Assembly: GCA_002796835.1 (NCBI GenBank)
Contig: LUGL01000040.1
Span: 37,432 to 101,431, forward strand
Direction: 5' to 3'
Length of the DNA stretch: 64,000 nucleotides
Origin: Elainella saxicola E1
GTDB taxonomy: Bacteria > Cyanobacteriota > Cyanobacteriia > Elainellales > Elainellaceae
A model generated the notes under the pieces. That model was given only the letters and a program-made list of their open reading frames with translations. It was not told the origin of the DNA and ran no database searches. The position numbers were made by a program, and so were the translations under genes. Shown here piece by piece: positions 1-64,000 of the stretch. Position 1 is the first letter of the stretch, and each line of letters starts with the position of its first letter.

Positions 1-1754
1 AAAACAAGATGGTGGTGCAGGCAGTCCATACGGCTAGCACTTGCTTTCAGGTCACCGGCGAAGGCTATAGTCCCGAAGGACAGTTTTATGCCGATCGGTT
101 TCAAATAGATGCAGTACAGCCTCAAACCCAGCCTGAATTGCAGTCACTGCTGCTGGCCTGTGTATTATGCAATGATGCAGTGCTGCAAAAAGAAAATGGC
201 GAATGGGCGATTTTGGGCGATCCAACGGAAGGAGCCCTGTTAGCGGTTGCTGGCAAAGCTGGATATCGCAAAGATCAGCTCGACTTATCGTTGCCTCGGG
301 TGGCAGAATTTCCCTTCTCGTCTGAGCGCAAACGTATGAGTGTGATGATTCAGGATGAGGGCAAGCTACTGGGTGAATCAGCAGGCCTGTTTATGTTTAC
401 GAAGGGATCCCCTGAACTGACTTTGGAACGTTGCACGCATATTTTGATCGGCGACAGTCGACAACCTCTAACGGCTGCTCAGCGACAGCAAATTTTAGAG
501 CAGAACAACGAATTGGCGGGTCGGGGCTTGCGAGTGTTAGGTTTCGCCGGTAAATTGTTAGACACTTTGCCTTCAGCAGGCTCTGAACAAACCTCTGAGA
601 CTGAGCTGAATTGGTTAGGATTGGTCGGCATGTTGGATGCACCCCGTCCAGAAGTGCGCGATGCCGTAGCAAAATGCCGTGCTGCCGGAATCCGCCCTGT
701 CATGATTACCGGCGATCATCAATTAACCGCGAAAGCGATCGCCGAAGATTTGGGTATTGCTCAAGCGGGCGATCGGGCAATTACGGGCCGCGAGTTAGAT
801 CAATTAACGACAAGTGAGTTAGAAGACGCAACTCAGAATATTAATGTCTATGCTCGCGTTTCTCCAGAACACAAGTTGCGCATCGTGCAGGCGTTGCGGC
901 ACCGCAATCAAGTGGTAGCCATGACGGGTGATGGCGTGAATGATGCTCCTGCCTTGAAACAGGCCGACATTGGCGTTGCCATGGGGATTACCGGCACAGA
1001 TGTTAGTAAAGAAGCCAGCGATATGGTGTTGCTTGACGATAACTTTGCCACGATCGTCTCTGCAGTTGAAGAAGGTCGAGTGGTATACACAAATATTCGT
1101 CGCTTTATTCGCTATATCTTAGGCAGCAATATTGGCGAAGTATTAACCATTGCAGCCGCACCTCTCTTAGGGCTGGGAGGGGTCCCCTTGTCGCCGCTGC
1201 AAATTTTATGGATGAACCTGGTCACTGACGGGGTTCCTGCCCTCGCACTCGCGGTTGAACCGGGCAGACCCAGCACCATGCAGCGATCGCCCAAAGATCC
1301 GAGTGAGAGCATTTTCGCCCGTGGGTTAGGAGCCTACATGCTGCGAATTGGACTGGTTTTGGCGATCGTCACTATTGCCATGATGAGTTGGGCTTATGGA
1401 TATACACAGGCAAATACGGCGGGGGGAACATTAGCACCCGATCGCTGGAAAACCATGGTCTTCACAACCCTTTGTCTTGCTCAAATGGGACATGCACTAG
1501 CCATGCGATCGAACACTAAACTCTTTGCCCAATTGAACCCGCTATCCAATCCTTACCTGTTGGTTTCTGTAGTGCTCACTTCCATTCTGCAATTACTGCT
1601 GATTTATGTTGAGCCGCTACGCAATTTCTTTGGCACCCAATTCCTCACATTCACGGAGTTGATGGTTTGTATTGGCTTCAGTGCCCTGATCTTCGTCTGG
1701 ATCGAGCTAGAAAAGCTGTTCATTAACTGGTACAAGTCTTCCCGCAGCAAATAG
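1..1754 (+). CDS. Cation-translocating P-type ATPase, C-terminal part (5' truncated by window edge)
   Basis: This is the C-terminal two thirds of a type II (Ca2+-ATPase/PMA-like) P-type ATPase, an inner-membrane pump that couples ATP hydrolysis to cation export or uptake. The reading frame is open to the window edge; its first visible residues (NKMVVQ) normally follow the DKTGTLT phosphorylation motif, so the phospho-Asp lies just outside. Visible are the nucleotide-binding motif KGSPE (nt 402-416), the hinge motif GDGVNDAP (from nt 927) and about six hydrophobic segments between nt 1090 and 1725. The ion is not provable from this part, but the Ca2+/cation antiporter that follows 40 bp downstream suggests calcium handling. 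Confidence 0.93.
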
Positions 1755-1796
1755 CAGCATTCAACATCGAACATCTTGCAGAGAACACTAGGATTT

Positions 1797-2894
1797 ATGA
1801 GCACTACAGTAATTGGTTTACTGATTCTCGGTTTGGTCCTACTCGTCCTTGGTGCAGAAATTCTGGTTCGAGGAGCCTCCAAAATTGCCAGCATGGCAGG
1901 CATTTCACCCCTGGTCATTGGTTTAACGATCGTGGCTTACGGCACCAGTTCGCCGGAAATGGCGGTTAGCACCCTGACAAGTCTTTCAGGACAAGCAGAT
2001 ATTGCTGTGGGGAATGTCGTCGGTAGCAACATTTTCAATGTGTTGTTCATCTTAGGGATTTCAGCCCTCGTTTCACCTTTGGTGGTTGCTCAACAGTTAA
2101 TTCGGCTTGATGTTCCGATCATGATCGGCGTCTCAGTTCTCATGTTTGTTTTCGGCCTAGATGGAAATCTCAGCCGCATTGACAGCAGTATTTTATTGAT
2201 TCTAGGCATTCTCTACACCGTCTTTTTAATTTATCAAGGTCGGCAGGAGAAGAATCCAGAGGTTCAGGCAGAATATGAGCAGGAATATCAAGAACGGGGC
2301 GATCGGTCAACGCTGCAATGGCTCATCAACCTGGCCTACATCATTGGTGGTTTAGCACTGTTAGTTCTGGGTTCCCGCTGGCTGGTCGATGGCTCTATTA
2401 GCATTGCACGGGCGTTTGGGGTGAGCGAGCTGGTGATCGGTTTGACGATTGTGGCGATCGGCACTTCCCTACCAGAGTTGGCGACTTCTGTGGTGGCGAG
2501 TTTGAAAGGGGAAAGAGATATTGCGGTGGGGAATGTTGTGGGAAGTAACATTTTCAACATTCTGGCGGTGCTGGGTCTGGCTGGCATTGTCTCACCAACG
2601 GGTTTAGTTGTGTCTGAAGCGGCTCTACGGTTGGATATCCCAGTGATGATTGCAGTTGCAATTGCCTGTTTACCCGTCTTCGTGACGGGAAACCTGATCG
2701 CACGCTGGGAAGGTCTCATTTTCGTGTTCTACTATGTGGCTTACACCATTTATTTGATTTTGGATTCCGCGCAACATACAGGGTTGCCAATCTACAACAC
2801 CATCATGCTGGGTTTTGTGATTCCCTTAACGGTATTGACATTGGCAATTGTAGTTGGACGATCGCTACGAAAACCCAAACGCGTTAGGAACTAA
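1797..2894 (+). CDS. Calcium/sodium antiporter (CaCA superfamily, YrbG-like)
   Basis: Integral-membrane exchanger of 365 residues with the duplicated alpha-repeat layout of the CaCA family: the sequence GLTIVAYGTSSPE recurs as GLTIVAIGTSLPE, and GNVVGSNIFN is found in both halves. Roughly ten hydrophobic segments are visible, with a charged cytoplasmic loop in the middle (QEKNPEVQAEYEQEYQERG). A TTG 21 nt upstream extends the frame, but ATG at 1797 is preceded by AGGA at good spacing and starts directly with the first membrane segment. It probably forms a transcription unit with the upstream ATPase. Family knowledge: exchanges Ca2+ for Na+ or H+; ion specificity is inferred. Confidence 0.93.
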   Translation: MSTTVIGLLILGLVLLVLGAEILVRGASKIASMAGISPLVIGLTIVAYGTSSPEMAVSTLTSLSGQADIAVGNVVGSNIFNVLFILGISALVSPLVVAQQLIRLDVPIMIGVSVLMFVFGLDGNLSRIDSSILLILGILYTVFLIYQGRQEKNPEVQAEYEQEYQERGDRSTLQWLINLAYIIGGLALLVLGSRWLVDGSISIARAFGVSELVIGLTIVAIGTSLPELATSVVASLKGERDIAVGNVVGSNIFNILAVLGLAGIVSPTGLVVSEAALRLDIPVMIAVAIACLPVFVTGNLIARWEGLIFVFYYVAYTIYLILDSAQHTGLPIYNTIMLGFVIPLTVLTLAIVVGRSLRKPKRVRN

Positions 2895-3690
2895 TATTCT
2901 CTTCTACTTCTTCCGGCTCAACTAACTCATCATCCGGTTCTTCAACCCATTCGTCACTCAGGGATTCAACCCATTGCTTAATCAGATCGGTAGATCGGAA
3001 GGTGAAGTTGCCCCGCCAATGCTCGTAGGCTTCAACCTGCCGCATTTGCAGCACCATGGGTAGGCTGAGCCGCTCGATCTTCTCAGGATGAATCATGATC
3101 TCCTCAATTTCAGGGTGGGAGCGCTCAAGATGCTGATCCATATACTCATTAATCGCCTGCTGCCGCTGTTCGGGGTCGTTAGCATACTCTTGCTCAATCC
3201 GATCGATCGCCTCTTCCATTTCACGTGCTAAACAGGGCACATCATCTCGATCGAAAAAGGGATCCAGCGAAGGGTGAATTTCCCGATTCGGCATTTCATC
3301 CACCGAGAACAACCGATTCACGATCCGCAGGTGGGTGGGATTGGCCGCATAGCGATTGAAGCGTTTATCAAAGAAATCCAGACCAGCCAAGGCTCGCTGG
3401 CCCGATCGCAGGTCAAACAACATTTGATCCTCGCCCCGAAACGTAAAATAGCCCAGAATCAGCGGCTTATCAGCAGGCGTTAAAGTATTGTAGGAACGGG
3501 TGAAATGTAGTTTTTTGGCTTCCGCCTCATATAGCCAATTCCAGCGATCGCTTCTCGGCTCATATTCAATACACTTGAGCTTTTGCAGTGCACCGAGCAC
3601 CGTCTTCTTCTTAAACACCTGATAGTAGATGCGGACGGGTTGGTAAGGCTCTCCTGTTTTCACCGAAACGAGCTGTTTTTGAGTCGTCAT
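2884..3690 (-). CDS. Conserved cyanobacterial hypothetical protein
   Basis: A 268-residue soluble, acidic protein with no signal peptide or membrane segment. I do not recognise a named domain. The N-terminal half is rich in aromatic and basic residues (IYYQVFKKKTVLGALQKL), the middle carries FDKRFNRYAA and many Asp/Glu, and the C-terminus is a run of Glu/Asp/Val. Its last 11 bases overlap the convergent end of the antiporter gene, so both coding ends are fixed. Codon use is like the neighbours. The start ATG at 3690 is the first in frame. Confidence 0.8.
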   Translation of the reverse strand: MTTQKQLVSVKTGEPYQPVRIYYQVFKKKTVLGALQKLKCIEYEPRSDRWNWLYEAEAKKLHFTRSYNTLTPADKPLILGYFTFRGEDQMLFDLRSGQRALAGLDFFDKRFNRYAANPTHLRIVNRLFSVDEMPNREIHPSLDPFFDRDDVPCLAREMEEAIDRIEQEYANDPEQRQQAINEYMDQHLERSHPEIEEIMIHPEKIERLSLPMVLQMRQVEAYEHWRGNFTFRSTDLIKQWVESLSDEWVEEPDDELVEPEEVEENISS

Positions 3691-3781
3691 AACACCATGG
3701 CCGATCGCAGAATTTTTTATATGCTAAGCGAAGATCCAAACTTGAGCACTTCGGCTTGAAGACTTCCGATGAATTATCGGG

Positions 3782-4429
3782 TTAATTAAATTCCTGTAAT
3801 AGCCAGCGATTGATTTCGCCATCATCCTGGGTTTGGCTCCGCCGCAAGGCCTCTTCAACAAGGGCGATCGCCAATCCGGGCAATACCTGCGATTCCCAAA
3901 CCTGCTTACTGCCACCATCGCTGACTTCAAACGCAAATATCTGTCCAGCACTGACATCGACAACCCAATATTCTTTTACGCCCAGCCGTTCGTATAGCAA
4001 ACGCTTACGGCCCAAATCATCACTTAAGGTTGTGGAAGCAATTTCGATCGCCAGATGTGGTGCACCAAATTCATCGATATTAACTGGAGCATTATCTAAA
4101 GCGGGCAGGCGAAAGGTGGACCCAAGGTAGAACGCAATATCTGGCTGACAATCTCTGATGCCTGTTTTACGAAAGGTTGTATTGGTCAATTCAGCGCTGC
4201 GAATTATCTTTAGAGTCGTAAACAAAACCACCAGATTTGAAACAATTGAATTCTCTCGTCCATGCAAAGATCCTAGGGCAGCCATCTCAATTCTCATCCA
4301 GCCATCATCGTAATAGCATCGTCCTGCTTCGTAATTTGGATCGTCTGCCAACAGGAGATATGCCTCCCAAGCGGCTTCAATCCAGCTATCTGTCACTAGA
4401 TTTTGCGGCGCAGGTAAGGTATTTATCAT
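3782..4429 (-). CDS. Uma2 family protein (DUF820, PD-(D/E)XK nuclease fold)
   Basis: A 215-residue member of the Uma2/DUF820 family, which is strongly expanded in cyanobacteria. Recognisable elements are the conserved PDIAF strand, the acidic AIEIAS strand (positions expected for the PD-(D/E)XK catalytic site) and the C-terminal block RLLYERLGVKEYWVVD. The family is predicted to be endonuclease-like, but a cellular role is not established; many copies sit alone as here. No toxin-antitoxin partner is visible next to it. Codon use is normal and the gene looks intact. Confidence 0.9.
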   Translation of the reverse strand: MINTLPAPQNLVTDSWIEAAWEAYLLLADDPNYEAGRCYYDDGWMRIEMAALGSLHGRENSIVSNLVVLFTTLKIIRSAELTNTTFRKTGIRDCQPDIAFYLGSTFRLPALDNAPVNIDEFGAPHLAIEIASTTLSDDLGRKRLLYERLGVKEYWVVDVSAGQIFAFEVSDGGSKQVWESQVLPGLAIALVEEALRRSQTQDDGEINRWLLQEFN

Positions 4430-4512
4430 TGGCGATTCCCTCTGCTAATCCTTCTGTTTCACGCGGTTCCTAAACGGTCCGATTTCAACGGCTCCATTAT
4501 GGCCATTCCGAC

Positions 4513-5529
4513 TCAACGCCGATCGCGCTCCAGATCATAAATTGCTTTTTCCCAATACCAATCTTCTGGCATTCCGGGATGCTTTTGGCGGAGGCGATCG
4601 ACCAACCCCATCGCGATCCGTCGATCATCCCCGACTAAACGCAACAGCTTTCTTTGCACTGCCGCACTCACCCGTCCAGTTGGCGTGGCATAGCGAATCA
4701 TCCGAGAGCTGCGACGCAAGGTTTGAGCCTGAGTGACGCGGGTTTGTTTGGCTTTCAATTGCTCAATTTGATCGAACATCTGTTTCGCCATGTGCTTGTC
4801 CGATCGATCGAGATACAGTCTGGCCGCCTGTCGGTAATCTTCGATCGCCCCCCACAAATTATCGGCAGCCGCTCGCACTTGCGCTCGATAGACATAGGCT
4901 CGCACCTCTTGCGGATCGATCTGAATCGCCCAATCCAAATCAGCGATCGCGCTGCTGTAACCTTTCAATTTGGCTTTCTCGACGGCCCGCTGCAAAAACT
5001 CTTCGGTTGAAACAGGGGCAGGCAGGACAGGCTGACTGACCGGGGATGGCGCGGGTTGAAGCTGACGAATCAGAGCTAAACAGCGACGGCAGTTTGCCAC
5101 ATCTTGCTGATCTAGATACAGTTCTGCTGCTTTTTTGTAGCTGGCGATCGCCTTTTCGGTCATACCCTGCTTGCTGCGCGTGGTTCCCAGCAGATGATAG
5201 GTTACCGCAGAGTCAGGTTTGAGCCGAATCGCATCTTTCACATCGGCAACGGCTGGTTCTAACTGCCCTGCACTCACATGCGCCAACGCCCGGACATAGT
5301 ACAGATTCGCATTTTGGCAATCTGTTAAGAGCGATCGGGTATAGTCGGCGATCGCCTCAGCAAACTGATTCAGCTTGAAATGAACTCGGCCTCGTTGATA
5401 ATAAGCTTCACCAAAGTCAGGATGCAGGTGCAGGACTCGATCGAACAAATCTAAAGCTTCCGGCCATTCACCCGCTTCTGCCTTCGCCAGACCTTGCTGA
5501 TAAAGCGTTTCGTCCATGCCTGAATCCAT
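4513..5529 (-). CDS. Tetratricopeptide repeat protein
   Basis: A 338-residue cytoplasmic protein with TPR units in two blocks (about residues 7-150 and 185-255), e.g. HPDFGEAYYQRGRVHFKLNQ. A spacer rich in Pro/Val (QPAPSPVSQPVLPAP) separates the blocks. The last 65 residues form a different module (RKLLRLVGDDRRIAMGLV... DWYWEKAIYDLERDR) that I know as a common C-terminal block of cyanobacterial TPR proteins. TPRs mediate protein-protein contacts; the partner is unknown. It is divergent from trhO across a 180-bp gap holding both promoters. A second in-frame ATG lies 12 nt inside. Confidence 0.88.
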   Translation of the reverse strand: MDSGMDETLYQQGLAKAEAGEWPEALDLFDRVLHLHPDFGEAYYQRGRVHFKLNQFAEAIADYTRSLLTDCQNANLYYVRALAHVSAGQLEPAVADVKDAIRLKPDSAVTYHLLGTTRSKQGMTEKAIASYKKAAELYLDQQDVANCRRCLALIRQLQPAPSPVSQPVLPAPVSTEEFLQRAVEKAKLKGYSSAIADLDWAIQIDPQEVRAYVYRAQVRAAADNLWGAIEDYRQAARLYLDRSDKHMAKQMFDQIEQLKAKQTRVTQAQTLRRSSRMIRYATPTGRVSAAVQRKLLRLVGDDRRIAMGLVDRLRQKHPGMPEDWYWEKAIYDLERDRR

Positions 5530-5708
5530 CTTTGCAATGCGTAGGGTAGTTCCACTCTAGCCCACAGGTTCCAGGATTGGCGGTAAACTGGGAAAGCACT
5601 GCAACTGGCCCCATACGGTGATGCTCAAGGGAGTTCAAACGCTCAATTGACGTTCTGACTGCCGTTTTTCCAGCCTGTTTTGTCTTTAATTCTGCCGACA
5701 TCTGCAAG

Positions 5709-6587
5709 ATGACCTTTGTTGTTGCCACCTTCTACAAATTTGTCCGCTTCCCCGATGCTGCCGAAATGCAGCCCAAACTGCTGGACTTTTGCAACAGTCA
5801 GAATATTCGTGGCACGATTCTCCTGGCTGAAGAAGGCATCAACAGCACGATCGCCGGATCGCGTCAGGCCATCGATCAGGTCTTGGCTTATTTACGATCG
5901 GATGCGCGCCTCGTCGATTTGGAGCATAAAGAATCCCAGGCTGACTCCATGCCGTTCGATCGAATGAAGGTGCGGCTGAAAAAAGAAATCGTCACGCTGG
6001 GTGTGCCAGAAGTGGATCCAAATACGCAAGTCGGCACCTATGTGGAGCCACAGGACTGGAATGTGCTGATTTCTGATCCAGAAGTCGTGGTAATCGATAC
6101 TCGCAATCAGTATGAGGTCAACATTGGCAGCTTTAAAGGAGCCAAGGATCCACAAACGGCTTCTTTTCGGCAATTCCCGGAATATGTGCAGCAGCATCTC
6201 GATCCAGCTCGGCATAAGAAAGTAGCAATGTTCTGCACGGGCGGCATTCGCTGCGAAAAAGCTTCCTCCTTTATGCTGTCGCAAGGCTTTCAAGCGGTGT
6301 ATCACCTCAAAGGCGGCATTTTGAAATATCTGGAAGAAGTCCCTCCCGAAGAAAGCCTCTGGCAGGGAGAATGCTTTGTTTTCGATCAGCGCGTCGCTAT
6401 TCAACATGGACTGGAATTGGGTACGCACGAGATGTGCTTAAGCTGTGGCCATCCCATTACAGATGAAGATAAAACTTCTCCGAAATATGTGCTGGGAATT
6501 TCCTGTCCTTTTTGCTTCGATCAACTGACGCCAGAAAAACGAAGACGCCAGGAAGCCCGACGGCAGCAATTTCACGGCAGCCCCTAG
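5709..6587 (+). CDS. trhO: tRNA 5-hydroxyuridine synthase TrhO (rhodanese-domain, YceA family)
   Basis: A 292-residue protein matching TrhO/YceA, which hydroxylates uridine 34 of certain tRNAs to ho5U using O2. An N-terminal ferredoxin-like UPF0176 domain is followed by a rhodanese domain with the active-site loop [10 protein letters not shown] (about nt 6232-6261), where the first Cys is the expected catalytic residue. A C-terminal extension has four Cys (CLSCGH and CPFC) that look like a zinc-binding site and then a very basic tail. Length is in the family range. The gene stands alone, divergent from the TPR gene. Confidence 0.93.
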
Positions 6588-6838
6588 CTCAACCCAAACT
6601 CCCAATCAATTGGCTTGAATCCGAGCTGAGCGGCAGCATCAAGATCGATCGCCCAAATGCATCTGGGGCACTTTAAAGACAAAAGCAGAAGGAGATTGTC
6701 GTCACAGAAGTTAGCCACCCTGGCATCTTTGTTCCTCAAGCAGGAGGCAACGGCTAATTTCCCGGTCCTACAGTCTTTTTCACAAATATTTAGAATTAAA
6801 GAACATGATGCGAGACGCAATACCTTAGGGAGGACTGG

Positions 6839-8992
6839 ATGCCAATTGAAATGAATCACAAACGAGATGGCAAAACTCCTCAGCCCCGCAACTTTGGGAG
6901 TGGGCTATTCTCGTTGCTGATTACGCTGTTTTTGATCAATTTTGTAGTTATCCCTGCCTTCCGTCCAGGTCCCACGCGCGTTCCCTATAGTGAATTCTTA
7001 AAGCAAATTCGATCGGGCCAGGTTGACCAGGTCTTGTTGGGTTCTGAAGAAATCCGCTACATCCTGAAAGAAGGGGCAGCGAAGAATGCTGAAAATCCAG
7101 CAAGTCCAGTACCCTCAGCCAGCCCAACAGCCCCTGTTGCTCCAGAAGCATCACCTACCGCTGAAACCCCAGCATCTCCTGCACCTCAACCTGCCAGTCC
7201 AGCTACCCCGACCGCTCCTCCACCGAGCGCTAGTGTCTCGCCGTCGCCAACAAATCCATCCGATCGCCCATCGTCCAATCGTCAATCAGACAACCTTTAC
7301 TCCACTGTGCCGATCGCAGATAACACGCGCGAGTTAGTCAATTTGCTGGAAAAACAAGGGGTCGAGTTCGGGGCCGCACCTGCTAACCAGGGTGGATTTC
7401 TCAGTACGCTGTTGGGCTGGGTAATTCCGCCTCTGATTTTTGTCGGCATCTGGGCCTGGTTCTTGCAGAAAGCGCAGGGCGGATCGGCAGCTTTAACCGT
7501 CGGCAAAAGCAAGGCACGCATCTATGCTGAGGGCAATACGGGCGTTACTTTTGATGATGTCGCTGGGGAAGATGAAGCGAAGGCTGAGCTAGAAGAGATC
7601 GTCGAGTTTCTCAAAAATCCAGATAAGTACACCAAAATTGGGGCTGTGATTCCTAAAGGGGTGCTGTTGGTCGGGCCGCCCGGAACGGGTAAGACTCTGT
7701 TGGCAAAGGCGATCGCTGGTGAGGCAGGGGTGCCTTTCTTCAGCATTTCGGGTTCAGAATTTATTGAACTGTTTGTTGGGGTTGGTGCGGCAAGGGTGCG
7801 CGATCTATTCCAGCAAGCCAAGCAGAAAGCGCCCTGCATTGTGTTTATCGACGAGTTGGACGCTCTTGGCAAGGCCCGCAGCAGCAGCAGTTCTTTTGGC
7901 AGCAATGACGAGCAGGAACAAACGCTTAACCAGTTGCTGACTGAAATGGACGGTTTCGAAGGCAACACCGGCGTGATTATCATTGCCGCTACGAACCGCC
8001 CCGAAGTTCTGGACTTAGCACTGCGGCGGCCCGGACGCTTCGATCGCCAAGTGACCGTCGATCGGCCTGATAAATTGGGGCGAGAAGCCATTTTGCGGGT
8101 CCATGCCAAAAAGGTGCAGCTAGAAAGTGATGTGGATTTAGGGGCGATCGCCACTCGCACTCCCGGCTTTTCTGGTGCCGATCTGGCCAATTTGATCAAT
8201 GAATCGGCCTTGCTGGCAGGCCGTAAAAGTCAATCTGCGATCAAAATGGTAGACCTGAATGAGGCGATCGAACGGGTAATTGCTGGATTGGAACGCAAGT
8301 CGCGTGTGCTGAATCCGCTGGAACGCAAGATTGTCTCCTATCACGAGGTGGGTCACGCGATTGTCGGCTTCTTGATGCCAGGTTCAAATCGGGTTGAGAA
8401 AATTTCGATCGTGCCACGCGGAGTGGGAGCACTGGGCTATACGCTTCAGTTGCCAGAAGAAGATCGCTTTTTGATGGCTGAAGATGAAATTCGAGGCCGG
8501 ATTGCCACTTTACTGGGTGGACGATCGGCAGAGGAAGTGATCTTTGGCAAAGTTTCCACCGGAGCAAGCGACGATATCCAAAAAGCAACGGAAATGGCCG
8601 AGCGGATGGTCACCATTTATGGCATGGATAGCAAACTGGGTCCCGTTGCTTTCGAGCGGGTACAGCAGCAGTTTCTCAATCCTAACAGTGCCCGTCGTCC
8701 GATTAGCCCTGAAGTGACGGCTTTGATCGATCGCGAAGTGCAGCGCATTATTGATGCGGCTCATCGGGCAGCGCAAGAAATTTTACGGCTGAATCGCGCC
8801 TTGCTGGAAGAAATTGCCCAAAACTTGCTGCAAGATGAGGTGCTGGAAGGCGAACCGTTACAACAGTTCCTCAAACGGGCTCAGCCTCCAGAAATGCTAG
8901 CGGAATGGTTGCGATCGGGGCAATTACAGCTTGATACTTCGTTACAGGCCGATCATACCGTTGACGCCGCGATCCGTTCAGATCTAGGCTGA
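6839..8992 (+). CDS. ftsH: ATP-dependent zinc metalloprotease FtsH (FtsH3-like) with Pro/Ser/Ala-rich insert
   Basis: A membrane-anchored AAA+ protease of 717 residues. Order: short basic N-terminus, TM1 (about residues 22-40), a periplasm/lumen-side domain, TM2 (about 190-208), AAA domain with Walker A GPPGTGKT (about 279) and Walker B FIDELD, then the peptidase domain with zinc motif HEVGH (502-506). The SRH motif reads RRPGRFDRQ. The loop between the TM segments carries an unusual stretch rich in Pro, Ala, Ser and Thr (about residues 85-145). The AAA region ([24 protein letters not shown]) resembles cyanobacterial FtsH3. GGGAGGA sits 4 nt before ATG 6839. FtsH proteases remove damaged photosystem II subunits and other membrane proteins. 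Confidence 0.96.
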
Positions 8993-9043
8993 TCAAAATC
9001 TGGTAAGAACCAGCCCACTTCTCCAGGACGCATTTATCTATCC

Positions 9044-9427
9044 ATGCCGTCTGACTTTTTCGATTCTTACGATTCTGATGCGGTTCACTTATCTCAACCT
9101 AGCGTAACGTCTGAAGGCCAAACATCAGTGAGCTGGCTGGAGCCGTCTCGGTTTGATCATCCTGCCAATGGGCTGGCCGAAACGATCGACCCTCTGCCGC
9201 CGCTGCATCAAGACCATCCTGCGCCAGCACTCAAAATCTCCTATGTGAGTATCCATGCATCCCCTCTGATGCCACTACGCACGAGAGATTTGCAGGCATT
9301 GACTGAGCTGTTTCAGCAGGATGAAATTGAGTCGATCGAAGCCGATATCATGGACAATTTGCTGCGACGATCGCCTACGCCTCATTGGGAAGACCTGGAT
9401 TCTCACCTCTTGCATGATTCTCTTTGA
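9044..9427 (+). CDS. Small acidic hypothetical protein
   Basis: A 127-residue acidic reading frame 51 bp downstream of ftsH on the same strand. It has no recognised domain: a Ser/Asp-rich N-terminus (SDFFDSYDSD), a Pro/His-rich middle, and a C-terminal half (LRTRDLQALTELFQQDEIESIEADIMDNLL) that looks like two amphipathic helices. ATG 9044 is the only sensible start. It is followed by a hairpin terminator at about 9458-9482, which supports it as the last gene of an ftsH transcription unit. Function unknown. Confidence 0.6.
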   Translation: MPSDFFDSYDSDAVHLSQPSVTSEGQTSVSWLEPSRFDHPANGLAETIDPLPPLHQDHPAPALKISYVSIHASPLMPLRTRDLQALTELFQQDEIESIEADIMDNLLRRSPTPHWEDLDSHLLHDSL

Positions 9428-9455
9428 TCAAAAATCAAGAGGATCAAAAACCAAA

Positions 9456-9483
9456 AGGGATGACGAACTCGTCACCCCTCTAT
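9456..9483 (+). terminator. Hairpin terminator
   Basis: The stem pairs AGGG-TGACG with CGTCA-CCCCT around a short loop, with one bulged base, 30 bp after the stop of the small acidic gene. It is followed by a T-rich stretch. It probably closes the ftsH unit. Confidence 0.55.
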
Positions 9484-9487
9484 ATGG

Positions 9488-9517
9488 TTTCAGTTTTAGC
9501 TATTTCAGTTTTAGCTT
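9488..9517. repeat. 15-bp tandem repeat, two copies
   Basis: Two adjacent copies of TTTCAGTTTTAGCTA (the second ends in T) lie between two converging genes. A weaker related word (TTTTAGTCTGGA) follows directly. No function is evident. Confidence 0.6.
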
Positions 9518-9531
9518 TAGTCTGAATTGTT

Positions 9532-9843
9532 TTAGTCTGGATTACCGTCAGGACGATGATTACGAATTCGTTCGGCCTCGGGGCAATCTTCTGAAACCAA
9601 CGGTTCTACATCTCCTCGGGGCACCGTCGCGAGTTTCTGCATGACCGAGCCAATGCTTTCTAAGCGAATCATCTCTTCCCACGAACAAATTTCATCTTCC
9701 TCTTCTGTCTCATAGCGGACAGTTACTAGATCACCTTCAATATCGAGAATGCGAGCACGCTCGATCCAACGCTGTTGATCCCGCAAAAAGATCCAGACTT
9801 CGCGACCATCACAACAGAGTTGATAGATCTTGCGGTGTAGCAT
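9532..9843 (-). CDS. DUF6679-like conserved cyanobacterial protein
   Basis: A 103-residue protein that I recognise as a small family widespread in cyanobacteria (DUF6679-like). The conserved part is the first 70 residues: LCCDGREVWIFLRDQQRWIE followed by a beta-rich segment and a run of Glu (YETEEEDE). The C-terminal 30 residues are more variable. It looks like a small Tudor/SH3-type beta barrel, but this is inference. No membrane segment. On the minus strand AGGAGACG lies 5 nt before the start codon. Function unknown. Confidence 0.75.
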   Translation of the reverse strand: MLHRKIYQLCCDGREVWIFLRDQQRWIERARILDIEGDLVTVRYETEEEDEICSWEEMIRLESIGSVMQKLATVPRGDVEPLVSEDCPEAERIRNHRPDGNPD

Positions 9844-10447
9844 GTATCACGTCTCCTGAGCAAACTGTTTTTCAAACAAGGGACCAAGACAACGACACCA
9901 AGGGTTACCATTGCCTCACAAGCAAACTCTGAACCTTAAACCAATCGACTCGCTCTAAGCGGCACATCACATTCCTCGCTAGAAGTGCTCGTATCATGCT
10001 TCCAGTCTAGCAATAGGTGTTGCCCATCCAGCGATTGAAGGGGGGAGCAGGATGATTAAATTCATTAAAAAATCGGGAAATAGGGTTGGCGAGAACTGGA
10101 AAGCCGTTTCGTTCATCATTGAAGATTCAGTTGGAGGGTGAGTAGATTTAGAGTATGGCGATCGAATCATAGGAAGGCCAAAACCTCTAAAGCTCGAATC
10201 AAACGCGAATCCAGAAGCAACACTTGGCGGCTAAGGAGGTAAAGGCACCACCTGTCTAAACAAACGGAGTACGGGCTTCATCGCACCGAATTAAGTGAGC
10301 ATGCTTCTGAGTTTTTCTCGAAGTTTAGTAGGATTATCCCACTGATACTACGAAAGCACTAGATTTATCTACCATTCTAGCCACAAAATTCAAGACCCCC
10401 CGTTAAAGTTCTAATCGCTACCCTATTTTTCATCTGAGATTTACCGC
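9844..10447. other. Gene-free intergenic region (604 bp)
   Basis: Divergent region between the DUF6679-like gene and the creatininase gene, so it must hold both promoters. No convincing ORF is present. A GGAGG word near 10232 is not followed by a start codon. A small hairpin (CTTC-GAG with CTC-GAAG) lies near 10303-10324. I cannot assign an RNA gene here, although the length leaves room for one. Confidence 0.5.
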
Positions 10448-11194
10448 ATGTTGCTCCACCTCAGCACCTGGCTTGAAGTCGAAACCTATTTAGAACAGTC
10501 AAAAGGCATTATTTTACCGATCGGTTCAACCGAACAACATGGTCCCACCGGACTGATTGGGACAGACGCAATTTGTGCAGAAGCGATCGCGAAAGGAGTG
10601 GGAGAGACAACCCAAGCGCTTGTGGCTCCTACGATCAACGTCGGCATGGCACTGCATCATACCGCTTTCCCTGGCAGCATCAGTCTGAAGCCCAGCACGC
10701 TAATTTCGCTGATTCGTGACTATCTGACTAGCTTGACCAAAGCCGGATTTACGAAGTTCTTCTTTATCAATGGTCATGGCGGCAATATGGCCACCCTCAA
10801 GGCCGCTTTTTCGGAAACCTACGCTGTGCTGGCTGAACTGAATTTACCCAATGCCGATCGGGTTCAGTGCAAACTCGCTAATTGGTTTATGTGTGGATCG
10901 GTTTACCAGTTGGCTAAAGAACTGTATGGCAGTCAGGAAGGGTCTCACGCAACACCGAGTGAAGTGGCTTTGACTCAATATGTTTATCCTGATGCGATTA
11001 AACAAGCGCCCCTGTCGGCGGAAGTCGCTGCTGGGTACCCAATTTATGGCGCTGTTGATTTTCGCCGCCGCTATCCTGATGGCCGCATGGGTTCTAATCC
11101 CGCCTTAGCAACTCCAGAGCATGGTCAACAATTTTATGAGCGAGCCGTCAAAGAACTGAGCCAGAGTTATTTGGAATTTTTGGCACAAGATTAG
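10448..11194 (+). CDS. Creatininase family protein
   Basis: A 248-residue enzyme of the creatinine amidohydrolase family. The metal-binding motifs are present: GSTEQHGPTG with GTDA (about residues 26-40) and FFINGHGGN (about 106-114); a Glu (GSQEGSHAT) fits a third ligand region. Family members are Zn/Mn hydrolases acting on cyclic amides (creatininase, FAPy deformylase-type, mycofactocin MftE); the substrate cannot be told from sequence. Mycofactocin genes are not nearby. ATG 10448 is the first start after several stops; the ribosome site is weak (GAG). A strong terminator follows. Confidence 0.92.
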   Translation: MLLHLSTWLEVETYLEQSKGIILPIGSTEQHGPTGLIGTDAICAEAIAKGVGETTQALVAPTINVGMALHHTAFPGSISLKPSTLISLIRDYLTSLTKAGFTKFFFINGHGGNMATLKAAFSETYAVLAELNLPNADRVQCKLANWFMCGSVYQLAKELYGSQEGSHATPSEVALTQYVYPDAIKQAPLSAEVAAGYPIYGAVDFRRRYPDGRMGSNPALATPEHGQQFYERAVKELSQSYLEFLAQD

Positions 11195-11435
11195 GCACCG
11201 ATCGGCAAAACCCAAAAACAAAAGAGGGGAGCATTGTTCGCTTCCCCTCTCTTAAATTGTGTCTACTTGAATCTGATTTTCTAGAATCTGGCTTGTCCAG
11301 CTCTGACTGTTGCAGCTTTTGCTTGAGCAGTTTCATTTGCTTTTGCTTCTGCCGCTGTCGAGCACTGCCACCACGACCTTTATCATTACGGCCCGATCGT
11401 CGAGGCGATTCCCAGCGTTTCAAACGTTGGCTCAT
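11148..11435 (-). CDS. Doubtful small basic ORF
   Basis: A possible minus-strand gene starting at MSQRLKRWE (11435), with a very basic N-terminus (RRSGRNDKGRGGSARQRQK) and a Lys/Gln/Leu-rich helix. The helix composition looks coding-like. Against it, the frame runs through the hairpin terminator at 11223-11250 and into the 3' end of the creatininase gene, and no clear ribosome site is visible. If real, a true gene may end earlier through a sequence error. Confidence 0.25.
   Translation of the reverse strand: MSQRLKRWESPRRSGRNDKGRGGSARQRQKQKQMKLLKQKLQQSELDKPDSRKSDSSRHNLREGKRTMLPSFVFGFCRSVPNLVPKIPNNSGSVL
11223..11255 (+). terminator. Rho-independent terminator after creatininase gene
   Basis: A 10-bp stem, AGAGGGGAGC paired with GCTTCCCCTCT (one bulged base) around a 7-nt loop, 28 bp after the stop codon, followed by CTTAAATTGT. 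The stem is symmetrical enough to work in either direction. Confidence 0.8.
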
Positions 11436-11583
11436 TATTTGACGCTCCATTCCCATGAGTTTCCAACCAGCATCTTGATCCTAACTATTCGAAGGATCCA
11501 ACTGCGGTGATAGGAATTTCGCAATATCCAATCAATCTAGTCCGGACTGCTGCAAAAACTCAACCTAAACTTGAATTAAAGAT

Positions 11584-11667
11584 GGGCAGAGGGAGAATCG
11601 AACTCCCATGAGGGGTTACCTCGCCACATTTTGAGTGTGGTGCGTCTACCAGTTTCGCCATCCGCCC
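11584..11667 (-). tRNA. tRNA-Leu (CAA)
   Basis: The minus strand folds into a class II tRNA of 84 nt: acceptor stem GGGCGGA paired with TCTGCCC (one G-U), anticodon stem CCACA/TGTGG with loop CTCAAAA giving anticodon CAA, a long variable arm, and a T arm with GTTCGATTC. The next base gives discriminator A; CCA is not encoded. The upstream peptidase gene on the same strand runs 22 nt into its 5' end. Confidence 0.95.
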
Positions 11668-12521
11668 TTAACGTCGGCTTCGCCATTATAAGCCATTGAG
11701 CGCTGTTGTAGCAAGGACTGGTAATCTTGACTGCTTGCCCAGCGATCAACCTCTTTTGCCCGCAACACTGGCACGGGATGAGTCAGGCGAGCCGTCTGCA
11801 TTTGCTTCAGCATCCGACCCATTTCATCAATCCCAATGTCTTCATAGGAGCGGGCCTGGGCTAGAAAGGCATCCAGGTTTAACTGAGCAGCCAGAGAGGG
11901 CGAACCCCCTGCCAGCTTCATCAACACCGAAGCCACCACTCGCGGATCCTGAGCCACCAATAAAGCAGCTCGATCGCAGCTAAATTCAGCACAACGCACC
12001 CATTCCAAAATTTGATTTTGCAGATTCTGCACCACCAGGCCACCCCAGGGTGAAAGTTGTCCGGCAGCTAATACAATCAGGTTCGCGAGGGTCAGATAGA
12101 CGCTATGTTCACATTTGAGATGGCCTAACTCATGGGCAAGGACAGCCTGAATCTCCTCTGGAGTCAACAGTTCAATCAGAGAAGTATGCAGCACAATAAA
12201 GGGCTGTTTGCCTCGCATTGCAAAGGTATAGGCATTGGGCACCGAATTTTGCCGGACATAAAGCTGCGGTGGCTCCAGATCCAAAATCTGACAGGCCTCC
12301 AATAGCAACTGGTGCAGATGAGGAAGCTGTTGTTCACTCACCAAAACGCTGGAAGCAATATTTTCTAAATAGAAAAATTGTTCTGCCACAGGACCTAGCA
12401 GGGTTCGCACCAATAGATCTAGACCTGGTAATTGTTTCAACGTTTGCGTTGCCTGCAAATCCAGAGGATGACGGAAATCATCTGACCTCAGACCAACCAG
12501 AAGGGTTTTGGGACTCAACAT
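11646..12521 (-). CDS. M48 family metallopeptidase
   Basis: A zinc peptidase of about 291 residues with the HEXXH motif in LAHELGHLKCEH and a downstream Glu-containing helix (WVRCAEFSCDRAALL) that supplies the third ligand. Only one moderately hydrophobic region (LTLANLIVLAAGQLSPWGG) is present, so it may be membrane associated. The frame is open upstream to 12599, but ATG 12521 (MLSPKTLLVGL) has AGGAG about 11 nt before it. The last codons (GGWRNW and TAG) lie inside the tRNA-Leu sequence on the same strand, an unusual overlap of 22 nt. Confidence 0.92.
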   Translation of the reverse strand: MLSPKTLLVGLRSDDFRHPLDLQATQTLKQLPGLDLLVRTLLGPVAEQFFYLENIASSVLVSEQQLPHLHQLLLEACQILDLEPPQLYVRQNSVPNAYTFAMRGKQPFIVLHTSLIELLTPEEIQAVLAHELGHLKCEHSVYLTLANLIVLAAGQLSPWGGLVVQNLQNQILEWVRCAEFSCDRAALLVAQDPRVVASVLMKLAGGSPSLAAQLNLDAFLAQARSYEDIGIDEMGRMLKQMQTARLTHPVPVLRAKEVDRWASSQDYQSLLQQRSMAYNGEADVKGGWRNW

Positions 12522-12677
12522 AAATCGTTCTGCTCCTAGCGGGACAACTCCGCAGCTAGTCCACCAATAAAATCCACTCAACAATGATTCGCTCAACAAA
12601 ATTCAGGAAGCGCCTCATTCAAAGACGCTTCTTGAAGTTGAAATGGGCCGATCGTCAATCGCTTAGCTTGCCACCTA

Positions 12678-14612
12678 TCAGCTCTCCGCCAATTGGTGGG
12701 TGACTAGCTTTTTCTCCGGCAACGTCGTATACTCTGCCACAATTTGACGAAACTCTTCGCCATCGATCGTTTCTTGTTCCAGCAGCAAATCCACCAACCG
12801 ATCCATCAAATCCCGGTTATCACGCATGATGCGGCAAGCTTCAGCATGGCAGTGCATGGCGATCGATCGAATTTGGCGATCGATCTGGGTGGCCATTTGC
12901 TCCGAATATTCTGACGATTGCGTCATCAGGTCGCGGCCCAGGAACACCTCATGTCCTGTGGTTTCCAGCGCAAAAGAGCCGAGACTGGACATACCATAGC
13001 GGGTTACCATGCGGCGAGCATAGTTTGCCACCGCTCGAATATCGCTTTGCGCCCCCTGGGTCACTTCATCCTGACCAAACACTTCTTCTTCAGCAGCCCG
13101 TCCACCTAAGAAGACCGTAATCATATCCATCAGTTCAGCACGACTTTCTAAGCCAAAGTCATCTTCATCTGGAATCGGTTTGGCAAAGCCCCCAATCCCA
13201 CCCGATCGTGGAATAATCGTCACCTTGTCCAACGGATCGGCGTGAGGCAACAGGGTCATTAACAAGGCATGACCAATCTCGTGATAGGCGATGATGCGTT
13301 TGCCTTTACTGTCTAACAGCGGAGCCATGGCAGCACCAATCGACACCCGATCGATCGCATCATTCACTTCCAGCATCGTAATCGCATCTTTACGACGACG
13401 TGCCGTTAGAATAGCCGCTTCATTCAGCATATTCGCCAGTTCTGCACCAGAGAAACCAGGAGTTCGACGGGCGATCGCCTCTAAAGAAATGTCTGGATCC
13501 AGCTTTTTGTTGCGAGCATGAACTTCCAAAATGCCCAGGCGGCCCTTCAATCCGGGCAAATCCACCATGACTTGGCGATCGAACCGACCAGGACGCAGTA
13601 AGGCCGAATCCAACACATCAGGACGGTTCGTGGCCGCGATGATGATGATGCCAGTGTTGCCTTCGAAGCCATCCATTTCGGTCAGCAACTGGTTCAGGGT
13701 TTGTTCCCGCTCATCGTTGCCGCCACCAATTCCGGCTCCGCGCTGCCGTCCCACCGCGTCAATTTCATCGATGAAGATGATACAAGGCGCATTCTCTTTC
13801 GCCTTCTTGAACAGGTCACGCACCCGCGAAGCACCCACTCCCACAAACATTTCCACGAACTCAGAGCCAGAAATGCTGAAGAAAGGCACTCCTGCTTCAC
13901 CTGCGATCGCCTTGGCCAAGAGCGTCTTACCGGTTCCCGGAGGTCCAACGAGCAGCACACCTTTGGGAATTTTGGCTCCAATTGCCGTGAAGCGTTCCGG
14001 CTTTTTCAGGAAGGTAACCACCTCTTGCAGTTCTTCCTTGGCTTCCTCAATTCCGGCCACATCATCAAATAACACTCCCGTTTTGGCTTCCATTTGAAAG
14101 CGAGCGCGGGACTTCCCAAAATTCATGGCTTGCCCAGATGCGTTTGTGGTGCGACGAATCACGGTCAGCAGCACCATGATCAACACAAAGACGAGTAACC
14201 CATGCATGATCAACCAGGCAATGGCACTACCATCAGGTGAACGCTGCACATCCAACTCAACGTTGTTTTTACGGGCCGCTTCAATCAACTCAGGATTGCG
14301 ATCGCCTGCGAACAAAGTCACCTCATGGCGAGCATTTTGCTGGGATTCTCCTTTCAGCTGAACCTGAGCCACTCCTCGCGCCGGATCAAGCTCAACTCGG
14401 GTCACCTCACCCGCATTCATTTTCTGCAATAACTCGCTGTAGGAAAGCTCATTCCGATTCGCGCTTTGGGCCGAGCTGGGCAGGCCACCAATCGTTCCTT
14501 GCAGCATCAGCCATACTGCTGTCATTGCCCCTGTTGCAACCGTGCCTGCTGTCCGTGCCTTTCTGAGGTGCCGAGGGGGTCTAGCCGATTTCCTGTTTTC
14601 AGCCTGCTTCAT
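12678..14612 (-). CDS. ftsH: ATP-dependent zinc metalloprotease FtsH (second copy)
   Basis: A 644-residue FtsH. A basic N-terminus precedes TM1 (about residues 24-42); TM2 is at about 133-152. The AAA domain has Walker A GPPGTGKT (about 223), Walker B FIDEID and [13 protein letters not shown]; the zinc motif HEIGH is at 444-448. No key residue is missing. The AAA core ([24 protein letters not shown]) is of the FtsH1/2/4 type, in contrast to the FtsH3-like copy at 6839. Known from cyanobacteria: such types assemble into mixed hexamers. The peptidase part is somewhat divergent ([17 protein letters not shown]). GAG lies 8 nt before ATG 14612. Confidence 0.96.
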
Positions 14613-14873
14613 AGGTTTCTCGTATTGTCATCGTATGCCGCCATGCCCTACATCCAAATCCCTAATTAACCGTTTGAGACACGATCGTCAGGAATCCGTT
14701 GCAGCCTTAAAAATAGTTTAACTCTCCCTCATACTAACTAGCCCTGCCTGCGATCGGGCAGTTTGATCCCGGCGAGAATTTACAACTACAGTCTTAATCT
14801 CAGTCTTTCTATACATACTCATATCGACTTCATTTTAGCTAGAATAGGGTTTCATTCATTGGGCAAATTTCCT

Positions 14874-15419
14874 ATGGTTAGAATTGTTGGAATCGCAGGC
14901 AGCTTACGACCCAACTCCTATAGTCAACAGGCGTTAGAGATTGCTGCCCAAAGAGTTGCGGCTTTAGGTGCAGAAGTCGAAATCTTGGATCTACGGACGC
15001 TGAATCTTCCCTTCTGTAATGGTGGGGATAATTATCCAGATTACCCAGATGTCGATCGGTTAAGGCAGGCATTTAACGCAGCAGATGGATTGATTCTGGC
15101 CACACCTGAGTACCACGGCAGCGTGAGCGGCGTGCTTAAAAATGCCCTGGACCTGATGAGCTTCGACCAATTTTCTGGCAAGGTGGCAGGCTTAATCAGC
15201 GTGCTGGGCGGCCAATCCAATAGCAATGCTCTCAATGACTTACGTGTGATTTTACGCTGGGTTCATGGCTGGGTTATTCCAGAACAAATCGCGATCGGCC
15301 AAGTCTGGAAAGCCTTTGGGGAAGACGGCAAGCTGCTGGATGAAAAGCTATCCCAACGGTTTGATGCATTTGCTCAAAGTTTGGTTGAGAATACCAAAAA
15401 ATTGAGAAGCGTTGCCTAA
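14874..15419 (+). CDS. NADPH-dependent FMN reductase family protein
   Basis: A 181-residue flavodoxin-fold oxidoreductase. The FMN phosphate loop is GSLRPNSYSQQAL (residues 9-21) and the second flavin loop is ATPEYHGSVSGVLKNALD (about 80-97). Family members reduce FMN, quinones, azo dyes or chromate with NAD(P)H; the physiological substrate is unknown. A TTG further upstream opens the frame by 37 codons, but that stretch is low-quality and ATG 14874 starts exactly at the first beta strand. Divergent from ftsH across about 260 bp. Confidence 0.9.
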   Translation: MVRIVGIAGSLRPNSYSQQALEIAAQRVAALGAEVEILDLRTLNLPFCNGGDNYPDYPDVDRLRQAFNAADGLILATPEYHGSVSGVLKNALDLMSFDQFSGKVAGLISVLGGQSNSNALNDLRVILRWVHGWVIPEQIAIGQVWKAFGEDGKLLDEKLSQRFDAFAQSLVENTKKLRSVA

Positions 15420-15445
15420 AATCTATTCGCCCGAAGAGTTCCTAA

Positions 15446-15486
15446 AAAATAAAGGCAAGCGGCTGAAATACCCTTGCCTTTTATTT
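15446..15486. terminator. Bidirectional terminator
   Basis: Thirteen-bp stem AAATAAAGGCAAG / CTTGCCTTTTATTT with one bulge, flanked by A-rich and T-rich arms, between the converging FMN reductase and crtR genes. Either strand gives a hairpin plus T tract. Confidence 0.85.
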
Positions 15487-15517
15487 AAATATTGACTTTG
15501 TCAATTCAGGTAGATTG

Positions 15518-16480
15518 CTACTTCTCGATGGGCTGCAAATCAGAAACATCCTGCGGCGCTTTTGCGACGGATATTTGCGATTCTGTCACTGGGATATGAT
15601 CGGCCGTTTTATGATGGAGGCGAATCCCTAAAAAGACATCGTAGATGAAACTCCAGAGGCTTTTCCCTTCTAGTAATCCCAGCGACTGATGGCACCCCTT
15701 TGCATCTAAAAGAGGACGGGTGGCATAGTAAGCAGGCTGATACTTATACCAGGGAATTGACGGCCAAAGATGATGAATCAGATGGTAATTCTGACCCATA
15801 ATCAGCAGGTTTAGGAGGGGGCTTGGGTAAACCCTAGCGTTCTTCCAGCGATCGCGCTCTTGAAATGGACGATGGGGCAAATAGTCGAAAAATAGCCCAA
15901 GCGCCAATCCCACTACCAACGCTGGCGAGAACCAGAAGTTCATGATGTAGTCCAAAAAGCCATACTGCACTGACAAGTAGACAACAATGCCAACCAATAG
16001 GCGGCTGAGGAACCATTCCAGCAGTTCATACTTGCGCCACAGTTGGCGTTTGAAAAAGAAAATTTCGTGATAGAAAAACCGGGCCGCAATCATCCACAAC
16101 GGACCACCGGTCGAGACAAAATGGTCAGGATCGTTGTCAGGATCATTGACATTGGCATGGTGCTGCATGTGAACCCTTGTAAACACAGGGAAAGCAAACC
16201 CCAGCATGAGGGCACTACCATGGCCCAGCATGGCGTTGACAATCCGATTCCGGTGGGCAACGTTATGAGATGCATCATGAATAACGGTTCCAACCAGATG
16301 TAGGGCAATTACATTGACTAGAAAGCTAACCCAACCTGGGAAAGCCCAACACCAATACCCAACTGTAGAAAGCGTCGCTAATAGAACTGCCACCAAGAAC
16401 ATGAATAAAGTAGGGTTCCAGGCACCCGGCGGACCCAAAAATTCCTTTGGCACAGTCAGGGGCTTCGCTGCCTCCGACAT
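15518..16480 (-). CDS. crtR: Beta-carotene hydroxylase (fatty acid desaturase-type)
   Basis: A 320-residue membrane di-iron hydroxylase matching cyanobacterial CrtR, which adds 3-hydroxyl groups to beta-carotene or deoxymyxol on the way to zeaxanthin and myxol glycosides. The three histidine boxes are visible: HDASH with AHRNR (about residues 68-80), HMQHH (about 105-109) and QNYHLIHHLWP (about 228-238), with four hydrophobic segments around them. CrtR length and the GPPGAWNPTLFMFL start fit. On the minus strand AAGGAGAGG precedes ATG 16480. An ABA4-like gene lies 3 kb away. Confidence 0.95.
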   Translation of the reverse strand: MSEAAKPLTVPKEFLGPPGAWNPTLFMFLVAVLLATLSTVGYWCWAFPGWVSFLVNVIALHLVGTVIHDASHNVAHRNRIVNAMLGHGSALMLGFAFPVFTRVHMQHHANVNDPDNDPDHFVSTGGPLWMIAARFFYHEIFFFKRQLWRKYELLEWFLSRLLVGIVVYLSVQYGFLDYIMNFWFSPALVVGLALGLFFDYLPHRPFQERDRWKNARVYPSPLLNLLIMGQNYHLIHHLWPSIPWYKYQPAYYATRPLLDAKGCHQSLGLLEGKSLWSFIYDVFLGIRLHHKTADHIPVTESQISVAKAPQDVSDLQPIEK

Positions 16481-16972
16481 TGTATTTCCTCTCCTTAAGA
16501 GTCATCCATCCTTGCGTAGTATAGGATACGAAGGGCAAAGAATAAAGTTTTGTGAAATCAGGGGATTTAATCAAATCTCTAGGTGATCCCGCATGATTCT
16601 AATCAATCTAATTCGGGCGACCCGTCGTGGCCAAGCATCCAAAATTCATCGTTGCTTATCAAAGCAGCATTGATTGTTACAGAAAATTTCACTAAAATCG
16701 CCCACTTTCTCCGCGATACTACTGGCATGGGTGACATTGCCTACTCATCAGCAGAAATCCCCTATTCCTCATCCCATCTCTATTTCCAGCTCAATGTCTC
16801 CATTTATGGCAAGTTGGCAATTCCGTAATTTCAACCTTACAACTGCCTTTCAGACAGCTTATTAAGTGACCTATAGAAGGATGTGTTTTGAGATTTTCCC
16901 CAGGACACTGGAAATCGAAGAGGTTTCAATCCTTCAGAACTCGAGGGACTGTTGATTAACGGTAGGAATGAT
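16481..16972. other. Gene-free divergent intergenic region (492 bp)
   Basis: It separates crtR (minus) from a TPR gene (plus) and must hold both promoters. Short frames such as 16583-16828 lack a ribosome site and coding character. I see no RNA gene or repeat. Confidence 0.5.
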
Positions 16973-17764
16973 ATGGATACAAGCTCTTCTGTCGGTCAGG
17001 ACAAACAAGTGAGGAATGGATATCGCCTGGATAGATTCTCACTCAAGGCTAGAAAATCTACACCTAATCATTCTCAGAAGCGCTGGCAACCCAGACAGAA
17101 AAAACCGATTGAAACCAAGTACTCTCAGGAAAAATCCGTATTGCATCTCAATACAGTTGAACAGGAAACCATCTTACGTCAACGGGCTTTAACCGAAGCC
17201 CAGCAGGGAAACCATTATGAAGCGATCGCAATTTTCGATGAGTTGATCGCTCGCAATCCCCGTAACGCTAACCATTATAGTAATCGAGGGCTAATTTACT
17301 TCCAAAGCGGCCAGTCTACAGCTGCTATTGAAGACTACAATCGGGCGATCGAATTGAATCCCCGCCTGGATAGCGCCTACAACAACCGAGCTAATTACTA
17401 CGCCGCGCAGGGAAAGTTTCTAGAAGCAATTCTTGACTATGACATTGCTCTCGATCTGAATCCTGCCAATGTGCGAGCCTGGATTAATCAGGGCATTACG
17501 TTCCGGGAACTCGACATGTACGATCGCGCCCTGGAAAGCTTCGATTTGGCTCTTTGCTTAGGCAAATTAGAAGGCCATGTTTATGCTGAGCGGGGGCGTA
17601 CCTACCACCTGCGGGGAGATTGGAACTGTGCCGTCGGTGATTATCGTCGCGCTTTGGAGCTTCTAGGCCAACCCAGCCTGGACATCGACAATTCATCGCT
17701 ACGCCTCTATCTCCAAACGGAGTCTTGGCTGGATGACTTGCTAAATCCCTTGCAAGCGAATTAA
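16973..17764 (+). CDS. Tetratricopeptide repeat protein
   Basis: A 263-residue soluble protein. The first 55 residues are basic and look disordered (KARKSTPNHSQKRWQPRQKK). About four to five TPR units follow (residues 60-230), with the consensus well kept (AIEDYNRAIELNPRLDSAYNNRANYYAAQGKFLEA split over two units). ATG 16973 has AGGA five to six nt before it; a TTG 21 nt upstream is less likely. It is a protein-interaction scaffold by family; partner unknown. It converges on the c6-like cytochrome gene. Confidence 0.88.
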   Translation: MDTSSSVGQDKQVRNGYRLDRFSLKARKSTPNHSQKRWQPRQKKPIETKYSQEKSVLHLNTVEQETILRQRALTEAQQGNHYEAIAIFDELIARNPRNANHYSNRGLIYFQSGQSTAAIEDYNRAIELNPRLDSAYNNRANYYAAQGKFLEAILDYDIALDLNPANVRAWINQGITFRELDMYDRALESFDLALCLGKLEGHVYAERGRTYHLRGDWNCAVGDYRRALELLGQPSLDIDNSSLRLYLQTESWLDDLLNPLQAN

Positions 17765-17800
17765 TTGAACCAATTCATTAAGCCGAACAAGCCAACCGAA

Positions 17801-18157
17801 TTAATCAGGTTTCCAGTTCTGCTCAGCCCGCTCTAACACATAAGCCGCAACAACTTGGATTTCATGTTCAGTGAGTCGGTCGCGATAGGCAGACATATTG
17901 GCTTTGCCATTGGTGACGATATCGACAATTGCAGGGATTGAGTCCATCTGGTTCTTTTGCAGCGCTTTCAGCTTCAGTGTCTTGCCTCGACGCACAATAT
18001 TGCCCCCATTCACATGACAACCCACACAGTGAGTGGTAAAGATCTGACTCCCCTCATGTAATTCAGAAGCTCCTAATTCAGAGGCTCCAACCTGTGAGGC
18101 GATCGTGAATGCAAGAACTATCCAGAGACTAAAAACCAAAACCACCAGTCGTTTCAA
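17801..18157 (-). CDS. Cytochrome c6-like, class I c-type cytochrome
   Basis: A 118-residue exported cytochrome. A signal peptide (residues 1 to about 25, MKRLVVLVFSLWIVLAF) leads to the mature part with one heme-binding CVGCH and an axial-Met loop (KANMSAY, compare NAMPAF in c6). The rest (AYVLERAEQNW) matches the c6 C-terminus. Cytochrome c6 carries electrons from cytochrome b6f to photosystem I; the segment NIVRRGKTLKLKAL is closer to c6-like (c6B/c6C) proteins than to main PetJ, so I give no symbol. A tandem 15-bp unit near the signal cleavage site encodes GASEL twice. It starts 19 bp after the C39-like gene and likely shares its transcript. Confidence 0.9.
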   Translation of the reverse strand: MKRLVVLVFSLWIVLAFTIASQVGASELGASELHEGSQIFTTHCVGCHVNGGNIVRRGKTLKLKALQKNQMDSIPAIVDIVTNGKANMSAYRDRLTEHEIQVVAAYVLERAEQNWKPD

Positions 18158-18176
18158 TTGCGATTCTCCAGTTGAT

Positions 18177-19253
18177 TCAGCCTCTCGATCCTACCTTGGC
18201 TTGATTGAGTCTTGGCCCATCGCTTAGAAAAGGACCGGTCAGCAGCAATGCCGTTTCGGGATCAATCTGCCCGGTTGCCAACACGCCCATTGCCGTCTGA
18301 AATTGTTTAACCGCCGCTTGCAGCGCTTCGTCAGTCATCTGAGTCGGATGGATCGCTGCCTCTAGATAGCCCCACCGATGCAGATAATCACTTGCTGTTT
18401 GCGGCGTCAACTGAATGTCTTCTGGTCGGAATAACGGTACATATTGTTTGCGCCAAATTCGCTCAAAGCCGGCTTGGTTCAGTTCATAGAGTTTGCCAAA
18501 GGCAGGATCGGCGATCGTCACTGTTTCAGAGGTCATTGCTAACAAGCCGACCGCATGGGGTCCTCGGCCTCTTGCTGAGTAGAGCCAGGTCGCTAACACC
18601 CCAGGCCGATTAATTTGCTGCATCTGCTTCCAGGTCGGCGACAGTTCAACTCCATCCATTCCCACAGCGCGAGCTGCCACAATCAACTGCGGCATTGAAG
18701 TGCCTAGACGGCTTGTTCCTGCCGCCTTAGCGATGCTGGACTCTGTTACATCCAGATTCCATCGGCGTAAAACAGTCGCCATTGCCGCAGGCGCACAGCT
18801 ACTATTCGAGGTTTGCCAAAAGACGCCATTGGCCATCAGGTTATCTTGCAGCTTAGAGTAAATGGGGGTAAGAAAGTAAGCCTCTGCTGCTGAAAATCCG
18901 CCTAACCCTAAACATCCCAGCAAAATGACGGCGATGACCTGTACACGAGCAGTTTTGTAGCTCACCACAAAAGCCACTCCACAAAAACCGAGCAGCAACA
19001 CTCGCATAATCGTCCAGGTGACTCTCATCCCAGAAACGCGCCATTCGAGCGGCAAGACCTGCCATTGCGGCAGATAAAGTGCCAGCACCAGCAATGTCAT
19101 GTAAAGCCCCAAAAAGGCGATCGATTCAATATTTTTCCCAGTAAAAAGATTATTAGCCGTAGCCCCTTTGCGTAAGAGCACCCGCCCCCACCGCATGCCA
19201 CCTATCACTGCTAAGCCACCTAGAAGAAGCGTCACGAGGATTTCTAACAACAT
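18177..19253 (-). CDS. C39-like membrane peptidase with peptidoglycan-binding-like C-terminus
   Basis: About 358 residues. The N-terminal half has four hydrophobic segments; then comes a papain-like C39 domain with SCAPAAMATVLRRW (catalytic Cys), GPHAVGLL (His) and IADPAFG (Asp). The last 70 residues (ALQAAVKQFQTAMGVLATGQIDPETALLL) resemble a peptidoglycan-binding 1 domain. C39 enzymes cleave double-Gly leader peptides or act on cell-wall peptides; no ABC transporter is attached here. The frame is open to TTG 19283, which adds a basic MKKNRSLLKV; ATG 19253 is preferred but not certain. Confidence 0.8.
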   Translation of the reverse strand: MLLEILVTLLLGGLAVIGGMRWGRVLLRKGATANNLFTGKNIESIAFLGLYMTLLVLALYLPQWQVLPLEWRVSGMRVTWTIMRVLLLGFCGVAFVVSYKTARVQVIAVILLGCLGLGGFSAAEAYFLTPIYSKLQDNLMANGVFWQTSNSSCAPAAMATVLRRWNLDVTESSIAKAAGTSRLGTSMPQLIVAARAVGMDGVELSPTWKQMQQINRPGVLATWLYSARGRGPHAVGLLAMTSETVTIADPAFGKLYELNQAGFERIWRKQYVPLFRPEDIQLTPQTASDYLHRWGYLEAAIHPTQMTDEALQAAVKQFQTAMGVLATGQIDPETALLLTGPFLSDGPRLNQAKVGSRG

Positions 19254-19368
19254 AACCTTGAGCAGTGAACGGTTCTTTTTCAATCTAGTCGATCGAAACT
19301 CGGTTGCCCACGGCAGTTTTGCTATGCTGAATGGAAATCTTTTAGGCTGTTATCTGCCCCCTCGCCTT

Positions 19369-19851
19369 ATGACGCTAGATTTTTTGTTCGATAGCGCCAA
19401 CATTTTTGTTTTGCCCTTCTGGCTGATCATGATTGCTTTACCCGACTGGCAGGTGACACGGAAAGTGATGGATTCCTTCCTGCCGTTTGTTTTACTTGCA
19501 GGACTGTATGTCTACTTGTTCAGTTATAGTCTTGACCCAGATTCTGCTCAGGCTTTTGCAAATCCTCAATTGGCCGATCTGGCTCGTCTGTTTGCTGATG
19601 AGCGCGTCACAGCAACAGGATGGATCCATTTTCTAGTCATGGATCTATTTGTCGGTCGCTGGATTTATTGGGAAGGGCAACGCACCGGAATTTGGACACG
19701 CCACTCTTTAATTCTCTGTTTGTTTGCTGGACCGATCGGGCTATTGTCCCATATTATTACGCGCTGGATTAGCCAGTGGCTGGCTGCCCGTAATCAATCT
19801 TCTGCTCAAGAAAATGCGTCATCTGATAGCTTAACTTCTTCTGAGAATTAA
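19369..19851 (+). CDS. ABA4-like family membrane protein
   Basis: A 160-residue integral membrane protein with four hydrophobic segments, matching the ABA4-like (DUF4281) family: LFDSANIFVLPFWLIMIALP at the start and DLFVGRWIYWEGQRTGI in the middle. In plants ABA4 is needed for neoxanthin formation; in cyanobacteria the role is not settled, though the carotenoid gene crtR lies 3 kb away. The frame extends upstream over the divergent C39 gene, but ATG 19369 is at the first membrane segment and begins the family match. Confidence 0.88.
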   Translation: MTLDFLFDSANIFVLPFWLIMIALPDWQVTRKVMDSFLPFVLLAGLYVYLFSYSLDPDSAQAFANPQLADLARLFADERVTATGWIHFLVMDLFVGRWIYWEGQRTGIWTRHSLILCLFAGPIGLLSHIITRWISQWLAARNQSSAQENASSDSLTSSEN

Positions 19852-20157
19852 AGGTCTAAATACCCGACTTTCAAGCAGTTTTGAATGTTGAGAAACTCAT
19901 ATTTTTCTGAGGATTAACCCAGCTGAAATGCGATGATGCAAACTGGTGCTTCCACTGAAGGGATTCCTCTGGACGCTGAAACAGTAGCAACTTCATGCCA
20001 TTTCAAATATTAGCCAGACTCTAGCTCATTTCTATTTCTGGAGTGTGAACCTTGAGTCCCAATTTGTTTACACTGATCCCAGGCTAGAAATTGGATTTTA
20101 CCTTCCAGTATGATAGCTACAGGGTGATGGGAGGCTGCTAAGCAGCAATGTTGAAAA
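19852..20157. other. Intergenic region (306 bp), nothing recognised
   Basis: Between two plus-strand genes. No ORF, strong hairpin or repeat is evident; it presumably carries the promoter of the TonB-like gene. Confidence 0.45.
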
Positions 20158-21369
20158 ATGTTCCGTTTTCCTGATCGGACAAATCTTAGAACTGAATCGA
20201 TTAGTCATCGACCACAAGAGTCCAAACGATTTTGGTGCCTTTTAGGGAGCAGTTCCGTTTTAATTCATCTAGGGTTGATTTATTGGGTGGAAATTAGCAA
20301 CGTCCACCCCCCTAGGTCATCTGCAGCAAATAACGCCACACCGATCGATCTGGTTGAGCTACCTAACGCCAAACCTGCTCGGAACTCCTCCAGTTCCTCA
20401 AAAATGAGTCAAACTTCCCAGAAGTCTGGTCTAGACTCACAACCTCAAGCCAGGATTACTTTACCTCCCCAGACCTATTCCTCTACCGCAACAACTTTTT
20501 TTCAGCCTGATAGTTCTCAACTCGACAGTTCATCGATCGGCGTTGAACCGGAAGTCGAACCGGAAGCTGAACCAAACACTGAACCAGAAGCCGCACCGGA
20601 GCCCATTCCAAGCAATCCTGCGGCCCAGCCCCAAACCGCTCCCGATATTAACCCCTCACATTTTGCAACAGCTACACCCGCTAAACCAACTCCAGAAGAT
20701 TCTCTGCCAGAAGACGCCCCTCTAGACAATCCCGTCGCCGCTTCATCACCGGAAGCCACTACGGCATATTCTGAGCAGCAACCTCTCTCAACAAGCCCTG
20801 AAAATCTCCAGCCAGCCGAAGGGGCAACGCCTCAAGCCACGCAGAATCATTCAGAGCATATTGAACGCATTGCCACAGCGACTCCAACCCCACTGCTGTC
20901 TACTCAACCGATCGATGTGCCAATTCCTGACGTTTCTGGCAGATTACCCGCGAGTGAGGATCCTGGTTCCGATTTAGCCGCTAATGTCACCGAGCAGATT
21001 ACCATTCCCAGCCATTTAACAGCCAGTCTTACAGCCACTTCCCTGCCTCCCAATCGCGGTCAAGTTCTGGATGAAGCCGCTCAGCCCACGACGGAAGAAC
21101 AAACTTTCTCCTCCAATCCTGCCATTTCTCCTTGCCGTGTCACTCCAGAAGTAGTGCAGTTTTTAGGAAAAACGGTTGCCATGCAAGTCATCACGAATGA
21201 AAAGGGACAAGTGGTTCATACCATCACTCAGGAATCGAGCCATAGCATGGCATACGATGAACTAGCAGTTTGCCTGGTTAAAAACTGGTCCTTTGCTCCT
21301 GCGATCGCCAGAGGACAACCGGTCGCCAATGATGGCTTAGTCGTGCACATCACGATCGATCGCAGTTAA
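20158..21369 (+). CDS. TonB-like energy transducer protein
   Basis: A 403-residue single-pass protein. One membrane segment (about residues 27-46, CLLGSSSVLIHLGLIYWVEI) is followed by about 270 residues rich in Pro, Glu, Ser and Thr with short repeats (EPEVEPEAEPNTEPEAAPEP), then a C-terminal TonB-like domain of about 80 residues (AMQVITNEKGQVVHTITQES... YDELAVCLVKNWSFAPA). TonB proteins span the periplasm and energise outer-membrane receptors; no receptor or ExbBD genes are in the window. The low-complexity spacer is typical for cyanobacterial members. Confidence 0.82.
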   Translation: MFRFPDRTNLRTESISHRPQESKRFWCLLGSSSVLIHLGLIYWVEISNVHPPRSSAANNATPIDLVELPNAKPARNSSSSSKMSQTSQKSGLDSQPQARITLPPQTYSSTATTFFQPDSSQLDSSSIGVEPEVEPEAEPNTEPEAAPEPIPSNPAAQPQTAPDINPSHFATATPAKPTPEDSLPEDAPLDNPVAASSPEATTAYSEQQPLSTSPENLQPAEGATPQATQNHSEHIERIATATPTPLLSTQPIDVPIPDVSGRLPASEDPGSDLAANVTEQITIPSHLTASLTATSLPPNRGQVLDEAAQPTTEEQTFSSNPAISPCRVTPEVVQFLGKTVAMQVITNEKGQVVHTITQESSHSMAYDELAVCLVKNWSFAPAIARGQPVANDGLVVHITIDRS

Positions 21370-21398
21370 TTGATCTTTCCAGGGAGCCGAGCGCTGAG

Positions 21399-23054
21399 TT
21401 ATCCCATCAGGCTCTTAATCCGATCGGCTAGACGGAGGGAAAGCGCCACGATTGTTAAAGTCGGATTCGCATAGCCGCTTGAAGGAAAGACCGAACTACT
21501 CGCAATGTAGAGATTAGAGACACTATGCACACGGCAGTCAGCATCAACCACGCCTTGTTTCGGATCGATATGCATCCGCGTTGTACCAGTGTGATGAGCC
21601 GTACCGCCTCTTTCTAAAACTGGCAGGTCGCCATCTCGATCGAGCACATAGGTTCCTAAACCCGATTTTTGGATCTCTTCGGCCATCATTTCTTGCGATC
21701 GTTTGATACTTGCAATATCGGCATCTCGTAATCGAGTTTGCATTTGCACCCTTCTTCGGCCTAATGCGTCCACCTCACGACTGAGGGCAACCCGATTATC
21801 AGGATGAGGAGCCTGCTCCATAATCTGCAACACTTCAAAGACATCGTACATTCGCTCCAACCCTTCTAATTCAGACCATCCACCCAAAAAGATGTGTGGG
21901 TAGAAGACTTTGCGCGTCAATTTTCGATAAGCAAAAGCAGCAATGCTATCCAGCCCGGTGATGATATTCCCAAAATGCTGTGGGAGACTTTGGGAAGTAG
22001 ATGGATTCTCTTTTTTGAAGAGCGCCCTGAGAGAGGCAACAGCCTTCGTCGGTCGGAAATCTTTTAATGACCTTGGGAATAGCCAAGCTGCCGTGTTCAA
22101 AACCCGTTCCCGCCGCATCGCCTCATTCGTCAAGCCTAAAGCTCCCATAACTGAGATGCCGTTGATCGATCGCAAATCGTACAGGGCAGTTTTCTTAAAA
22201 ACTTCGGGACTGGAAGGAATGACAATGCCGCCCGTGATTAAGGGATGATCTGAATAGAAGCGCCCAACCAGATCGTAATCATTCCCCAAGCCTTGCTTCT
22301 GTACTCGATCGGAGAGCAGCAACAACTGAGCTGTGTTCACGCCCCCCGCCGCCAAGATCACCATCTTAGCTGCCACCCAAAACTGATTTCCTCCCAAACA
22401 AGCGACTCGCACTCGTTGAACGGTTTTCCCCGTTTCATCCGTCTCTAATTCAACCGCATTGGCATGGATGTAGGTCGTGATGTTTTTGGCCTGCTTCACA
22501 ACGCCAAGGTGGTCTTGAAAGAAGGCTGGACGCGGTCCAAATTGAAAAATTTTAGTGGTCACTCGATCGCCCTGAAAGGGAATTTGAGGGGCTTCAGCGG
22601 TAGCCCAGTTTTCTGCCTGGTAGGTTAGACCTTTGAGGCGAAACATTTTGTGCGCCCGCTCATAGAAAGGAATCAGGTAATTGCGATCGAAGGGCCAGCC
22701 ACAGTAGTTGGGTAACCAGTCTCGCGGCTCAAAATCGACTTCATCTAAGGGAGCCAGACGCAATCCTTGTTCAGATTTACTGATCGCAATTCCCCAAGTG
22801 CTGGAATTTCCACCCAACTGAAAATTGCGATCGCCTCGCACAACTTGAACAAAGTCGCCCTGGGTTTCTACCTCGTTAAGAGCAAGTATCTCCTCATCAG
22901 GGTTATCTATCCCTCCGCCCTCTAGCAAACAGACTCGAAAGTTTTGTCCAGCAAACTCATGCGCTAGAGTCAATGCGGCAGGTCCAGAACCAACAATACA
23001 AACTTCTGTTTCTATAATGTCTTGATCAGCAACAGTTCGAGCGTCAATTAACAC
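21399..23054 (-). CDS. GMC family oxidoreductase
   Basis: A 551-residue flavoprotein. The FAD-binding dinucleotide motif is near the start (VCIVGSGPAALTLAHEFAG, residues 18-36), a second FAD-contact stretch is FQLGGNSSTWG, and the C-terminal GMC signature contains the HHTGTTRMH active-site region and LYIASSSVFPSSGYANPT. Members oxidise alcohols, sugars or sterols, or split/lyse related substrates; the substrate is not predictable. No signal peptide is visible. It is single and codirectional with rluD across a 490-bp gap. Confidence 0.92.
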   Translation of the reverse strand: MLIDARTVADQDIIETEVCIVGSGPAALTLAHEFAGQNFRVCLLEGGGIDNPDEEILALNEVETQGDFVQVVRGDRNFQLGGNSSTWGIAISKSEQGLRLAPLDEVDFEPRDWLPNYCGWPFDRNYLIPFYERAHKMFRLKGLTYQAENWATAEAPQIPFQGDRVTTKIFQFGPRPAFFQDHLGVVKQAKNITTYIHANAVELETDETGKTVQRVRVACLGGNQFWVAAKMVILAAGGVNTAQLLLLSDRVQKQGLGNDYDLVGRFYSDHPLITGGIVIPSSPEVFKKTALYDLRSINGISVMGALGLTNEAMRRERVLNTAAWLFPRSLKDFRPTKAVASLRALFKKENPSTSQSLPQHFGNIITGLDSIAAFAYRKLTRKVFYPHIFLGGWSELEGLERMYDVFEVLQIMEQAPHPDNRVALSREVDALGRRRVQMQTRLRDADIASIKRSQEMMAEEIQKSGLGTYVLDRDGDLPVLERGGTAHHTGTTRMHIDPKQGVVDADCRVHSVSNLYIASSSVFPSSGYANPTLTIVALSLRLADRIKSLMG

Positions 23055-23545
23055 TGCAAAAATTCCTCGGGTAAATCAAGAGTGATTAAACAGTCAGCAA
23101 CAGCCAGTTTCCAGGCTTGAAGCTAGATTAAGCCTAGTTAGCCCAAATTGATCGAAGTCGTAACTTCGTAGAATCTTTCGTCTTAAAATGTGAAGAGAAA
23201 TATTCTTTTTAGCATTCTCTAAACAGTTCTTCTAAAAGTTAGACTTTACCTAAAAGAAGCACTGGATTTAGTAACCTTATTTTGCTATTTAACTATAAAG
23301 CAGTCAATCGCTTTAAAAAAGCCTTATGTATTTTTAAATTTCTTGTAAAGACGCCTAGAGAACTACAAAATATTCAAATCGTTTAGCGTATATTTACTAT
23401 CCCCTAGCTCTTATTCAGCTTTCCCTGGCTCTCTAAGCTCCAGGAGTTGAATCATTATCTTGGTATGAGTTCGTATGTTATGAGTTCGTATGTTATAAAT
23501 TCGTAGACGTAACGAGTTTATCAAAGCGACTCGTCACCATCATTT
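23055..23545. other. AT-rich intergenic region with a 15-bp tandem repeat
   Basis: A gene-free 491 bp stretch, clearly more AT-rich than its surroundings, upstream of the GMC oxidoreductase gene and downstream of the pseudouridine synthase gene. The only structure I see is the 15-bp tandem repeat at 23464-23505. It must contain the oxidoreductase promoter. Confidence 0.6.
23464..23505. repeat. 15-bp tandem repeat, 2.7 copies
   Basis: TATGAGTTCGTATGT occurs twice head to tail (23464-23478, 23479-23493), followed by a partial, altered copy TATAAATTCGTAG. It lies about 40 bp downstream of the rluD stop codon. Function unknown; too short and irregular to be a CRISPR. Confidence 0.85.
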
Positions 23546-24601
23546 TTACTCTAGAAGCTCGATCGCAGATGATTCCGAGGCTGCTCCTATCCGACGATGC
23601 AGCACTTCCAACAGGGTTAGGAAGGGGGCAGGCAGTGGGGCGATCGCCTCAATCCATTCTGCGGTCATAGGATGCTGAAGTTTTAATCGCCAAGCATGCA
23701 GAGCCTGTCCTGGCAAATTCACGCCGATCGATCGCCCTGATCCATAGACCGGATCTCCTACGACTGGATGGCCAATATGGGCACTATGCACCCGAATTTG
23801 ATGGGTTCGGCCTGTCTCTAGCTGAAACTGCATCAAGGTATAGTTGCCCAGCCGCTCTTTGACCTGCCAGTGGGTTACGGCTCTCCTGCCGCCCTTCTCT
23901 TCAGGCACCACGGCCTGCTTTTTGCGATCGATCAAATGACGGCCAATCGGTGCGTCGATCGTGCCACTGTCTGCTGCCGGAGCCCCATAAACTACCGCTA
24001 AATATTCCCGTCGCGCTGTTTTTGCTTTGAATTGGGCCTGCAAATGTTGATGGGCTAAATCAGTTTTGGCGATCGCTAAAGCACCACTTGTATCTTTATC
24101 CAGCCGATGCACAATGCCGGGACGCTGCACCCCACCAATCCCTGCCAAATTCTCGCAATGGGCCAGCAACGCATTGACCAGAGTGCCCGCAGCATGACCA
24201 GGAGCCGGATGCACGACCAATCCAGCAGGCTTGTTAATGATCAAAAGCTGTTCATCCTCATACAGCACATCCAAAGGGATCTCTTCTGGAGCGAGATCAA
24301 GCGGTTCTGCGGCTGGAATGGTGACCTGAATTCGATCGCCTACTCGAATATTGATTTTGCGAGAGGTACAAACCTGTCCATTGACCTGAACCTGTCCCTG
24401 CTCGATCAACTTCTGGATCCGGGAACGAGAGAGATCAGGCACTTGATCGGCTAACCAACGATCGAGGCGTTCGCCACTGGATGAAGCCAGCAGATGCAAG
24501 TCAGAACTAGAATTTACAGAGTCAGATGAGGAAGTCACCAAAATCGCGTCACTCGTCAATTGGCTGGGTACTTTAAAGAAAACTGAGTCAAGCCAAACCA
24601 A
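23546..24601 (-). CDS. rluD: RluA family pseudouridine synthase (RluD-type)
   Basis: Isomerises uridines in RNA, by family most likely in 23S rRNA helix 69. An S4 RNA-binding domain (about residues 42-95, ERLDRWLADQ and RIQKLIEQGQVQVNG) precedes the catalytic domain with the hallmark HRLDKDTSG (catalytic Asp) and the motif RTHQIRVH. The frame starts at TTG 24601, but the first 35 residues are Ser-rich and weakly conserved; GTG 24538 is an equally possible start. Length of about 330-350 residues is normal. Confidence 0.92.
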   Translation of the reverse strand: MVWLDSVFFKVPSQLTSDAILVTSSSDSVNSSSDLHLLASSSGERLDRWLADQVPDLSRSRIQKLIEQGQVQVNGQVCTSRKINIRVGDRIQVTIPAAEPLDLAPEEIPLDVLYEDEQLLIINKPAGLVVHPAPGHAAGTLVNALLAHCENLAGIGGVQRPGIVHRLDKDTSGALAIAKTDLAHQHLQAQFKAKTARREYLAVVYGAPAADSGTIDAPIGRHLIDRKKQAVVPEEKGGRRAVTHWQVKERLGNYTLMQFQLETGRTHQIRVHSAHIGHPVVGDPVYGSGRSIGVNLPGQALHAWRLKLQHPMTAEWIEAIAPLPAPFLTLLEVLHRRIGAASESSAIELLE

Positions 24602-24709
24602 ACACTACAATGCCTAGGTTTATAGCGATCAACACTCTCTTTACGATCTACTTTATCGCTGCTCATAGGCTATCTGAACTGTTTACGACTGAATTTTTTA
24701 GGTCTGCTA

Positions 24710-25204
24710 ATGGCTGATATTTCTAAATTTGTTTTGATGATTCAGCCCGTCAGTCGCCAAGGCGCAATCTGGCAAGCCATTCTTAGATCCCAACGCATTT
24801 CAGTGATTTGGGAACATCCCGATGTTAAGTTGGCGGATAGCTTCCACCATTTGAAATCGAGGAAGGTGCCGCTACCTGATTTGCTGCTGATTGATACTCG
24901 TGTTCAAAGCCTGAATGCCTATTCCATCTGCCGTTGGTGTCGCGATCACTACCCAGAGGTCAAGATTGTCTTAGTTAACGGAGCCCAAAAAATGGTCACC
25001 CCTTCTGAGCGACAATGGGCTTTGTTTCAAGGCGCATCCGATCTATTACCTCGATTTCAGCGCGATCGACTTGTGAGCGGAGCCGTGCTGAAAGTGCGGC
25101 GCATTCTCGATTTACTCGATCGTCCTACTCTGGATAGCAGCGCTTTGGTGAATGCCCTGATTGGTGCAACTCGCGAAGATCGCAGTAAGACGATCGATCC
25201 TTAA
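24710..25204 (+). CDS. Receiver-like (response-regulator fold) protein
   Basis: A 164-residue protein that follows the pattern of a CheY-like receiver domain: strand FVLMIQP, helix, the strand PDLLLIDTRVQ with an Asp at the phospho-acceptor position, and VKIVLVNGAQ. The acidic pair normally found after strand 1, the Thr after strand 4 and the Lys after strand 5 (here GASDLLPRF) are not visible, so it may not be phosphorylated. No output domain or histidine kinase gene is adjacent. Identification rests on the fold pattern only. Confidence 0.6.
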   Translation: MADISKFVLMIQPVSRQGAIWQAILRSQRISVIWEHPDVKLADSFHHLKSRKVPLPDLLLIDTRVQSLNAYSICRWCRDHYPEVKIVLVNGAQKMVTPSERQWALFQGASDLLPRFQRDRLVSGAVLKVRRILDLLDRPTLDSSALVNALIGATREDRSKTIDP

Positions 25205-25233
25205 TTTCTCCCTTACTCTGAAAAGCTGGATGT

Positions 25234-25983
25234 TCAACGGTTTGCGAGCGTTTTCTGCCAATTCACAACGTTGCCAATCACGGCAATTGCAGGGGCATCA
25301 AATCCACTTGTGGCCACTTGTTCCAGAATCGTCTCCAGCGTGCCAATTAAGGTTTCCTGCTCTGGACGAGTTCCCCAGCGAACCAGCGCGATCGGCGTTG
25401 CAGCAGTCAAACCAGCAGCACAGAGCTGATCAATAATATGGGCCAAGTTGTGAATGCCCATATAAATCACGATCGTCTCGGAGCCTTGGGCGATCGCTTG
25501 CCAGTTGATGGCGGGCCGGTATTTGCCAACCGATTCATGCCCGGTAACAAAGGTGACGGAAGAACTATAGGCCCGATGGGTGAGGGGAATATCAGCATAG
25601 GCAGGAGCTGCAATCCCAGAGGTGATACCGGGAACGACTTCGACTGGCACCCCTGCCTGAATCAAATCTTCCATTTCTTCGCCGCCTCGTCCAAACATGA
25701 AGGGATCTCCCCCTTTGAGCCGAACGACGATCGCATGAGATTGGACTTTTTCGATTAGCAGGGCTGTAATTTCTGCTTGTATTAAGGAATGGCGGCCCCG
25801 TCGCTTACCCGCATTGATTTGCTCCGCCGCTGGATTAATCATGGCCAAAATTGGCGGACTAATCAGCGCATCATAGACGACTACATCGGCACATTCCAGC
25901 AAGGTCTTGCCTTTCACCGTCATCAATCCTGGATCACCCGGTCCGGCCCCAACTAAATAAACTTTTCCCGATCGATTCGTCAT
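25234..25983 (-). CDS. cobA: Uroporphyrinogen-III C-methyltransferase
   Basis: A 249-residue SUMT that methylates uroporphyrinogen III at C2 and C7 with SAM, giving precorrin-2 for siroheme and cobalamin. Signatures: VYLVGAGPGDPGLMTVKG at the N-terminus, VVVYDALISP, VRLKGGDPFMFGRGGEE and PGITSGIAAPAYADIPLTHR. It is the single-domain form without the CysG oxidase/chelatase part. It lies 36 bp downstream of the sirohydrochlorin chelatase gene, so both siroheme-pathway genes are likely cotranscribed. It converges on the receiver-like gene. Confidence 0.95.
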   Translation of the reverse strand: MTNRSGKVYLVGAGPGDPGLMTVKGKTLLECADVVVYDALISPPILAMINPAAEQINAGKRRGRHSLIQAEITALLIEKVQSHAIVVRLKGGDPFMFGRGGEEMEDLIQAGVPVEVVPGITSGIAAPAYADIPLTHRAYSSSVTFVTGHESVGKYRPAINWQAIAQGSETIVIYMGIHNLAHIIDQLCAAGLTAATPIALVRWGTRPEQETLIGTLETILEQVATSGFDAPAIAVIGNVVNWQKTLANR

Positions 25984-26019
25984 GGTGGAAGCAATGTGAT
26001 GACGGAAGGTTTACTTATC

Positions 26020-26808
26020 TTAACCGTGGTGGGGATGATTTGCTTGAATGCGCTCTAGCACAAAATCTGCGAGTTGGGGTGTTGCGCCGATCGATCGTCC
26101 CAAATGCAGCCGCACATAGGGAAATTGTTGCTTCAGGCGTTCCACTTCCTGGCCGATCGCGTCGGTAATGCTGCCTTCAAACAAGAAATAGGGCAAAACG
26201 GCAATCTGCTGATAACCCTGCTTCACCAATTCCGTTACCTGTGTCTCTAAGCTGGGTGGCACGGACCAAAAAGCGACTGTAGCATTGAGTTGAGTAGCGA
26301 TGGCTTCAACCGCCTGATGACTGTTGGCACGACGGCTACCATGCGACATTACAATTCTGCCTGTGGAAGGCACAGTGACTTCTGGGTCCACTGGATTGAG
26401 CAACAGATTTCCCAAAGCCGAATCGCAACCCAGATAAGGCCGCACAATCAGCTCAATTTGGGCCTGCAACCGCTGTCGGGCAGTGTCAACTTCGGCAGGA
26501 ATATCTTCCATCACATGCACGCCAGACAACAGAAAGATCGGCAGAATTTCGATCGCCTCATAACCCTGCTGAACAGCTCGATCGGCAAACTGCTGAATTT
26601 GTTGATGGAGTGGAATTGGCCCGAGTTCCAAGACTGCGGTACCTACTAATGGCAAATTTTTAAGGTCGTGACTGCTAACCCTGGGTCCAGATCGCAATCG
26701 ATCGGCCACTAGCTGAGCAAGATGCTCCATGGCAATTTCCGGACGCGGATCGCGGCTGCCGTGGGAAACCAGCAAATAGGCAGAACCAACCAAAGCAACC
26801 TCCAACAT
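26020..26808 (-). CDS. sirB: Sirohydrochlorin chelatase (CbiX/SirB family)
   Basis: A 262-residue chelatase inserting Fe2+ (siroheme) or Co2+ (cobalamin) into sirohydrochlorin. Two CbiX-type halves are visible, each starting with a His-containing loop: LLVSHGSRDPRPE and IVMSHGSRRANSH, so this is the two-domain long form. ELGPIPLHQQIQQF and the ILPIFLLSGVHVMEDIP stretch are also typical. ATG 26808 is chosen over TTG 26832. It lies directly upstream of cobA on the same strand; dps is 80 bp further upstream. Confidence 0.92.
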   Translation of the reverse strand: MLEVALVGSAYLLVSHGSRDPRPEIAMEHLAQLVADRLRSGPRVSSHDLKNLPLVGTAVLELGPIPLHQQIQQFADRAVQQGYEAIEILPIFLLSGVHVMEDIPAEVDTARQRLQAQIELIVRPYLGCDSALGNLLLNPVDPEVTVPSTGRIVMSHGSRRANSHQAVEAIATQLNATVAFWSVPPSLETQVTELVKQGYQQIAVLPYFLFEGSITDAIGQEVERLKQQFPYVRLHLGRSIGATPQLADFVLERIQANHPHHG

Positions 26809-26888
26809 GACAAAAACAGCAGATTCCCTCAAACCGTTGAGCCCGATCTGGAGAATCTCCTGTTCCAGTCTAGAGTGAATGGCGAGTC

Positions 26889-27434
26889 TTAATTGCCGAC
26901 AAAGGCCATCGTTAAGCTGTCGTGAGCCAGGAAGTGACTGAGATGGAAAGCGCGATCTTCCGTTTCCAGCAGAATTTTTTCGTAGAGGTAGCGAGTCGCC
27001 CGATCGCCCAAGCTCTCTGCTTGACTGGCCTGTCGCCGCAGCACCTGAATCATTGCCTGTTCGGCCTGTAAATCATGCTCCAGCATCTGCCGACCACTAT
27101 AGACACCATCCCCTTCTGGAGTGAAGCAGCATAACTCGGCTAATTTTGAGAAGCTTGCTGCCGGAACACCGCCCAATCCATTCAGCCGCTCCCCAATTTC
27201 ATGTACGTATCCCTGCACTTTTTCGTAGCTGTCATTAAAGAATTCATGCAAAGAATAAAATTCTGATCCTTCCACTACAAAATGATGTTTTTGATACTGC
27301 AAATACAAGGCTTGAAAACTCGCTAATGCAACGTTCAAACCTTCACAAATTGGCGTGGTGACATTTAATTCCAGCATCACTGGATTGTCACGCATTTGAT
27401 CAAAAGGTTGCAAAACTGTTTCAGTGGCAGACAT
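26889..27434 (-). CDS. dps: Dps family ferritin-like protein
   Basis: A 181-residue four-helix protein of the Dps group, which oxidises and stores iron and protects DNA against peroxide. The inter-subunit ferroxidase residues are in [20 protein letters not shown] and the following helix ([15 protein letters not shown]). The N-terminal extension is short and not basic, so DNA binding is doubtful. GAGGA sits 7 nt before ATG 27434. It lies upstream of sirB-cobA on the same strand, joining iron storage and iron-tetrapyrrole synthesis. Confidence 0.92.
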
Positions 27435-27832
27435 AGGTGTTCCTCGGAGTAAAAATGGAATCTGTTGTATACGGCGTCACTTGTGTGTAGCGTAACCGTG
27501 AGACAGCTTAAAAAGCGTGGATTGAGCTGTTTTTAAGCGAATTTAATCCTTACTGTATCGATGGTCAATCTAACAGTCAACCTACCTTTTTTAGATTGCT
27601 GAAAGTAATTCTCAATACCGAAAAACAATCTTTAGAAAATCTTTCGATCGACTCACAAAACCTCTTAGATTCTGTATCAAAAAGTAACAAATAAAATGAG
27701 GACAGAAATTTTCTTTGGCTTGCTATTGCAAATGTTATGCAGCTTGAACAACTCAGATATTTCTCTATCTTTACCTGAGAAAAATCTTGAAAGAATGGCA
27801 AGCAAGCGATCGAAGAGCCGGAAAAAGATTTG
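27435..27832. other. Intergenic region (398 bp), promoter of dps
   Basis: AT-rich stretch between bestrophin and dps, both on the minus strand. A frame at 27577-27801 is Cys/Ser/Phe-rich without a ribosome site and is not accepted. No RNA gene or strong hairpin is seen. Confidence 0.5.
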
Positions 27833-28798
27833 CTAGCTTTCTAACAATTGCTTATCGCCAGCGGCAATTTCCCGACGCATGTTAGCCTGAGCAACTAACC
27901 AGCTTGAACTTTCAGGATCGAGCGTCATCAAATCATCGATATTTCGCTTCATCGTCTCGCAAATTTGATCGAGCGGTAGATCGTTCGAGTCTCGCCCAAA
28001 CGGATTTTCGATCTCCATACCGATCGCCTCAATCCCAAATAATGTGAAGCTCATCAATGCCACCATAGGTCCGGTCCACCAGCCCAATTGACTGACATAT
28101 TGAAAAGGCAGCGTTAGACAATAAATCAGCAGCAATTGTCGCAAATGAATGGCGTAAGCGAGCGGAATGGGGGTTTTCAAAATTCGTTCGCATCCACCTA
28201 AATAGTCCACCAGCGAATTCAGCAACTCTTGAATCGTCGCCAACTGATAGGCGCTTAAACATTGCCGCTGGTATTGGCGCTGCAAATAGTCTTGAATCCA
28301 AAACGCAATTTCTAGCGGTGGATTATTCATGGTTTGGAGCTTGTTATACCGCGGCGAGGACAGCAGGGGCTGGAGTTCGGTGTTAACAGGCTCTTGGCGC
28401 AGGTGCAATTTCGTGGCAACCGCAAAGGCCACCAGCAAATAAAGAACAGCCTGCTTTTCTTGGCGATCGGTCTTTTCGGTCTCCAGCACCGAGACCCAGA
28501 TATGTCTGGCTAAGTTGCGGACTGTGTTGACCAAACCACCCCACAGTTTTCGCCCTTCCCAAAATCGCTCATAGGCCGTGTTGGTGCGGAAAACGAGCAT
28601 TAACCCCAGCACGATATTGGGAATGATGCCAGCCAGAACGGGCAATGAGACGGGTACTCCAACGGCATGCAGCACCGAAACGCCAGCACCAAATGCACCA
28701 CAGATAATCGTTCGGCCTAGAATCGCCGGAATTACCGATCCGCGAATCTGAATGGCATGACGAAACCACGATCGCTGTTTTGACGAAACAGAGTGCAT
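27833..28798 (-). CDS. Bestrophin family ion channel protein
   Basis: A 321-residue membrane protein of the bestrophin/UPF0187 family. Seen: IQIRGSVIPAILGRTIICGAFG (first segments), GLMLVFRTNTAYERFWEGRKLWGGLVN, the family hallmark, and LPFQYVSQLGWWTGPMVALMSFTLFGIEAIGMEIENPFG. In cyanobacteria and plastids such channels pass chloride or bicarbonate; transport specificity here is inferred. TTG 28852 extends the frame, but ATG 28798 has GAGGTGA directly upstream and starts the conserved part. Confidence 0.93.
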   Translation of the reverse strand: MHSVSSKQRSWFRHAIQIRGSVIPAILGRTIICGAFGAGVSVLHAVGVPVSLPVLAGIIPNIVLGLMLVFRTNTAYERFWEGRKLWGGLVNTVRNLARHIWVSVLETEKTDRQEKQAVLYLLVAFAVATKLHLRQEPVNTELQPLLSSPRYNKLQTMNNPPLEIAFWIQDYLQRQYQRQCLSAYQLATIQELLNSLVDYLGGCERILKTPIPLAYAIHLRQLLLIYCLTLPFQYVSQLGWWTGPMVALMSFTLFGIEAIGMEIENPFGRDSNDLPLDQICETMKRNIDDLMTLDPESSSWLVAQANMRREIAAGDKQLLES

Positions 28799-28966
28799 GT
28801 TCACCTCAACAAAAAATTGGGTGGAAGGCAACCAGTACCCATTCCGACCCAATTCTAAACAAAAGTTAAAGTGATGTCCGGCCCAGTGTGAGTGTCTTGC
28901 TCACGATCCAAGCCATTAAATTTTCTATCTCGCCTATGGACCAACCGAACAGATTTTATCAATCAA

Positions 28967-30121
28967 CTAAACTGCAACCTGCCGATGAGATCGCATCTCG
29001 TTCACAAATTTTTCGAACAAATAATCCGCATCATGAGGGCCAGGACTGGCTTCTGGGTGGTATTGCACTGAGAACAACGGCAAGGATTTATGCTTCAAGC
29101 CGGCCACGGTACGATCGTTCAAATTCAAATGAGTAATCTCCACATCCGCATCTGGCAACGATTCCGCTGCGATCGCAAAGCCATGATTCTGGCTGGTGAT
29201 TTCCACCTGTTGCTTCAAACCACAGGGCTGATTTAAACCGCGATGGCCAAATTTCAGCTTGAAGGTTTCCGCACCCAGCGACAGGCCCAGAATCTGGTGG
29301 CCCATACAAATGCCAAACATCGGCTTCTGATAGGACTGTAATAACGCCTTCGCTGTTTCAATCCCTTCTGTCACAACCGCCGGATCGCCCGGTCCGTTGG
29401 AGAGAAACACCCCATCCGGGTTGTATTTGAGGATTTCTTCCGCAGGAGTGTCGGCTGGCACCACAATCACCCGGCAACCATAGCTGGCTAACCGTCGCAG
29501 AATATTGCGTTTCACTCCAAAGTCGATCGCTACAACGGTCAGGGGTTCACCTTTAGCATCACCGGAGGCCGCAAACTCCCAGACTGCATCGGTCGGTTCA
29601 GACCATTCGTAAGTCGATGAGGTGGTCACTTCTTTGACCAGGTTCAATCCAGCCATGCTGGGTGCTTCCTGCACTTTCAGCAACAAATCTGCCGGATCGA
29701 GAATTTCAGTGGAAATGGCTCCGTTCATTGCCCCAACCGATCGAATTTTGCGAGTTAGCGCCCGTGTATCAATGCCGTAAATGCCAATAATGCCGTGACG
29801 TTTCAAATAGTCGGGCAAGGATTCAGTCGATCGCCAGTTGCTGGGACGAGCGCAAATGTTGCGAGCGATCGCACCTTTGACATGGGGCCGACTTGACTCT
29901 TCATCATCCAAATTGACGCCCGTGTTGCCTAATTCGGGATAGGTAAAGGTGATGATCTGCCCCCGATAACTGGGATCGGTCAAAACCTCTTGGTAGCCCG
30001 TCATGCCAGTATTGAACACCACTTCGCCGAACGAAGTACCTGATGCGCCAAACGACCAGCCTCGATAAGCCGTGCCGTCCGCTAAAACGAGAAGTGCCGG
30101 TTTCGCACCAGAGAAGAGCAT
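28967..30121 (-). CDS. carA: Carbamoyl-phosphate synthase small subunit
   Basis: The glutaminase subunit (384 residues) that supplies ammonia for carbamoyl phosphate, used for arginine and pyrimidines. The N-terminal CPSase small-chain domain has [22 protein letters not shown]; the class I amidotransferase domain has FLSNGPGDP, the nucleophile loop FGICMGHQ and the His/Glu pair in [11 protein letters not shown]. Length is normal. carB is not in the window, as is common in cyanobacteria. Divergent from the CSP41-like gene. Confidence 0.97.
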
Positions 30122-30307
30122 AGAATTCCTCAGAAATCAATCAAGCCTGTACTATCCTACGACCGGATCGTCAAGATGAGTAGTCAATTGAGTAACGATT
30201 CGATGACTATCCGGGAAGAACCGCTTGACCAAATTGCCGATCGCCCGTCGATCGGGTGACATTCCAGCTTAGGATCATTAAAGAATCTTCACGAAGGGGA
30301 CTGTGGA

Positions 30308-31243
30308 ATGCGCATCCTGATTATGGGCGGGACTCGCTTTATTGGAGTTTACTTAACCAGACTGTTAACCGCTCAGGAGCACGATGTGGTGCTCTTTAAT
30401 CGGGGCAACCAAACTGCTCCTCTGGGCATTGAAAAGCAGATCCAGGGCGATCGCACCGATGCGGCTCAGCTTAAGGAGAAACTAGCGGACGAAGAATTTG
30501 ACGCGATTTTCGACAACAATGGCCGCGAACTCAGCGACACCCAGCCCCTCGTCGAAATTTTCAAGGATCGAGTCAAGCATTTTGTCTATGTCAGTTCGGC
30601 TGGGGTTTACCTCAAGTCTGACCAAATGCCGCATGTGGAAGGCGATCCGGTCGATCCCAAGAGTCGCCACAAAGGCAAGTTTGAAACCGAAGCCTATTTA
30701 AAAGAGCAAGGCATCCCCTTCACCTCGATCCGTCCGGTCTACATCTATGGTCCTCAAAATTACAACGATTTAGAAGCCTGGTTTTTTGACCGGATTGTGC
30801 GCGATCGGCCCATCCCGATCCCTGGTAACGGCATGCATTTCACCCAGTTCGGCCATGTGAAAGATCTGGCAACGGCGATGGGAAATGTGTTGGGCAATCC
30901 ACGTGCGATCGGGCAAATCTACAATATTTCGGGCGATCGCTATGTCACGTTTGATGGGCTGGCCAAAGCCTGTGCGGAAGCAGCAGGGAAATCGGCGGAT
31001 CAAATCAAAATTGTCCATTACGATCCGAAGCAATTCGATTTCGGCAAGCGCAAAGCCTTCCCAATGCGAGTGCAGCACTTCTTTGCAGATGTCCATAAAG
31101 CGCAGAAAGATCTGTACTGGAAGCCAGAATTCGACCTGGTTTCGGGCCTGAAAGATTCCTTCGAAAACGACTATCTGGCTTCAGGACGCGACAAAACTGA
31201 GATCGACTTTTCTACAGACGAAGAGATTTTAAAAGCAAGCTAG
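30308..31243 (+). CDS. NAD-dependent epimerase/dehydratase family protein (CSP41-like)
   Basis: A 311-residue short-chain-type Rossmann protein. The dinucleotide loop is modified (IMGGTRFIG, not GxxGxxG with all glycines), and the usual YxxxK is not obvious (RHKGKFETEAYLKEQG), both typical of the CSP41 (chloroplast stem-loop-binding) family. In chloroplasts CSP41 proteins bind RNA and ribosomes; whether the cyanobacterial homologue is an enzyme is unclear. AAGGGGA precedes ATG 30308. It is followed by rplI 214 bp downstream. Confidence 0.85.
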   Translation: MRILIMGGTRFIGVYLTRLLTAQEHDVVLFNRGNQTAPLGIEKQIQGDRTDAAQLKEKLADEEFDAIFDNNGRELSDTQPLVEIFKDRVKHFVYVSSAGVYLKSDQMPHVEGDPVDPKSRHKGKFETEAYLKEQGIPFTSIRPVYIYGPQNYNDLEAWFFDRIVRDRPIPIPGNGMHFTQFGHVKDLATAMGNVLGNPRAIGQIYNISGDRYVTFDGLAKACAEAAGKSADQIKIVHYDPKQFDFGKRKAFPMRVQHFFADVHKAQKDLYWKPEFDLVSGLKDSFENDYLASGRDKTEIDFSTDEEILKAS

Positions 31244-31457
31244 GGGCGATCAAAGTGTTGCGATCGGATCCCCTAATTCGCTACTATTGTTGACTGGGCT
31301 TTTATACGGCAAGTTTGACTCTGCTTTGAAAGCAAGTCTGCGAATTCTGCCGCCGGATGATTCCACCATTCGGACAAAGAGGTTTCTATCGGGCGATGGG
31401 GAAGGCCAGAGCCTGCTGATGAGAGTGTCGATCGCGTTGTAAGAGAAGTTAGGGAAA

Positions 31458-31919
31458 ATGGCAAAACGGGTTCAGTTAGTTCTAAGTCAAGATGTCAGCA
31501 AGCTAGGTCGTTCTGGCGATCTGGTTGAAGTAGCGCCGGGCTACGCTCGCAATTATTTGCTGCCGCGCGGTATGGCGGTTCATACCACCCCTGGGATTTT
31601 GAAGCAGGTTGAGCGTCGCCGCGAAGCCGAACGTCAGCGCTTGCTAGAGCTGAAGAAAGAAGCAGAAACACAAAAGGCTGCGTTAGAAAAATCGGCTCGT
31701 CTCTCGATTTCGAAGCAGGTGGGCGAAAACGATGCCATCTTCGGTACAGTCACCAACCAGGATGTGGCTGATGCTATCCAGTCTGCAACCGGGGTTGAGA
31801 TCGATCGCCGCACAATCACCGTGCCGGAAATTCATCAGTTAGGTTCGTACAAAGTTGAGATCAAGCTGCACCCTGAAGTTTCCGCAACAGTTGACATCCA
31901 GGTGGTGCCTTTGAAATAG
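31458..31919 (+). CDS. rplI: 50S ribosomal protein L9
   Basis: A 153-residue L9, which binds 23S rRNA at the base of the L1 stalk. The N-terminal domain has the family signature [21 protein letters not shown], followed by the long connecting helix ([22 protein letters not shown]) and the C-terminal domain ending [14 protein letters not shown] lies before ATG 31458. A hairpin terminator follows 40 bp downstream; dnaB comes next, an rplI-dnaB order known from many bacteria. Confidence 0.98.
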
Positions 31920-31956
31920 AAATTGCTGGTATCACTCCAATTTAATCAATCATTGC

Positions 31957-31990
31957 AACCCTACGTTTCATGACGTGGGGTTTGTTATTT
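31957..31990 (+). terminator. Rho-independent terminator after rplI
   Basis: Stem AACCCTACGT paired with ACGTGGGGTT (one T-G pair) around a 6-nt loop, followed by TGTTATTT. It separates rplI from dnaB. Confidence 0.8.
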
Positions 31991-32184
31991 GCAACGATTA
32001 TTCTCTGAAGCAGCTTATAAAAATCCATCGCGGTTTCAATCTAGATGGCGATAGACAAGCTACAATACACAGCACCAAGGAATATTTAGTATAAAAGTAC
32101 TATTCCATTGGCTTGATTTTGATATTTAGTGGCGATCGCCGAATTATCAGTTTCCAACTCCGCACCTACTCCCCATTCCCACCC

Positions 32185-35022
32185 ATGGTTCAAGAACTCA
32201 GCTTTCAAGGATATAGCGATCGCCTTCCGCCTCAAAATGTCGATGCCGAAGAAGCGATTTTGGGTGGAATCCTGCTAGATCCGGAAGCGATCGGTCGAGT
32301 CCTGGAAATCCTGCGGCCTGAAGCGTTTTACATCAGCGCCCATCAGGAAATTTATCGGGCGGCGATCGCGCTTCAAGCCCAGGGCAGACCCACTGATCTG
32401 ATGAGCGTCACGAGTTGGCTACATGATCATGGCACGCTGGAAAAAGTGGGCGGACAAGGCCGGATTGCGGAACTGGTCGATCGCACGATTAGTGCCGTCA
32501 ATATTGATCAGTACGCCCAGTTGGTAATGGAGAAATATCTGCGGCGCAAGCTGATCCAGGTGGGTACAGAAGTGGCGCAGCTCGGCTATGAAACCAATAC
32601 GCCGATCGAAAAAATTCTGGATCAGTCGGAGCAAAAGATTTTTGGCATTACCCAGGCCAGACCGCAACAAAGCCTTGTGGCAACCTCAGATATTCTCACT
32701 ACGACCTTTTCCGATATTGAAAGCCGATCGCTCGGTTTAGTACTGCCCGGTATTTCCTGCGGCTTCTACGATTTGGATGCGATGACGCAAGGCTTTCAGC
32801 GATCGGATTTGATTATTGCTGCGGGTCGTCCCTCCATGGGGAAATGCCTCGCCTATGATTCCGAAATCGTTCTCCAGGATGGTTCGATTGCCACGATTCA
32901 AGCTTTGTATGAACAGCGACAGGCCAACCTGCTGACTTTAGGCCACGATTGGAAGCTAACTTGGACGCAACCTTCTGCTTTTGTAGATGATGGTATCAAA
33001 CCCGTATTTCGCGTCAAGACTCGACTGGGGCGATCGATCGAAACCACGCTGACTCATCCCTACCTGACAATGCAGGGCTGGCGAAAACTGGCTGAACTGC
33101 AACCAGGTGACAAGATTGCCGTACCGCGCCGAATTCCTTGTTTTGGTGATCAAACATTGCCAGCGCACCAAATTAAACTGCTCGCTTACCTGATTGGTGA
33201 TGGCTGCCTGACCCATACTTGTCCCAGTTTCACTAACACCAATCCCAAAATTCAGCAGGACTTTATTCAGGCAGTTCAGCAGTTTGGGAATTTAAATGTT
33301 CGCGTTGAAACCTATCAAGGACAACGGGCTCCCAGCTTTTACATCGCCACCGATTTTGGCAAACTGGCCATCCATCGTCAGCAGTTTGGTCAGGCATTGA
33401 AACAACAGCTTGCGGTTGCTGCCCTTGAAGGTTGCAATTTAGCAAAGCGGCTGAACGTCAGTCCGTCGCTGGTCAGCCAATGGCAACAGGGTGTTTGCGC
33501 CCCCAGTCGGGAAATGTTCACAGCGCTTTGTGAAATTTTGCAGGTTTCAGCCGAAGTTCTCGCACCCGAAGGATTCTCTAGCATTGAAGCTAAAAATTCA
33601 CTGACAGACTGGCTCAAGCAACTCCAGCTTTGGGGGAAAGATGCTCATACCAAGACAATTCCTTCGATTGTGTTCTCGCTCGAACGGTCCCAACTCGCAC
33701 TGTTCCTTAATCGGTTGTTTGCTACAGATGGTTGGGCAACGGTGCTGGCCAGTGGACAGTCCCAGCTAGGTTTTGCCAGCGTCAGTGAGAAATTAGTGCG
33801 ACAAATTCAGCATTTGCTGCTGCGGTTTGGTATCATTGCCGCACTTAAGCAACGCACTGTGAAATATCAAGCGGAGCGTCGCATCTGCTGGCAACTTGAC
33901 ATTACTGATGCGATGTCAATTCAAACTTTCATCGATCAAATCGGTATTTTTGGCAAAGAATCAGCTGTTGCAGCCGTCAGAGTAGCACTTCAGAGTAAGC
34001 GATATCAGACGAACCGTGATTTAATTCCACTCGAAATTTGGCCGCAAATTGTTCAGGGTAAAGGATCACAATCTTGGCGAGCCGTTGCCCTTAAAGCAGG
34101 CATTGCTGGATCTTCCAATATCCATGTGGGCAAACGTGCTCCGACTCGCGATCGTCTATTGGCCCTTGCGACTGCCCTAGAAGCTCCAGAGCTTCAGGCA
34201 CTTGCAACTTCAGATATCTACTGGGATGAGATTGTGACGATCGAGCTAACTGGCTACAAGCAGGTGTATGACCTGACCATTCCAGAAACTCATAACTTTG
34301 TGGCAAACGATATCTGCGTACACAACACTAGCTTCGTGTTGAATATTGCGCGAAATATTGCGGCTTTTCACAAAATGCCGATCGCCGTTTTCAGCTTAGA
34401 AATGTCAAAAGAACAGCTGGTGTATCGCTTGCTCTCCAGTGAAGCGCAGGTGGAAAGTGGGCGATTGCGATCGGGCCGGATTAGTCAAAATGAATGGGAG
34501 CCGCTCGGTCATGCAATTAGCGTACTTTCCCAGTTGCCTGTGTTTATTGACGACACGCCGAATATTTCAGTCACAGAGATGCGATCGAAATGTCGGCGGC
34601 TTCAGGCGGAGCAGGGTGGCGCATTGGGACTGGTGCTGATCGACTATTTGCAGTTGATGGAAGGCAGCGGCAGCGATAACCGGGTACAAGAACTCTCGAA
34701 GGTGACCCGTGCCCTGAAAGGCTTGGCCCGTGAACTCCAGGTTCCGGTGATTGCCCTGTCCCAGCTCAGCCGAGGGGTGGAAGCTCGGACAAATAAACGA
34801 CCCATGATGTCAGACTTGCGGGAAAGCGGATCGATCGAACAAGATGCCGACCTGATCATAATGCTTTACCGCGATGAGTACTACAACCCAGACACGCCCG
34901 ATCGAGGCATTGCGGAAGTGATTATTACCAAACACCGGAATGGTCCTGTAGGCACAGTCAAACTTTTGTTTGAGCCGCAATTCACCCGCTTCCGCAATCT
35001 GGCCTCTCCAAATCGAGCTTGA
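32185..35022 (+). CDS. dnaB: Replicative DNA helicase DnaB with in-frame intein
   Basis: The precursor is 945 residues; removing the intein (32845-34326) leaves a 451-residue DnaB, the usual length. The N-terminal domain (PPQNVDAEEAILGGILLD) binds primase; the RecA-like domain has Walker A split by the intein (GRPSMGK | TSF), Walker B LVLIDYLQLM and the arginine-finger region QLSRGVEARTNKRP. DnaB unwinds the replication fork as a hexamer. The longer open frame from 32113 is not needed: ATG 32185 (MVQELSFQGYSDRLPP) starts the conserved region. The second known cyanobacterial insertion site (near SGSIEQDADL) is empty. The stop codon is 2 bp from the convergent FKBP gene. Confidence 0.97.
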   Translation: MVQELSFQGYSDRLPPQNVDAEEAILGGILLDPEAIGRVLEILRPEAFYISAHQEIYRAAIALQAQGRPTDLMSVTSWLHDHGTLEKVGGQGRIAELVDRTISAVNIDQYAQLVMEKYLRRKLIQVGTEVAQLGYETNTPIEKILDQSEQKIFGITQARPQQSLVATSDILTTTFSDIESRSLGLVLPGISCGFYDLDAMTQGFQRSDLIIAAGRPSMGKCLAYDSEIVLQDGSIATIQALYEQRQANLLTLGHDWKLTWTQPSAFVDDGIKPVFRVKTRLGRSIETTLTHPYLTMQGWRKLAELQPGDKIAVPRRIPCFGDQTLPAHQIKLLAYLIGDGCLTHTCPSFTNTNPKIQQDFIQAVQQFGNLNVRVETYQGQRAPSFYIATDFGKLAIHRQQFGQALKQQLAVAALEGCNLAKRLNVSPSLVSQWQQGVCAPSREMFTALCEILQVSAEVLAPEGFSSIEAKNSLTDWLKQLQLWGKDAHTKTIPSIVFSLERSQLALFLNRLFATDGWATVLASGQSQLGFASVSEKLVRQIQHLLLRFGIIAALKQRTVKYQAERRICWQLDITDAMSIQTFIDQIGIFGKESAVAAVRVALQSKRYQTNRDLIPLEIWPQIVQGKGSQSWRAVALKAGIAGSSNIHVGKRAPTRDRLLALATALEAPELQALATSDIYWDEIVTIELTGYKQVYDLTIPETHNFVANDICVHNTSFVLNIARNIAAFHKMPIAVFSLEMSKEQLVYRLLSSEAQVESGRLRSGRISQNEWEPLGHAISVLSQLPVFIDDTPNISVTEMRSKCRRLQAEQGGALGLVLIDYLQLMEGSGSDNRVQELSKVTRALKGLARELQVPVIALSQLSRGVEARTNKRPMMSDLRESGSIEQDADLIIMLYRDEYYNPDTPDRGIAEVIITKHRNGPVGTVKLLFEPQFTRFRNLASPNRA
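32845..34326 (+). mobile_element. Intein with LAGLIDADG homing endonuclease in the DnaB P-loop
   Basis: A 494-residue protein-splicing element. It starts with Cys (CLAYDSEIV), has the block B Thr/His pair (TLTHPYLTMQGWRKL), and ends VYDLTIPETHNFVAND...VHN with the penultimate His-Asn; the +1 extein residue is Thr. All splicing residues are thus present. Two LAGLIDADG-type helices with acidic residues are seen (LLAYLIGDGC at about 33181 and FLNRLFATDGW at about 33703), so the endonuclease may be active. Between and after them are two helix-turn-helix-like stretches (about 33433-33550 and 34072-34200). Insertion directly after the P-loop Lys makes helicase activity depend on splicing. Confidence 0.96.
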
Positions 35023-35024
35023 TG

Positions 35025-35600
35025 CTAGCGGATACCCAATAACTCAACATCAAAAATCAGCGTGGCATTGGGGGGAATCACGCCACCCGCACCACGTGAA
35101 CCATAACCCAATTCAGGGGGAATGATCAGCTTGCGTTGGCCACCCACTTTCATTGTGCTCAAACCTTCATCCCAACCTTTAATCACGCGACCTGCCCCGA
35201 TCGGAAACTCGAAGGGCTGGTTGCGATCGCGAGAGCTGTCAAATTTCCGGCCATTTTCGAGCGTGCCGGTATAGTGGACTATCACGATTTGCCCGGTTTT
35301 CGGCAGGTCACCTGTGCCTTCAACAATATCAACATACTGAAGCCCGGACGGTGTCGTGATTACATTTTCTTGATTTTCTGCTGGCATGAGATCAGATGCA
35401 TTTGTGGTAGAAGGAACTGTCGCTTGCGCCAAAGATTGAGCCGGATTGATCGCTGTTGACTCAACTTGCGTTTGGGGAGAGGAAGATACAGCAGACTGTG
35501 ATGCAGCAACTGCTTCTTGTCCACGCCCAACAAATTGAGCAACAACTAGGACAACCACGCAAGCCAGCATGACGCCAAAGCTGATGAGAATTTCCCGCAC
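35025..35600 (-). CDS. FKBP-type peptidyl-prolyl cis-trans isomerase
   Basis: A 191-residue isomerase. One N-terminal membrane segment ([16 protein letters not shown]) acts as anchor or uncleaved signal, then a Gln/Ser/Thr-rich linker, then a complete FKBP domain of about 105 residues ([21 protein letters not shown] split here for length; core [19 protein letters not shown] and [11 protein letters not shown]). It likely folds proteins in the periplasm or thylakoid lumen. GTG 35600 is preferred over TTG 35624 because AGGAG lies 8 nt before it. Confidence 0.93.
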
Positions 35601-35698
35601 AATCAGGACTCCTGTAAAACTCAATAAAATGGGCAGATGCTTCTAGCCCAACCCCCAGTGTACTGCCTGACTAGGTGCTTCACTTTCCAAAGACTCTA

Positions 35699-36022
35699 TC
35701 AGCGCCAGAGTTTGTTTTCTAAATCCCGCACTTGACGCTCCAGCCGATCGAGCCGTCCCCGCAATTCATCCATTTCGTTTTGCCGAGGTACGCCCAAATC
35801 CTGTAGCATGTTGCGGAGCTGCCGCTGAGCTTGCGCTTCCCAGTTGGTCTGCTCCGATTTGAGTTGCTGCATCAAATCATTAACGAAAGAGCTAGCTTGC
35901 TCTGGATCCAGCTTGCCATCTCGCACCCACTGGTCACTCACTTCTCGCAGTCGATCGGCCACCAAAGAGGTAGTCCCAATGCCAATCATCAGTAATTGTC
36001 TGAGCAGATTGTTAGTATCCAT
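35699..36022 (-). CDS. Phasin-like/coiled-coil small protein
   Basis: A 107-residue helical protein of a type often labelled phasin family in cyanobacteria. Residues 5-25 (NLLRQLLMIGIGTTSLVADRL) form an amphipathic to hydrophobic helix, the middle is Gln/Glu-rich, and the C-terminus is a clear coiled coil (MDELRGRLDRLERQVRDLE). True phasins coat polyhydroxyalkanoate granules; no PHA synthesis gene is nearby, so the role is uncertain. ATG 36022 is the first start. Confidence 0.75.
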   Translation of the reverse strand: MDTNNLLRQLLMIGIGTTSLVADRLREVSDQWVRDGKLDPEQASSFVNDLMQQLKSEQTNWEAQAQRQLRNMLQDLGVPRQNEMDELRGRLDRLERQVRDLENKLWR

Positions 36023-36216
36023 GTCCTGTTTATTTGCTCTGCCTGAAGAGAGTCGTCAAATTTAACGCACCAACGCATGCTTAAATCTGGCTGCTCCCAG
36101 CCTACAGCCTTATTCTGGCAAATTTGGCTTCTAATTCAGTGGTATTTTTGATTCGGACTGCCTCACCCTTGGGGCGAAATACCCGTCTCTTATGAGTTCG
36201 ATCGCAAGGCAAGCAT

Positions 36217-36525
36217 ATGGAAATTGAATGGCTCAAAGTTAAAGTAGATCCGGATCTGAGAGAAAAATTTGTCCAAAAAGATGCTGAGATCTGGACATCT
36301 GCACTTTCCCAATATCCCGGCTTTCTGAATAAAGAGGTTTGGATTAGTCCGACTGACCTGACAGAAGTAATCCTGGTGATTCACTGGCAAAGTTTTGAAC
36401 AATGGCAGGCTATTCCTGCAGAAGCGCTGAATCAGATAGAAGCCCAGTTTAATCAGGCCATGGGAAATTCTTACCAGATTGTCGAAGGGACTCGCTACCA
36501 AGTCCGCAAACGGTTTCAACCATAA
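36217..36525 (+). CDS. TIGR03792 family protein (ABM-like fold)
   Basis: A 102-residue protein matching the small cyanobacterial family TIGR03792, related to antibiotic-biosynthesis-monooxygenase ferredoxin-like folds: VKVDPDLREKFVQKDAEIWT, GFLNKEVWISP, ILVIHWQSFEQWQAIP. No cofactor site is evident and the function is unknown. ATG 36217 lies at the start of the conserved region. A zinc-ribbon gene follows 94 bp downstream on the same strand. Confidence 0.85.
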   Translation: MEIEWLKVKVDPDLREKFVQKDAEIWTSALSQYPGFLNKEVWISPTDLTEVILVIHWQSFEQWQAIPAEALNQIEAQFNQAMGNSYQIVEGTRYQVRKRFQP

Positions 36526-36619
36526 GCGCAACCTTCTGGATCCTGCCTACAGACAGTTCTTCTGCCGCCTAGGACTTAGGCTAGGATCGAGAGAAATTCG
36601 GACTGTCTTTTGCCACAAC

Positions 36620-36979
36620 ATGCCGACCTGCCCTCGCTGCCATCAAACTATTGATTCTCAAACGATCGCTTGTCCTTATTGCCGAACAACCTTGAAGGCT
36701 CATGGTCACCCAGGCATTCCTCTGCATCGAGCTAATGGAGAAACCTATCTTTGTAGTTCTTGTAGCTATGACGAAGATAATACCTGCAACTTTCCCCAAC
36801 GGCCCTACGCGAAGGAATGCACGCTTTATCACGATCGAAACCAGCCCATAACCCTCAATCAACGTGCTGCTGCCAATTGGCAGACCAAGCTCACCTATAC
36901 ATTGCAACACCGCCAAGAGTGGTGGATTCTCTCAGGTTTACTCATTATTAGCTTGGCGATTGCCCTCGCAAATCGGTAA
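36620..36979 (+). CDS. Zinc-ribbon protein with C-terminal membrane anchor
   Basis: A 119-residue protein. The first 25 residues hold a CPRC...CPYC zinc ribbon; a second Cys set (LCSSCSYDEDNTCNFP and KECTLY) suggests another metal site. The C-terminus is a single hydrophobic helix (WWILSGLLIISLAIALA). The ORF is open upstream into the preceding gene, but ATG 36620 (MPTCPRCHQ) is the natural start. It is probably tail-anchored in a membrane with the ribbons in the cytoplasm. Function unknown. Confidence 0.8.
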   Translation: MPTCPRCHQTIDSQTIACPYCRTTLKAHGHPGIPLHRANGETYLCSSCSYDEDNTCNFPQRPYAKECTLYHDRNQPITLNQRAAANWQTKLTYTLQHRQEWWILSGLLIISLAIALANR

Positions 36980-37037
36980 GGTTCAAAATCGGTGAGCTAT
37001 TCTACTCAAACTGCTTACTCTCTGCTCTCTATCAGCA

Positions 37038-40000
37038 CTAGTTCGATAGCTGAGCACATTGGTCATTTGCAAGTTTTAAGTAGCGTCTACATTCCTGGGG
37101 TGTGAGTTGGCGTACACTTCGCTCAGAGGCAATTTTAAGCAACATCTCTTGCGTTGCCGCCCAGAAGTTGACTTGCCCATCCTGCGTTAGGGTCACAACA
37201 TACTGCCCATCCGGACTGAAGAAGGCTTGCTCGATCGCTCTCAGTTCCTCATTGGCAGAGGAAACAGTTAACGTCGTCTGCTCTTCCCCAGTGGTTGCAT
37301 TCCAAAGCCGTGCTGTGCCATCTGAACTGGCAGTCACCAGTTGTTGTCCATCTGGGCTGAACTCAACATCCAGAATTGCCTTCTGGTGACCCTCTAGTTG
37401 GAACAGCGCTTTACCGGTACTGACTTGCCAAACCTGAGCAGTGCCATTCCAATTGGCTGTCACCACACGATGGCCATCTGAACTAAACGCAACGCTGCTC
37501 ACTGCATCCTGATGCGGCAATACTGTTATCATCCGCCCTGTATCAGCTTGCCAAATTCGGGCCGTTTTGTCCCAGCTCGCACTGATGATCCACTGTCCAT
37601 CCGGACTGTATTTTGCCTGATGAATTGTTGCGCCATGTCCCTGAAAAACTTGTTGCAACTGCCCTGTTTGGGTTTGCCAGGAACGCATTGTCAAGTCATC
37701 TGCAATTCCCAAGAGCTGATGATTATCAGGGCTAAAGATAAGGCGGCGAATTGCAGTGGGTTCACCTACCTGCTGCTGGGTAGCACCCGTTGCAGCACTT
37801 GCAAGCGGAAGCGTAGCATCAAGTATTTGGCTCACAGGGCTTTGTTCTGTAGACAACCGCCAATTTTGCAAACGGTATGCCAACTGTAGAGACTGATCTG
37901 GCTGAATTTGGTAGACCACAACTTGACCATCAACATGGGCTGCTGCTAACCAACGACCATCCGGACTGGCAACAACGCTACTCGGTGCTGCATCAGTTTG
38001 ATTGAGCTTTAATCTATCTTGCCAATGCATCATCGCAGCAGTGGTAGAATTCGCCGGATGAAAAAGATAGGAAAGCCGATCGAAACCAAGCATTGCAGGC
38101 TGGGTCGCCGCACGACCTATCTGGCCGAATTGGGATTGAGTTAAAGCTAATAGTTTATCTGACCATGTAGAAGCGCTATCTGGAGATTGCAGTGCAGCAA
38201 CATGAGCCCCTGAAACTCCACGTAAGTCAGAGAGACTCGTTGAATTAGTCAAGATTTGCCACCGTTGGATTTGACCATCAGCTGAAATCAGCATCATATT
38301 GCTGACAACATTGGTTAACTCTGAGGTTGCAGTTAGGTTCGTTGAATTAACTTGAGTCTTAGCAGAGTTGTCTTGTGCACTGTTTTCAGCACCCCATGCC
38401 TCTGAAGGAGCCATTTGCCAGTTGAACCAGTTCTGCCACTTTGTTTTGACCACGCGATCGAGCAGCGTTAACGAGTCAGCACCTTGAAAATTGCTTGTTC
38501 TCCCTTTGGAATCGATCGCATTGATTGAGGATGAGAATACTTTGTGAGTCGTATCAGCCAAAATTTCACTAGAAGTAGCTTTGGAATAAAGCACTTGGCT
38601 TGGCAAGAATGTTAACGAAGTACTTGCATCTTTTAACTGAACCGAGGGCAATTCCCCTCCCAAAGTCGCATTCCATAACCGCACAGTTCCATCCATACTG
38701 GCGGTCACAATATAAGTTCCATCTGGGCTAAACTGCACACCCGTAATTGGTTCGCGATGTCCAGGTAATCGTCCTACTTGCTGTCCGGTTACACTATTCC
38801 ACAAATAGGCAGTATAGAAGCCATTACGGGAGTTTGGTTGGGAATCTGTAGTAACTACTATCTGATTGTTTGGGCTAAATTGCAGAAGATCTGGACTTCC
38901 AACACTCATTTGTCTCTCTTCATGAGATTTCAGCGTTCGATTCTCTAACTTCGTTTGCAATTGTCCAGATTCAGTATTCCAAATCCAAACTTGCTGATTA
39001 GCATCCAAGGTTGCGATCAAATGCTCATCTTCAGCAAAGACCATCTGCTTCATTGACGGGAAATCATCCAGTTGATCTGCCTCTACTTGAACTGCTGATG
39101 CCAGTTGCCCCTTAAGCGAATTGGCAGGTTTTGTTGGAGAAGAGATCGTCAATTGCCGCTGCAACTGCCCCGTTTGGCTATCCCAGAGTCTGACTTTTCC
39201 ATCCTCACAAAGTGTTGCGATCCAGCGACCATGAGCGCTAAATTTTGCCTGAACAACCCCATCTGGATGGTTGAGCGTCTTCACAGATTTCAATCCAGTA
39301 GTCCCATCTAGACTGGACTGAATTTGCCACATCTGCACCGTACCATCTTCACCAGCCGTCAGCACAAACTGGCCATCCGGGCTAAATTCCAAGCTGTTGA
39401 TCACTTTGTTGCTCAGCAATTTTGCCTTGAGTTCCCCTGTGGCAGCTTGCCAGACTGAGATTGTCCGATCGTCTTCTAATCCAACAATCCATTCTCCATT
39501 CGGACTGAAACGAACCTGTTTCGCAACCGATGCCCCAACTAGTTGCCGTAGTACCTTGCCTGATGCAACTGACCAAAGTTTGATTGAAGAAGACTGCTGT
39601 TCTGTTGCGGCTAGCGTTTGTCCATCTGGACTGAAAGCGATCGATTGAATTCTTGTTTGATCTTGGGTTGCTTGCCCTGTTTCAGACCAAACTAACGTCT
39701 TTTCAGCTTGAAGCGCCGTATTGTAAATGGTTTTAGGCTTCATCGCCCATAAGCGAATTGTGCCTTCTGTTCCTACAGTTGCTAGATATTGATGATCAGG
39801 ACTGAAGACCATTTGCTGGACTCCACCTCTATGGCCTTGGATCTCTGACTGCAACCTGAGATTTTGCAAGGCAGCTCTGAGACTTGCCTGTGCCTCGGTA
39901 TTAGTTCGATCGCTCTCTACAGCTAATCGACTAATCAGCAATGCCGTCATTGGGTCAGCATCAGTATCTTGTACAACTGCTTGGGCGATCGCTGCTCGTT

Positions 40001-42422
40001 CTCGTGCTGTAGCCTGCTGTAACTGATCTTTTTGTTCAGTTTGAGTTCGCACTACCCCATAATACTGAGCCAGTACAACTGTCAAGGTGGCCACTAATAG
40101 CGAGGGAATTGTCAGCCGCAAGCGGCGAGAGGCCCGTCTGGTGCGCAAGCATTCGGCACAACTGACGCTGATATACTGCTGCGCTAAAGCTGAAAGCTCT
40201 GGGGCATGAAGTTTCAAGAAATCTTCTGCATCTCTCAACCGCAATCCATGCAGCAAGTAGTCTCCAGAGACAGGCTGTCCCGCTTGATTCCACTCCTGAG
40301 CCGCCTGTTCAATCCGCCGTTGCCGCCGCAAAACTTCCCGGCTTTCCTCTAACCATCCTCTCAGCAGTGACCAATTACGAATCAGGGCTTCATGGGCAAC
40401 ATCAACCATTTCTGCCATACAAGAAGCTTGTAAAGTCCTGACTAGAGTAGGGGCATTCGTTCGTAGCTCGGAGGAGGCAGAACCAACGCTGGCCTTGCTG
40501 AGATCAGGGGTATCTTGCATCAATGGGTCACAACTGGCGTTTTCCTGACTAATGATGATCAGTTTGGCAGCAACGAGCTTTTCTAACACCTGCTCAACCA
40601 GTACCTGAGAAAAAGCAGGACTGACCAGATCAGATTTTGCAACTCTACGGCGTGTATCTTCCGTCCCTTCTCCCAGTTGAGTCAATGAAAGAAACACTCG
40701 CTTTGCAATCCCCTGTTCGTCAGGCGACAAACTCTGAAAAACCTCAGTAGCACGCTTTTGCAAGGTGCCCCGCACCCCACCTAGCTCCTGATATGCATCT
40801 AGCGTCAACCTCGCCACTCCACCTTCAATCCCCACTCGGCGCTTGCGCCACAGTTCCAGCAGGGTATATTGCAATAGCGGTAATTCTCCTGGAGCACCAA
40901 TCACATCCATCATCATGGTGTAAACCAGATTAGGCTCACAAACTAACCCAACTTTCTGGGCAGGCTGCATGATTGTGGCTTTAATCTGTTCGTACTTTAA
41001 GGGTGAGACAGTGACTTGATGTTGGAAGATTTGTTGGGCTAATCCTTCATAAAAAGAGCATTTGCCAAGGAAGTCCGATCGCAATACGATTACGACACTC
41101 AGCACATCCTTTACGCTATCGAGTGCTCCTACGAGGCAGTCGAAGAATTCCTGACGTTCTCTCTCAGCTTGAGCTCCTTGCGACAAAGTAAACACTTCTT
41201 CAAACTGATCGATAATCAAAAGAAAGCGAGGACGATGCTCAGGCAATAAACTGGTCGATCGCGAAGTTTCAGGGAGACTTGCTCGCACTAATTGGGCTAA
41301 GCCAACCCCTCCATCTTGTAGAAAAGTTTCTGCACGACGCAGTTGTTCTGCTCGTTCCAGGTCGCTCAAATCTGGCTTGATGAAAGCGGCAGCCAAACTT
41401 TTAAGCGGATGGTCCGTTGGAGTAATTAACTTAATCTTCCATTGATCGCTGTTGGGCACCTTTTTACCTTGGCGCAGTTGAGCAATTAATCCAGCCCGCA
41501 CTAACGATGACTTACCACTGCCAGAAGCCCCAGTCACAGCCACAAAATGCTCGTGCATGAGTTTCTGCAGCAGTTGACCAACCAGTTTTTCTCGGCCAAA
41601 GAAGTATTCAGCATGCGATTCATCAAAGAACTCCAAACCTCGGTAAGGACAGATTTCTTTCGAGGACTGGGAAATAGCCGGTTGTGATGTGGTCCGCTGC
41701 CCATTACAGCGCGTGAGGATAATTTCACTCCCGGAACTTTCAAACAGCGGCTGCTGAATTTCTCCCTTAAGCGAATAATTGACCCAATCGGTCAGAGCAT
41801 GGTTGGTAACAATGCCAGACTCAAGCCGATGCGGGTCTAGACCCGTTAACAAAGCTTCTGTAAAGACGCTGTACTGGCTCTCAAGCGATTCATACGCCGT
41901 TTCAAATTCTCTTGATGCAGCCATAAAGAGGCGATCGGTACCGGGATGCGCTCCTGGATCAGCCTCCAGAAAATTGAGGAATTCGCCGCTATGGCAACAA
42001 TCTAGCCAAATGATCCGTTGGCGTACCGGGCTTTCCTGCAACAGTCGTCGTAACCAGAAGAGGGATAATCCATAGAATCCTTGATCTGGATTGGAATCAC
42101 TCAGGGCTAGATAGCCTTCTTGAATGCCAGCATCTCGCTGAATTCCATGCCCAGAAAAATAGAATATGGCCGTTTGAGGAATCGAACTACCTTTCGGCTT
42201 AAACAGATTGATTAGAGCTGTTTCTAGCTCTCGCAACGTCACCTGCGTTTTTTGTCCTATCTGCGGTTTACCGTCCTGAATCACTTCAGGTAGACGGTGG
42301 ACTCTAAACTCACCATCTGTATAAAGCCTTTGAGCAATTGCCTCTGCGTCCCGCGCTGGGGCTTTTAAGCTAGGCAAAGACTGATATGTATTAACCCCTA
42401 CGACCAAAGCATCCCGTGACAT
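37038..42422 (-). CDS. Caspase-like (C14) - nSTAND NTPase - WD40 repeat protein
   Basis: A 1794-residue multidomain protein. Residues 1-235: caspase/metacaspase-type domain with catalytic His92 (FYFSGHGI) and Cys143 (WLDCCHSGEF). About 265-700: an nSTAND-type NTPase (PYRGLEFFDESHAEYFFGRE, P-loop GASGSGKSS at about 297-305, LLIIDQFEEVF). About 768-790: one membrane helix (IPSLLVATLTVVLAQYYG). About 860-1770: WD40 repeats, many with FSPDGQ and LW. An insert without repeats separates two WD blocks at about 1260-1380. Both protease residues are intact. STAND proteins assemble upon ligand sensing, so a regulated-death or antiphage role is plausible but inferred. It is preceded by 1 kb without genes. 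Confidence 0.93.
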   Translation of the reverse strand: MSRDALVVGVNTYQSLPSLKAPARDAEAIAQRLYTDGEFRVHRLPEVIQDGKPQIGQKTQVTLRELETALINLFKPKGSSIPQTAIFYFSGHGIQRDAGIQEGYLALSDSNPDQGFYGLSLFWLRRLLQESPVRQRIIWLDCCHSGEFLNFLEADPGAHPGTDRLFMAASREFETAYESLESQYSVFTEALLTGLDPHRLESGIVTNHALTDWVNYSLKGEIQQPLFESSGSEIILTRCNGQRTTSQPAISQSSKEICPYRGLEFFDESHAEYFFGREKLVGQLLQKLMHEHFVAVTGASGSGKSSLVRAGLIAQLRQGKKVPNSDQWKIKLITPTDHPLKSLAAAFIKPDLSDLERAEQLRRAETFLQDGGVGLAQLVRASLPETSRSTSLLPEHRPRFLLIIDQFEEVFTLSQGAQAERERQEFFDCLVGALDSVKDVLSVVIVLRSDFLGKCSFYEGLAQQIFQHQVTVSPLKYEQIKATIMQPAQKVGLVCEPNLVYTMMMDVIGAPGELPLLQYTLLELWRKRRVGIEGGVARLTLDAYQELGGVRGTLQKRATEVFQSLSPDEQGIAKRVFLSLTQLGEGTEDTRRRVAKSDLVSPAFSQVLVEQVLEKLVAAKLIIISQENASCDPLMQDTPDLSKASVGSASSELRTNAPTLVRTLQASCMAEMVDVAHEALIRNWSLLRGWLEESREVLRRQRRIEQAAQEWNQAGQPVSGDYLLHGLRLRDAEDFLKLHAPELSALAQQYISVSCAECLRTRRASRRLRLTIPSLLVATLTVVLAQYYGVVRTQTEQKDQLQQATARERAAIAQAVVQDTDADPMTALLISRLAVESDRTNTEAQASLRAALQNLRLQSEIQGHRGGVQQMVFSPDHQYLATVGTEGTIRLWAMKPKTIYNTALQAEKTLVWSETGQATQDQTRIQSIAFSPDGQTLAATEQQSSSIKLWSVASGKVLRQLVGASVAKQVRFSPNGEWIVGLEDDRTISVWQAATGELKAKLLSNKVINSLEFSPDGQFVLTAGEDGTVQMWQIQSSLDGTTGLKSVKTLNHPDGVVQAKFSAHGRWIATLCEDGKVRLWDSQTGQLQRQLTISSPTKPANSLKGQLASAVQVEADQLDDFPSMKQMVFAEDEHLIATLDANQQVWIWNTESGQLQTKLENRTLKSHEERQMSVGSPDLLQFSPNNQIVVTTDSQPNSRNGFYTAYLWNSVTGQQVGRLPGHREPITGVQFSPDGTYIVTASMDGTVRLWNATLGGELPSVQLKDASTSLTFLPSQVLYSKATSSEILADTTHKVFSSSINAIDSKGRTSNFQGADSLTLLDRVVKTKWQNWFNWQMAPSEAWGAENSAQDNSAKTQVNSTNLTATSELTNVVSNMMLISADGQIQRWQILTNSTSLSDLRGVSGAHVAALQSPDSASTWSDKLLALTQSQFGQIGRAATQPAMLGFDRLSYLFHPANSTTAAMMHWQDRLKLNQTDAAPSSVVASPDGRWLAAAHVDGQVVVYQIQPDQSLQLAYRLQNWRLSTEQSPVSQILDATLPLASAATGATQQQVGEPTAIRRLIFSPDNHQLLGIADDLTMRSWQTQTGQLQQVFQGHGATIHQAKYSPDGQWIISASWDKTARIWQADTGRMITVLPHQDAVSSVAFSSDGHRVVTANWNGTAQVWQVSTGKALFQLEGHQKAILDVEFSPDGQQLVTASSDGTARLWNATTGEEQTTLTVSSANEELRAIEQAFFSPDGQYVVTLTQDGQVNFWAATQEMLLKIASERSVRQLTPQECRRYLKLANDQCAQLSN

Positions 42423-43416
42423 TGATACACCCTCTACAGAACTAAAGCTAATCTCAATTCCAATAGAACTTTAACGATTAGCCAACACCTCTAAATTCAC
42501 CTAATGCAGTGAATATGATCGATTAACGAATTTAGAGAGTCAGTGTTTTCATATCATTCATTAATCCAGAAAAGTTGGAGCATACTTTTCTAAAACAGCT
42601 GAATCACTCCAAACTCTCAAAACTTAGATCAACCATCATTCGTGATCTACATCACTATTTGTTTGTGATAAAAATAGCTTCAATTTCAAAGTTATTGAAG
42701 TAATCAGAAGACTAATTAAAAACATCGAATTGATTGCCATTTTTTCAGAGTTTGTGAGCAAAGAATATTCACTACACTATGACAATATCCAACATTTTCA
42801 CGAGTGTAAAAGGGGGTAAGAGCCCCTTTAATAAAAGGTTTCAGGTAAAAATTAGCGATCGAAATTAAGCTCGAAAATGAAGATTATTTAATGTTAACCG
42901 TCAAAACACGGAAAGTCCTAAGTAGGCCAAATAATATCTCCGTAATTATGCAAATTGATCACAGAAAACTTGTCATTAATTGTGTTTTTCCAGGGTAGCT
43001 ATTCCCTCCAAACCACTAAAGTTTAGAGGAACAAGCTCGCCATTTTGGATAAAATCTAAAAAATTTTTGAGGTGGTCACTGCTGACACAATCTATTTATT
43101 CCAAGCTTGAAAATTGAGAATTTTCCCTTGTATAATTCTGATTTCGAAAGAATCAAAAGCAATTTCATAGAGTTTCTCATCAAGCTAGGATCCTAATACA
43201 TCAATTTACTCTTAAAAGAGAAAAATTAGCAGTTCAGAAAAAGGCGATCGGCCACCCGGATAACTTTGTCAAAAATGCAAAAATGAGGCTGATTGTTAGG
43301 GCTTGAAAAATGTTTCTTTAGCCGCTTCAACCAGGACTGAATGTCAGTCCTTACCAGTGACACAGTTGAAGACTGAATTCTTTCGATAAAATGTCTCTAT
43401 TGCATTAAGAGATAGA
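42423..43416. other. Gene-free AT-rich divergent region (994 bp)
   Basis: The longest non-coding stretch in the window, between the caspase-WD40 gene and hflX. It is AT-rich with no ORF of note. A hairpin AAAGGGG / CCCCTTT lies at 42809-42829, followed by a short T/A-rich stretch. A possible promoter of hflX (TTGAAG near 43364 and TAAAAT near 43386, spacing short) precedes the gene. No tRNA, known small RNA or inverted-repeat mobile element was recognised. Confidence 0.55.
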
Positions 43417-45123
43417 TTGAGCGTGCCTATCGAGACGATATATGGTCAGCTCCATGGCTTAAAATCCAGTCAATTAAAGCAACTTCAGCGGTTGTATCAT
43501 CAGCGGTTGCCAATCGATCGGCTAGTTACTCCCGAATTTGCCCAGCGACTAGCAGCCATTAGTACTGACATCAATCAGCCTCTTTGCACCTATATCAACC
43601 GACGCGGACAAGTGATTCGGGTTGGAGTAGGTACCATTCGGCAAACTCAGATCCCGCCAACTGAACTGCCTCGTTATGGAGCAGAGCGGCTGAGTGGAAT
43701 TCGCTGCATCTCAACTCAGTTGAAAGCGACCTATCCGAATGAAGCAACTTTGACCGCAATGGCATTTCAGCGATTGGACGCTCTGGTTGTTTTGACCCTA
43801 ACGGGTGAAGGTTTTGCAAGGCGCGGTGGCGCGGCAACAGGATATGTGAAAGAAACCTATCTTGCACATTTGCTACCCCACCCAGAAGCACAATGGACCG
43901 TGTCTCCTCCCATCAGCCTAGAGATCTTAAGTAATCAAGATTTCAATGAGCTAACAGATAGCTTAGAAGAAGAATTTCGTCGCGAATACATCTCCCAGCA
44001 GGTAGGGCATGAAGACGATCGGGTTTTGCTCGTTGGTTTAATGACTCGAGATCTTTCCCAAACTGCTTTCAGTAATGAGTTGCTGGAGTTAGAAAAACTG
44101 GTTGAGACTGCAGGTGGGGAGGTTGTCGAAGTTTTGAAACAAAAACGAACCTCAGCACACCCTCAAACCGTTGTGGGAGAAGGAAAAGTACAAGAAATAG
44201 CCTTGGCAGCGCAAACCTTGGGTGCCACGTTGGTGGTGTTCGATCGCGATCTTTCCCCCACTCAGGTGCGAAATTTAGAAGCTCAGATCGGAGTGCGCGT
44301 TGTCGATCGCACAGAAGTGATTTTAGATATTTTTGCCCAGCGAGCCCAATCCAAAGCAGGAAAACTCCAGGTCGAACTGGCTCAGCTGGAATATATGCTG
44401 CCTCGATTGACCGGACGTGGCCGCATGATGTCCCGGTTAGGAGGAGGAATTGGGACAAGAGGTCCTGGAGAAACCAAACTAGAAACCGAACGACGTGCCA
44501 TTCAACGCCGGATTACTCGACTCCAGCAAGAGGTGAATCAGCTTCAGGCTCATCGATCGCGGCTGCGTCAACAGCGGCAGCATCAAGAGGTTCCTTCGGT
44601 CGCTATCGTAGGTTATACCAATGCAGGCAAATCAACCCTACTCAACGCATTGACAAATGCAGAGGTTTATGCAGCCGATCAACTCTTTGCCACCCTAGAT
44701 CCAACCACTCGTCGCCTAGTCATCACAGAAGCAACAACTCAACAGTCTTTGGCGATCGTTCTCACCGATACAGTCGGCTTTATTCATGAGTTGCCGCCCA
44801 CCCTAATGGATGCATTTCGGGCAACCCTTGAGGAGGTAACTGAGGCAGATGCCTTACTCCATGTCGTAGATCTGTCCCATCTTGCTTGGCAAGACCAGAT
44901 CCGATCGGTGATGACCATCTTGAAACAAATGCCTCTGACTCCAGGACCAATTCTGCTGGCTTTTAATAAAGTCGATCAGGTGGATGGCGATACCCTCAGA
45001 TTGGCTCAAGAAGAATTTCCACAAGCCTTGTTCATTTCAGCAGTTGATCGGTTAGGGCTAGAAACCCTGCGCCAAAGATTGGCTGAATTAGTCCGCTATG
45101 CCGTCTCTGTTCGATCTTCCTAG
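43417..45123 (+). CDS. hflX: GTPase HflX
   Basis: A 568-residue ribosome-binding GTPase that splits stalled 70S ribosomes under stress. The cyanobacterial N-terminal extension of about 190 residues precedes the HflX domain (VEVLKQKRTSAHPQTVVGEGK and MSRLGGGIGTRGPGE), a coiled region, and the G domain with G1 GYTNAGKST (about 44613), G3 DTVGF and G4 FNKVD. The start is TTG 43417 or GTG 43423; AAGAGA precedes both. It is monocistronic as far as can be seen. Confidence 0.95.
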   Translation: MSVPIETIYGQLHGLKSSQLKQLQRLYHQRLPIDRLVTPEFAQRLAAISTDINQPLCTYINRRGQVIRVGVGTIRQTQIPPTELPRYGAERLSGIRCISTQLKATYPNEATLTAMAFQRLDALVVLTLTGEGFARRGGAATGYVKETYLAHLLPHPEAQWTVSPPISLEILSNQDFNELTDSLEEEFRREYISQQVGHEDDRVLLVGLMTRDLSQTAFSNELLELEKLVETAGGEVVEVLKQKRTSAHPQTVVGEGKVQEIALAAQTLGATLVVFDRDLSPTQVRNLEAQIGVRVVDRTEVILDIFAQRAQSKAGKLQVELAQLEYMLPRLTGRGRMMSRLGGGIGTRGPGETKLETERRAIQRRITRLQQEVNQLQAHRSRLRQQRQHQEVPSVAIVGYTNAGKSTLLNALTNAEVYAADQLFATLDPTTRRLVITEATTQQSLAIVLTDTVGFIHELPPTLMDAFRATLEEVTEADALLHVVDLSHLAWQDQIRSVMTILKQMPLTPGPILLAFNKVDQVDGDTLRLAQEEFPQALFISAVDRLGLETLRQRLAELVRYAVSVRSS

Positions 45124-45619
45124 GATTGCATGATGGTGGAAAATCGATCGCCCGCAAATAATCTCCAATTTGCCAAGAGCAGAAACCCATAAGTTTGAGC
45201 TATCTTGATCAGCTTTCATGCAGTTTTCACAGAGGTAAATCGTTTATTTACTCTGCCTTCACAGCATGTCCACAGACTTCTTGTTAGTCTCTCTATAGAC
45301 AACCCGGAAAAAGGTATGAATGCGAAAAAGTGGAGATGCGGAAAGGCGGAGGAGCGTAGTGTATAGATCAATGTCTCCTGTCATCTTGGGCTTAATGCGC
45401 CAGCAATAAGCCTAAGAGAGTAAGGACTGTTTCTTAGGAGTTGAAATTCAATCATTGAATCTTGCTCAGATTGGACAGATACACATCCGAAAGCTCGGTC
45501 CACTCACACCGACGCATTAGATGGAATTTTGGGAAATCTACTTCAATAGCTTGCAACTTCGTTCGCCACCAAGGGTTCATTCAGATTCAATCAATTACTA
45601 TCCATGGAGAAATAGGTGC
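45124..45619. other. Intergenic region (496 bp) with hairpin upstream of sugar cluster
   Basis: It separates hflX from the RfbF gene. A perfect 6-bp stem GGCTTA / TAAGCC (12-nt loop) lies at about 45389-45412. The longer open frame 45521-45619 in front of RfbF lacks conserved content. The promoter of the sugar operon must be here. No JUMPstart/ops sequence is present. Confidence 0.5.
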
Positions 45620-46393
45620 ATGAAAGCAGTTATTCTAGCTGGTGGGTTAGGCACTCGTTTGAGCGAAGAGACAGCAATTAAGCCCAAACCGATGGTTGAG
45701 GTAGGTGGACAACCTATCCTGTGGCACATCATGAAAATTTACTCCGCGCATGGAGTCAATGACTTCATCATCTGCTGCGGGTACAAGGGTTACGTGATTA
45801 AAGAGTACTTTGCCAACTACTTCCTACGCATGTCAGATGTAACATTCGATATGCGATTCAATCAAATGAACATTCACACAGGGAAGGCTGAACCTTGGCG
45901 AGTCACACTGGTCGACACCGGTGAAAATACAATGACTGGTGGGCGTCTAAAGCGCGTTCGTGAACACATCGGCGATTCTACTTTCTGCTTCACATATGGG
46001 GATGGAGTCAGTAATGTAGACATCACTAAACTGATCGAGTTTCATAAGGCAGAAGGCGCACTCGCTACGCTAACTGCAACTCAACCTCCTGGACGATTTG
46101 GTGCTATTTCACTTGGGAAAGACCAACATCGAATTGAACAATTCCATGAAAAGCCGGGTGGCGATGGTGCCTGGATCAACGGTGGATATTTTGTTTTGGA
46201 ACCGGAAGTGATTGATTACATCGCCGATGATTCAATCATGTGGGAGAATGAGCCTCTTACAAAGATTGCTCACGAGGGTCAGCTTGCAGCCTTCCGTCAC
46301 GAAGGATTCTGGCAACCCATGGATACCCTAAGAGATAAGAACTACTTGGAAGATCTTTGGGCGAAAGGCAAAGCCCCTTGGAAAGTGTGGTAA
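45620..46393 (+). CDS. rfbF: Glucose-1-phosphate cytidylyltransferase
   Basis: A 257-residue nucleotidyltransferase making CDP-glucose from CTP and glucose-1-phosphate. It begins with the signature [19 protein letters not shown] followed by [19 protein letters not shown], both diagnostic for Rfb[15 protein letters not shown] and PPGRFGAI support it. ATG 45620 has AGGTG just upstream and starts exactly at the conserved N-terminus. First gene of a five-gene same-strand cluster (45.6-50.8 kb). CDP-glucose is normally the precursor of 3,6-dideoxy- or branched CDP-sugars in surface polysaccharides. Confidence 0.96.
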
Positions 46394-46471
46394 GTTTTCC
46401 ATTGTCGCTGAACATCCAATTGCACAATCCCTTGATCATTCACAATTTAATTTGTTAAGGTGGCAGGCTTT

Positions 46472-47686
46472 ATGTACGATTTTACGATCATCGGTGGTGG
46501 CATCGTTGGTCTTTCAACCGGAATGGCGTTAGGTAGACGTTATCCAGATGCAAAGATTCTTGTATTGGAGAAAGAGAGCCGTTGGGCCTTCCATCAAACT
46601 GGCAACAATAGCGGCGTGATCCATTCTGGGATTTATTACAAACCAGGCAGCTTCAAAGCTAAGTTTTGCCGAGACGGCTGCCAGTCCATGGTAGATTTTT
46701 GCCGAGAATATGACATTCCTTACGAAGTCTGTGGCAAGGTCATTGTTGCAACAGAAGAAAAGGAACTCCCTCTTCTAGAGAACCTTTATCAACGTGGATT
46801 GCAGAACGGCCTGCAAGTTGCTCGAATTACCGCAGAAGAGGTTAGAGAAATTGAGCCTCATGTAAGCTGTTTAGCTGGAGTCCGCGTGTTTTCGACTGGC
46901 ATTGCGGACTATAAGCGTGTCTGTTTGAAATATGCTGAACTAATTGAGCAACAAGGTGGCGAACTGCGTTTAAACACCAAAGTTGAACAGATTGTTAAAA
47001 CCAACAATGGTCAGGTTTTGGAAACTAACCAAGGCAAGTTTGAGACCAAGTTCGTCATTAATTGCGCAGGGCTTCATAGCGATCGCGTTGCCAAACTCGG
47101 TCAGGTAGATCCACAAGCTAAAATTGTCCCGTTCCGGGGCGAATATTACGAACTCACACCAGAGAAACGCTATCTTGTGAAGGGACTGATTTATCCGGTG
47201 CCCAATCCAGATTTTCCCTTCCTGGGTGTGCACTTTACTCGTATGATCGATGGCAGCGTTCATGCTGGACCCAATGCAGTTTTAAGTTTGAAGCGAGAAG
47301 GGTATAAGAAGACTGACTTTGATTTACGCGACTTTGCAGAAGTTATGACATATCCCGGCTTCTGGAAACTTGCTGCCAAACACGCAGACGAAGGGATTCA
47401 AGAAATTATTCGATCCTTTAGTAAAGCGGCTTTTGTACGGAGCTTGCAGCGGTTAATTCCTGAAGTGCAATCTGAAGATCTGGTGCCAACCCATGCAGGC
47501 GTTCGCGCCCAAGCACTGATGAATGATGGCAAGCTAGTCGATGATTTTCTAATCATTAAAGGCGAAAACTCAGTGCATGTTTGCAATGCACCCTCACCTG
47601 CTGCAACTTCTTCGATTGAGATTGGCAAAGCAATTGTTGATCAAATTCCAGCACCCGAATCTGCTAAATCAACGTTGAACGTTTAG
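46472..47686 (+). CDS. lhgO: L-2-hydroxyglutarate oxidase-like FAD-dependent oxidoreductase
   Basis: A 404-residue flavoprotein of the LhgO/DAO family: FAD-binding motif FTIIGGGIVGLSTGMALG at the N-terminus, HQTGNNSGVIHSGIYY, KFVINCAGLHSD and FRGEYYEL, all characteristic of LhgO. LhgO oxidises L-2-hydroxyglutarate to 2-oxoglutarate with electrons to quinone. Inside a nucleotide-sugar operon it might act on another 2-hydroxy acid or sugar acid; this is inference. ATG 46472 with GGCAGG six nt before it is better than GTG 46460. Confidence 0.9.
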   Translation: MYDFTIIGGGIVGLSTGMALGRRYPDAKILVLEKESRWAFHQTGNNSGVIHSGIYYKPGSFKAKFCRDGCQSMVDFCREYDIPYEVCGKVIVATEEKELPLLENLYQRGLQNGLQVARITAEEVREIEPHVSCLAGVRVFSTGIADYKRVCLKYAELIEQQGGELRLNTKVEQIVKTNNGQVLETNQGKFETKFVINCAGLHSDRVAKLGQVDPQAKIVPFRGEYYELTPEKRYLVKGLIYPVPNPDFPFLGVHFTRMIDGSVHAGPNAVLSLKREGYKKTDFDLRDFAEVMTYPGFWKLAAKHADEGIQEIIRSFSKAAFVRSLQRLIPEVQSEDLVPTHAGVRAQALMNDGKLVDDFLIIKGENSVHVCNAPSPAATSSIEIGKAIVDQIPAPESAKSTLNV

Positions 47687-47719
47687 AACACTATTGCAAC
47701 TAAGTAGAGAACGAAATCA

Positions 47720-48748
47720 ATGAAAGTACTGGTTACCGGGACAGAAGGATATTTGGGTTGCTTGTTTGCTCCTTTACTGTTGGAGCGTGGCCATGAAGTG
47801 ACAGCCGTTGATACAGGATTCTACAAAACAGGCTGGCTCTATAACGGTACCGAACTCACAGCCAAAACCCTCAACAAAGACATCCGTCACATTACTTTAG
47901 AAGATCTGCAGGGCATTGATGCGATCGTCCATATGGCTGAGCTGTCCAATGATCCAACTGGACAGTTATCTCCCACTATTACCTATGACATTAACCACAA
48001 AGGATCGGTTCGTCTAGCAGAACTCGCTAAGCAGGCTGGCGTACGTCGGTTTGTCTACATGTCCTCTTGTAGCGTCTACGGGGTTGCTTCTGACAGCGAT
48101 GTCACCGAAGAATCGCCCATTAATCCACAAACTGCCTATGCAGAATGTAAAGCGCTGGTTGAACGGGATGTGAAGCCTATGGCCGACGATAATTTCTCTC
48201 CCACATTCATGCGGAATGCCACTGCATTTGGTGCTTCCCCGCGCATGCGCTTTGACATTGTACTCAACAACTTATCTGGTTTGGCATGGACAACAAAAGA
48301 GATTAAGATGACCAGTGATGGTACTCCCTGGCGTCCTCTTGTCCATGCTTTAGACATTGCCAAAGCATTAATTTGTGTTTTGGAAGCACCTCGCGATATT
48401 GTTCATAATCAGGTGTTTAACGTTGGCGATACCTCAAACAATTACCGTGTGAAGGACATTGCTGAGATTGTCGCTGAAACTTTCCCTGGCTGTCAGTTGA
48501 GTTTTGGTAACCAAGGTGCAGATAACCGCAGCTATCGGGTTTCCTTTGAAAAGATCAACACTCAACTGCCTGGCTTTAAGTGTGAATGGGATGCCCGTCG
48601 TGGCGCTCAGCAACTCTACAACGTGTTCAAACAGATCGACATGACTCAAGATATGTTCGAATATCGTGGCTTCACAAGGCTGAAGCAGCTGGAATACTTG
48701 ATCCGTACCCAACAAATTGACAAAGATTTCTTCTGGAGCAAAGCATGA
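47720..48748 (+). CDS. NAD-dependent epimerase/dehydratase (extended SDR)
   Basis: A 342-residue extended SDR acting on nucleotide sugars. Motifs: VTGTEGYLGCLFAPLLLERG (NAD loop TGxxGxxG), MAELSNDPTG, MSSCSVYG and YAECK in place of YxxxK (Tyr and Lys both present). It does not have the N-terminal pattern of RfbG-type CDP-glucose 4,6-dehydratases. Likely an epimerase, dehydratase or reductase for the CDP-sugar made by RfbF. GAGAACG precedes ATG 47720. The stop overlaps the start of the RfbC gene (ATGA). Confidence 0.9.
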   Translation: MKVLVTGTEGYLGCLFAPLLLERGHEVTAVDTGFYKTGWLYNGTELTAKTLNKDIRHITLEDLQGIDAIVHMAELSNDPTGQLSPTITYDINHKGSVRLAELAKQAGVRRFVYMSSCSVYGVASDSDVTEESPINPQTAYAECKALVERDVKPMADDNFSPTFMRNATAFGASPRMRFDIVLNNLSGLAWTTKEIKMTSDGTPWRPLVHALDIAKALICVLEAPRDIVHNQVFNVGDTSNNYRVKDIAEIVAETFPGCQLSFGNQGADNRSYRVSFEKINTQLPGFKCEWDARRGAQQLYNVFKQIDMTQDMFEYRGFTRLKQLEYLIRTQQIDKDFFWSKA

Positions 48749-49296
48749 TTTTTACCGAAACGAAATTGCAAGGTGCATTCATTATCGATTTGGAACTCAG
48801 AGAAGATAATCGAGGTGCTTTTGCCCGCACCTTCTGTATGAAGGAATTTGAAGCGCATGGTTTAAAGCCAACTGTGGCTCAATGCAATCTTTCCTACAAT
48901 TACAAGGCAGGTACATTGCGGGGCATGCATTATCAAGTCCAGCCCGCTGCTGAAACTAAGCTGGTACGCTGCACCAAAGGCGCAATTTATGATGTCATTA
49001 TCGACATGCGTCCCGACTCCCCAACCTATATGCAACATATCGGGGTCGAGCTGACCGCAGACAACCACCGAGCACTGTATGTTCCAGAAATGTTTGCCCA
49101 TGGCTATCTGGCGCTGACTGATGGCGCAGAAGTCGTTTATCAGGTAGGTGAGTTTTATACTCCGGGCTATGAACGTGGTCTCCGTTATGACGATCCAGCC
49201 TTTGGCATCGAATGGCCCATGCCTGTCACCGTCATCTCCGACAAAGATGCGGCTTGGCCTGCATTTGAGGCAACTCCAGTTGCAGCAGGCAAATAA
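48745..49296 (+). CDS. rfbC: RfbC-type sugar 3,5-epimerase
   Basis: A 183-residue cupin enzyme of the dTDP-4-dehydrorhamnose 3,5-epimerase family, which epimerises 4-keto-6-deoxy nucleotide sugars. Seen: LREDNRGAFARTFC, LSYNYKAGTLRGMHYQ with the catalytic His, RCTKGAIYDVIIDMRPDSPT, YVPEMFAHGYLAL and the Tyr-containing VVYQVGEFYTP. Its start overlaps the previous gene by four bases, indicating translational coupling. In this cluster the substrate is probably CDP-linked, unlike the dTDP sugar of the rhamnose pathway, and no rmlABD is nearby. Confidence 0.93.
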   Translation: MIFTETKLQGAFIIDLELREDNRGAFARTFCMKEFEAHGLKPTVAQCNLSYNYKAGTLRGMHYQVQPAAETKLVRCTKGAIYDVIIDMRPDSPTYMQHIGVELTADNHRALYVPEMFAHGYLALTDGAEVVYQVGEFYTPGYERGLRYDDPAFGIEWPMPVTVISDKDAAWPAFEATPVAAGK

Positions 49297-49408
49297 CAAT
49301 TCGGGAGGATCCTTCAGTCGAGGAGGTTTCTCCTGTTTTTGTGTGATCGATCAACCAACCAGCTATCCATCGCCATCCTTTTCGCATTCATTAATGTAGG
49401 AGTTTTTC

Positions 49409-50770
49409 ATGTTCATTGTTGATACAGCGCTTAAAGCTCGTGCTGAAGCTGGCAATCCAGTTCGGGTTGGCATGATTGGGGCCGGTTTCATGGCGCGTGG
49501 AATTGCAAACCAAATCGCCAATTCGGTTCCTGGCATGGAACTTGTGGCAATCTTCAACCGTAAGATTGAGCGAGCAAAGCAAGCTTACAACGAAGCGGGT
49601 ATCGAAGATTTGCGTGAAGTTAAAACTGTTGAAGCATTGGAAGAGTCAATTCGTCAAGGCAAATATGCCATTACTGATGATGCAATGCTCCTGTGTCGCG
49701 CAGAAGGAATTGATGCGCTGATTGACGTCACTGGTTCGATCGAATTTTCTTCCCATCTCTTGCTAGAAGCATTTGCTCATAAAAAGCATGTGATCTTGAT
49801 GAACGCCGAGCTCGATGGAACCCTCGGCCCCATTCTCAAAGTCTATGCTGATAAAGCAGGCGTCATTTTATCGGCCTGCGATGGCGACCAACCCGGTGTA
49901 GAAGTTAACCTCTACCGCTTCGTACAAAGCATTGGCTTAACTCCATTGCTGTGCGGCAATATCAAGGGTTTACAAGATCCCTACCGCAACCCCACAACCC
50001 AGGAAGGCTTTGCCAAGCAGTGGGGACAAAATGTTTACATGGTGACCAGCTTTGCAGACGGCACCAAAATCTCCTTCGAGCAAGCGATCGTTGCCAATGC
50101 CACCGGCATGACGATCGCCAAACGAGGCATGTTAGGTTATGACTTTAGACTGCATGCAGAGGAGCTGACGCAGCAATTCAACCTCAACTACACAGGGCAT
50201 GTTGACGATCTCACCCCCATGTATGACATAGACCAGCTTAAGGAACTGGGCGGTATCGTTGATTACGTCGTGGGAGTTAAACCTGGACCGGGTGTGTTCG
50301 TCTTCGGCACCCATGACGATCCAAAGCAGAAGCACTATCTCAATCTGTACAAGCTGGGTGAAGGTCCGCTCTATAGCTTCTATACTCCCTATCACCTCTG
50401 CCATTTTGAGGTGCCGCTTTCGGTGGCTCGCGTTGTCCTATTTAATGATGTCGTTTTGGCCCCTCTGGGTGGCCCCCGCGTCGATGTCGTTACCACAGCC
50501 AAGATTGACCTCAAGGCGGGCGAAACCATTGACGAAATTGGTGGCTACATGACCTACGGGCAATGCGAAACAGCAGCTATTACCCGTGCTGAACGCCTGC
50601 TGCCGATGGGGCTTGCAGAAGGTTGCAAACTCAAGCGCGATGTTCCTCGCGATCAGGTACTCACCTACGATGATGTGGAACTGCCAGAGGGCCGCCTTTG
50701 CGATAAACTGCGGGCTGAGCAAGATGCCTACTTTGCCAATGAAACGATCGCTCAACTGGCAGCGGTGTAA
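49409..50770 (+). CDS. NAD(P)-dependent oxidoreductase with C-terminal SAF domain
   Basis: A 453-residue protein with an N-terminal Rossmann domain resembling homoserine dehydrogenase (VGMIGAGFMARGIANQIAN) and a C-terminal SAF-type domain (VTTAKIDLKAGETIDEIGGYMTYGQ, CKLKRDVPRDQVLTYDDVELPEG). SAF domains are found in antifreeze-like/sialate synthase and altronate dehydratase proteins; together with the dehydrogenase fold they occur in sugar clusters of bacteria. The substrate is unknown. AGGAG lies 6 nt before ATG 49409. It is the last gene of the cluster; a strong terminator follows. Confidence 0.88.
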   Translation: MFIVDTALKARAEAGNPVRVGMIGAGFMARGIANQIANSVPGMELVAIFNRKIERAKQAYNEAGIEDLREVKTVEALEESIRQGKYAITDDAMLLCRAEGIDALIDVTGSIEFSSHLLLEAFAHKKHVILMNAELDGTLGPILKVYADKAGVILSACDGDQPGVEVNLYRFVQSIGLTPLLCGNIKGLQDPYRNPTTQEGFAKQWGQNVYMVTSFADGTKISFEQAIVANATGMTIAKRGMLGYDFRLHAEELTQQFNLNYTGHVDDLTPMYDIDQLKELGGIVDYVVGVKPGPGVFVFGTHDDPKQKHYLNLYKLGEGPLYSFYTPYHLCHFEVPLSVARVVLFNDVVLAPLGGPRVDVVTTAKIDLKAGETIDEIGGYMTYGQCETAAITRAERLLPMGLAEGCKLKRDVPRDQVLTYDDVELPEGRLCDKLRAEQDAYFANETIAQLAAV

Positions 50771-50824
50771 CTTCGGCTAGTCCGTTTTAATTGAAAGAAT
50801 CCTGACATTTTTGCCTGTTTGCGT

Positions 50825-50873
50825 GAAGGTGTTGTTGAGGTTGGTTAGATCTCAGCAGCACCTTCGTTTTTCT
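50825..50873 (+). terminator. Rho-independent terminator of the sugar cluster
   Basis: A 15-bp stem (GAAGGTGTTGTTGAG with CTCAGCAGCACCTTC, two G-T pairs) and a 10-nt loop, followed by GTTTTTCT, 55 bp after the last stop codon. Confidence 0.9.
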
Positions 50874-51002
50874 GACAGGTAAATCGTTTGTATAGCCAAT
50901 GCCAACGGCTTTAATCATTTCTACAGAAGATTTGGGTATGCTCAAATCAGGGCTATTTTTGGCAAAAAGTCTCTCAGCCAGGTTATTCAGGATAAGCCGC
51001 TT

Positions 51003-51690
51003 ATGACTGAACACTCTGCTCCACTCCAACCAACCGATCAGGCAGGTCACCCAAACCTAGAACAACCCGATCGATCAGCAGTCGTCACCTTGAATCTTCC
51101 TAGCGATCTCGCGTTAGCTATTGAAGAGCAACGCCAACAATCTGGTCAGCCTACGATTGAAGTGATCGTGAACTTATTACGATCGGCCTTGAAATTGCCA
51201 GATACCCCACGCGGGTCGGCTCAAACAGCTTGTGAAATGGCAAAGACCTCTACCCCAGAAGGGTTGGAAGCGATTTTAGAGCGTCTTGCCCAAGTAGAAG
51301 CCTTGATACCACGATTGGAAACACTTGAGGGAAAGTCGATCGCCTTCTGAGTCCCCCCTCCCACTATTCTCAGAAGGCACCCTCGGCGGGAAACACCGTC
51401 CAAAACAATCAACCCAACCCACCAGAAATTTCCTTTAAAGGGCATGATCAAGAAGCTCGCACTGGTTCTGCCTTAGCAGCCCTATGGCTGAAAGTGAATC
51501 AAGATGATCAACCTCCGGCATCTATCCCATCTACACGGATGCCATTGCATCACTATCCACAATGAAATTTGGCATTAGGTGTTAGCTTGAACGCTGCTTG
51601 GCAGCAATTTTGTAGCCAATATGAGGGGCCCAGGCCAGCCTTGAGTTCCAGGACCCCAGTTGCTGCACTGTCAATTCTTAGACAGCAGAA
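51003..51690 (+). pseudogene. Frameshifted hypothetical gene
   Basis: The first frame (51003-51350, 115 residues) begins MTEHSAPLQPTDQ and has a short ribbon-helix-helix-like segment (VVTLNLPSDLALAIEEQRQQ) and ends in a helix. Coding character then continues in another frame from about 51335 (VDRLLSPPSHYSQKAPS...) to a TGA at 51563-51565 and, in the same frame, beyond it (LALGVSLNAAWQQFCSQYEG) into the 3' end of the transpeptidase gene. One frameshift plus one in-frame stop thus divide an original protein of about 240 residues. Only the first 115 residues can be made now. Function unknown. Confidence 0.6.
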
Positions 51691-52221
51691 TCAATTTTGG
51701 ACCACAACAGTAGTACCGGTACTTGCCCAATCAAATAACCAAGCAGCATCTTGAATGGGCACATTGATGCAGCCGCTACTCACAGGCGTACCGAAGTTAT
51801 TATGCCAATAGGCTCCATGAATGGCATAGCTTCCAGAAAAATACATGGTGTAAGGGACATCCGGGATATCGTAGTTGTCACCCTGCATGCGAGCAGTACG
51901 ATACTTAGCCTGAATTTCATAGACCCCTGTCGGGGTTGCTTCGTCCGCACGTCCTGTCGAGACAGAACTTGAGAAAATTGGTGTATCCCCTTCCCATGCC
52001 GTTAGCCGTTGCTCAGAAAGATCAATTTGAATCCATTGCTGGCTAGAGTTTTCCAAATCACTAATAGAAGACTGAATCCATTCACTATCTTGAGCATAAG
52101 CCGGTCGGACCTCAAGTATCTGAGCCGATCCCCACAGTAATCCAGCTATCATCATCATGGTGATTCGACCAGCTTGGTTCATCAAAAACTTAGCAGAACC
52201 AGATTTATCGACAAACATCAT
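51691..52221 (-). CDS. L,D-transpeptidase (YkuD domain)
   Basis: A 176-residue exported enzyme. A basic N-terminus and hydrophobic stretch (ITMMMIAGLLWGSAQ) form a signal peptide or anchor; the YkuD domain follows: WIQIDLSEQRLTAWEGD, TPTGVYEIQAKY, and the active-site block with HGAYWH and SSGCINV (catalytic Cys, His). Such enzymes make 3-3 peptidoglycan cross-links or attach proteins. AGGAG precedes two adjacent ATGs (52221, 52218); a GTG at 52233 is less likely. The gene is intact although both sides look decayed. Confidence 0.93.
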   Translation of the reverse strand: MMFVDKSGSAKFLMNQAGRITMMMIAGLLWGSAQILEVRPAYAQDSEWIQSSISDLENSSQQWIQIDLSEQRLTAWEGDTPIFSSSVSTGRADEATPTGVYEIQAKYRTARMQGDNYDIPDVPYTMYFSGSYAIHGAYWHNNFGTPVSSGCINVPIQDAAWLFDWASTGTTVVVQN

Positions 52222-52233
52222 TAACTCCTGCAC

Positions 52234-52838
52234 AATTGCCGCACTAACTTAGACCTCCATTTAGAGATCGAGAGGATCTAGATTTTTATAATTTTATTTA
52301 TTGAAATGAAAAATGGCATACCGAGATGACCAATTTCAGCAGTAATTTTTTGCTCAAGACAACAGTAGGCCCAGAAGGCAGGCTAATGGGGCGCTCTACA
52401 AAACTGACTCTGGTCGAACAACTTTGTGTATTCCAAGAAGACCACGCATTGCTCCAACGCCTATGACTTCTGCAAATATAACTGCCCTCACCTTGACACC
52501 CATTGATCATATTTGCAAGCCCTTTCGCTCGATTCAACCCAATCTGCTGCCCCATGGCAATCCTTATCTACTTCGGCATTAGAGCAACTGCGATCGGTCT
52601 TGCCAGCTACCAATTGGGATGAACCAGAGACATCTTTAGATCTGAACAACATTGTGGGGATGATGATGCAGAAGCCGATCAAAACCTGGAGAAACCGCTC
52701 TGCTAGGCGATTAGTAAGGTGATCCCCAGGATCATCCTCTAAAACAAAGTCATCGGGCAACTTTTCCCATCTGACCTGAAAAGGAACAGCGCTGATGGTC
52801 ATCGGTCTTCCTCTCGTCAGGCTTGTGAATTTGCAACG
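52234..52838. pseudogene. Decayed region with coding remnants
   Basis: No intact gene. On the plus strand a 46-codon frame from ATG 52326 (MTNFSSNFLLKTTVGPEGRL) ends in a TGA overlapping an ATG at 52463 that opens a 39-codon frame, and a third frame covers 52513-52722. On the minus strand a frame from 52802 begins TISAVPFQVRWEKLPDDFVL, which resembles the N-terminus of one Uma2 subgroup but loses similarity after DDPGD. I read this as mixed debris of at least one gene; the assignment to Uma2 is tentative. Confidence 0.35.
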
Positions 52839-53372
52839 TCACTTCGTGGCGACAACATTCAAACTAATCAATGTGTCTAATAGTCTGAGCGTACTGCAAT
52901 CTTGGAATAGCCCAAATTCTGCTACAGGTTCATAGCCTTGGAAACCGACCTCTGAAAGATACATGGCTAAGATGTCAACATCAAATCCAACTTTGTGAAC
53001 ATCAAATTGATTCGTTTGTCCGCCAAACATAATCCGCATAATGTGATGCCGATCGAGCGGCAGTAAGTTGGGATGTAAATAGAGCCAGCAAAGAGTCCTG
53101 AGATCGGGAACGCTAATATAGAGCTTTCCACCGGGCTGAAGCACGCGATACCACTCAGTCAGTGTTTTGACCAATTCATCATTTAATTGATAGTAAAAAT
53201 GCTCTAGAACATGGCTTGCGTAAATTGCAGCGATTGAATTATCTGCAAACTGCTCCAAATTTGCAGCATCACAGACAAAATCTACTTCTGGTCGTGCCTC
53301 TACGTCGAGGATTTTCCAGTCGGGATGAGGTTCTTTTCCGCCAATATGCAACTTAATCAACTCAGTCTCCAT
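52839..53372 (-). CDS. Class I SAM-dependent methyltransferase-like protein
   Basis: A 177-residue protein of a small methyltransferase type common in cyanobacteria: IKLHIGGKEPHPDWKILD, then YASHVLEHFYY and WYRVLQPGGKLYISVPDL. The classical GxGxG loop is reduced, as is usual in this type. Its substrate is unknown. It lies 40 bp downstream of the fourth glycosyltransferase on the same strand and so may modify sugars or proteins handled by that cluster; this is inference from position. Confidence 0.88.
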   Translation of the reverse strand: METELIKLHIGGKEPHPDWKILDVEARPEVDFVCDAANLEQFADNSIAAIYASHVLEHFYYQLNDELVKTLTEWYRVLQPGGKLYISVPDLRTLCWLYLHPNLLPLDRHHIMRIMFGGQTNQFDVHKVGFDVDILAMYLSEVGFQGYEPVAEFGLFQDCSTLRLLDTLISLNVVATK

Positions 53373-53412
53373 TTCAGTTCTCCTGTCAATTTTTCGCCTC
53401 TTAATATACTCT

Positions 53413-55641
53413 CTAGCCGCGGCTTTTGTTGTTTATCAAGTGTTCCCACATTTGCATATAAGCTTTTTCCAGTTGTCGGGTAAATTGCTTGGCATTCCAT
53501 AGAGGTGCAGTTTGGCGAGATTGCTGTAGCTGCCAGGTGATCTCTTGCCTCAGGATCGGATTGCTCCCCAAGCGAATTCCCCATTCCACATATTCCTGAT
53601 CAGTCCAGGCAATTCCTTTTGTTATTCCAGCATTGATCATCATCGTGTAGCTATTACGTGCCGCAAACTGCTCGCCAACTCGCGTCACCAACGAGATCCC
53701 CATCCACAGCGCTTCCATCGTCGTCGTTGCACCATTGTAGGGAAAGGTATCGAGGACAATATCGGCAATGCTGAGGTTTGCCCGGTGCGTTTCTTCGTTG
53801 GGACTGTTTGCTAAGAACCGCAATCGGTCGATCGAAACTCCTTCTTCTTGAGCTAACTGGCAAAACAGGTTTTGCTTAGCGGCTTCACTGCCCAATCCCT
53901 TAATGAGAAAGTAGCTATTGGGCACGGATCGAATAATTTTTAATTGCTGTCGAATGTTGTCAGGGTTGCGCTTCTGTCCAGTTTGAGAACTGAAATAGAC
54001 GATCGCATCATTTGGAATATTCAGCGAATCCCGCTTTAAAGTCGGAACGCCCACTTCAAACCCATCCACTGCCAAATAAGTTTGGGGTAAGCGCCAAACT
54101 CTCTCAGTATAGTAATCCTGAGCATGATCCGGCAAGACATAGGGATCGGCAATGAAGTAATCGATGGTGGGAATTCCAGATGCATCTAAGCCCAGCCAGG
54201 TCACTTGAATTGGAGCAGGCTTCAACGCCATTACATTGCAGGTGACATCCATCGTCAAGCTGTCTAGATCAACCAGAATATCAATACCATCTGCTTGAAT
54301 AGTGCGGGCAATCTCAAACGCATCTGCACCACAGAGCCGATGTTGAGTGGCATTCTCTGCGAACCAGCGTTGGCCAAAGGCAGTTAGCTCTTCTTCTAAA
54401 ACAAAATAGGCATAGATCTCAAACCGATCGCGATCGAAGTGCTCAAAAATCCAGCGTGATAGCCAGCCGACCGAATGCCGACGAAAGCAATGACAGAGAT
54501 AGCCGATACGGAGCTTAGATCGATCGGCAAACTGCCCAGCTTCGTCAAATTTGCAATCTTTGATATATGATTTAGTGAACGCTTTAACATTTTTAGTATA
54601 GGAACTAGCTATTTTATTTTGTAGCGATCGCGCTTGTTGGGGATAATCAGAAAAATACGGATAAAGAAACATCGGACTGCACAGGATCAACGGACTAAGT
54701 AGCGTGTTTGTGGGAACTTCCGTCTCTGCTAACCAAGTTTCGAGCAGTTCAGTTAACTGATGCAATGCAGCCTCAGCAGCAGTCCAGCGTCCAGCCATGA
54801 GTAAGTTAGCCCGCACAAGCAGCGCCGCACTCAAGATTTTTTCTGGTAACTGTTCAAATAACTGAAATTGCCGTTCCGCTAGCTCTAAACCTTTTTCGTA
54901 CTGGCCGCTATCTTGATAGAAGCGACTCAAAGTTCCTAAGGTGTGAGCGTGCTCCGGATTGAGTTGGAGACAAAGTTCACTATATTGACAGGCCTCAGCA
55001 TAGTCTCCTTTGAGCGCTAAGCGTTGACCGATCGTCAAAAATCGATCGATCCAGGTTTCGAGATCTGAGAGATAAGGCAAGCAGACTACAGCAAACTCTA
55101 ACGAAACGGGATGGTCTGGTATCCTCTCCAACATTTGCTCCAAAATCATCAGCAATCGATCGATCGGCACATTGTCCTGCTGCTGGAGTTGAGAAATTAG
55201 CCCATATTCATCTAAATCTTCAATCTGAAATGCTCGGATTTCCAGATCTAATTCCAAAAGACGTAGTAAATTATTGAGATTGGTTGGGTTAATTTGATGG
55301 ATATGTTGGTGGATCGTCCAGGCTTGCCAAAATTGCTGGCGATCGGTTTGAGTTTGAGCGGCAGTCTGTAGCGCTGTCAGCAGTTCTGCTGTCCATTGTG
55401 CCTCTGTTTCTGAATCTGGCGCAAGTTCTGTAAAAGGCAGCATCCAGGTGAACTGAGCTTCTTCTTCCTGTTTCTGCAATAAGTACATTAAACCGAGATG
55501 CCAGTAGCCTGTTCTAAAATCAGGCTGTATTGCTAGGATTTGCTCATACAAACTCGCTGCGGCTTCGTAATCACCGATCGCAGTCAATTGCTCAGCTTCT
55601 TGGCACAACGCATCTAGATTCGCATTAGATTCAGCAGCCAT
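53413..55641 (-). CDS. TPR + GT41 glycosyltransferase (SPINDLY/OGT-like), copy 4
   Basis: A 742-residue protein. The N-terminal half has TPR units (LYEQILAIQPDFRTGYWHLG, LNPEHAHTLGTLSRFYQDSG); the C-terminal half (about 380-735) is a GT41 O-GlcNAc-transferase-like domain. Seen: GYLCHCFRRHSVGWLSRW with the His equivalent to OGT H498, LKPAPIQVTWLGLDASG, SSQTGQKRNPDN with the Lys equivalent to K842, and PYNGATTTMEALWMG. The tail LWNAKQFTRQLEKAYMQMWE matches OGT closely. ATG 55641 overlaps the end of copy 3 by 11 bp. It is the most divergent in the acceptor-side TPR part. Donor sugar and acceptor are unknown. Confidence 0.93.
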   Translation of the reverse strand: MAAESNANLDALCQEAEQLTAIGDYEAAASLYEQILAIQPDFRTGYWHLGLMYLLQKQEEEAQFTWMLPFTELAPDSETEAQWTAELLTALQTAAQTQTDRQQFWQAWTIHQHIHQINPTNLNNLLRLLELDLEIRAFQIEDLDEYGLISQLQQQDNVPIDRLLMILEQMLERIPDHPVSLEFAVVCLPYLSDLETWIDRFLTIGQRLALKGDYAEACQYSELCLQLNPEHAHTLGTLSRFYQDSGQYEKGLELAERQFQLFEQLPEKILSAALLVRANLLMAGRWTAAEAALHQLTELLETWLAETEVPTNTLLSPLILCSPMFLYPYFSDYPQQARSLQNKIASSYTKNVKAFTKSYIKDCKFDEAGQFADRSKLRIGYLCHCFRRHSVGWLSRWIFEHFDRDRFEIYAYFVLEEELTAFGQRWFAENATQHRLCGADAFEIARTIQADGIDILVDLDSLTMDVTCNVMALKPAPIQVTWLGLDASGIPTIDYFIADPYVLPDHAQDYYTERVWRLPQTYLAVDGFEVGVPTLKRDSLNIPNDAIVYFSSQTGQKRNPDNIRQQLKIIRSVPNSYFLIKGLGSEAAKQNLFCQLAQEEGVSIDRLRFLANSPNEETHRANLSIADIVLDTFPYNGATTTMEALWMGISLVTRVGEQFAARNSYTMMINAGITKGIAWTDQEYVEWGIRLGSNPILRQEITWQLQQSRQTAPLWNAKQFTRQLEKAYMQMWEHLINNKSRG

Positions 55642-57874
55642 AGGAATTGGGGGATAGAGAATTGCAATAAATCTGCCACATTTGCTGATAAGCATCTTCT
55701 AAATGACGCACGAAGGCAGCAGTATTCCAAAGCGGTGCAGTTTGGCGAGATTGGCGTAGCTTAGCCGCGATCGTTTTACGTAGATTCAGATCTTGCCCTA
55801 AACGAACACCCCATTCTACATATTCATCCGCAGTCCAGGCCATTCCTTCAGTGATTCCAGTATTAATCATCATGCTATAGCTATTGCGAGCTGCAAATTG
55901 TTCTCCCACTAATGTCACTAATGGAATTCCCATCCACAAGGTTTCTAATGTTGTCGTTGCGCCATTGTAAGGAAAAGTATCTAGCACCACATCCGCAATG
56001 CCAAGGTTGGCTCGATGCACCAGTTCATTCCCATCCCGTTCCAAAAAACGGAGGCGATCGATCGAAACACCAGCGTCGATCGCAATCTGTTCGCAGCTTT
56101 CTCGCAGGGTTGACACATCTCCTAAGCCTTTAATTAACAGATAACTGTTCGGCACGGCCTGTAGAATTTGGATTTGCAGCCGGATCGTTTCAGGGTGGCG
56201 TTTGCGGCTATCCTGAGCGCTAAAATAAACAATCGCGTCATTGGGAATCCTTAATTCTTCGCGTCTTAAGGTGGGAATGCCCAATTCAAATCCATCAACA
56301 GCCACGTAAGTTTGAGGTAAGCGCCAAATTTTTTCGCTGTAGTAAGTCTGGGCATCATCCGGCAACACATAGGGATCGGCCAGGAAATAATCAATCGCTG
56401 GAATACCAGAAGCATCGAACCCCAGCCAAGTCACTTGAATGGGAGCAGGCTTAAGTGCCATCACACGACAGGTTTCGGTATAGGTGATGCTGTCGAGATC
56501 GACCAGAATATCAATTCCGTCTTGTTGAATTTGTTGAGCAACCTGAACCCAATGCGTATTTGCAAATTGGGTTGCGTGAGTCACAGGTTGAACAAACCAA
56601 TGATTAGTAAAGTGACTGATTTCAGGAACATGTAGATGATAGGTGTAAATTTCAAAGCGATCGAGATTGTGATGTTGCATCAACCAGCGAGCCAGCCAGC
56701 CCACTGAATGCTGAACCATGTAGCGGGCAATGTAGCCAATTCTTAATTTTCGGTTCGCCGAGCCTTGAGCAAGAACAGGTCGAGACTGGCGTTGCCATCC
56801 GTTTAACTGAGCTTGAAATTCTAGGTCAGTTTGCAGCACATTTGCCAATTGATTTTGCCAATATCGATGTTCTGCAGGTCGATCGCACAAAGAATATGGA
56901 TAGAAGCAGCAAAAGCTAAGTAACGCAGGTAGCAACGGCTGATGCGGATCAGGATAATAATCTGTAATCAATCGCTGGATTAACGTTTTTTGGCGATCGA
57001 ACAAGACCTCAACTTCTTGCCAGCCCGATCCCAATTTGAGCAGCTTAATGCAAAGAAATCCAATTGCCGTTAATTGATCGATCGGCGTTTGACAGGCCGC
57101 GAGATAGTGTCTTGCCGTAACCACCGCTTCAGCATAGTCCCCTAGCTGCTCCTGACAATTTGACAGCACTTTCAAGAGATAAAGATCGTTGGGAGCATAG
57201 CGCAGACACATTTCTGCCAAGTAGCTCATCAATCGAGCATCAGCCAGCCGCGATCGCTGATCAAGTTCGTGGACTTTGGCTACCAGAATATCAAGAATCC
57301 GATCGGCATCTTCAATTTGGCTCAGTGCCGCTTCAGCAAATGTCTGCACTTGCGGGTTAGTAAAATCATGTTCCAGTGCGGCTACAACAGTCTGAAGGAG
57401 CGCGGTTGGATCGAGATTGGAGAAAGATTGCGATCGCAGCAGAGGAGTTAGCGTCAGCGCAGTCAAATCGTCAGTATCAAACCGACCGAGCCGAATCGCA
57501 GCTTGCACTAAATGCAACAAATTGTGAATTTCAGTCGGTAAAAGCTCGCGCAGATGTTGCCGAATCAGCCAGACCGTTTGCCATTCACCTGCCTTGGCCT
57601 GACGATCGGCCTCTGCCTCTAAAATTTGTGCCAGATCGATCGTCCAAGCTTCAACTTGATCAGCAGACCCTGCTGAAAAGGGCATCATCCAGGTGAATTG
57701 TGCCTCTGCCTCTTGTCCTAGTAGCAGATAAGTCAAACCGAGCTGCCAAACAAACTGAACGTGATCAGGTTCCTGTTCGATCAACTGTTCATAGAGTAAG
57801 GCAGCCTGCTGATAATTTTGGCATTCAAATGCCTGCGTCGCCTGTTGGTATAGCACCTCTAAAGATTGATCCAT
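55631..57874 (-). CDS. TPR + GT41 glycosyltransferase (SPINDLY/OGT-like), copy 3
   Basis: A 747-residue paralogue of its three neighbours. The start of the TPR part (LYEQLIEQEPDHVQFVWQLG, TYLLLGQEAEAQFTWMMPF) is nearly the same in all four. In the GT41 domain the His in YMVQHSVGWLARW and the Lys in DSRKRHPETI are kept, as is PYNGATTTLETLWMGIPLVT. ATG 57874 (MDQSLEVLYQQ) is chosen over TTG 57901. It lies 30 bp downstream of copy 2. By family it transfers a sugar from a nucleotide donor to Ser/Thr of a protein. Confidence 0.93.
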   Translation of the reverse strand: MDQSLEVLYQQATQAFECQNYQQAALLYEQLIEQEPDHVQFVWQLGLTYLLLGQEAEAQFTWMMPFSAGSADQVEAWTIDLAQILEAEADRQAKAGEWQTVWLIRQHLRELLPTEIHNLLHLVQAAIRLGRFDTDDLTALTLTPLLRSQSFSNLDPTALLQTVVAALEHDFTNPQVQTFAEAALSQIEDADRILDILVAKVHELDQRSRLADARLMSYLAEMCLRYAPNDLYLLKVLSNCQEQLGDYAEAVVTARHYLAACQTPIDQLTAIGFLCIKLLKLGSGWQEVEVLFDRQKTLIQRLITDYYPDPHQPLLPALLSFCCFYPYSLCDRPAEHRYWQNQLANVLQTDLEFQAQLNGWQRQSRPVLAQGSANRKLRIGYIARYMVQHSVGWLARWLMQHHNLDRFEIYTYHLHVPEISHFTNHWFVQPVTHATQFANTHWVQVAQQIQQDGIDILVDLDSITYTETCRVMALKPAPIQVTWLGFDASGIPAIDYFLADPYVLPDDAQTYYSEKIWRLPQTYVAVDGFELGIPTLRREELRIPNDAIVYFSAQDSRKRHPETIRLQIQILQAVPNSYLLIKGLGDVSTLRESCEQIAIDAGVSIDRLRFLERDGNELVHRANLGIADVVLDTFPYNGATTTLETLWMGIPLVTLVGEQFAARNSYSMMINTGITEGMAWTADEYVEWGVRLGQDLNLRKTIAAKLRQSRQTAPLWNTAAFVRHLEDAYQQMWQIYCNSLSPNSYGC

Positions 57875-57904
57875 ACGCTGCTCTGCATGGGGACCACTCA
57901 AATC

Positions 57905-60157
57905 CTACCGCTTCCCTTCTGCTTTCGCGATCGACTGCGTGTAAATTTGCCACATTTGGGTGTAAGCATTTTCCATCTCTCTAGCAAACGCTTCTGCATT
58001 CCATAGCGGTGCCGTTTGACGGGATTGTTTCAGTTTTTGGGCGATCGTCTCTCTCAAATCAGCATCTTGACCTAGCCGAATTCCCCATGACACATAGTCT
58101 TCCCCAGACCAGGCAATTCCTTCCGTAATTCCAGCATTCATCATCATGGCATAGCTATTGCGGGCCGCAAACTGTTGTCCGACTTGCGTCACCAAGGGAA
58201 TTCCCATCCACAAGGTTTCCAATGTCGTCGTCGCTCCGTTGTAAGGAAACGTATCCAGGACAACATCTGCAATCTCCAAATTTGCCCGATGGGTTTCTTC
58301 GAGTGGTTCTAGCGGCAGGAAACGCAGTCGATCGATCGCCACTCCTTCTGTTTCTGCAATGGACTCAAAGAAATTGCGCAGATTGTTTTGGTCACCTGCA
58401 CCTTTAATCACAAAATAGCTGTTGGGCACGGAGCAAATAATTTGCATTTGCTGTTGGATAGTTTTAGGGTGACGTTTCACTGCCGTTTGCGAACTAAAGT
58501 AAATGATTGCATCATCAGGAATATCAAGATGATTCCGTTGCAACGTCGGCACTCCCACTTCAAATCCATCAATCGCAATATAAGTTCGTGGTAATCGCCA
58601 GATCCTTTCGCTGTAATAATCCTGCGCCGATTCGGGTAGCACGTAGGGATCAGCAATAAAGTAGTCGATCGCCGGATTTCCAGAGGCATCCAATCCCAAC
58701 CAGGTTGCTTGAACGGGAGCAGGTTTCAGCGCCATCACCGCATTTGATTCATTGCAGCTCAGACTATCCACATCAATCAAAATATCAATACCATCCTCAT
58801 AGATCCGCTGCGCCATCCCGATCGGATCGCCCGAAATACAGGTTGCCCTTGTCGCAGGCTTGACATACCAGGTTTCACCAAATTCACCAGGCTGTTGGAG
58901 ATTCAGAAAATAAACATATACTTCAACTTTCGCTGGATCGTGATAACGCAATAACCAACGTGCCAACCAACCGATCGAATGACGGCGAAAATCACGAGAG
59001 AGATAGCCAATGCGCAGTTTTCGATCGGTCGAGCACTGTGGCAAATGATGCTGAAACGGCACGATTTGCCGATCGAGCTGCTTTAACCAGGCATTGCGAC
59101 AACATTGAGAAAACTGGTTTTGCACCGGACGATTTACTTCAGGCCGATCGTCCATATAAGGCCCGTAGAAGAAGTAGGTAGCAATTTCCATTTCGTTGGG
59201 AAATACGGTCGGCTCGTCAGATTGCAGGACTTGCTGCACGAGTTGCTGTTGCTCCTGATAAAGCTGGACTGCATTTTCCCAATATCCACCCGATGTCATC
59301 GTCGTATTCAGCAGCAGCGAAATGCCCACCAATTTCTCGTCCAAAGAGTGGCAGCATTCTTCGTAATAGCGCTTCGCCAACTGAATTGCATCTTCATAGC
59401 GAGGCACAAACCGATAGATATTGGCAGCATATTTGAGCGCTTCGGCATGGTTAGGATCAATTTGCAGACAAGCTTCGCTATATTGCCCCCCCAGCCGATA
59501 ATCTCGTACCACCATCCCCCAATGCTTGGCTTGAGCTAATAACGATTCGATCGCGCCAGCTCTATCTTGGAGATGGGTGATACAAAATTGAATCAGTTCT
59601 TTGAGAGCTGAATGAGACGATTTTTGAGCCAGCAGCGCTGAGAGTAACGGCAACAGCAGATCATCTGATAACTCAGTTCCATCGGCAACCTGCAATTGCT
59701 CCATCATGCCTGCTAACTCATCGAAGTCGAGTCGATCGAGCAAAAGTGAGAGATGCAAACTGCTTAAAAGGTTTTTCAGGTTATCTGGATCGATCGATTG
59801 AATATGCTGACGAATTAACCAGGCTTGAGTCCACTGCTGGCAATCGGCCTGAGTTTGGGCTGCTCGCTCCAGAGTGATCAGCAATTCTTGAGTCCATTGG
59901 ATTGCCTGTTCAGATTCCAGTTCTGCCAAAGGCATCATCCAGGTGAACTGAGCTTCGGCTTCCTGACCTTGCAGCAAATACATCAGGCCCAACTGCCAAT
60001 AGCCCGTGCTGAATTCTGGATCCAGTTCGAGCATCTGCTCATAGAGACCAGCCGCAGCAGCATAGTCTCCTGTTGTCGCCAGTGCTTCTGCCTGGTGATG
60101 CAGACTATCCAGATCGGGAAGCAGATTGAGTTTAGAAGACAGAGATCGATCGCTCAT
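57905..60157 (-). CDS. TPR + GT41 glycosyltransferase (SPINDLY/OGT-like), copy 2
   Basis: A 750-residue paralogue. TPR region about residues 20-300 (LYEQMLELDPEFSTGYWQLG); GT41 domain about 385-740 with GYLSRDFRRHSIGWLARWLL (His kept), LKPAPVQATWLGLDASG, SSQTAVKRHPKTI (Lys kept) and PYNGATTTLETLWMGIPLVT. It is closest to copy 1 in the catalytic part (VRYHD-type helix, VSTPTL stretch, VGQQFAARNSY). ATG 60157 is chosen over TTG 60175. The gap to the end of copy 1 is 14 bp, so translation is probably coupled. Confidence 0.93.
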   Translation of the reverse strand: MSDRSLSSKLNLLPDLDSLHHQAEALATTGDYAAAAGLYEQMLELDPEFSTGYWQLGLMYLLQGQEAEAQFTWMMPLAELESEQAIQWTQELLITLERAAQTQADCQQWTQAWLIRQHIQSIDPDNLKNLLSSLHLSLLLDRLDFDELAGMMEQLQVADGTELSDDLLLPLLSALLAQKSSHSALKELIQFCITHLQDRAGAIESLLAQAKHWGMVVRDYRLGGQYSEACLQIDPNHAEALKYAANIYRFVPRYEDAIQLAKRYYEECCHSLDEKLVGISLLLNTTMTSGGYWENAVQLYQEQQQLVQQVLQSDEPTVFPNEMEIATYFFYGPYMDDRPEVNRPVQNQFSQCCRNAWLKQLDRQIVPFQHHLPQCSTDRKLRIGYLSRDFRRHSIGWLARWLLRYHDPAKVEVYVYFLNLQQPGEFGETWYVKPATRATCISGDPIGMAQRIYEDGIDILIDVDSLSCNESNAVMALKPAPVQATWLGLDASGNPAIDYFIADPYVLPESAQDYYSERIWRLPRTYIAIDGFEVGVPTLQRNHLDIPDDAIIYFSSQTAVKRHPKTIQQQMQIICSVPNSYFVIKGAGDQNNLRNFFESIAETEGVAIDRLRFLPLEPLEETHRANLEIADVVLDTFPYNGATTTLETLWMGIPLVTQVGQQFAARNSYAMMMNAGITEGIAWSGEDYVSWGIRLGQDADLRETIAQKLKQSRQTAPLWNAEAFAREMENAYTQMWQIYTQSIAKAEGKR

Positions 60158-60171
60158 GAGAAATGGTCTGG

Positions 60172-62388
60172 TCAAGAATCAAGGTGAATTTGCCACATTT
60201 GCGCATAGGCAGCTTCCATGTTGCGAGCAAAAGTGACGCTGTCCCAAAGAGGCATTTTGGATCGAGATTGCTTCAGTTTACGAGAAATTTGGGTTCGCAA
60301 GGCTGCATCCTGTCCGAGTCGAATTCCCCACTCCACATACTCCTCAGCCGTCCAGGCAATGCCTTCGCTGATGCCTACATTCATCAGCATGGTGTAGCTA
60401 TTGCGGGCCGCAAATTGCTGTCCGACTTGCGTAACCAGCGGAATCCCCATCCATAAAGTTTCCAGCGTCGTCGTCGCACCATTGTAGGGAAAAGTGTCGA
60501 GCACCACATCCGCAATGCCTAGATTGGCTCGATGGGTTTCTTCTTGAGCTTCCATCGGCAAAAATCGCAGTCGATCGACCGCCACACCTTCTTCCTCGGC
60601 GATCTGCTCAAAGAAAGCCCGCAGCGTGTTTTGATTCCCCGACCCTTTGATTAGAAAATAGCTGTTCGGCACCGATCGAATAATTTGCATTTGCAGTCGG
60701 GCAGTTTCAGGATGCCGCTTCATTGCCGTTTGGGAACTGAAGAAAACCACTGCGTCCTGAGGGATAGTAAGTCGATCGCGCCGCAACGTTGGCACACCCA
60801 CTTCAAACCCATCAACCGCAAGATAGGTCTGGGGCAATCGCCAAATTTTTTCGTGATAATAGTCCTGTGCTGCATCAGGAAGCACATAAGGATCGGCCAT
60901 GAAATAGTCAATCGCCGGATTGCTGGAGGCATCCAGTCCCAGCCAAGTTACCTGTACCGGAGCAGGTTTGAGCGCCATGATCTCAACTGATTCTTCACTG
61001 CTGATACTCTCCAAATCAATCAAAATATCAATCTCATCGTTGTAAATCAATTGCGCAATCCCTTCAGGCGTGCCTTGAATACAAGTTGCCCTTGTGGCAG
61101 GTTTAACATACCATTCCTCACCAAAAGAACAAGGCTGTGACTGACTTAAGAAATAAACATAGGATTCGATCCGATCGAGATCGTGATACTTCAGTAACCA
61201 ACGCGCTAACCAGCCAATGGAATGTCGCCGGAAATTCCGCGAAAGGTAGCCAATTCGCAGTTTTTTCAGGTGAGGCAAACGCGATCGAGCAGCATAAAAC
61301 GGGGAGTTTCCTCCACTGGATTGCTTGAGCGAATCTTGAGTTTGTTGATAGCAATATTGCGCGAATTGATTTTGCAGCGGACGAATAATTTGCGGCTGAT
61401 CCTCAAAGTAGGAAAAGTGGAAAAAACATCCCAAATTTCGCATGTTGAGCGGAATTTCCTCTCCCGCATCCAACTCTTGAACCAGTTGCTCCAAAAGCGA
61501 TCGTTGTCTTTCCTGTAGGAATGCAGCCTCTGGCCATTTACCACCTGCCGTAATCGTGGCATGGAGCAACAGCGTATTTCCTGCCAATCGTTCAGAAACA
61601 GATTGACAAAATTCGTTATAACAGCGTTTTGCTAAGGCAATGGCTTCTTCATGCCGATCGAGAAAGCGATAGCAAAGGGCCAAGAAACCGAGGATGCCAC
61701 CATTGTTGGGATCCAGCTGCAAACAAACTTCGGCAAATTGGCAGGCAAGCTCAAAATCCCGCACTACATAGCGCCAGTGATGGGCTTGCTGCATTAACTG
61801 CTCGATCGCCATAGAGTGATCTTGCAAATGAACCGCACAGGCTTGAGCAAAGGCAAGATAGTCGGGATGGGGCCATCGACGAGACAACAGCAAATCGAGT
61901 AACTCGAGTAATTCAGCATCACCGAAGTCAAGCGATGAGGCGGATGAAACTCGCTCCAGCAAATCAGGGAATTGGAAATCTTCAACGTCAAATCGATCGA
62001 GCTGTAAGGATAATTTCACCAGATGGAGAAGATTCTCAATTCCTTCCCCACCAATACTTTGTAGATGCTGACGAATCAGCCAAGCTGAGTGCAACTGGTT
62101 CAGGTTTTGCAGCCGTTGAGCTTCTGCTACAAGCAAATTAGCCAATTCACTGACATCAGCATTTTCTGCCGCTTCAACCAATGCCATTGACCAAGTTAAC
62201 TGCGCTTCCTCTTCCTGCCCCAACAGCAAATAGGCTAATCCTAAAGACCAGTAGTAACCGCTTTGAGCAGGATCTTCAGCAACCAATTGTTCATAAATTT
62301 CTGCGAGCTGCTGGTACTGGCCTTCTACCCAGAGAGCGTTCGTTGTTTGATTCAAACTCATTTTTTGGCTCAAAGCAGGCTGCTGCAT
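60172..62388 (-). CDS. TPR + GT41 glycosyltransferase (SPINDLY/OGT-like), copy 1
   Basis: A 738-residue paralogue and the first of the four in transcription order. TPR part to about residue 300, with a less regular N-terminus (EIYEQLVAEDPAQSGYYWSLG); GT41 domain with GYLSRNFRRHSIGWLARWLL, LKPAPVQVTWLGLDASS, SSQTAMKRHPET and PYNGATTTLETLWMG. GAG lies 8 nt before ATG 62388; a second ATG is 27 nt inside. It lies 170 bp downstream of the pilin gene at 62558, separated from it by a hairpin terminator, so the GT41 genes have their own promoter or depend on read-through. Confidence 0.93.
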   Translation of the reverse strand: MQQPALSQKMSLNQTTNALWVEGQYQQLAEIYEQLVAEDPAQSGYYWSLGLAYLLLGQEEEAQLTWSMALVEAAENADVSELANLLVAEAQRLQNLNQLHSAWLIRQHLQSIGGEGIENLLHLVKLSLQLDRFDVEDFQFPDLLERVSSASSLDFGDAELLELLDLLLSRRWPHPDYLAFAQACAVHLQDHSMAIEQLMQQAHHWRYVVRDFELACQFAEVCLQLDPNNGGILGFLALCYRFLDRHEEAIALAKRCYNEFCQSVSERLAGNTLLLHATITAGGKWPEAAFLQERQRSLLEQLVQELDAGEEIPLNMRNLGCFFHFSYFEDQPQIIRPLQNQFAQYCYQQTQDSLKQSSGGNSPFYAARSRLPHLKKLRIGYLSRNFRRHSIGWLARWLLKYHDLDRIESYVYFLSQSQPCSFGEEWYVKPATRATCIQGTPEGIAQLIYNDEIDILIDLESISSEESVEIMALKPAPVQVTWLGLDASSNPAIDYFMADPYVLPDAAQDYYHEKIWRLPQTYLAVDGFEVGVPTLRRDRLTIPQDAVVFFSSQTAMKRHPETARLQMQIIRSVPNSYFLIKGSGNQNTLRAFFEQIAEEEGVAVDRLRFLPMEAQEETHRANLGIADVVLDTFPYNGATTTLETLWMGIPLVTQVGQQFAARNSYTMLMNVGISEGIAWTAEEYVEWGIRLGQDAALRTQISRKLKQSRSKMPLWDSVTFARNMEAAYAQMWQIHLDS

Positions 62389-62454
62389 GGCTTATCTCTA
62401 AATGATCAAGCAACATTCAATTCTATCTTAAACTTTCGATCGCCCATAAATAGG

Positions 62455-62490
62455 AAAGGCTGCTGGTCATGCAACCAGAGCCTTCTTTAA
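62455..62490 (-). terminator. Terminator downstream of pilin gene (62558)
   Basis: On the minus strand GAAGGCTCTGGT pairs with ACCAGCAGCCTTTC (one bulge) around TGCATG. A second small palindrome (ATTTCTATTTATAGAAAT, 62491-62508) lies next to it on the upstream side. It would limit read-through from the pilin gene into the GT41 genes. Confidence 0.7.
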
Positions 62491-62557
62491 ATTTCTATTT
62501 ATAGAAATAGGGTCTAGGAATAGGGTAAACAGCAATCACCCTAAGCTATAGCGTTCA

Positions 62558-63046
62558 CTACGGGCAGGTAGTTGCGCCAGTAACAGCAGGCACACTACCG
62601 TCACCTTTTGGTGCAACACAGAGGAATGCCTTCGTGGTTGCGTTGCCGCCGGTATCAGTCGTAACGTACACACGACCTGCTACACCCTTCAAGTCTGTCT
62701 TGATAGGAGTACCATTGTTCACTGCTTCAGTTGCACTCACTGTACTAGTATATTTGTAATCTTTAGTTTGAGTCGGCAGACCAACTTCCAGCTTATCGAA
62801 GTCAGACTCAAAAGCACGGTTTTCCAAGTAGTAGGCTTGCTGAGAGCGGTTCAAAGTACCTACATAGGTGCTCGCTTCAGACTGACGTGCTTTGTTAGCT
62901 TGGTTCAAGAAGGAAGGCAAAGCAATCGCAGCAAGAATACCGATGATGATGATAACAACCAATAGTTCAATCAGGGTGAAACCTTCATTGTTCTTTTTCT
63001 TGCTTAATAGATGCTGCAGAAACTTTGCTTTCAGTTCGGATTTCAT
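62558..63046 (-). CDS. pilA: Type IV pilin-like protein (PilA), copy 2
   Basis: A 162-residue type IV pilin subunit. A short basic leader ends in the PilD cleavage motif EGFTLIELL, followed by the hydrophobic helix VVIIIIGILAAIALPSFL that packs into the fibre; two Cys near the C-terminus (LCVAPKG and TTCP) form the disulfide loop. Cyanobacterial pili drive phototactic motility and DNA uptake. It differs from the second pilin (63305) at only about five residues, in the C-terminal half. GGAGG lies 11-12 nt before the ATG. Ser/Thr are frequent in the exposed part. Confidence 0.95.
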   Translation of the reverse strand: MKSELKAKFLQHLLSKKKNNEGFTLIELLVVIIIIGILAAIALPSFLNQANKARQSEASTYVGTLNRSQQAYYLENRAFESDFDKLEVGLPTQTKDYKYTSTVSATEAVNNGTPIKTDLKGVAGRVYVTTDTGGNATTKAFLCVAPKGDGSVPAVTGATTCP

Positions 63047-63136
63047 AGGTGAGTTGCCTCCTCATGTGGCGGGATACTGGATTTCTAACTCCTGAATATA
63101 ATTTACCCATTCTTTTTCCGTTTCATATCATCCTGC
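62558..63136. repeat. Direct repeat unit A: pilin gene plus leader
   Basis: This 579-bp unit (pilin gene and about 90 bp of upstream DNA) recurs in the same orientation at 63305-63885. The coding parts differ by a few substitutions, and the leaders share GATACTGGATTTCTAACTCC and CCCATTCTTTTTC words. It is a recent tandem duplication or is kept alike by gene conversion. Confidence 0.9.
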
Positions 63137-63207
63137 TTCAATAAATTTTTCCTCTATTAATCACGTTGACTACAACGACTGCGTTCAAGAAATATTTTTC
63201 TGATATT

Positions 63208-63245
63208 AAAAGAAGGTCACCGGCTGTAAGCACCATGTGACCTTC
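63208..63245 (-). terminator. Terminator downstream of pilin gene (63305)
   Basis: On the minus strand GAAGGTCAC pairs perfectly with GTGACCTTC (16-nt loop), followed by TTTTAATATC. It lies 60 bp beyond the stop codon of the upstream pilin gene. Confidence 0.88.
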
Positions 63246-63304
63246 AAAATAGTGAAGCCAATTAATCGACTAAATTTAGCCAAGCAGAAATTGATATTGC
63301 CAAG

Positions 63305-63793
63305 TTATGGGCAGGTTGTTGCGCCAGAGACTGCAGGCACACTACCATCACCTTTTGGTGCAACACAGAGGAATGCCTTCGTGGTTGCGTTGCCGCCGGT
63401 ATCAGTCGTAACGTACACACGACCTGCCACACCCTTCAAGTCTGTCTTGATAGGAGTACCACTGTTCACTGCTTCAGTTGCAGTTACTTTGCTTGCATAT
63501 TTATAGTCTTTGGTTTGAGTCGGCAGACCAACTTCCAGCTTGTCGAAGTCAGACTCAAAAGCACGGTTCTCTAGATAGTAGGCTTGCTGAGAGCGGTTCA
63601 AAGTACCCACATAGGTGCTCGCTTCAGACTGACGTGCTTTGTTAGCTTGGTTCAAGAAGGAAGGCAAAGCAATCGCAGCAAGAATACCGATGATGATGAT
63701 AACAACCAACAGTTCAATCAGGGTGAAACCTTCATTGTTCTTTTTCTTGCTCAATAGATGCTGCAGAAACTTTGCTTTCAGTTCGGATTTCAT
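63305..63793 (-). CDS. pilA: Type IV pilin-like protein (PilA), copy 1
   Basis: A 162-residue pilin with the same leader, EGFTLIELL cleavage site, hydrophobic helix and C-terminal Cys pair as the copy at 62558. The differing residues are clustered around KYASKVTATEAVNSG and near the end (AVSGATTCP). It is the first gene of the minus-strand pilin-GT41 region and has its own leader and terminator. AAGGAGA lies 11-12 nt before ATG 63793. Confidence 0.95.
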   Translation of the reverse strand: MKSELKAKFLQHLLSKKKNNEGFTLIELLVVIIIIGILAAIALPSFLNQANKARQSEASTYVGTLNRSQQAYYLENRAFESDFDKLEVGLPTQTKDYKYASKVTATEAVNSGTPIKTDLKGVAGRVYVTTDTGGNATTKAFLCVAPKGDGSVPAVSGATTCP

Positions 63794-63885
63794 AGGTGAA
63801 TTGTCTCCTTGAGTTGCGGGATACTGGATTTCTAACTCCTGGGTATAACTTGCCCATTCTTTTTCAGTTTCATATCACCCACTAG
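63305..63885. repeat. Direct repeat unit B: pilin gene plus leader
   Basis: Second copy of the unit at 62558-63136. Both leaders keep a TATA-like word at the same distance from the start (TATATT in unit A, TATACC in unit B, minus strand), so the promoter was probably duplicated with the gene, with a changed -10 region. Confidence 0.85.
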
Positions 63886-64000
63886 ACAAAAATTTTGCGA
63901 TCGGACCAAACCAGCCTAGAAACGAGGTTTAAGGACGCTCCAATAGTACATATAGGAAAGCATCCAGACGATTCAGCAAATCTTTGACTTTCCCAAAGGC

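Follow-up and report, generated by a model that had tools for sequence, protein, structure and literature searches.

A caspase-nSTAND1-WD40 protein of a cyanobacterial family as a candidate single-pass membrane receptor-protease

The window, by which we mean the whole stretch of 64,000 nucleotides analysed here, carries on its minus strand one open reading frame, running from 42422 to 37038, for a protein of 1,794 residues with the domain order caspase, nSTAND1 NTPase, transmembrane helix (TM) and WD40 repeats. We propose that this protein is a single-pass membrane receptor-protease, with the caspase and nSTAND1 domains in the cytoplasm and the WD40 part on the other side of the membrane, which is vertically inherited and responds to stress in the envelope or lumen. 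We give this reading a probability of roughly 0.6. Its computed parts are the architecture, the intact dyad and P-loop, the conserved helix, the depletion of cysteines and the synteny with hflX; topology, oligomerisation, proteolysis, ligand and outcome are what we infer.

An intact caspase fused to an nSTAND1 NTPase

The gene lies in a cyanobacterial genome of 8.7 Mb, whose named relatives are Pegethrix, Elainella, Oculatella and Leptolyngbya-like strains. Its features are as follows.

37038..42422, minus strand: whole gene, caspase-nSTAND1-TM-WD40, 1,794 residues (open reading frame, translation, orthologues)
41709..42422, minus strand: caspase (p20) domain, residues 1-238 (PF00656, E=6.8e-17; fold match)
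42147..42149, minus strand: catalytic His92, in SGHG (translation; alignment)
41994..41996, minus strand: catalytic Cys143, in DCCHSG (translation; alignment)
40272..41648, minus strand: nSTAND1 NTPase, residues 259-717 (PF20703, E=2.8e-119; match to the Orc/Cdc6-type STAND/AAA ATPase fold)
41505..41531, minus strand: P-loop GASGSGKSS, residues 298-306 (translation, alignment)
40050..40124, minus strand: membrane helix, residues 767-791, RLRLTIPSLLVATLTVVLAQYYGVV, preceded by RTRRASRR (hydrophobicity scan, relatives, AF2)
39969..40049, minus strand: helical stalk after the membrane, residues 792-818 (AF2; orthologue identity)
38598..39860, minus strand: WD40 propeller 1, residues 855-1275 (Pfam, AF2)
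37998..38597, minus strand: linker, residues 1276-1475, mostly disordered and fast-evolving, 18% identity (AF2, identities)
37128..37997, minus strand: WD40 propeller 2, residues 1476-1765 (Pfam, AF2)
37041..37127, minus strand: C-terminal tail with invariant Cys1778 and Cys1789, a probable disulfide (29 of 29 orthologues, alignment)

The original prediction had described a giant caspase-nSTAND-WD40 protein with an intact dyad and more than ten WD40 repeats, and this description holds in all three respects. The reading frame, whose minus-strand position the prediction had left unsaid, is intact and contains every domain named, both SGHG and DCCHSG are present and invariant in a 38-sequence alignment, and about 15 blades can be counted from their blade-end motifs across two propellers (Pfam WD40 match, E=4.9e-92). 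The full architecture is kept in about 20 genomes of the same family, and is therefore not a product of chance.

A Peptidase_C14 search of the genome returned 12 places, this gene among them. The AF2 model of residues 1-242 matches metacaspase 4 with a Z score of 17.6 (207 aligned, 3.3 Å) and the MALT1 paracaspase with a Z score of 16.9. Judged by its dyad and modelled fold the domain is a caspase-like peptidase of the C14 (orthocaspase) type, for which proteolysis is predicted. The profile of the EACC1-associated caspase, NF047832, scored 95.2 bits, below the NCBIfam cut-off of 140 bits, which places the protein outside that family. Paralogues (L055:7708-12873 in G000:C165 of the same genome, and also L056-L060) have an N-terminal caspase with DACHSG, then a degenerate caspase-like stretch (YLRG, DCPG), followed by nSTAND1-TM-WD40. 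The second stretch is suggested by the alignment and receives no score from Pfam; the two together may possibly form a built-in pair of active and pseudo caspase. We considered whether these paralogues are catalytically dead and rejected this, as the N-terminal caspase domain with DACHSG is present.

The NTPase matches PF20703 over positions 1-377 of the 379 in the profile, at 399.6 bits against a cut-off of 27.1. The P-loop lysine is invariant in 38 aligned relatives, the Walker B motif LLIIDQFEE is intact, and residues 254-592 of the AF2 model resemble Orc/Cdc6 ATPases in structure comparison (Z about 17) and also in Foldseek. By profile and P-loop this is an nSTAND1 domain, from which ligand-dependent oligomerisation is predicted. 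Identity among orthologues falls from 83% in the caspase and 71% in the STAND domain to 40-49% in the propellers, pointing to a constant effector and a faster-changing sensor.

A membrane helix and the side of the sensor

Residues 767-791 are the top candidate for a membrane helix in the protein, with an approximate dG of -0.33 against +2.64 for the next segment, a difference of about 3 kcal/mol on a biological-hydrophobicity scan with approximate parameters, for which just two known helices served as controls. A plain Kyte-Doolittle scan is misleading here, since a segment buried in the NTPase scores above the TM and 767-791 is not the most hydrophobic 19-mer; the call thus rests on the comparison with relatives. 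Across about 70 relatives with WD40 repeats, pentapeptide repeats or no recognised sensor, the segment directly after nSTAND1 is the best or near-best candidate, with several in which another segment scores equal to or above it and some orthologues in which the helix is marginal (dG up to +1.8). In these relatives the flank on the N-terminal side usually carries a charge of +3 to +6 and that on the C-terminal side about 0. Under the positive-inside rule the positively charged flank marks the cytoplasmic side, so the N-terminus would be cytoplasmic.

Two AF2 models, one of residues 1-860 (38-row alignment, mean pLDDT 78, pTM 0.54) and one of residues 740-1794 (28 rows, pLDDT 77, pTM 0.75), both place the TM within an uninterrupted helix of about residues 742-818; the second predicts the two propellers well, with a disordered linker between them. 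Orthologues are 46% identical in the TM and about 60% in its neighbours (60% in the stalk), as expected for a membrane helix and not for a specific buried contact. The helix might have been part of a soluble domain; the one continuous modelled helix, and a segment preceded by Arg/Lys in nearly all relatives, speak against this.

The distribution of cysteines gives a further indication of topology. Taken over 29 orthologues, Cys content drops from 1.19 per 100 residues on the N-terminal side of the helix to 0.30 on the C-terminal side, and it is lower after the helix in every one of them. The C-terminal pair is invariant in the same 29 sequences, with a third, unpaired Cys in about ten of them. 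Among cyanobacterial WD40 controls, 27 TM-linked proteins average 0.38 Cys per 100 residues and 15 TM-less proteins 2.04, and the two sets do not overlap (Mann-Whitney p=5.7e-8, which is optimistic because the TM-linked set includes near-duplicates and may all share ancestry). Exactly two cysteines, at or near the C-terminus, are found in 18 of the 27. The depletion could partly reflect shared ancestry of the TM-linked propellers; the contrast before and after the helix within one protein is unaffected by the makeup of the control set. Such a pattern would be expected of a protein part exported to an oxidising compartment, and the WD40 part is, as far as the sequences indicate, most likely outside the cytoplasm.

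Relatives with other sensors bear on the same question. The caspase-nSTAND1-helix core is followed by pentapeptide repeats in Nostoc relatives and has no recognised sensor in Nodosilinea, Phormidesmis and others. A Streptomyces plasmid protein (L144:3755-6796) has the order caspase-nSTAND1-TM-SBP_bac_3. SBP_bac_3 is a domain that binds solutes outside the cell, and its place in the chain, where the sensor stands, supports a sensor on the outside. The placement of protease and WD40 part on opposite sides of a membrane, as originally predicted, is therefore supported by helix scan, flank charge, cysteine pattern and AF2, as a predicted topology. The accompanying remark that this is not the standard layout was wrong, since the cyanobacterial relatives that we compared usually have a TM separating nSTAND1 from the sensor, and it is further contradicted by the Streptomyces protein and by the topology in PMC7475262.

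We also considered a wholly cytosolic or peripherally membrane-bound fusion resembling Apaf-1, in which the helix would pack in the oligomer or lie on the membrane, with a WD40 part that senses a cytosolic ligand. Among STAND-WD40 proteins Apaf-1 is the best known. Its WD40 region can be aligned with that of this gene, and helix 767-791 is only moderately hydrophobic, both of which would fit such a fusion. It is nevertheless improbable given that the helix is continuous with positive charge on one flank only, that cysteine depletion and the C-terminal pair go with the helix and are absent in the TM-less controls, and that the Streptomyces protein has a solute-binding sensor after its helix. 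Apaf-1 and its apoptosome share with our protein a STAND-type switch, tandem WD40 propellers and a link to caspase activation, but here the protease is in the same chain, the NTPase is nSTAND1 and not NB-ARC, and the protein is membrane-anchored with the WD40 part probably outside. Neither NB-ARC nor CARD is among the Pfam families shown, which together with the fused caspase sets the protein apart from the Apaf-1 family. The VIA-align structure matches include no Apaf-1/NLR chain among those listed, which excludes nothing.

Inheritance and gene neighbourhood

Of 28 genomes sampled from the same family, 26 contain the caspase-nSTAND1 core at E below 1e-150, compared with 67 of 242 in the class, and full-length orthologues, with an overall identity of about 46-59%, were obtained from about 20 of the family genomes. 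Two features upstream of the gene are conserved.

43417..45123, plus strand: hflX (GTPase HflX), divergent conserved neighbour (TIGR03156, E=3.6e-139; synteny)
42785..42915, minus strand: conserved non-coding element upstream of the caspase gene, with a GGGGCTCTTACCCCCTTTT hairpin at about 42808-42829 (comparison of relatives)

The caspase gene is divergent from hflX in 15 named loci, with a gap of about 0.9-2.2 kb in the 12 that were measured. Many relatives have a TPR gene between the two (upstream in 13 loci); in the window the two genes also stand together, separated by 1 kb of AT-rich sequence in which there is neither a TPR gene nor any remnant of one. The distances of hflX and of the caspase gene correlate with r=0.54 among pairs that are not independent, which lends weak support to co-inheritance. 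The non-coding element is made up of a GGGG-loop-CCCCCTTT hairpin and, after it, a GGATAT-type motif; it is found in about 11 relatives, as a single copy in this genome, and the gap has no match in Rfam.

Links to defence were sought in several ways. PADLOC, run on ten neighbours in the window, gave only an intein endonuclease and GTPase cross-hits, and together with the hflX synteny this provides no linkage of the orthologues to other defence genes. A search of a phage collection yielded weak partial matches only, none of which covered 80%. Some homologues are carried on plasmids, and these are less than 60% identical. Elsewhere in the window, the DnaB replicative helicase at 32113-35022 is split by an intein with a homing endonuclease, and 53413-62388 holds a row of four consecutive minus-strand reading frames of 738-760 residues.

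Other branches have different neighbours. A caspase-nSTAND1 gene is divergent from Trypco1 in 16 loci and on a Nostoc plasmid (L126, L141 and other Nostoc loci, and L145), the adjoining branches being the pentapeptide and WD40 relatives. The presence of Trypco domains marks conflict systems that depend on NTP (PMC7159879), and a defence role is therefore more plausible in those branches than for the gene studied here. In 19 loci, for example L102:12834-15620, a WD40-less caspase-nSTAND1 gene has the gene of an SbcC/Rad50-like ATPase downstream of it in the same orientation. The expected placement near defence genes is thus seen in the related branches that adjoin Trypco1 and, judged by the window neighbours and the hflX synteny, not in the orthologues.

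These data bear on the possibility of anti-phage abortive infection, in which phage components or damage would activate the protein and the caspase would kill the infected cell. The caspase-STAND logic, the Trypco1-linked branches (PMC7159879) and the plasmid-borne homologues would all suit this role. The orthologues, however, occur in nearly all sampled genomes of the cyanobacterial family and keep their synteny with hflX, no defence neighbours occur within the window, and the plasmid relatives are distant; we consider it unlikely for this gene. On the gene comparisons, the best reading would be that this lineage has passed it on vertically as a cellular gene and not as a mobile defence cassette. 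Of the sensor of infection or stress that had been predicted, the infection part is accordingly weak and the stress part possible.

Discussion

In the receptor-protease that we propose, the helix would cross the plasma or thylakoid membrane, leaving the caspase and NTPase in the cytoplasm and the two propellers, closed by the C-terminal Cys pair, on the oxidising side in the periplasm or lumen. A ligand, or envelope or lumen stress, would alter the propellers, and the stalk and TM helix would relay this change to nSTAND1, which would exchange nucleotide and then oligomerise. The caspase domains, brought together, would be activated by proximity and cut cytosolic substrates, and the outcome would be either limited proteolysis that serves signalling or a regulated death of the cell. 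A signalling or housekeeping protease with no link to death is a serious though less favoured alternative, whose limited cleavage might serve envelope or photosynthetic stress, or perhaps translation stress through the HflX neighbourhood. Vertical inheritance, the conserved divergent placement beside hflX and the unique conserved upstream element would agree with such a role; synteny alone is no proof of a shared pathway, and other branches adjoin an SbcC/Rad50-like ATPase or Trypco1 instead.

Mycobacterial PknD likewise joins a cytosolic enzyme through one TM to an extracytoplasmic beta-propeller sensor, although its effector is a kinase and its propeller of the NHL type. Closer to our protein, a p20-TM-extracellular WD40 topology was proposed in 2020 for six cyanobacterial orthocaspases (PMC7475262). 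As described there, the transmembrane wild-type orthocaspases (Ava_0039, Ava_3079, GEI7407_1667 and others) have p20, an AAA_16/NACHT NTPase, one TM and WD40 repeats placed outside, the same order in a single chain as found here, and the idea of signal-to-proteolysis is already stated. That topology rests on TM prediction; independent support now comes from cysteine depletion, the invariant Cys pair, the exchange of sensors and synteny, so that the case for the topology is stronger here than before. Caspase-NACHT-WD40 proteins were described in 2010 and 2012 (PMC2853523, PMC3501461), and in the available portions of these papers the metacaspase-NACHT-WD40 or cbMC-beta proteins share the N-terminal caspase, the NTPase and 13-15 WD40 repeats; the NTPase here is nSTAND1 by Pfam, and a membrane helix between NTPase and WD40 is not stressed in those portions. 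Across 473 cyanobacterial orthocaspases, the domains most often found as partners are WD40 and AAA_16 (PMC8283722). The nSTAND1 conflict proteins (PMC8195603, PMC10907252) share the nSTAND1 NTPase, which in them is combined with interchangeable effectors and sensors; unlike them, our protein has no recognised DGR, EAD or death-like adaptor and is encoded by a chromosomal, syntenic gene. The architecture is thus already known, and the cysteine evidence and hflX synteny appear to be new: searches of the open literature, not aimed directly at either point, found no paper on them.

Cyanobacterial caspases are numerous and mostly unexplained. A caspase with a wild-type dyad that is near-universal and syntenic in one family is open to study as a cellular receptor and not as a variable defence gene. 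The cysteine signature makes the topology guessed in 2020 directly testable, with the C-terminus outside and a C1778-C1789 disulfide, and it may apply to many nSTAND1-WD40 proteins. Many of these in cyanobacteria are probably true transmembrane STAND receptors, with an exported, Cys-stripped WD40 part and a C-terminal disulfide, which would pass extracytoplasmic signals to a cytosolic caspase and so form an inside-out counterpart of the cytosolic apoptosome.
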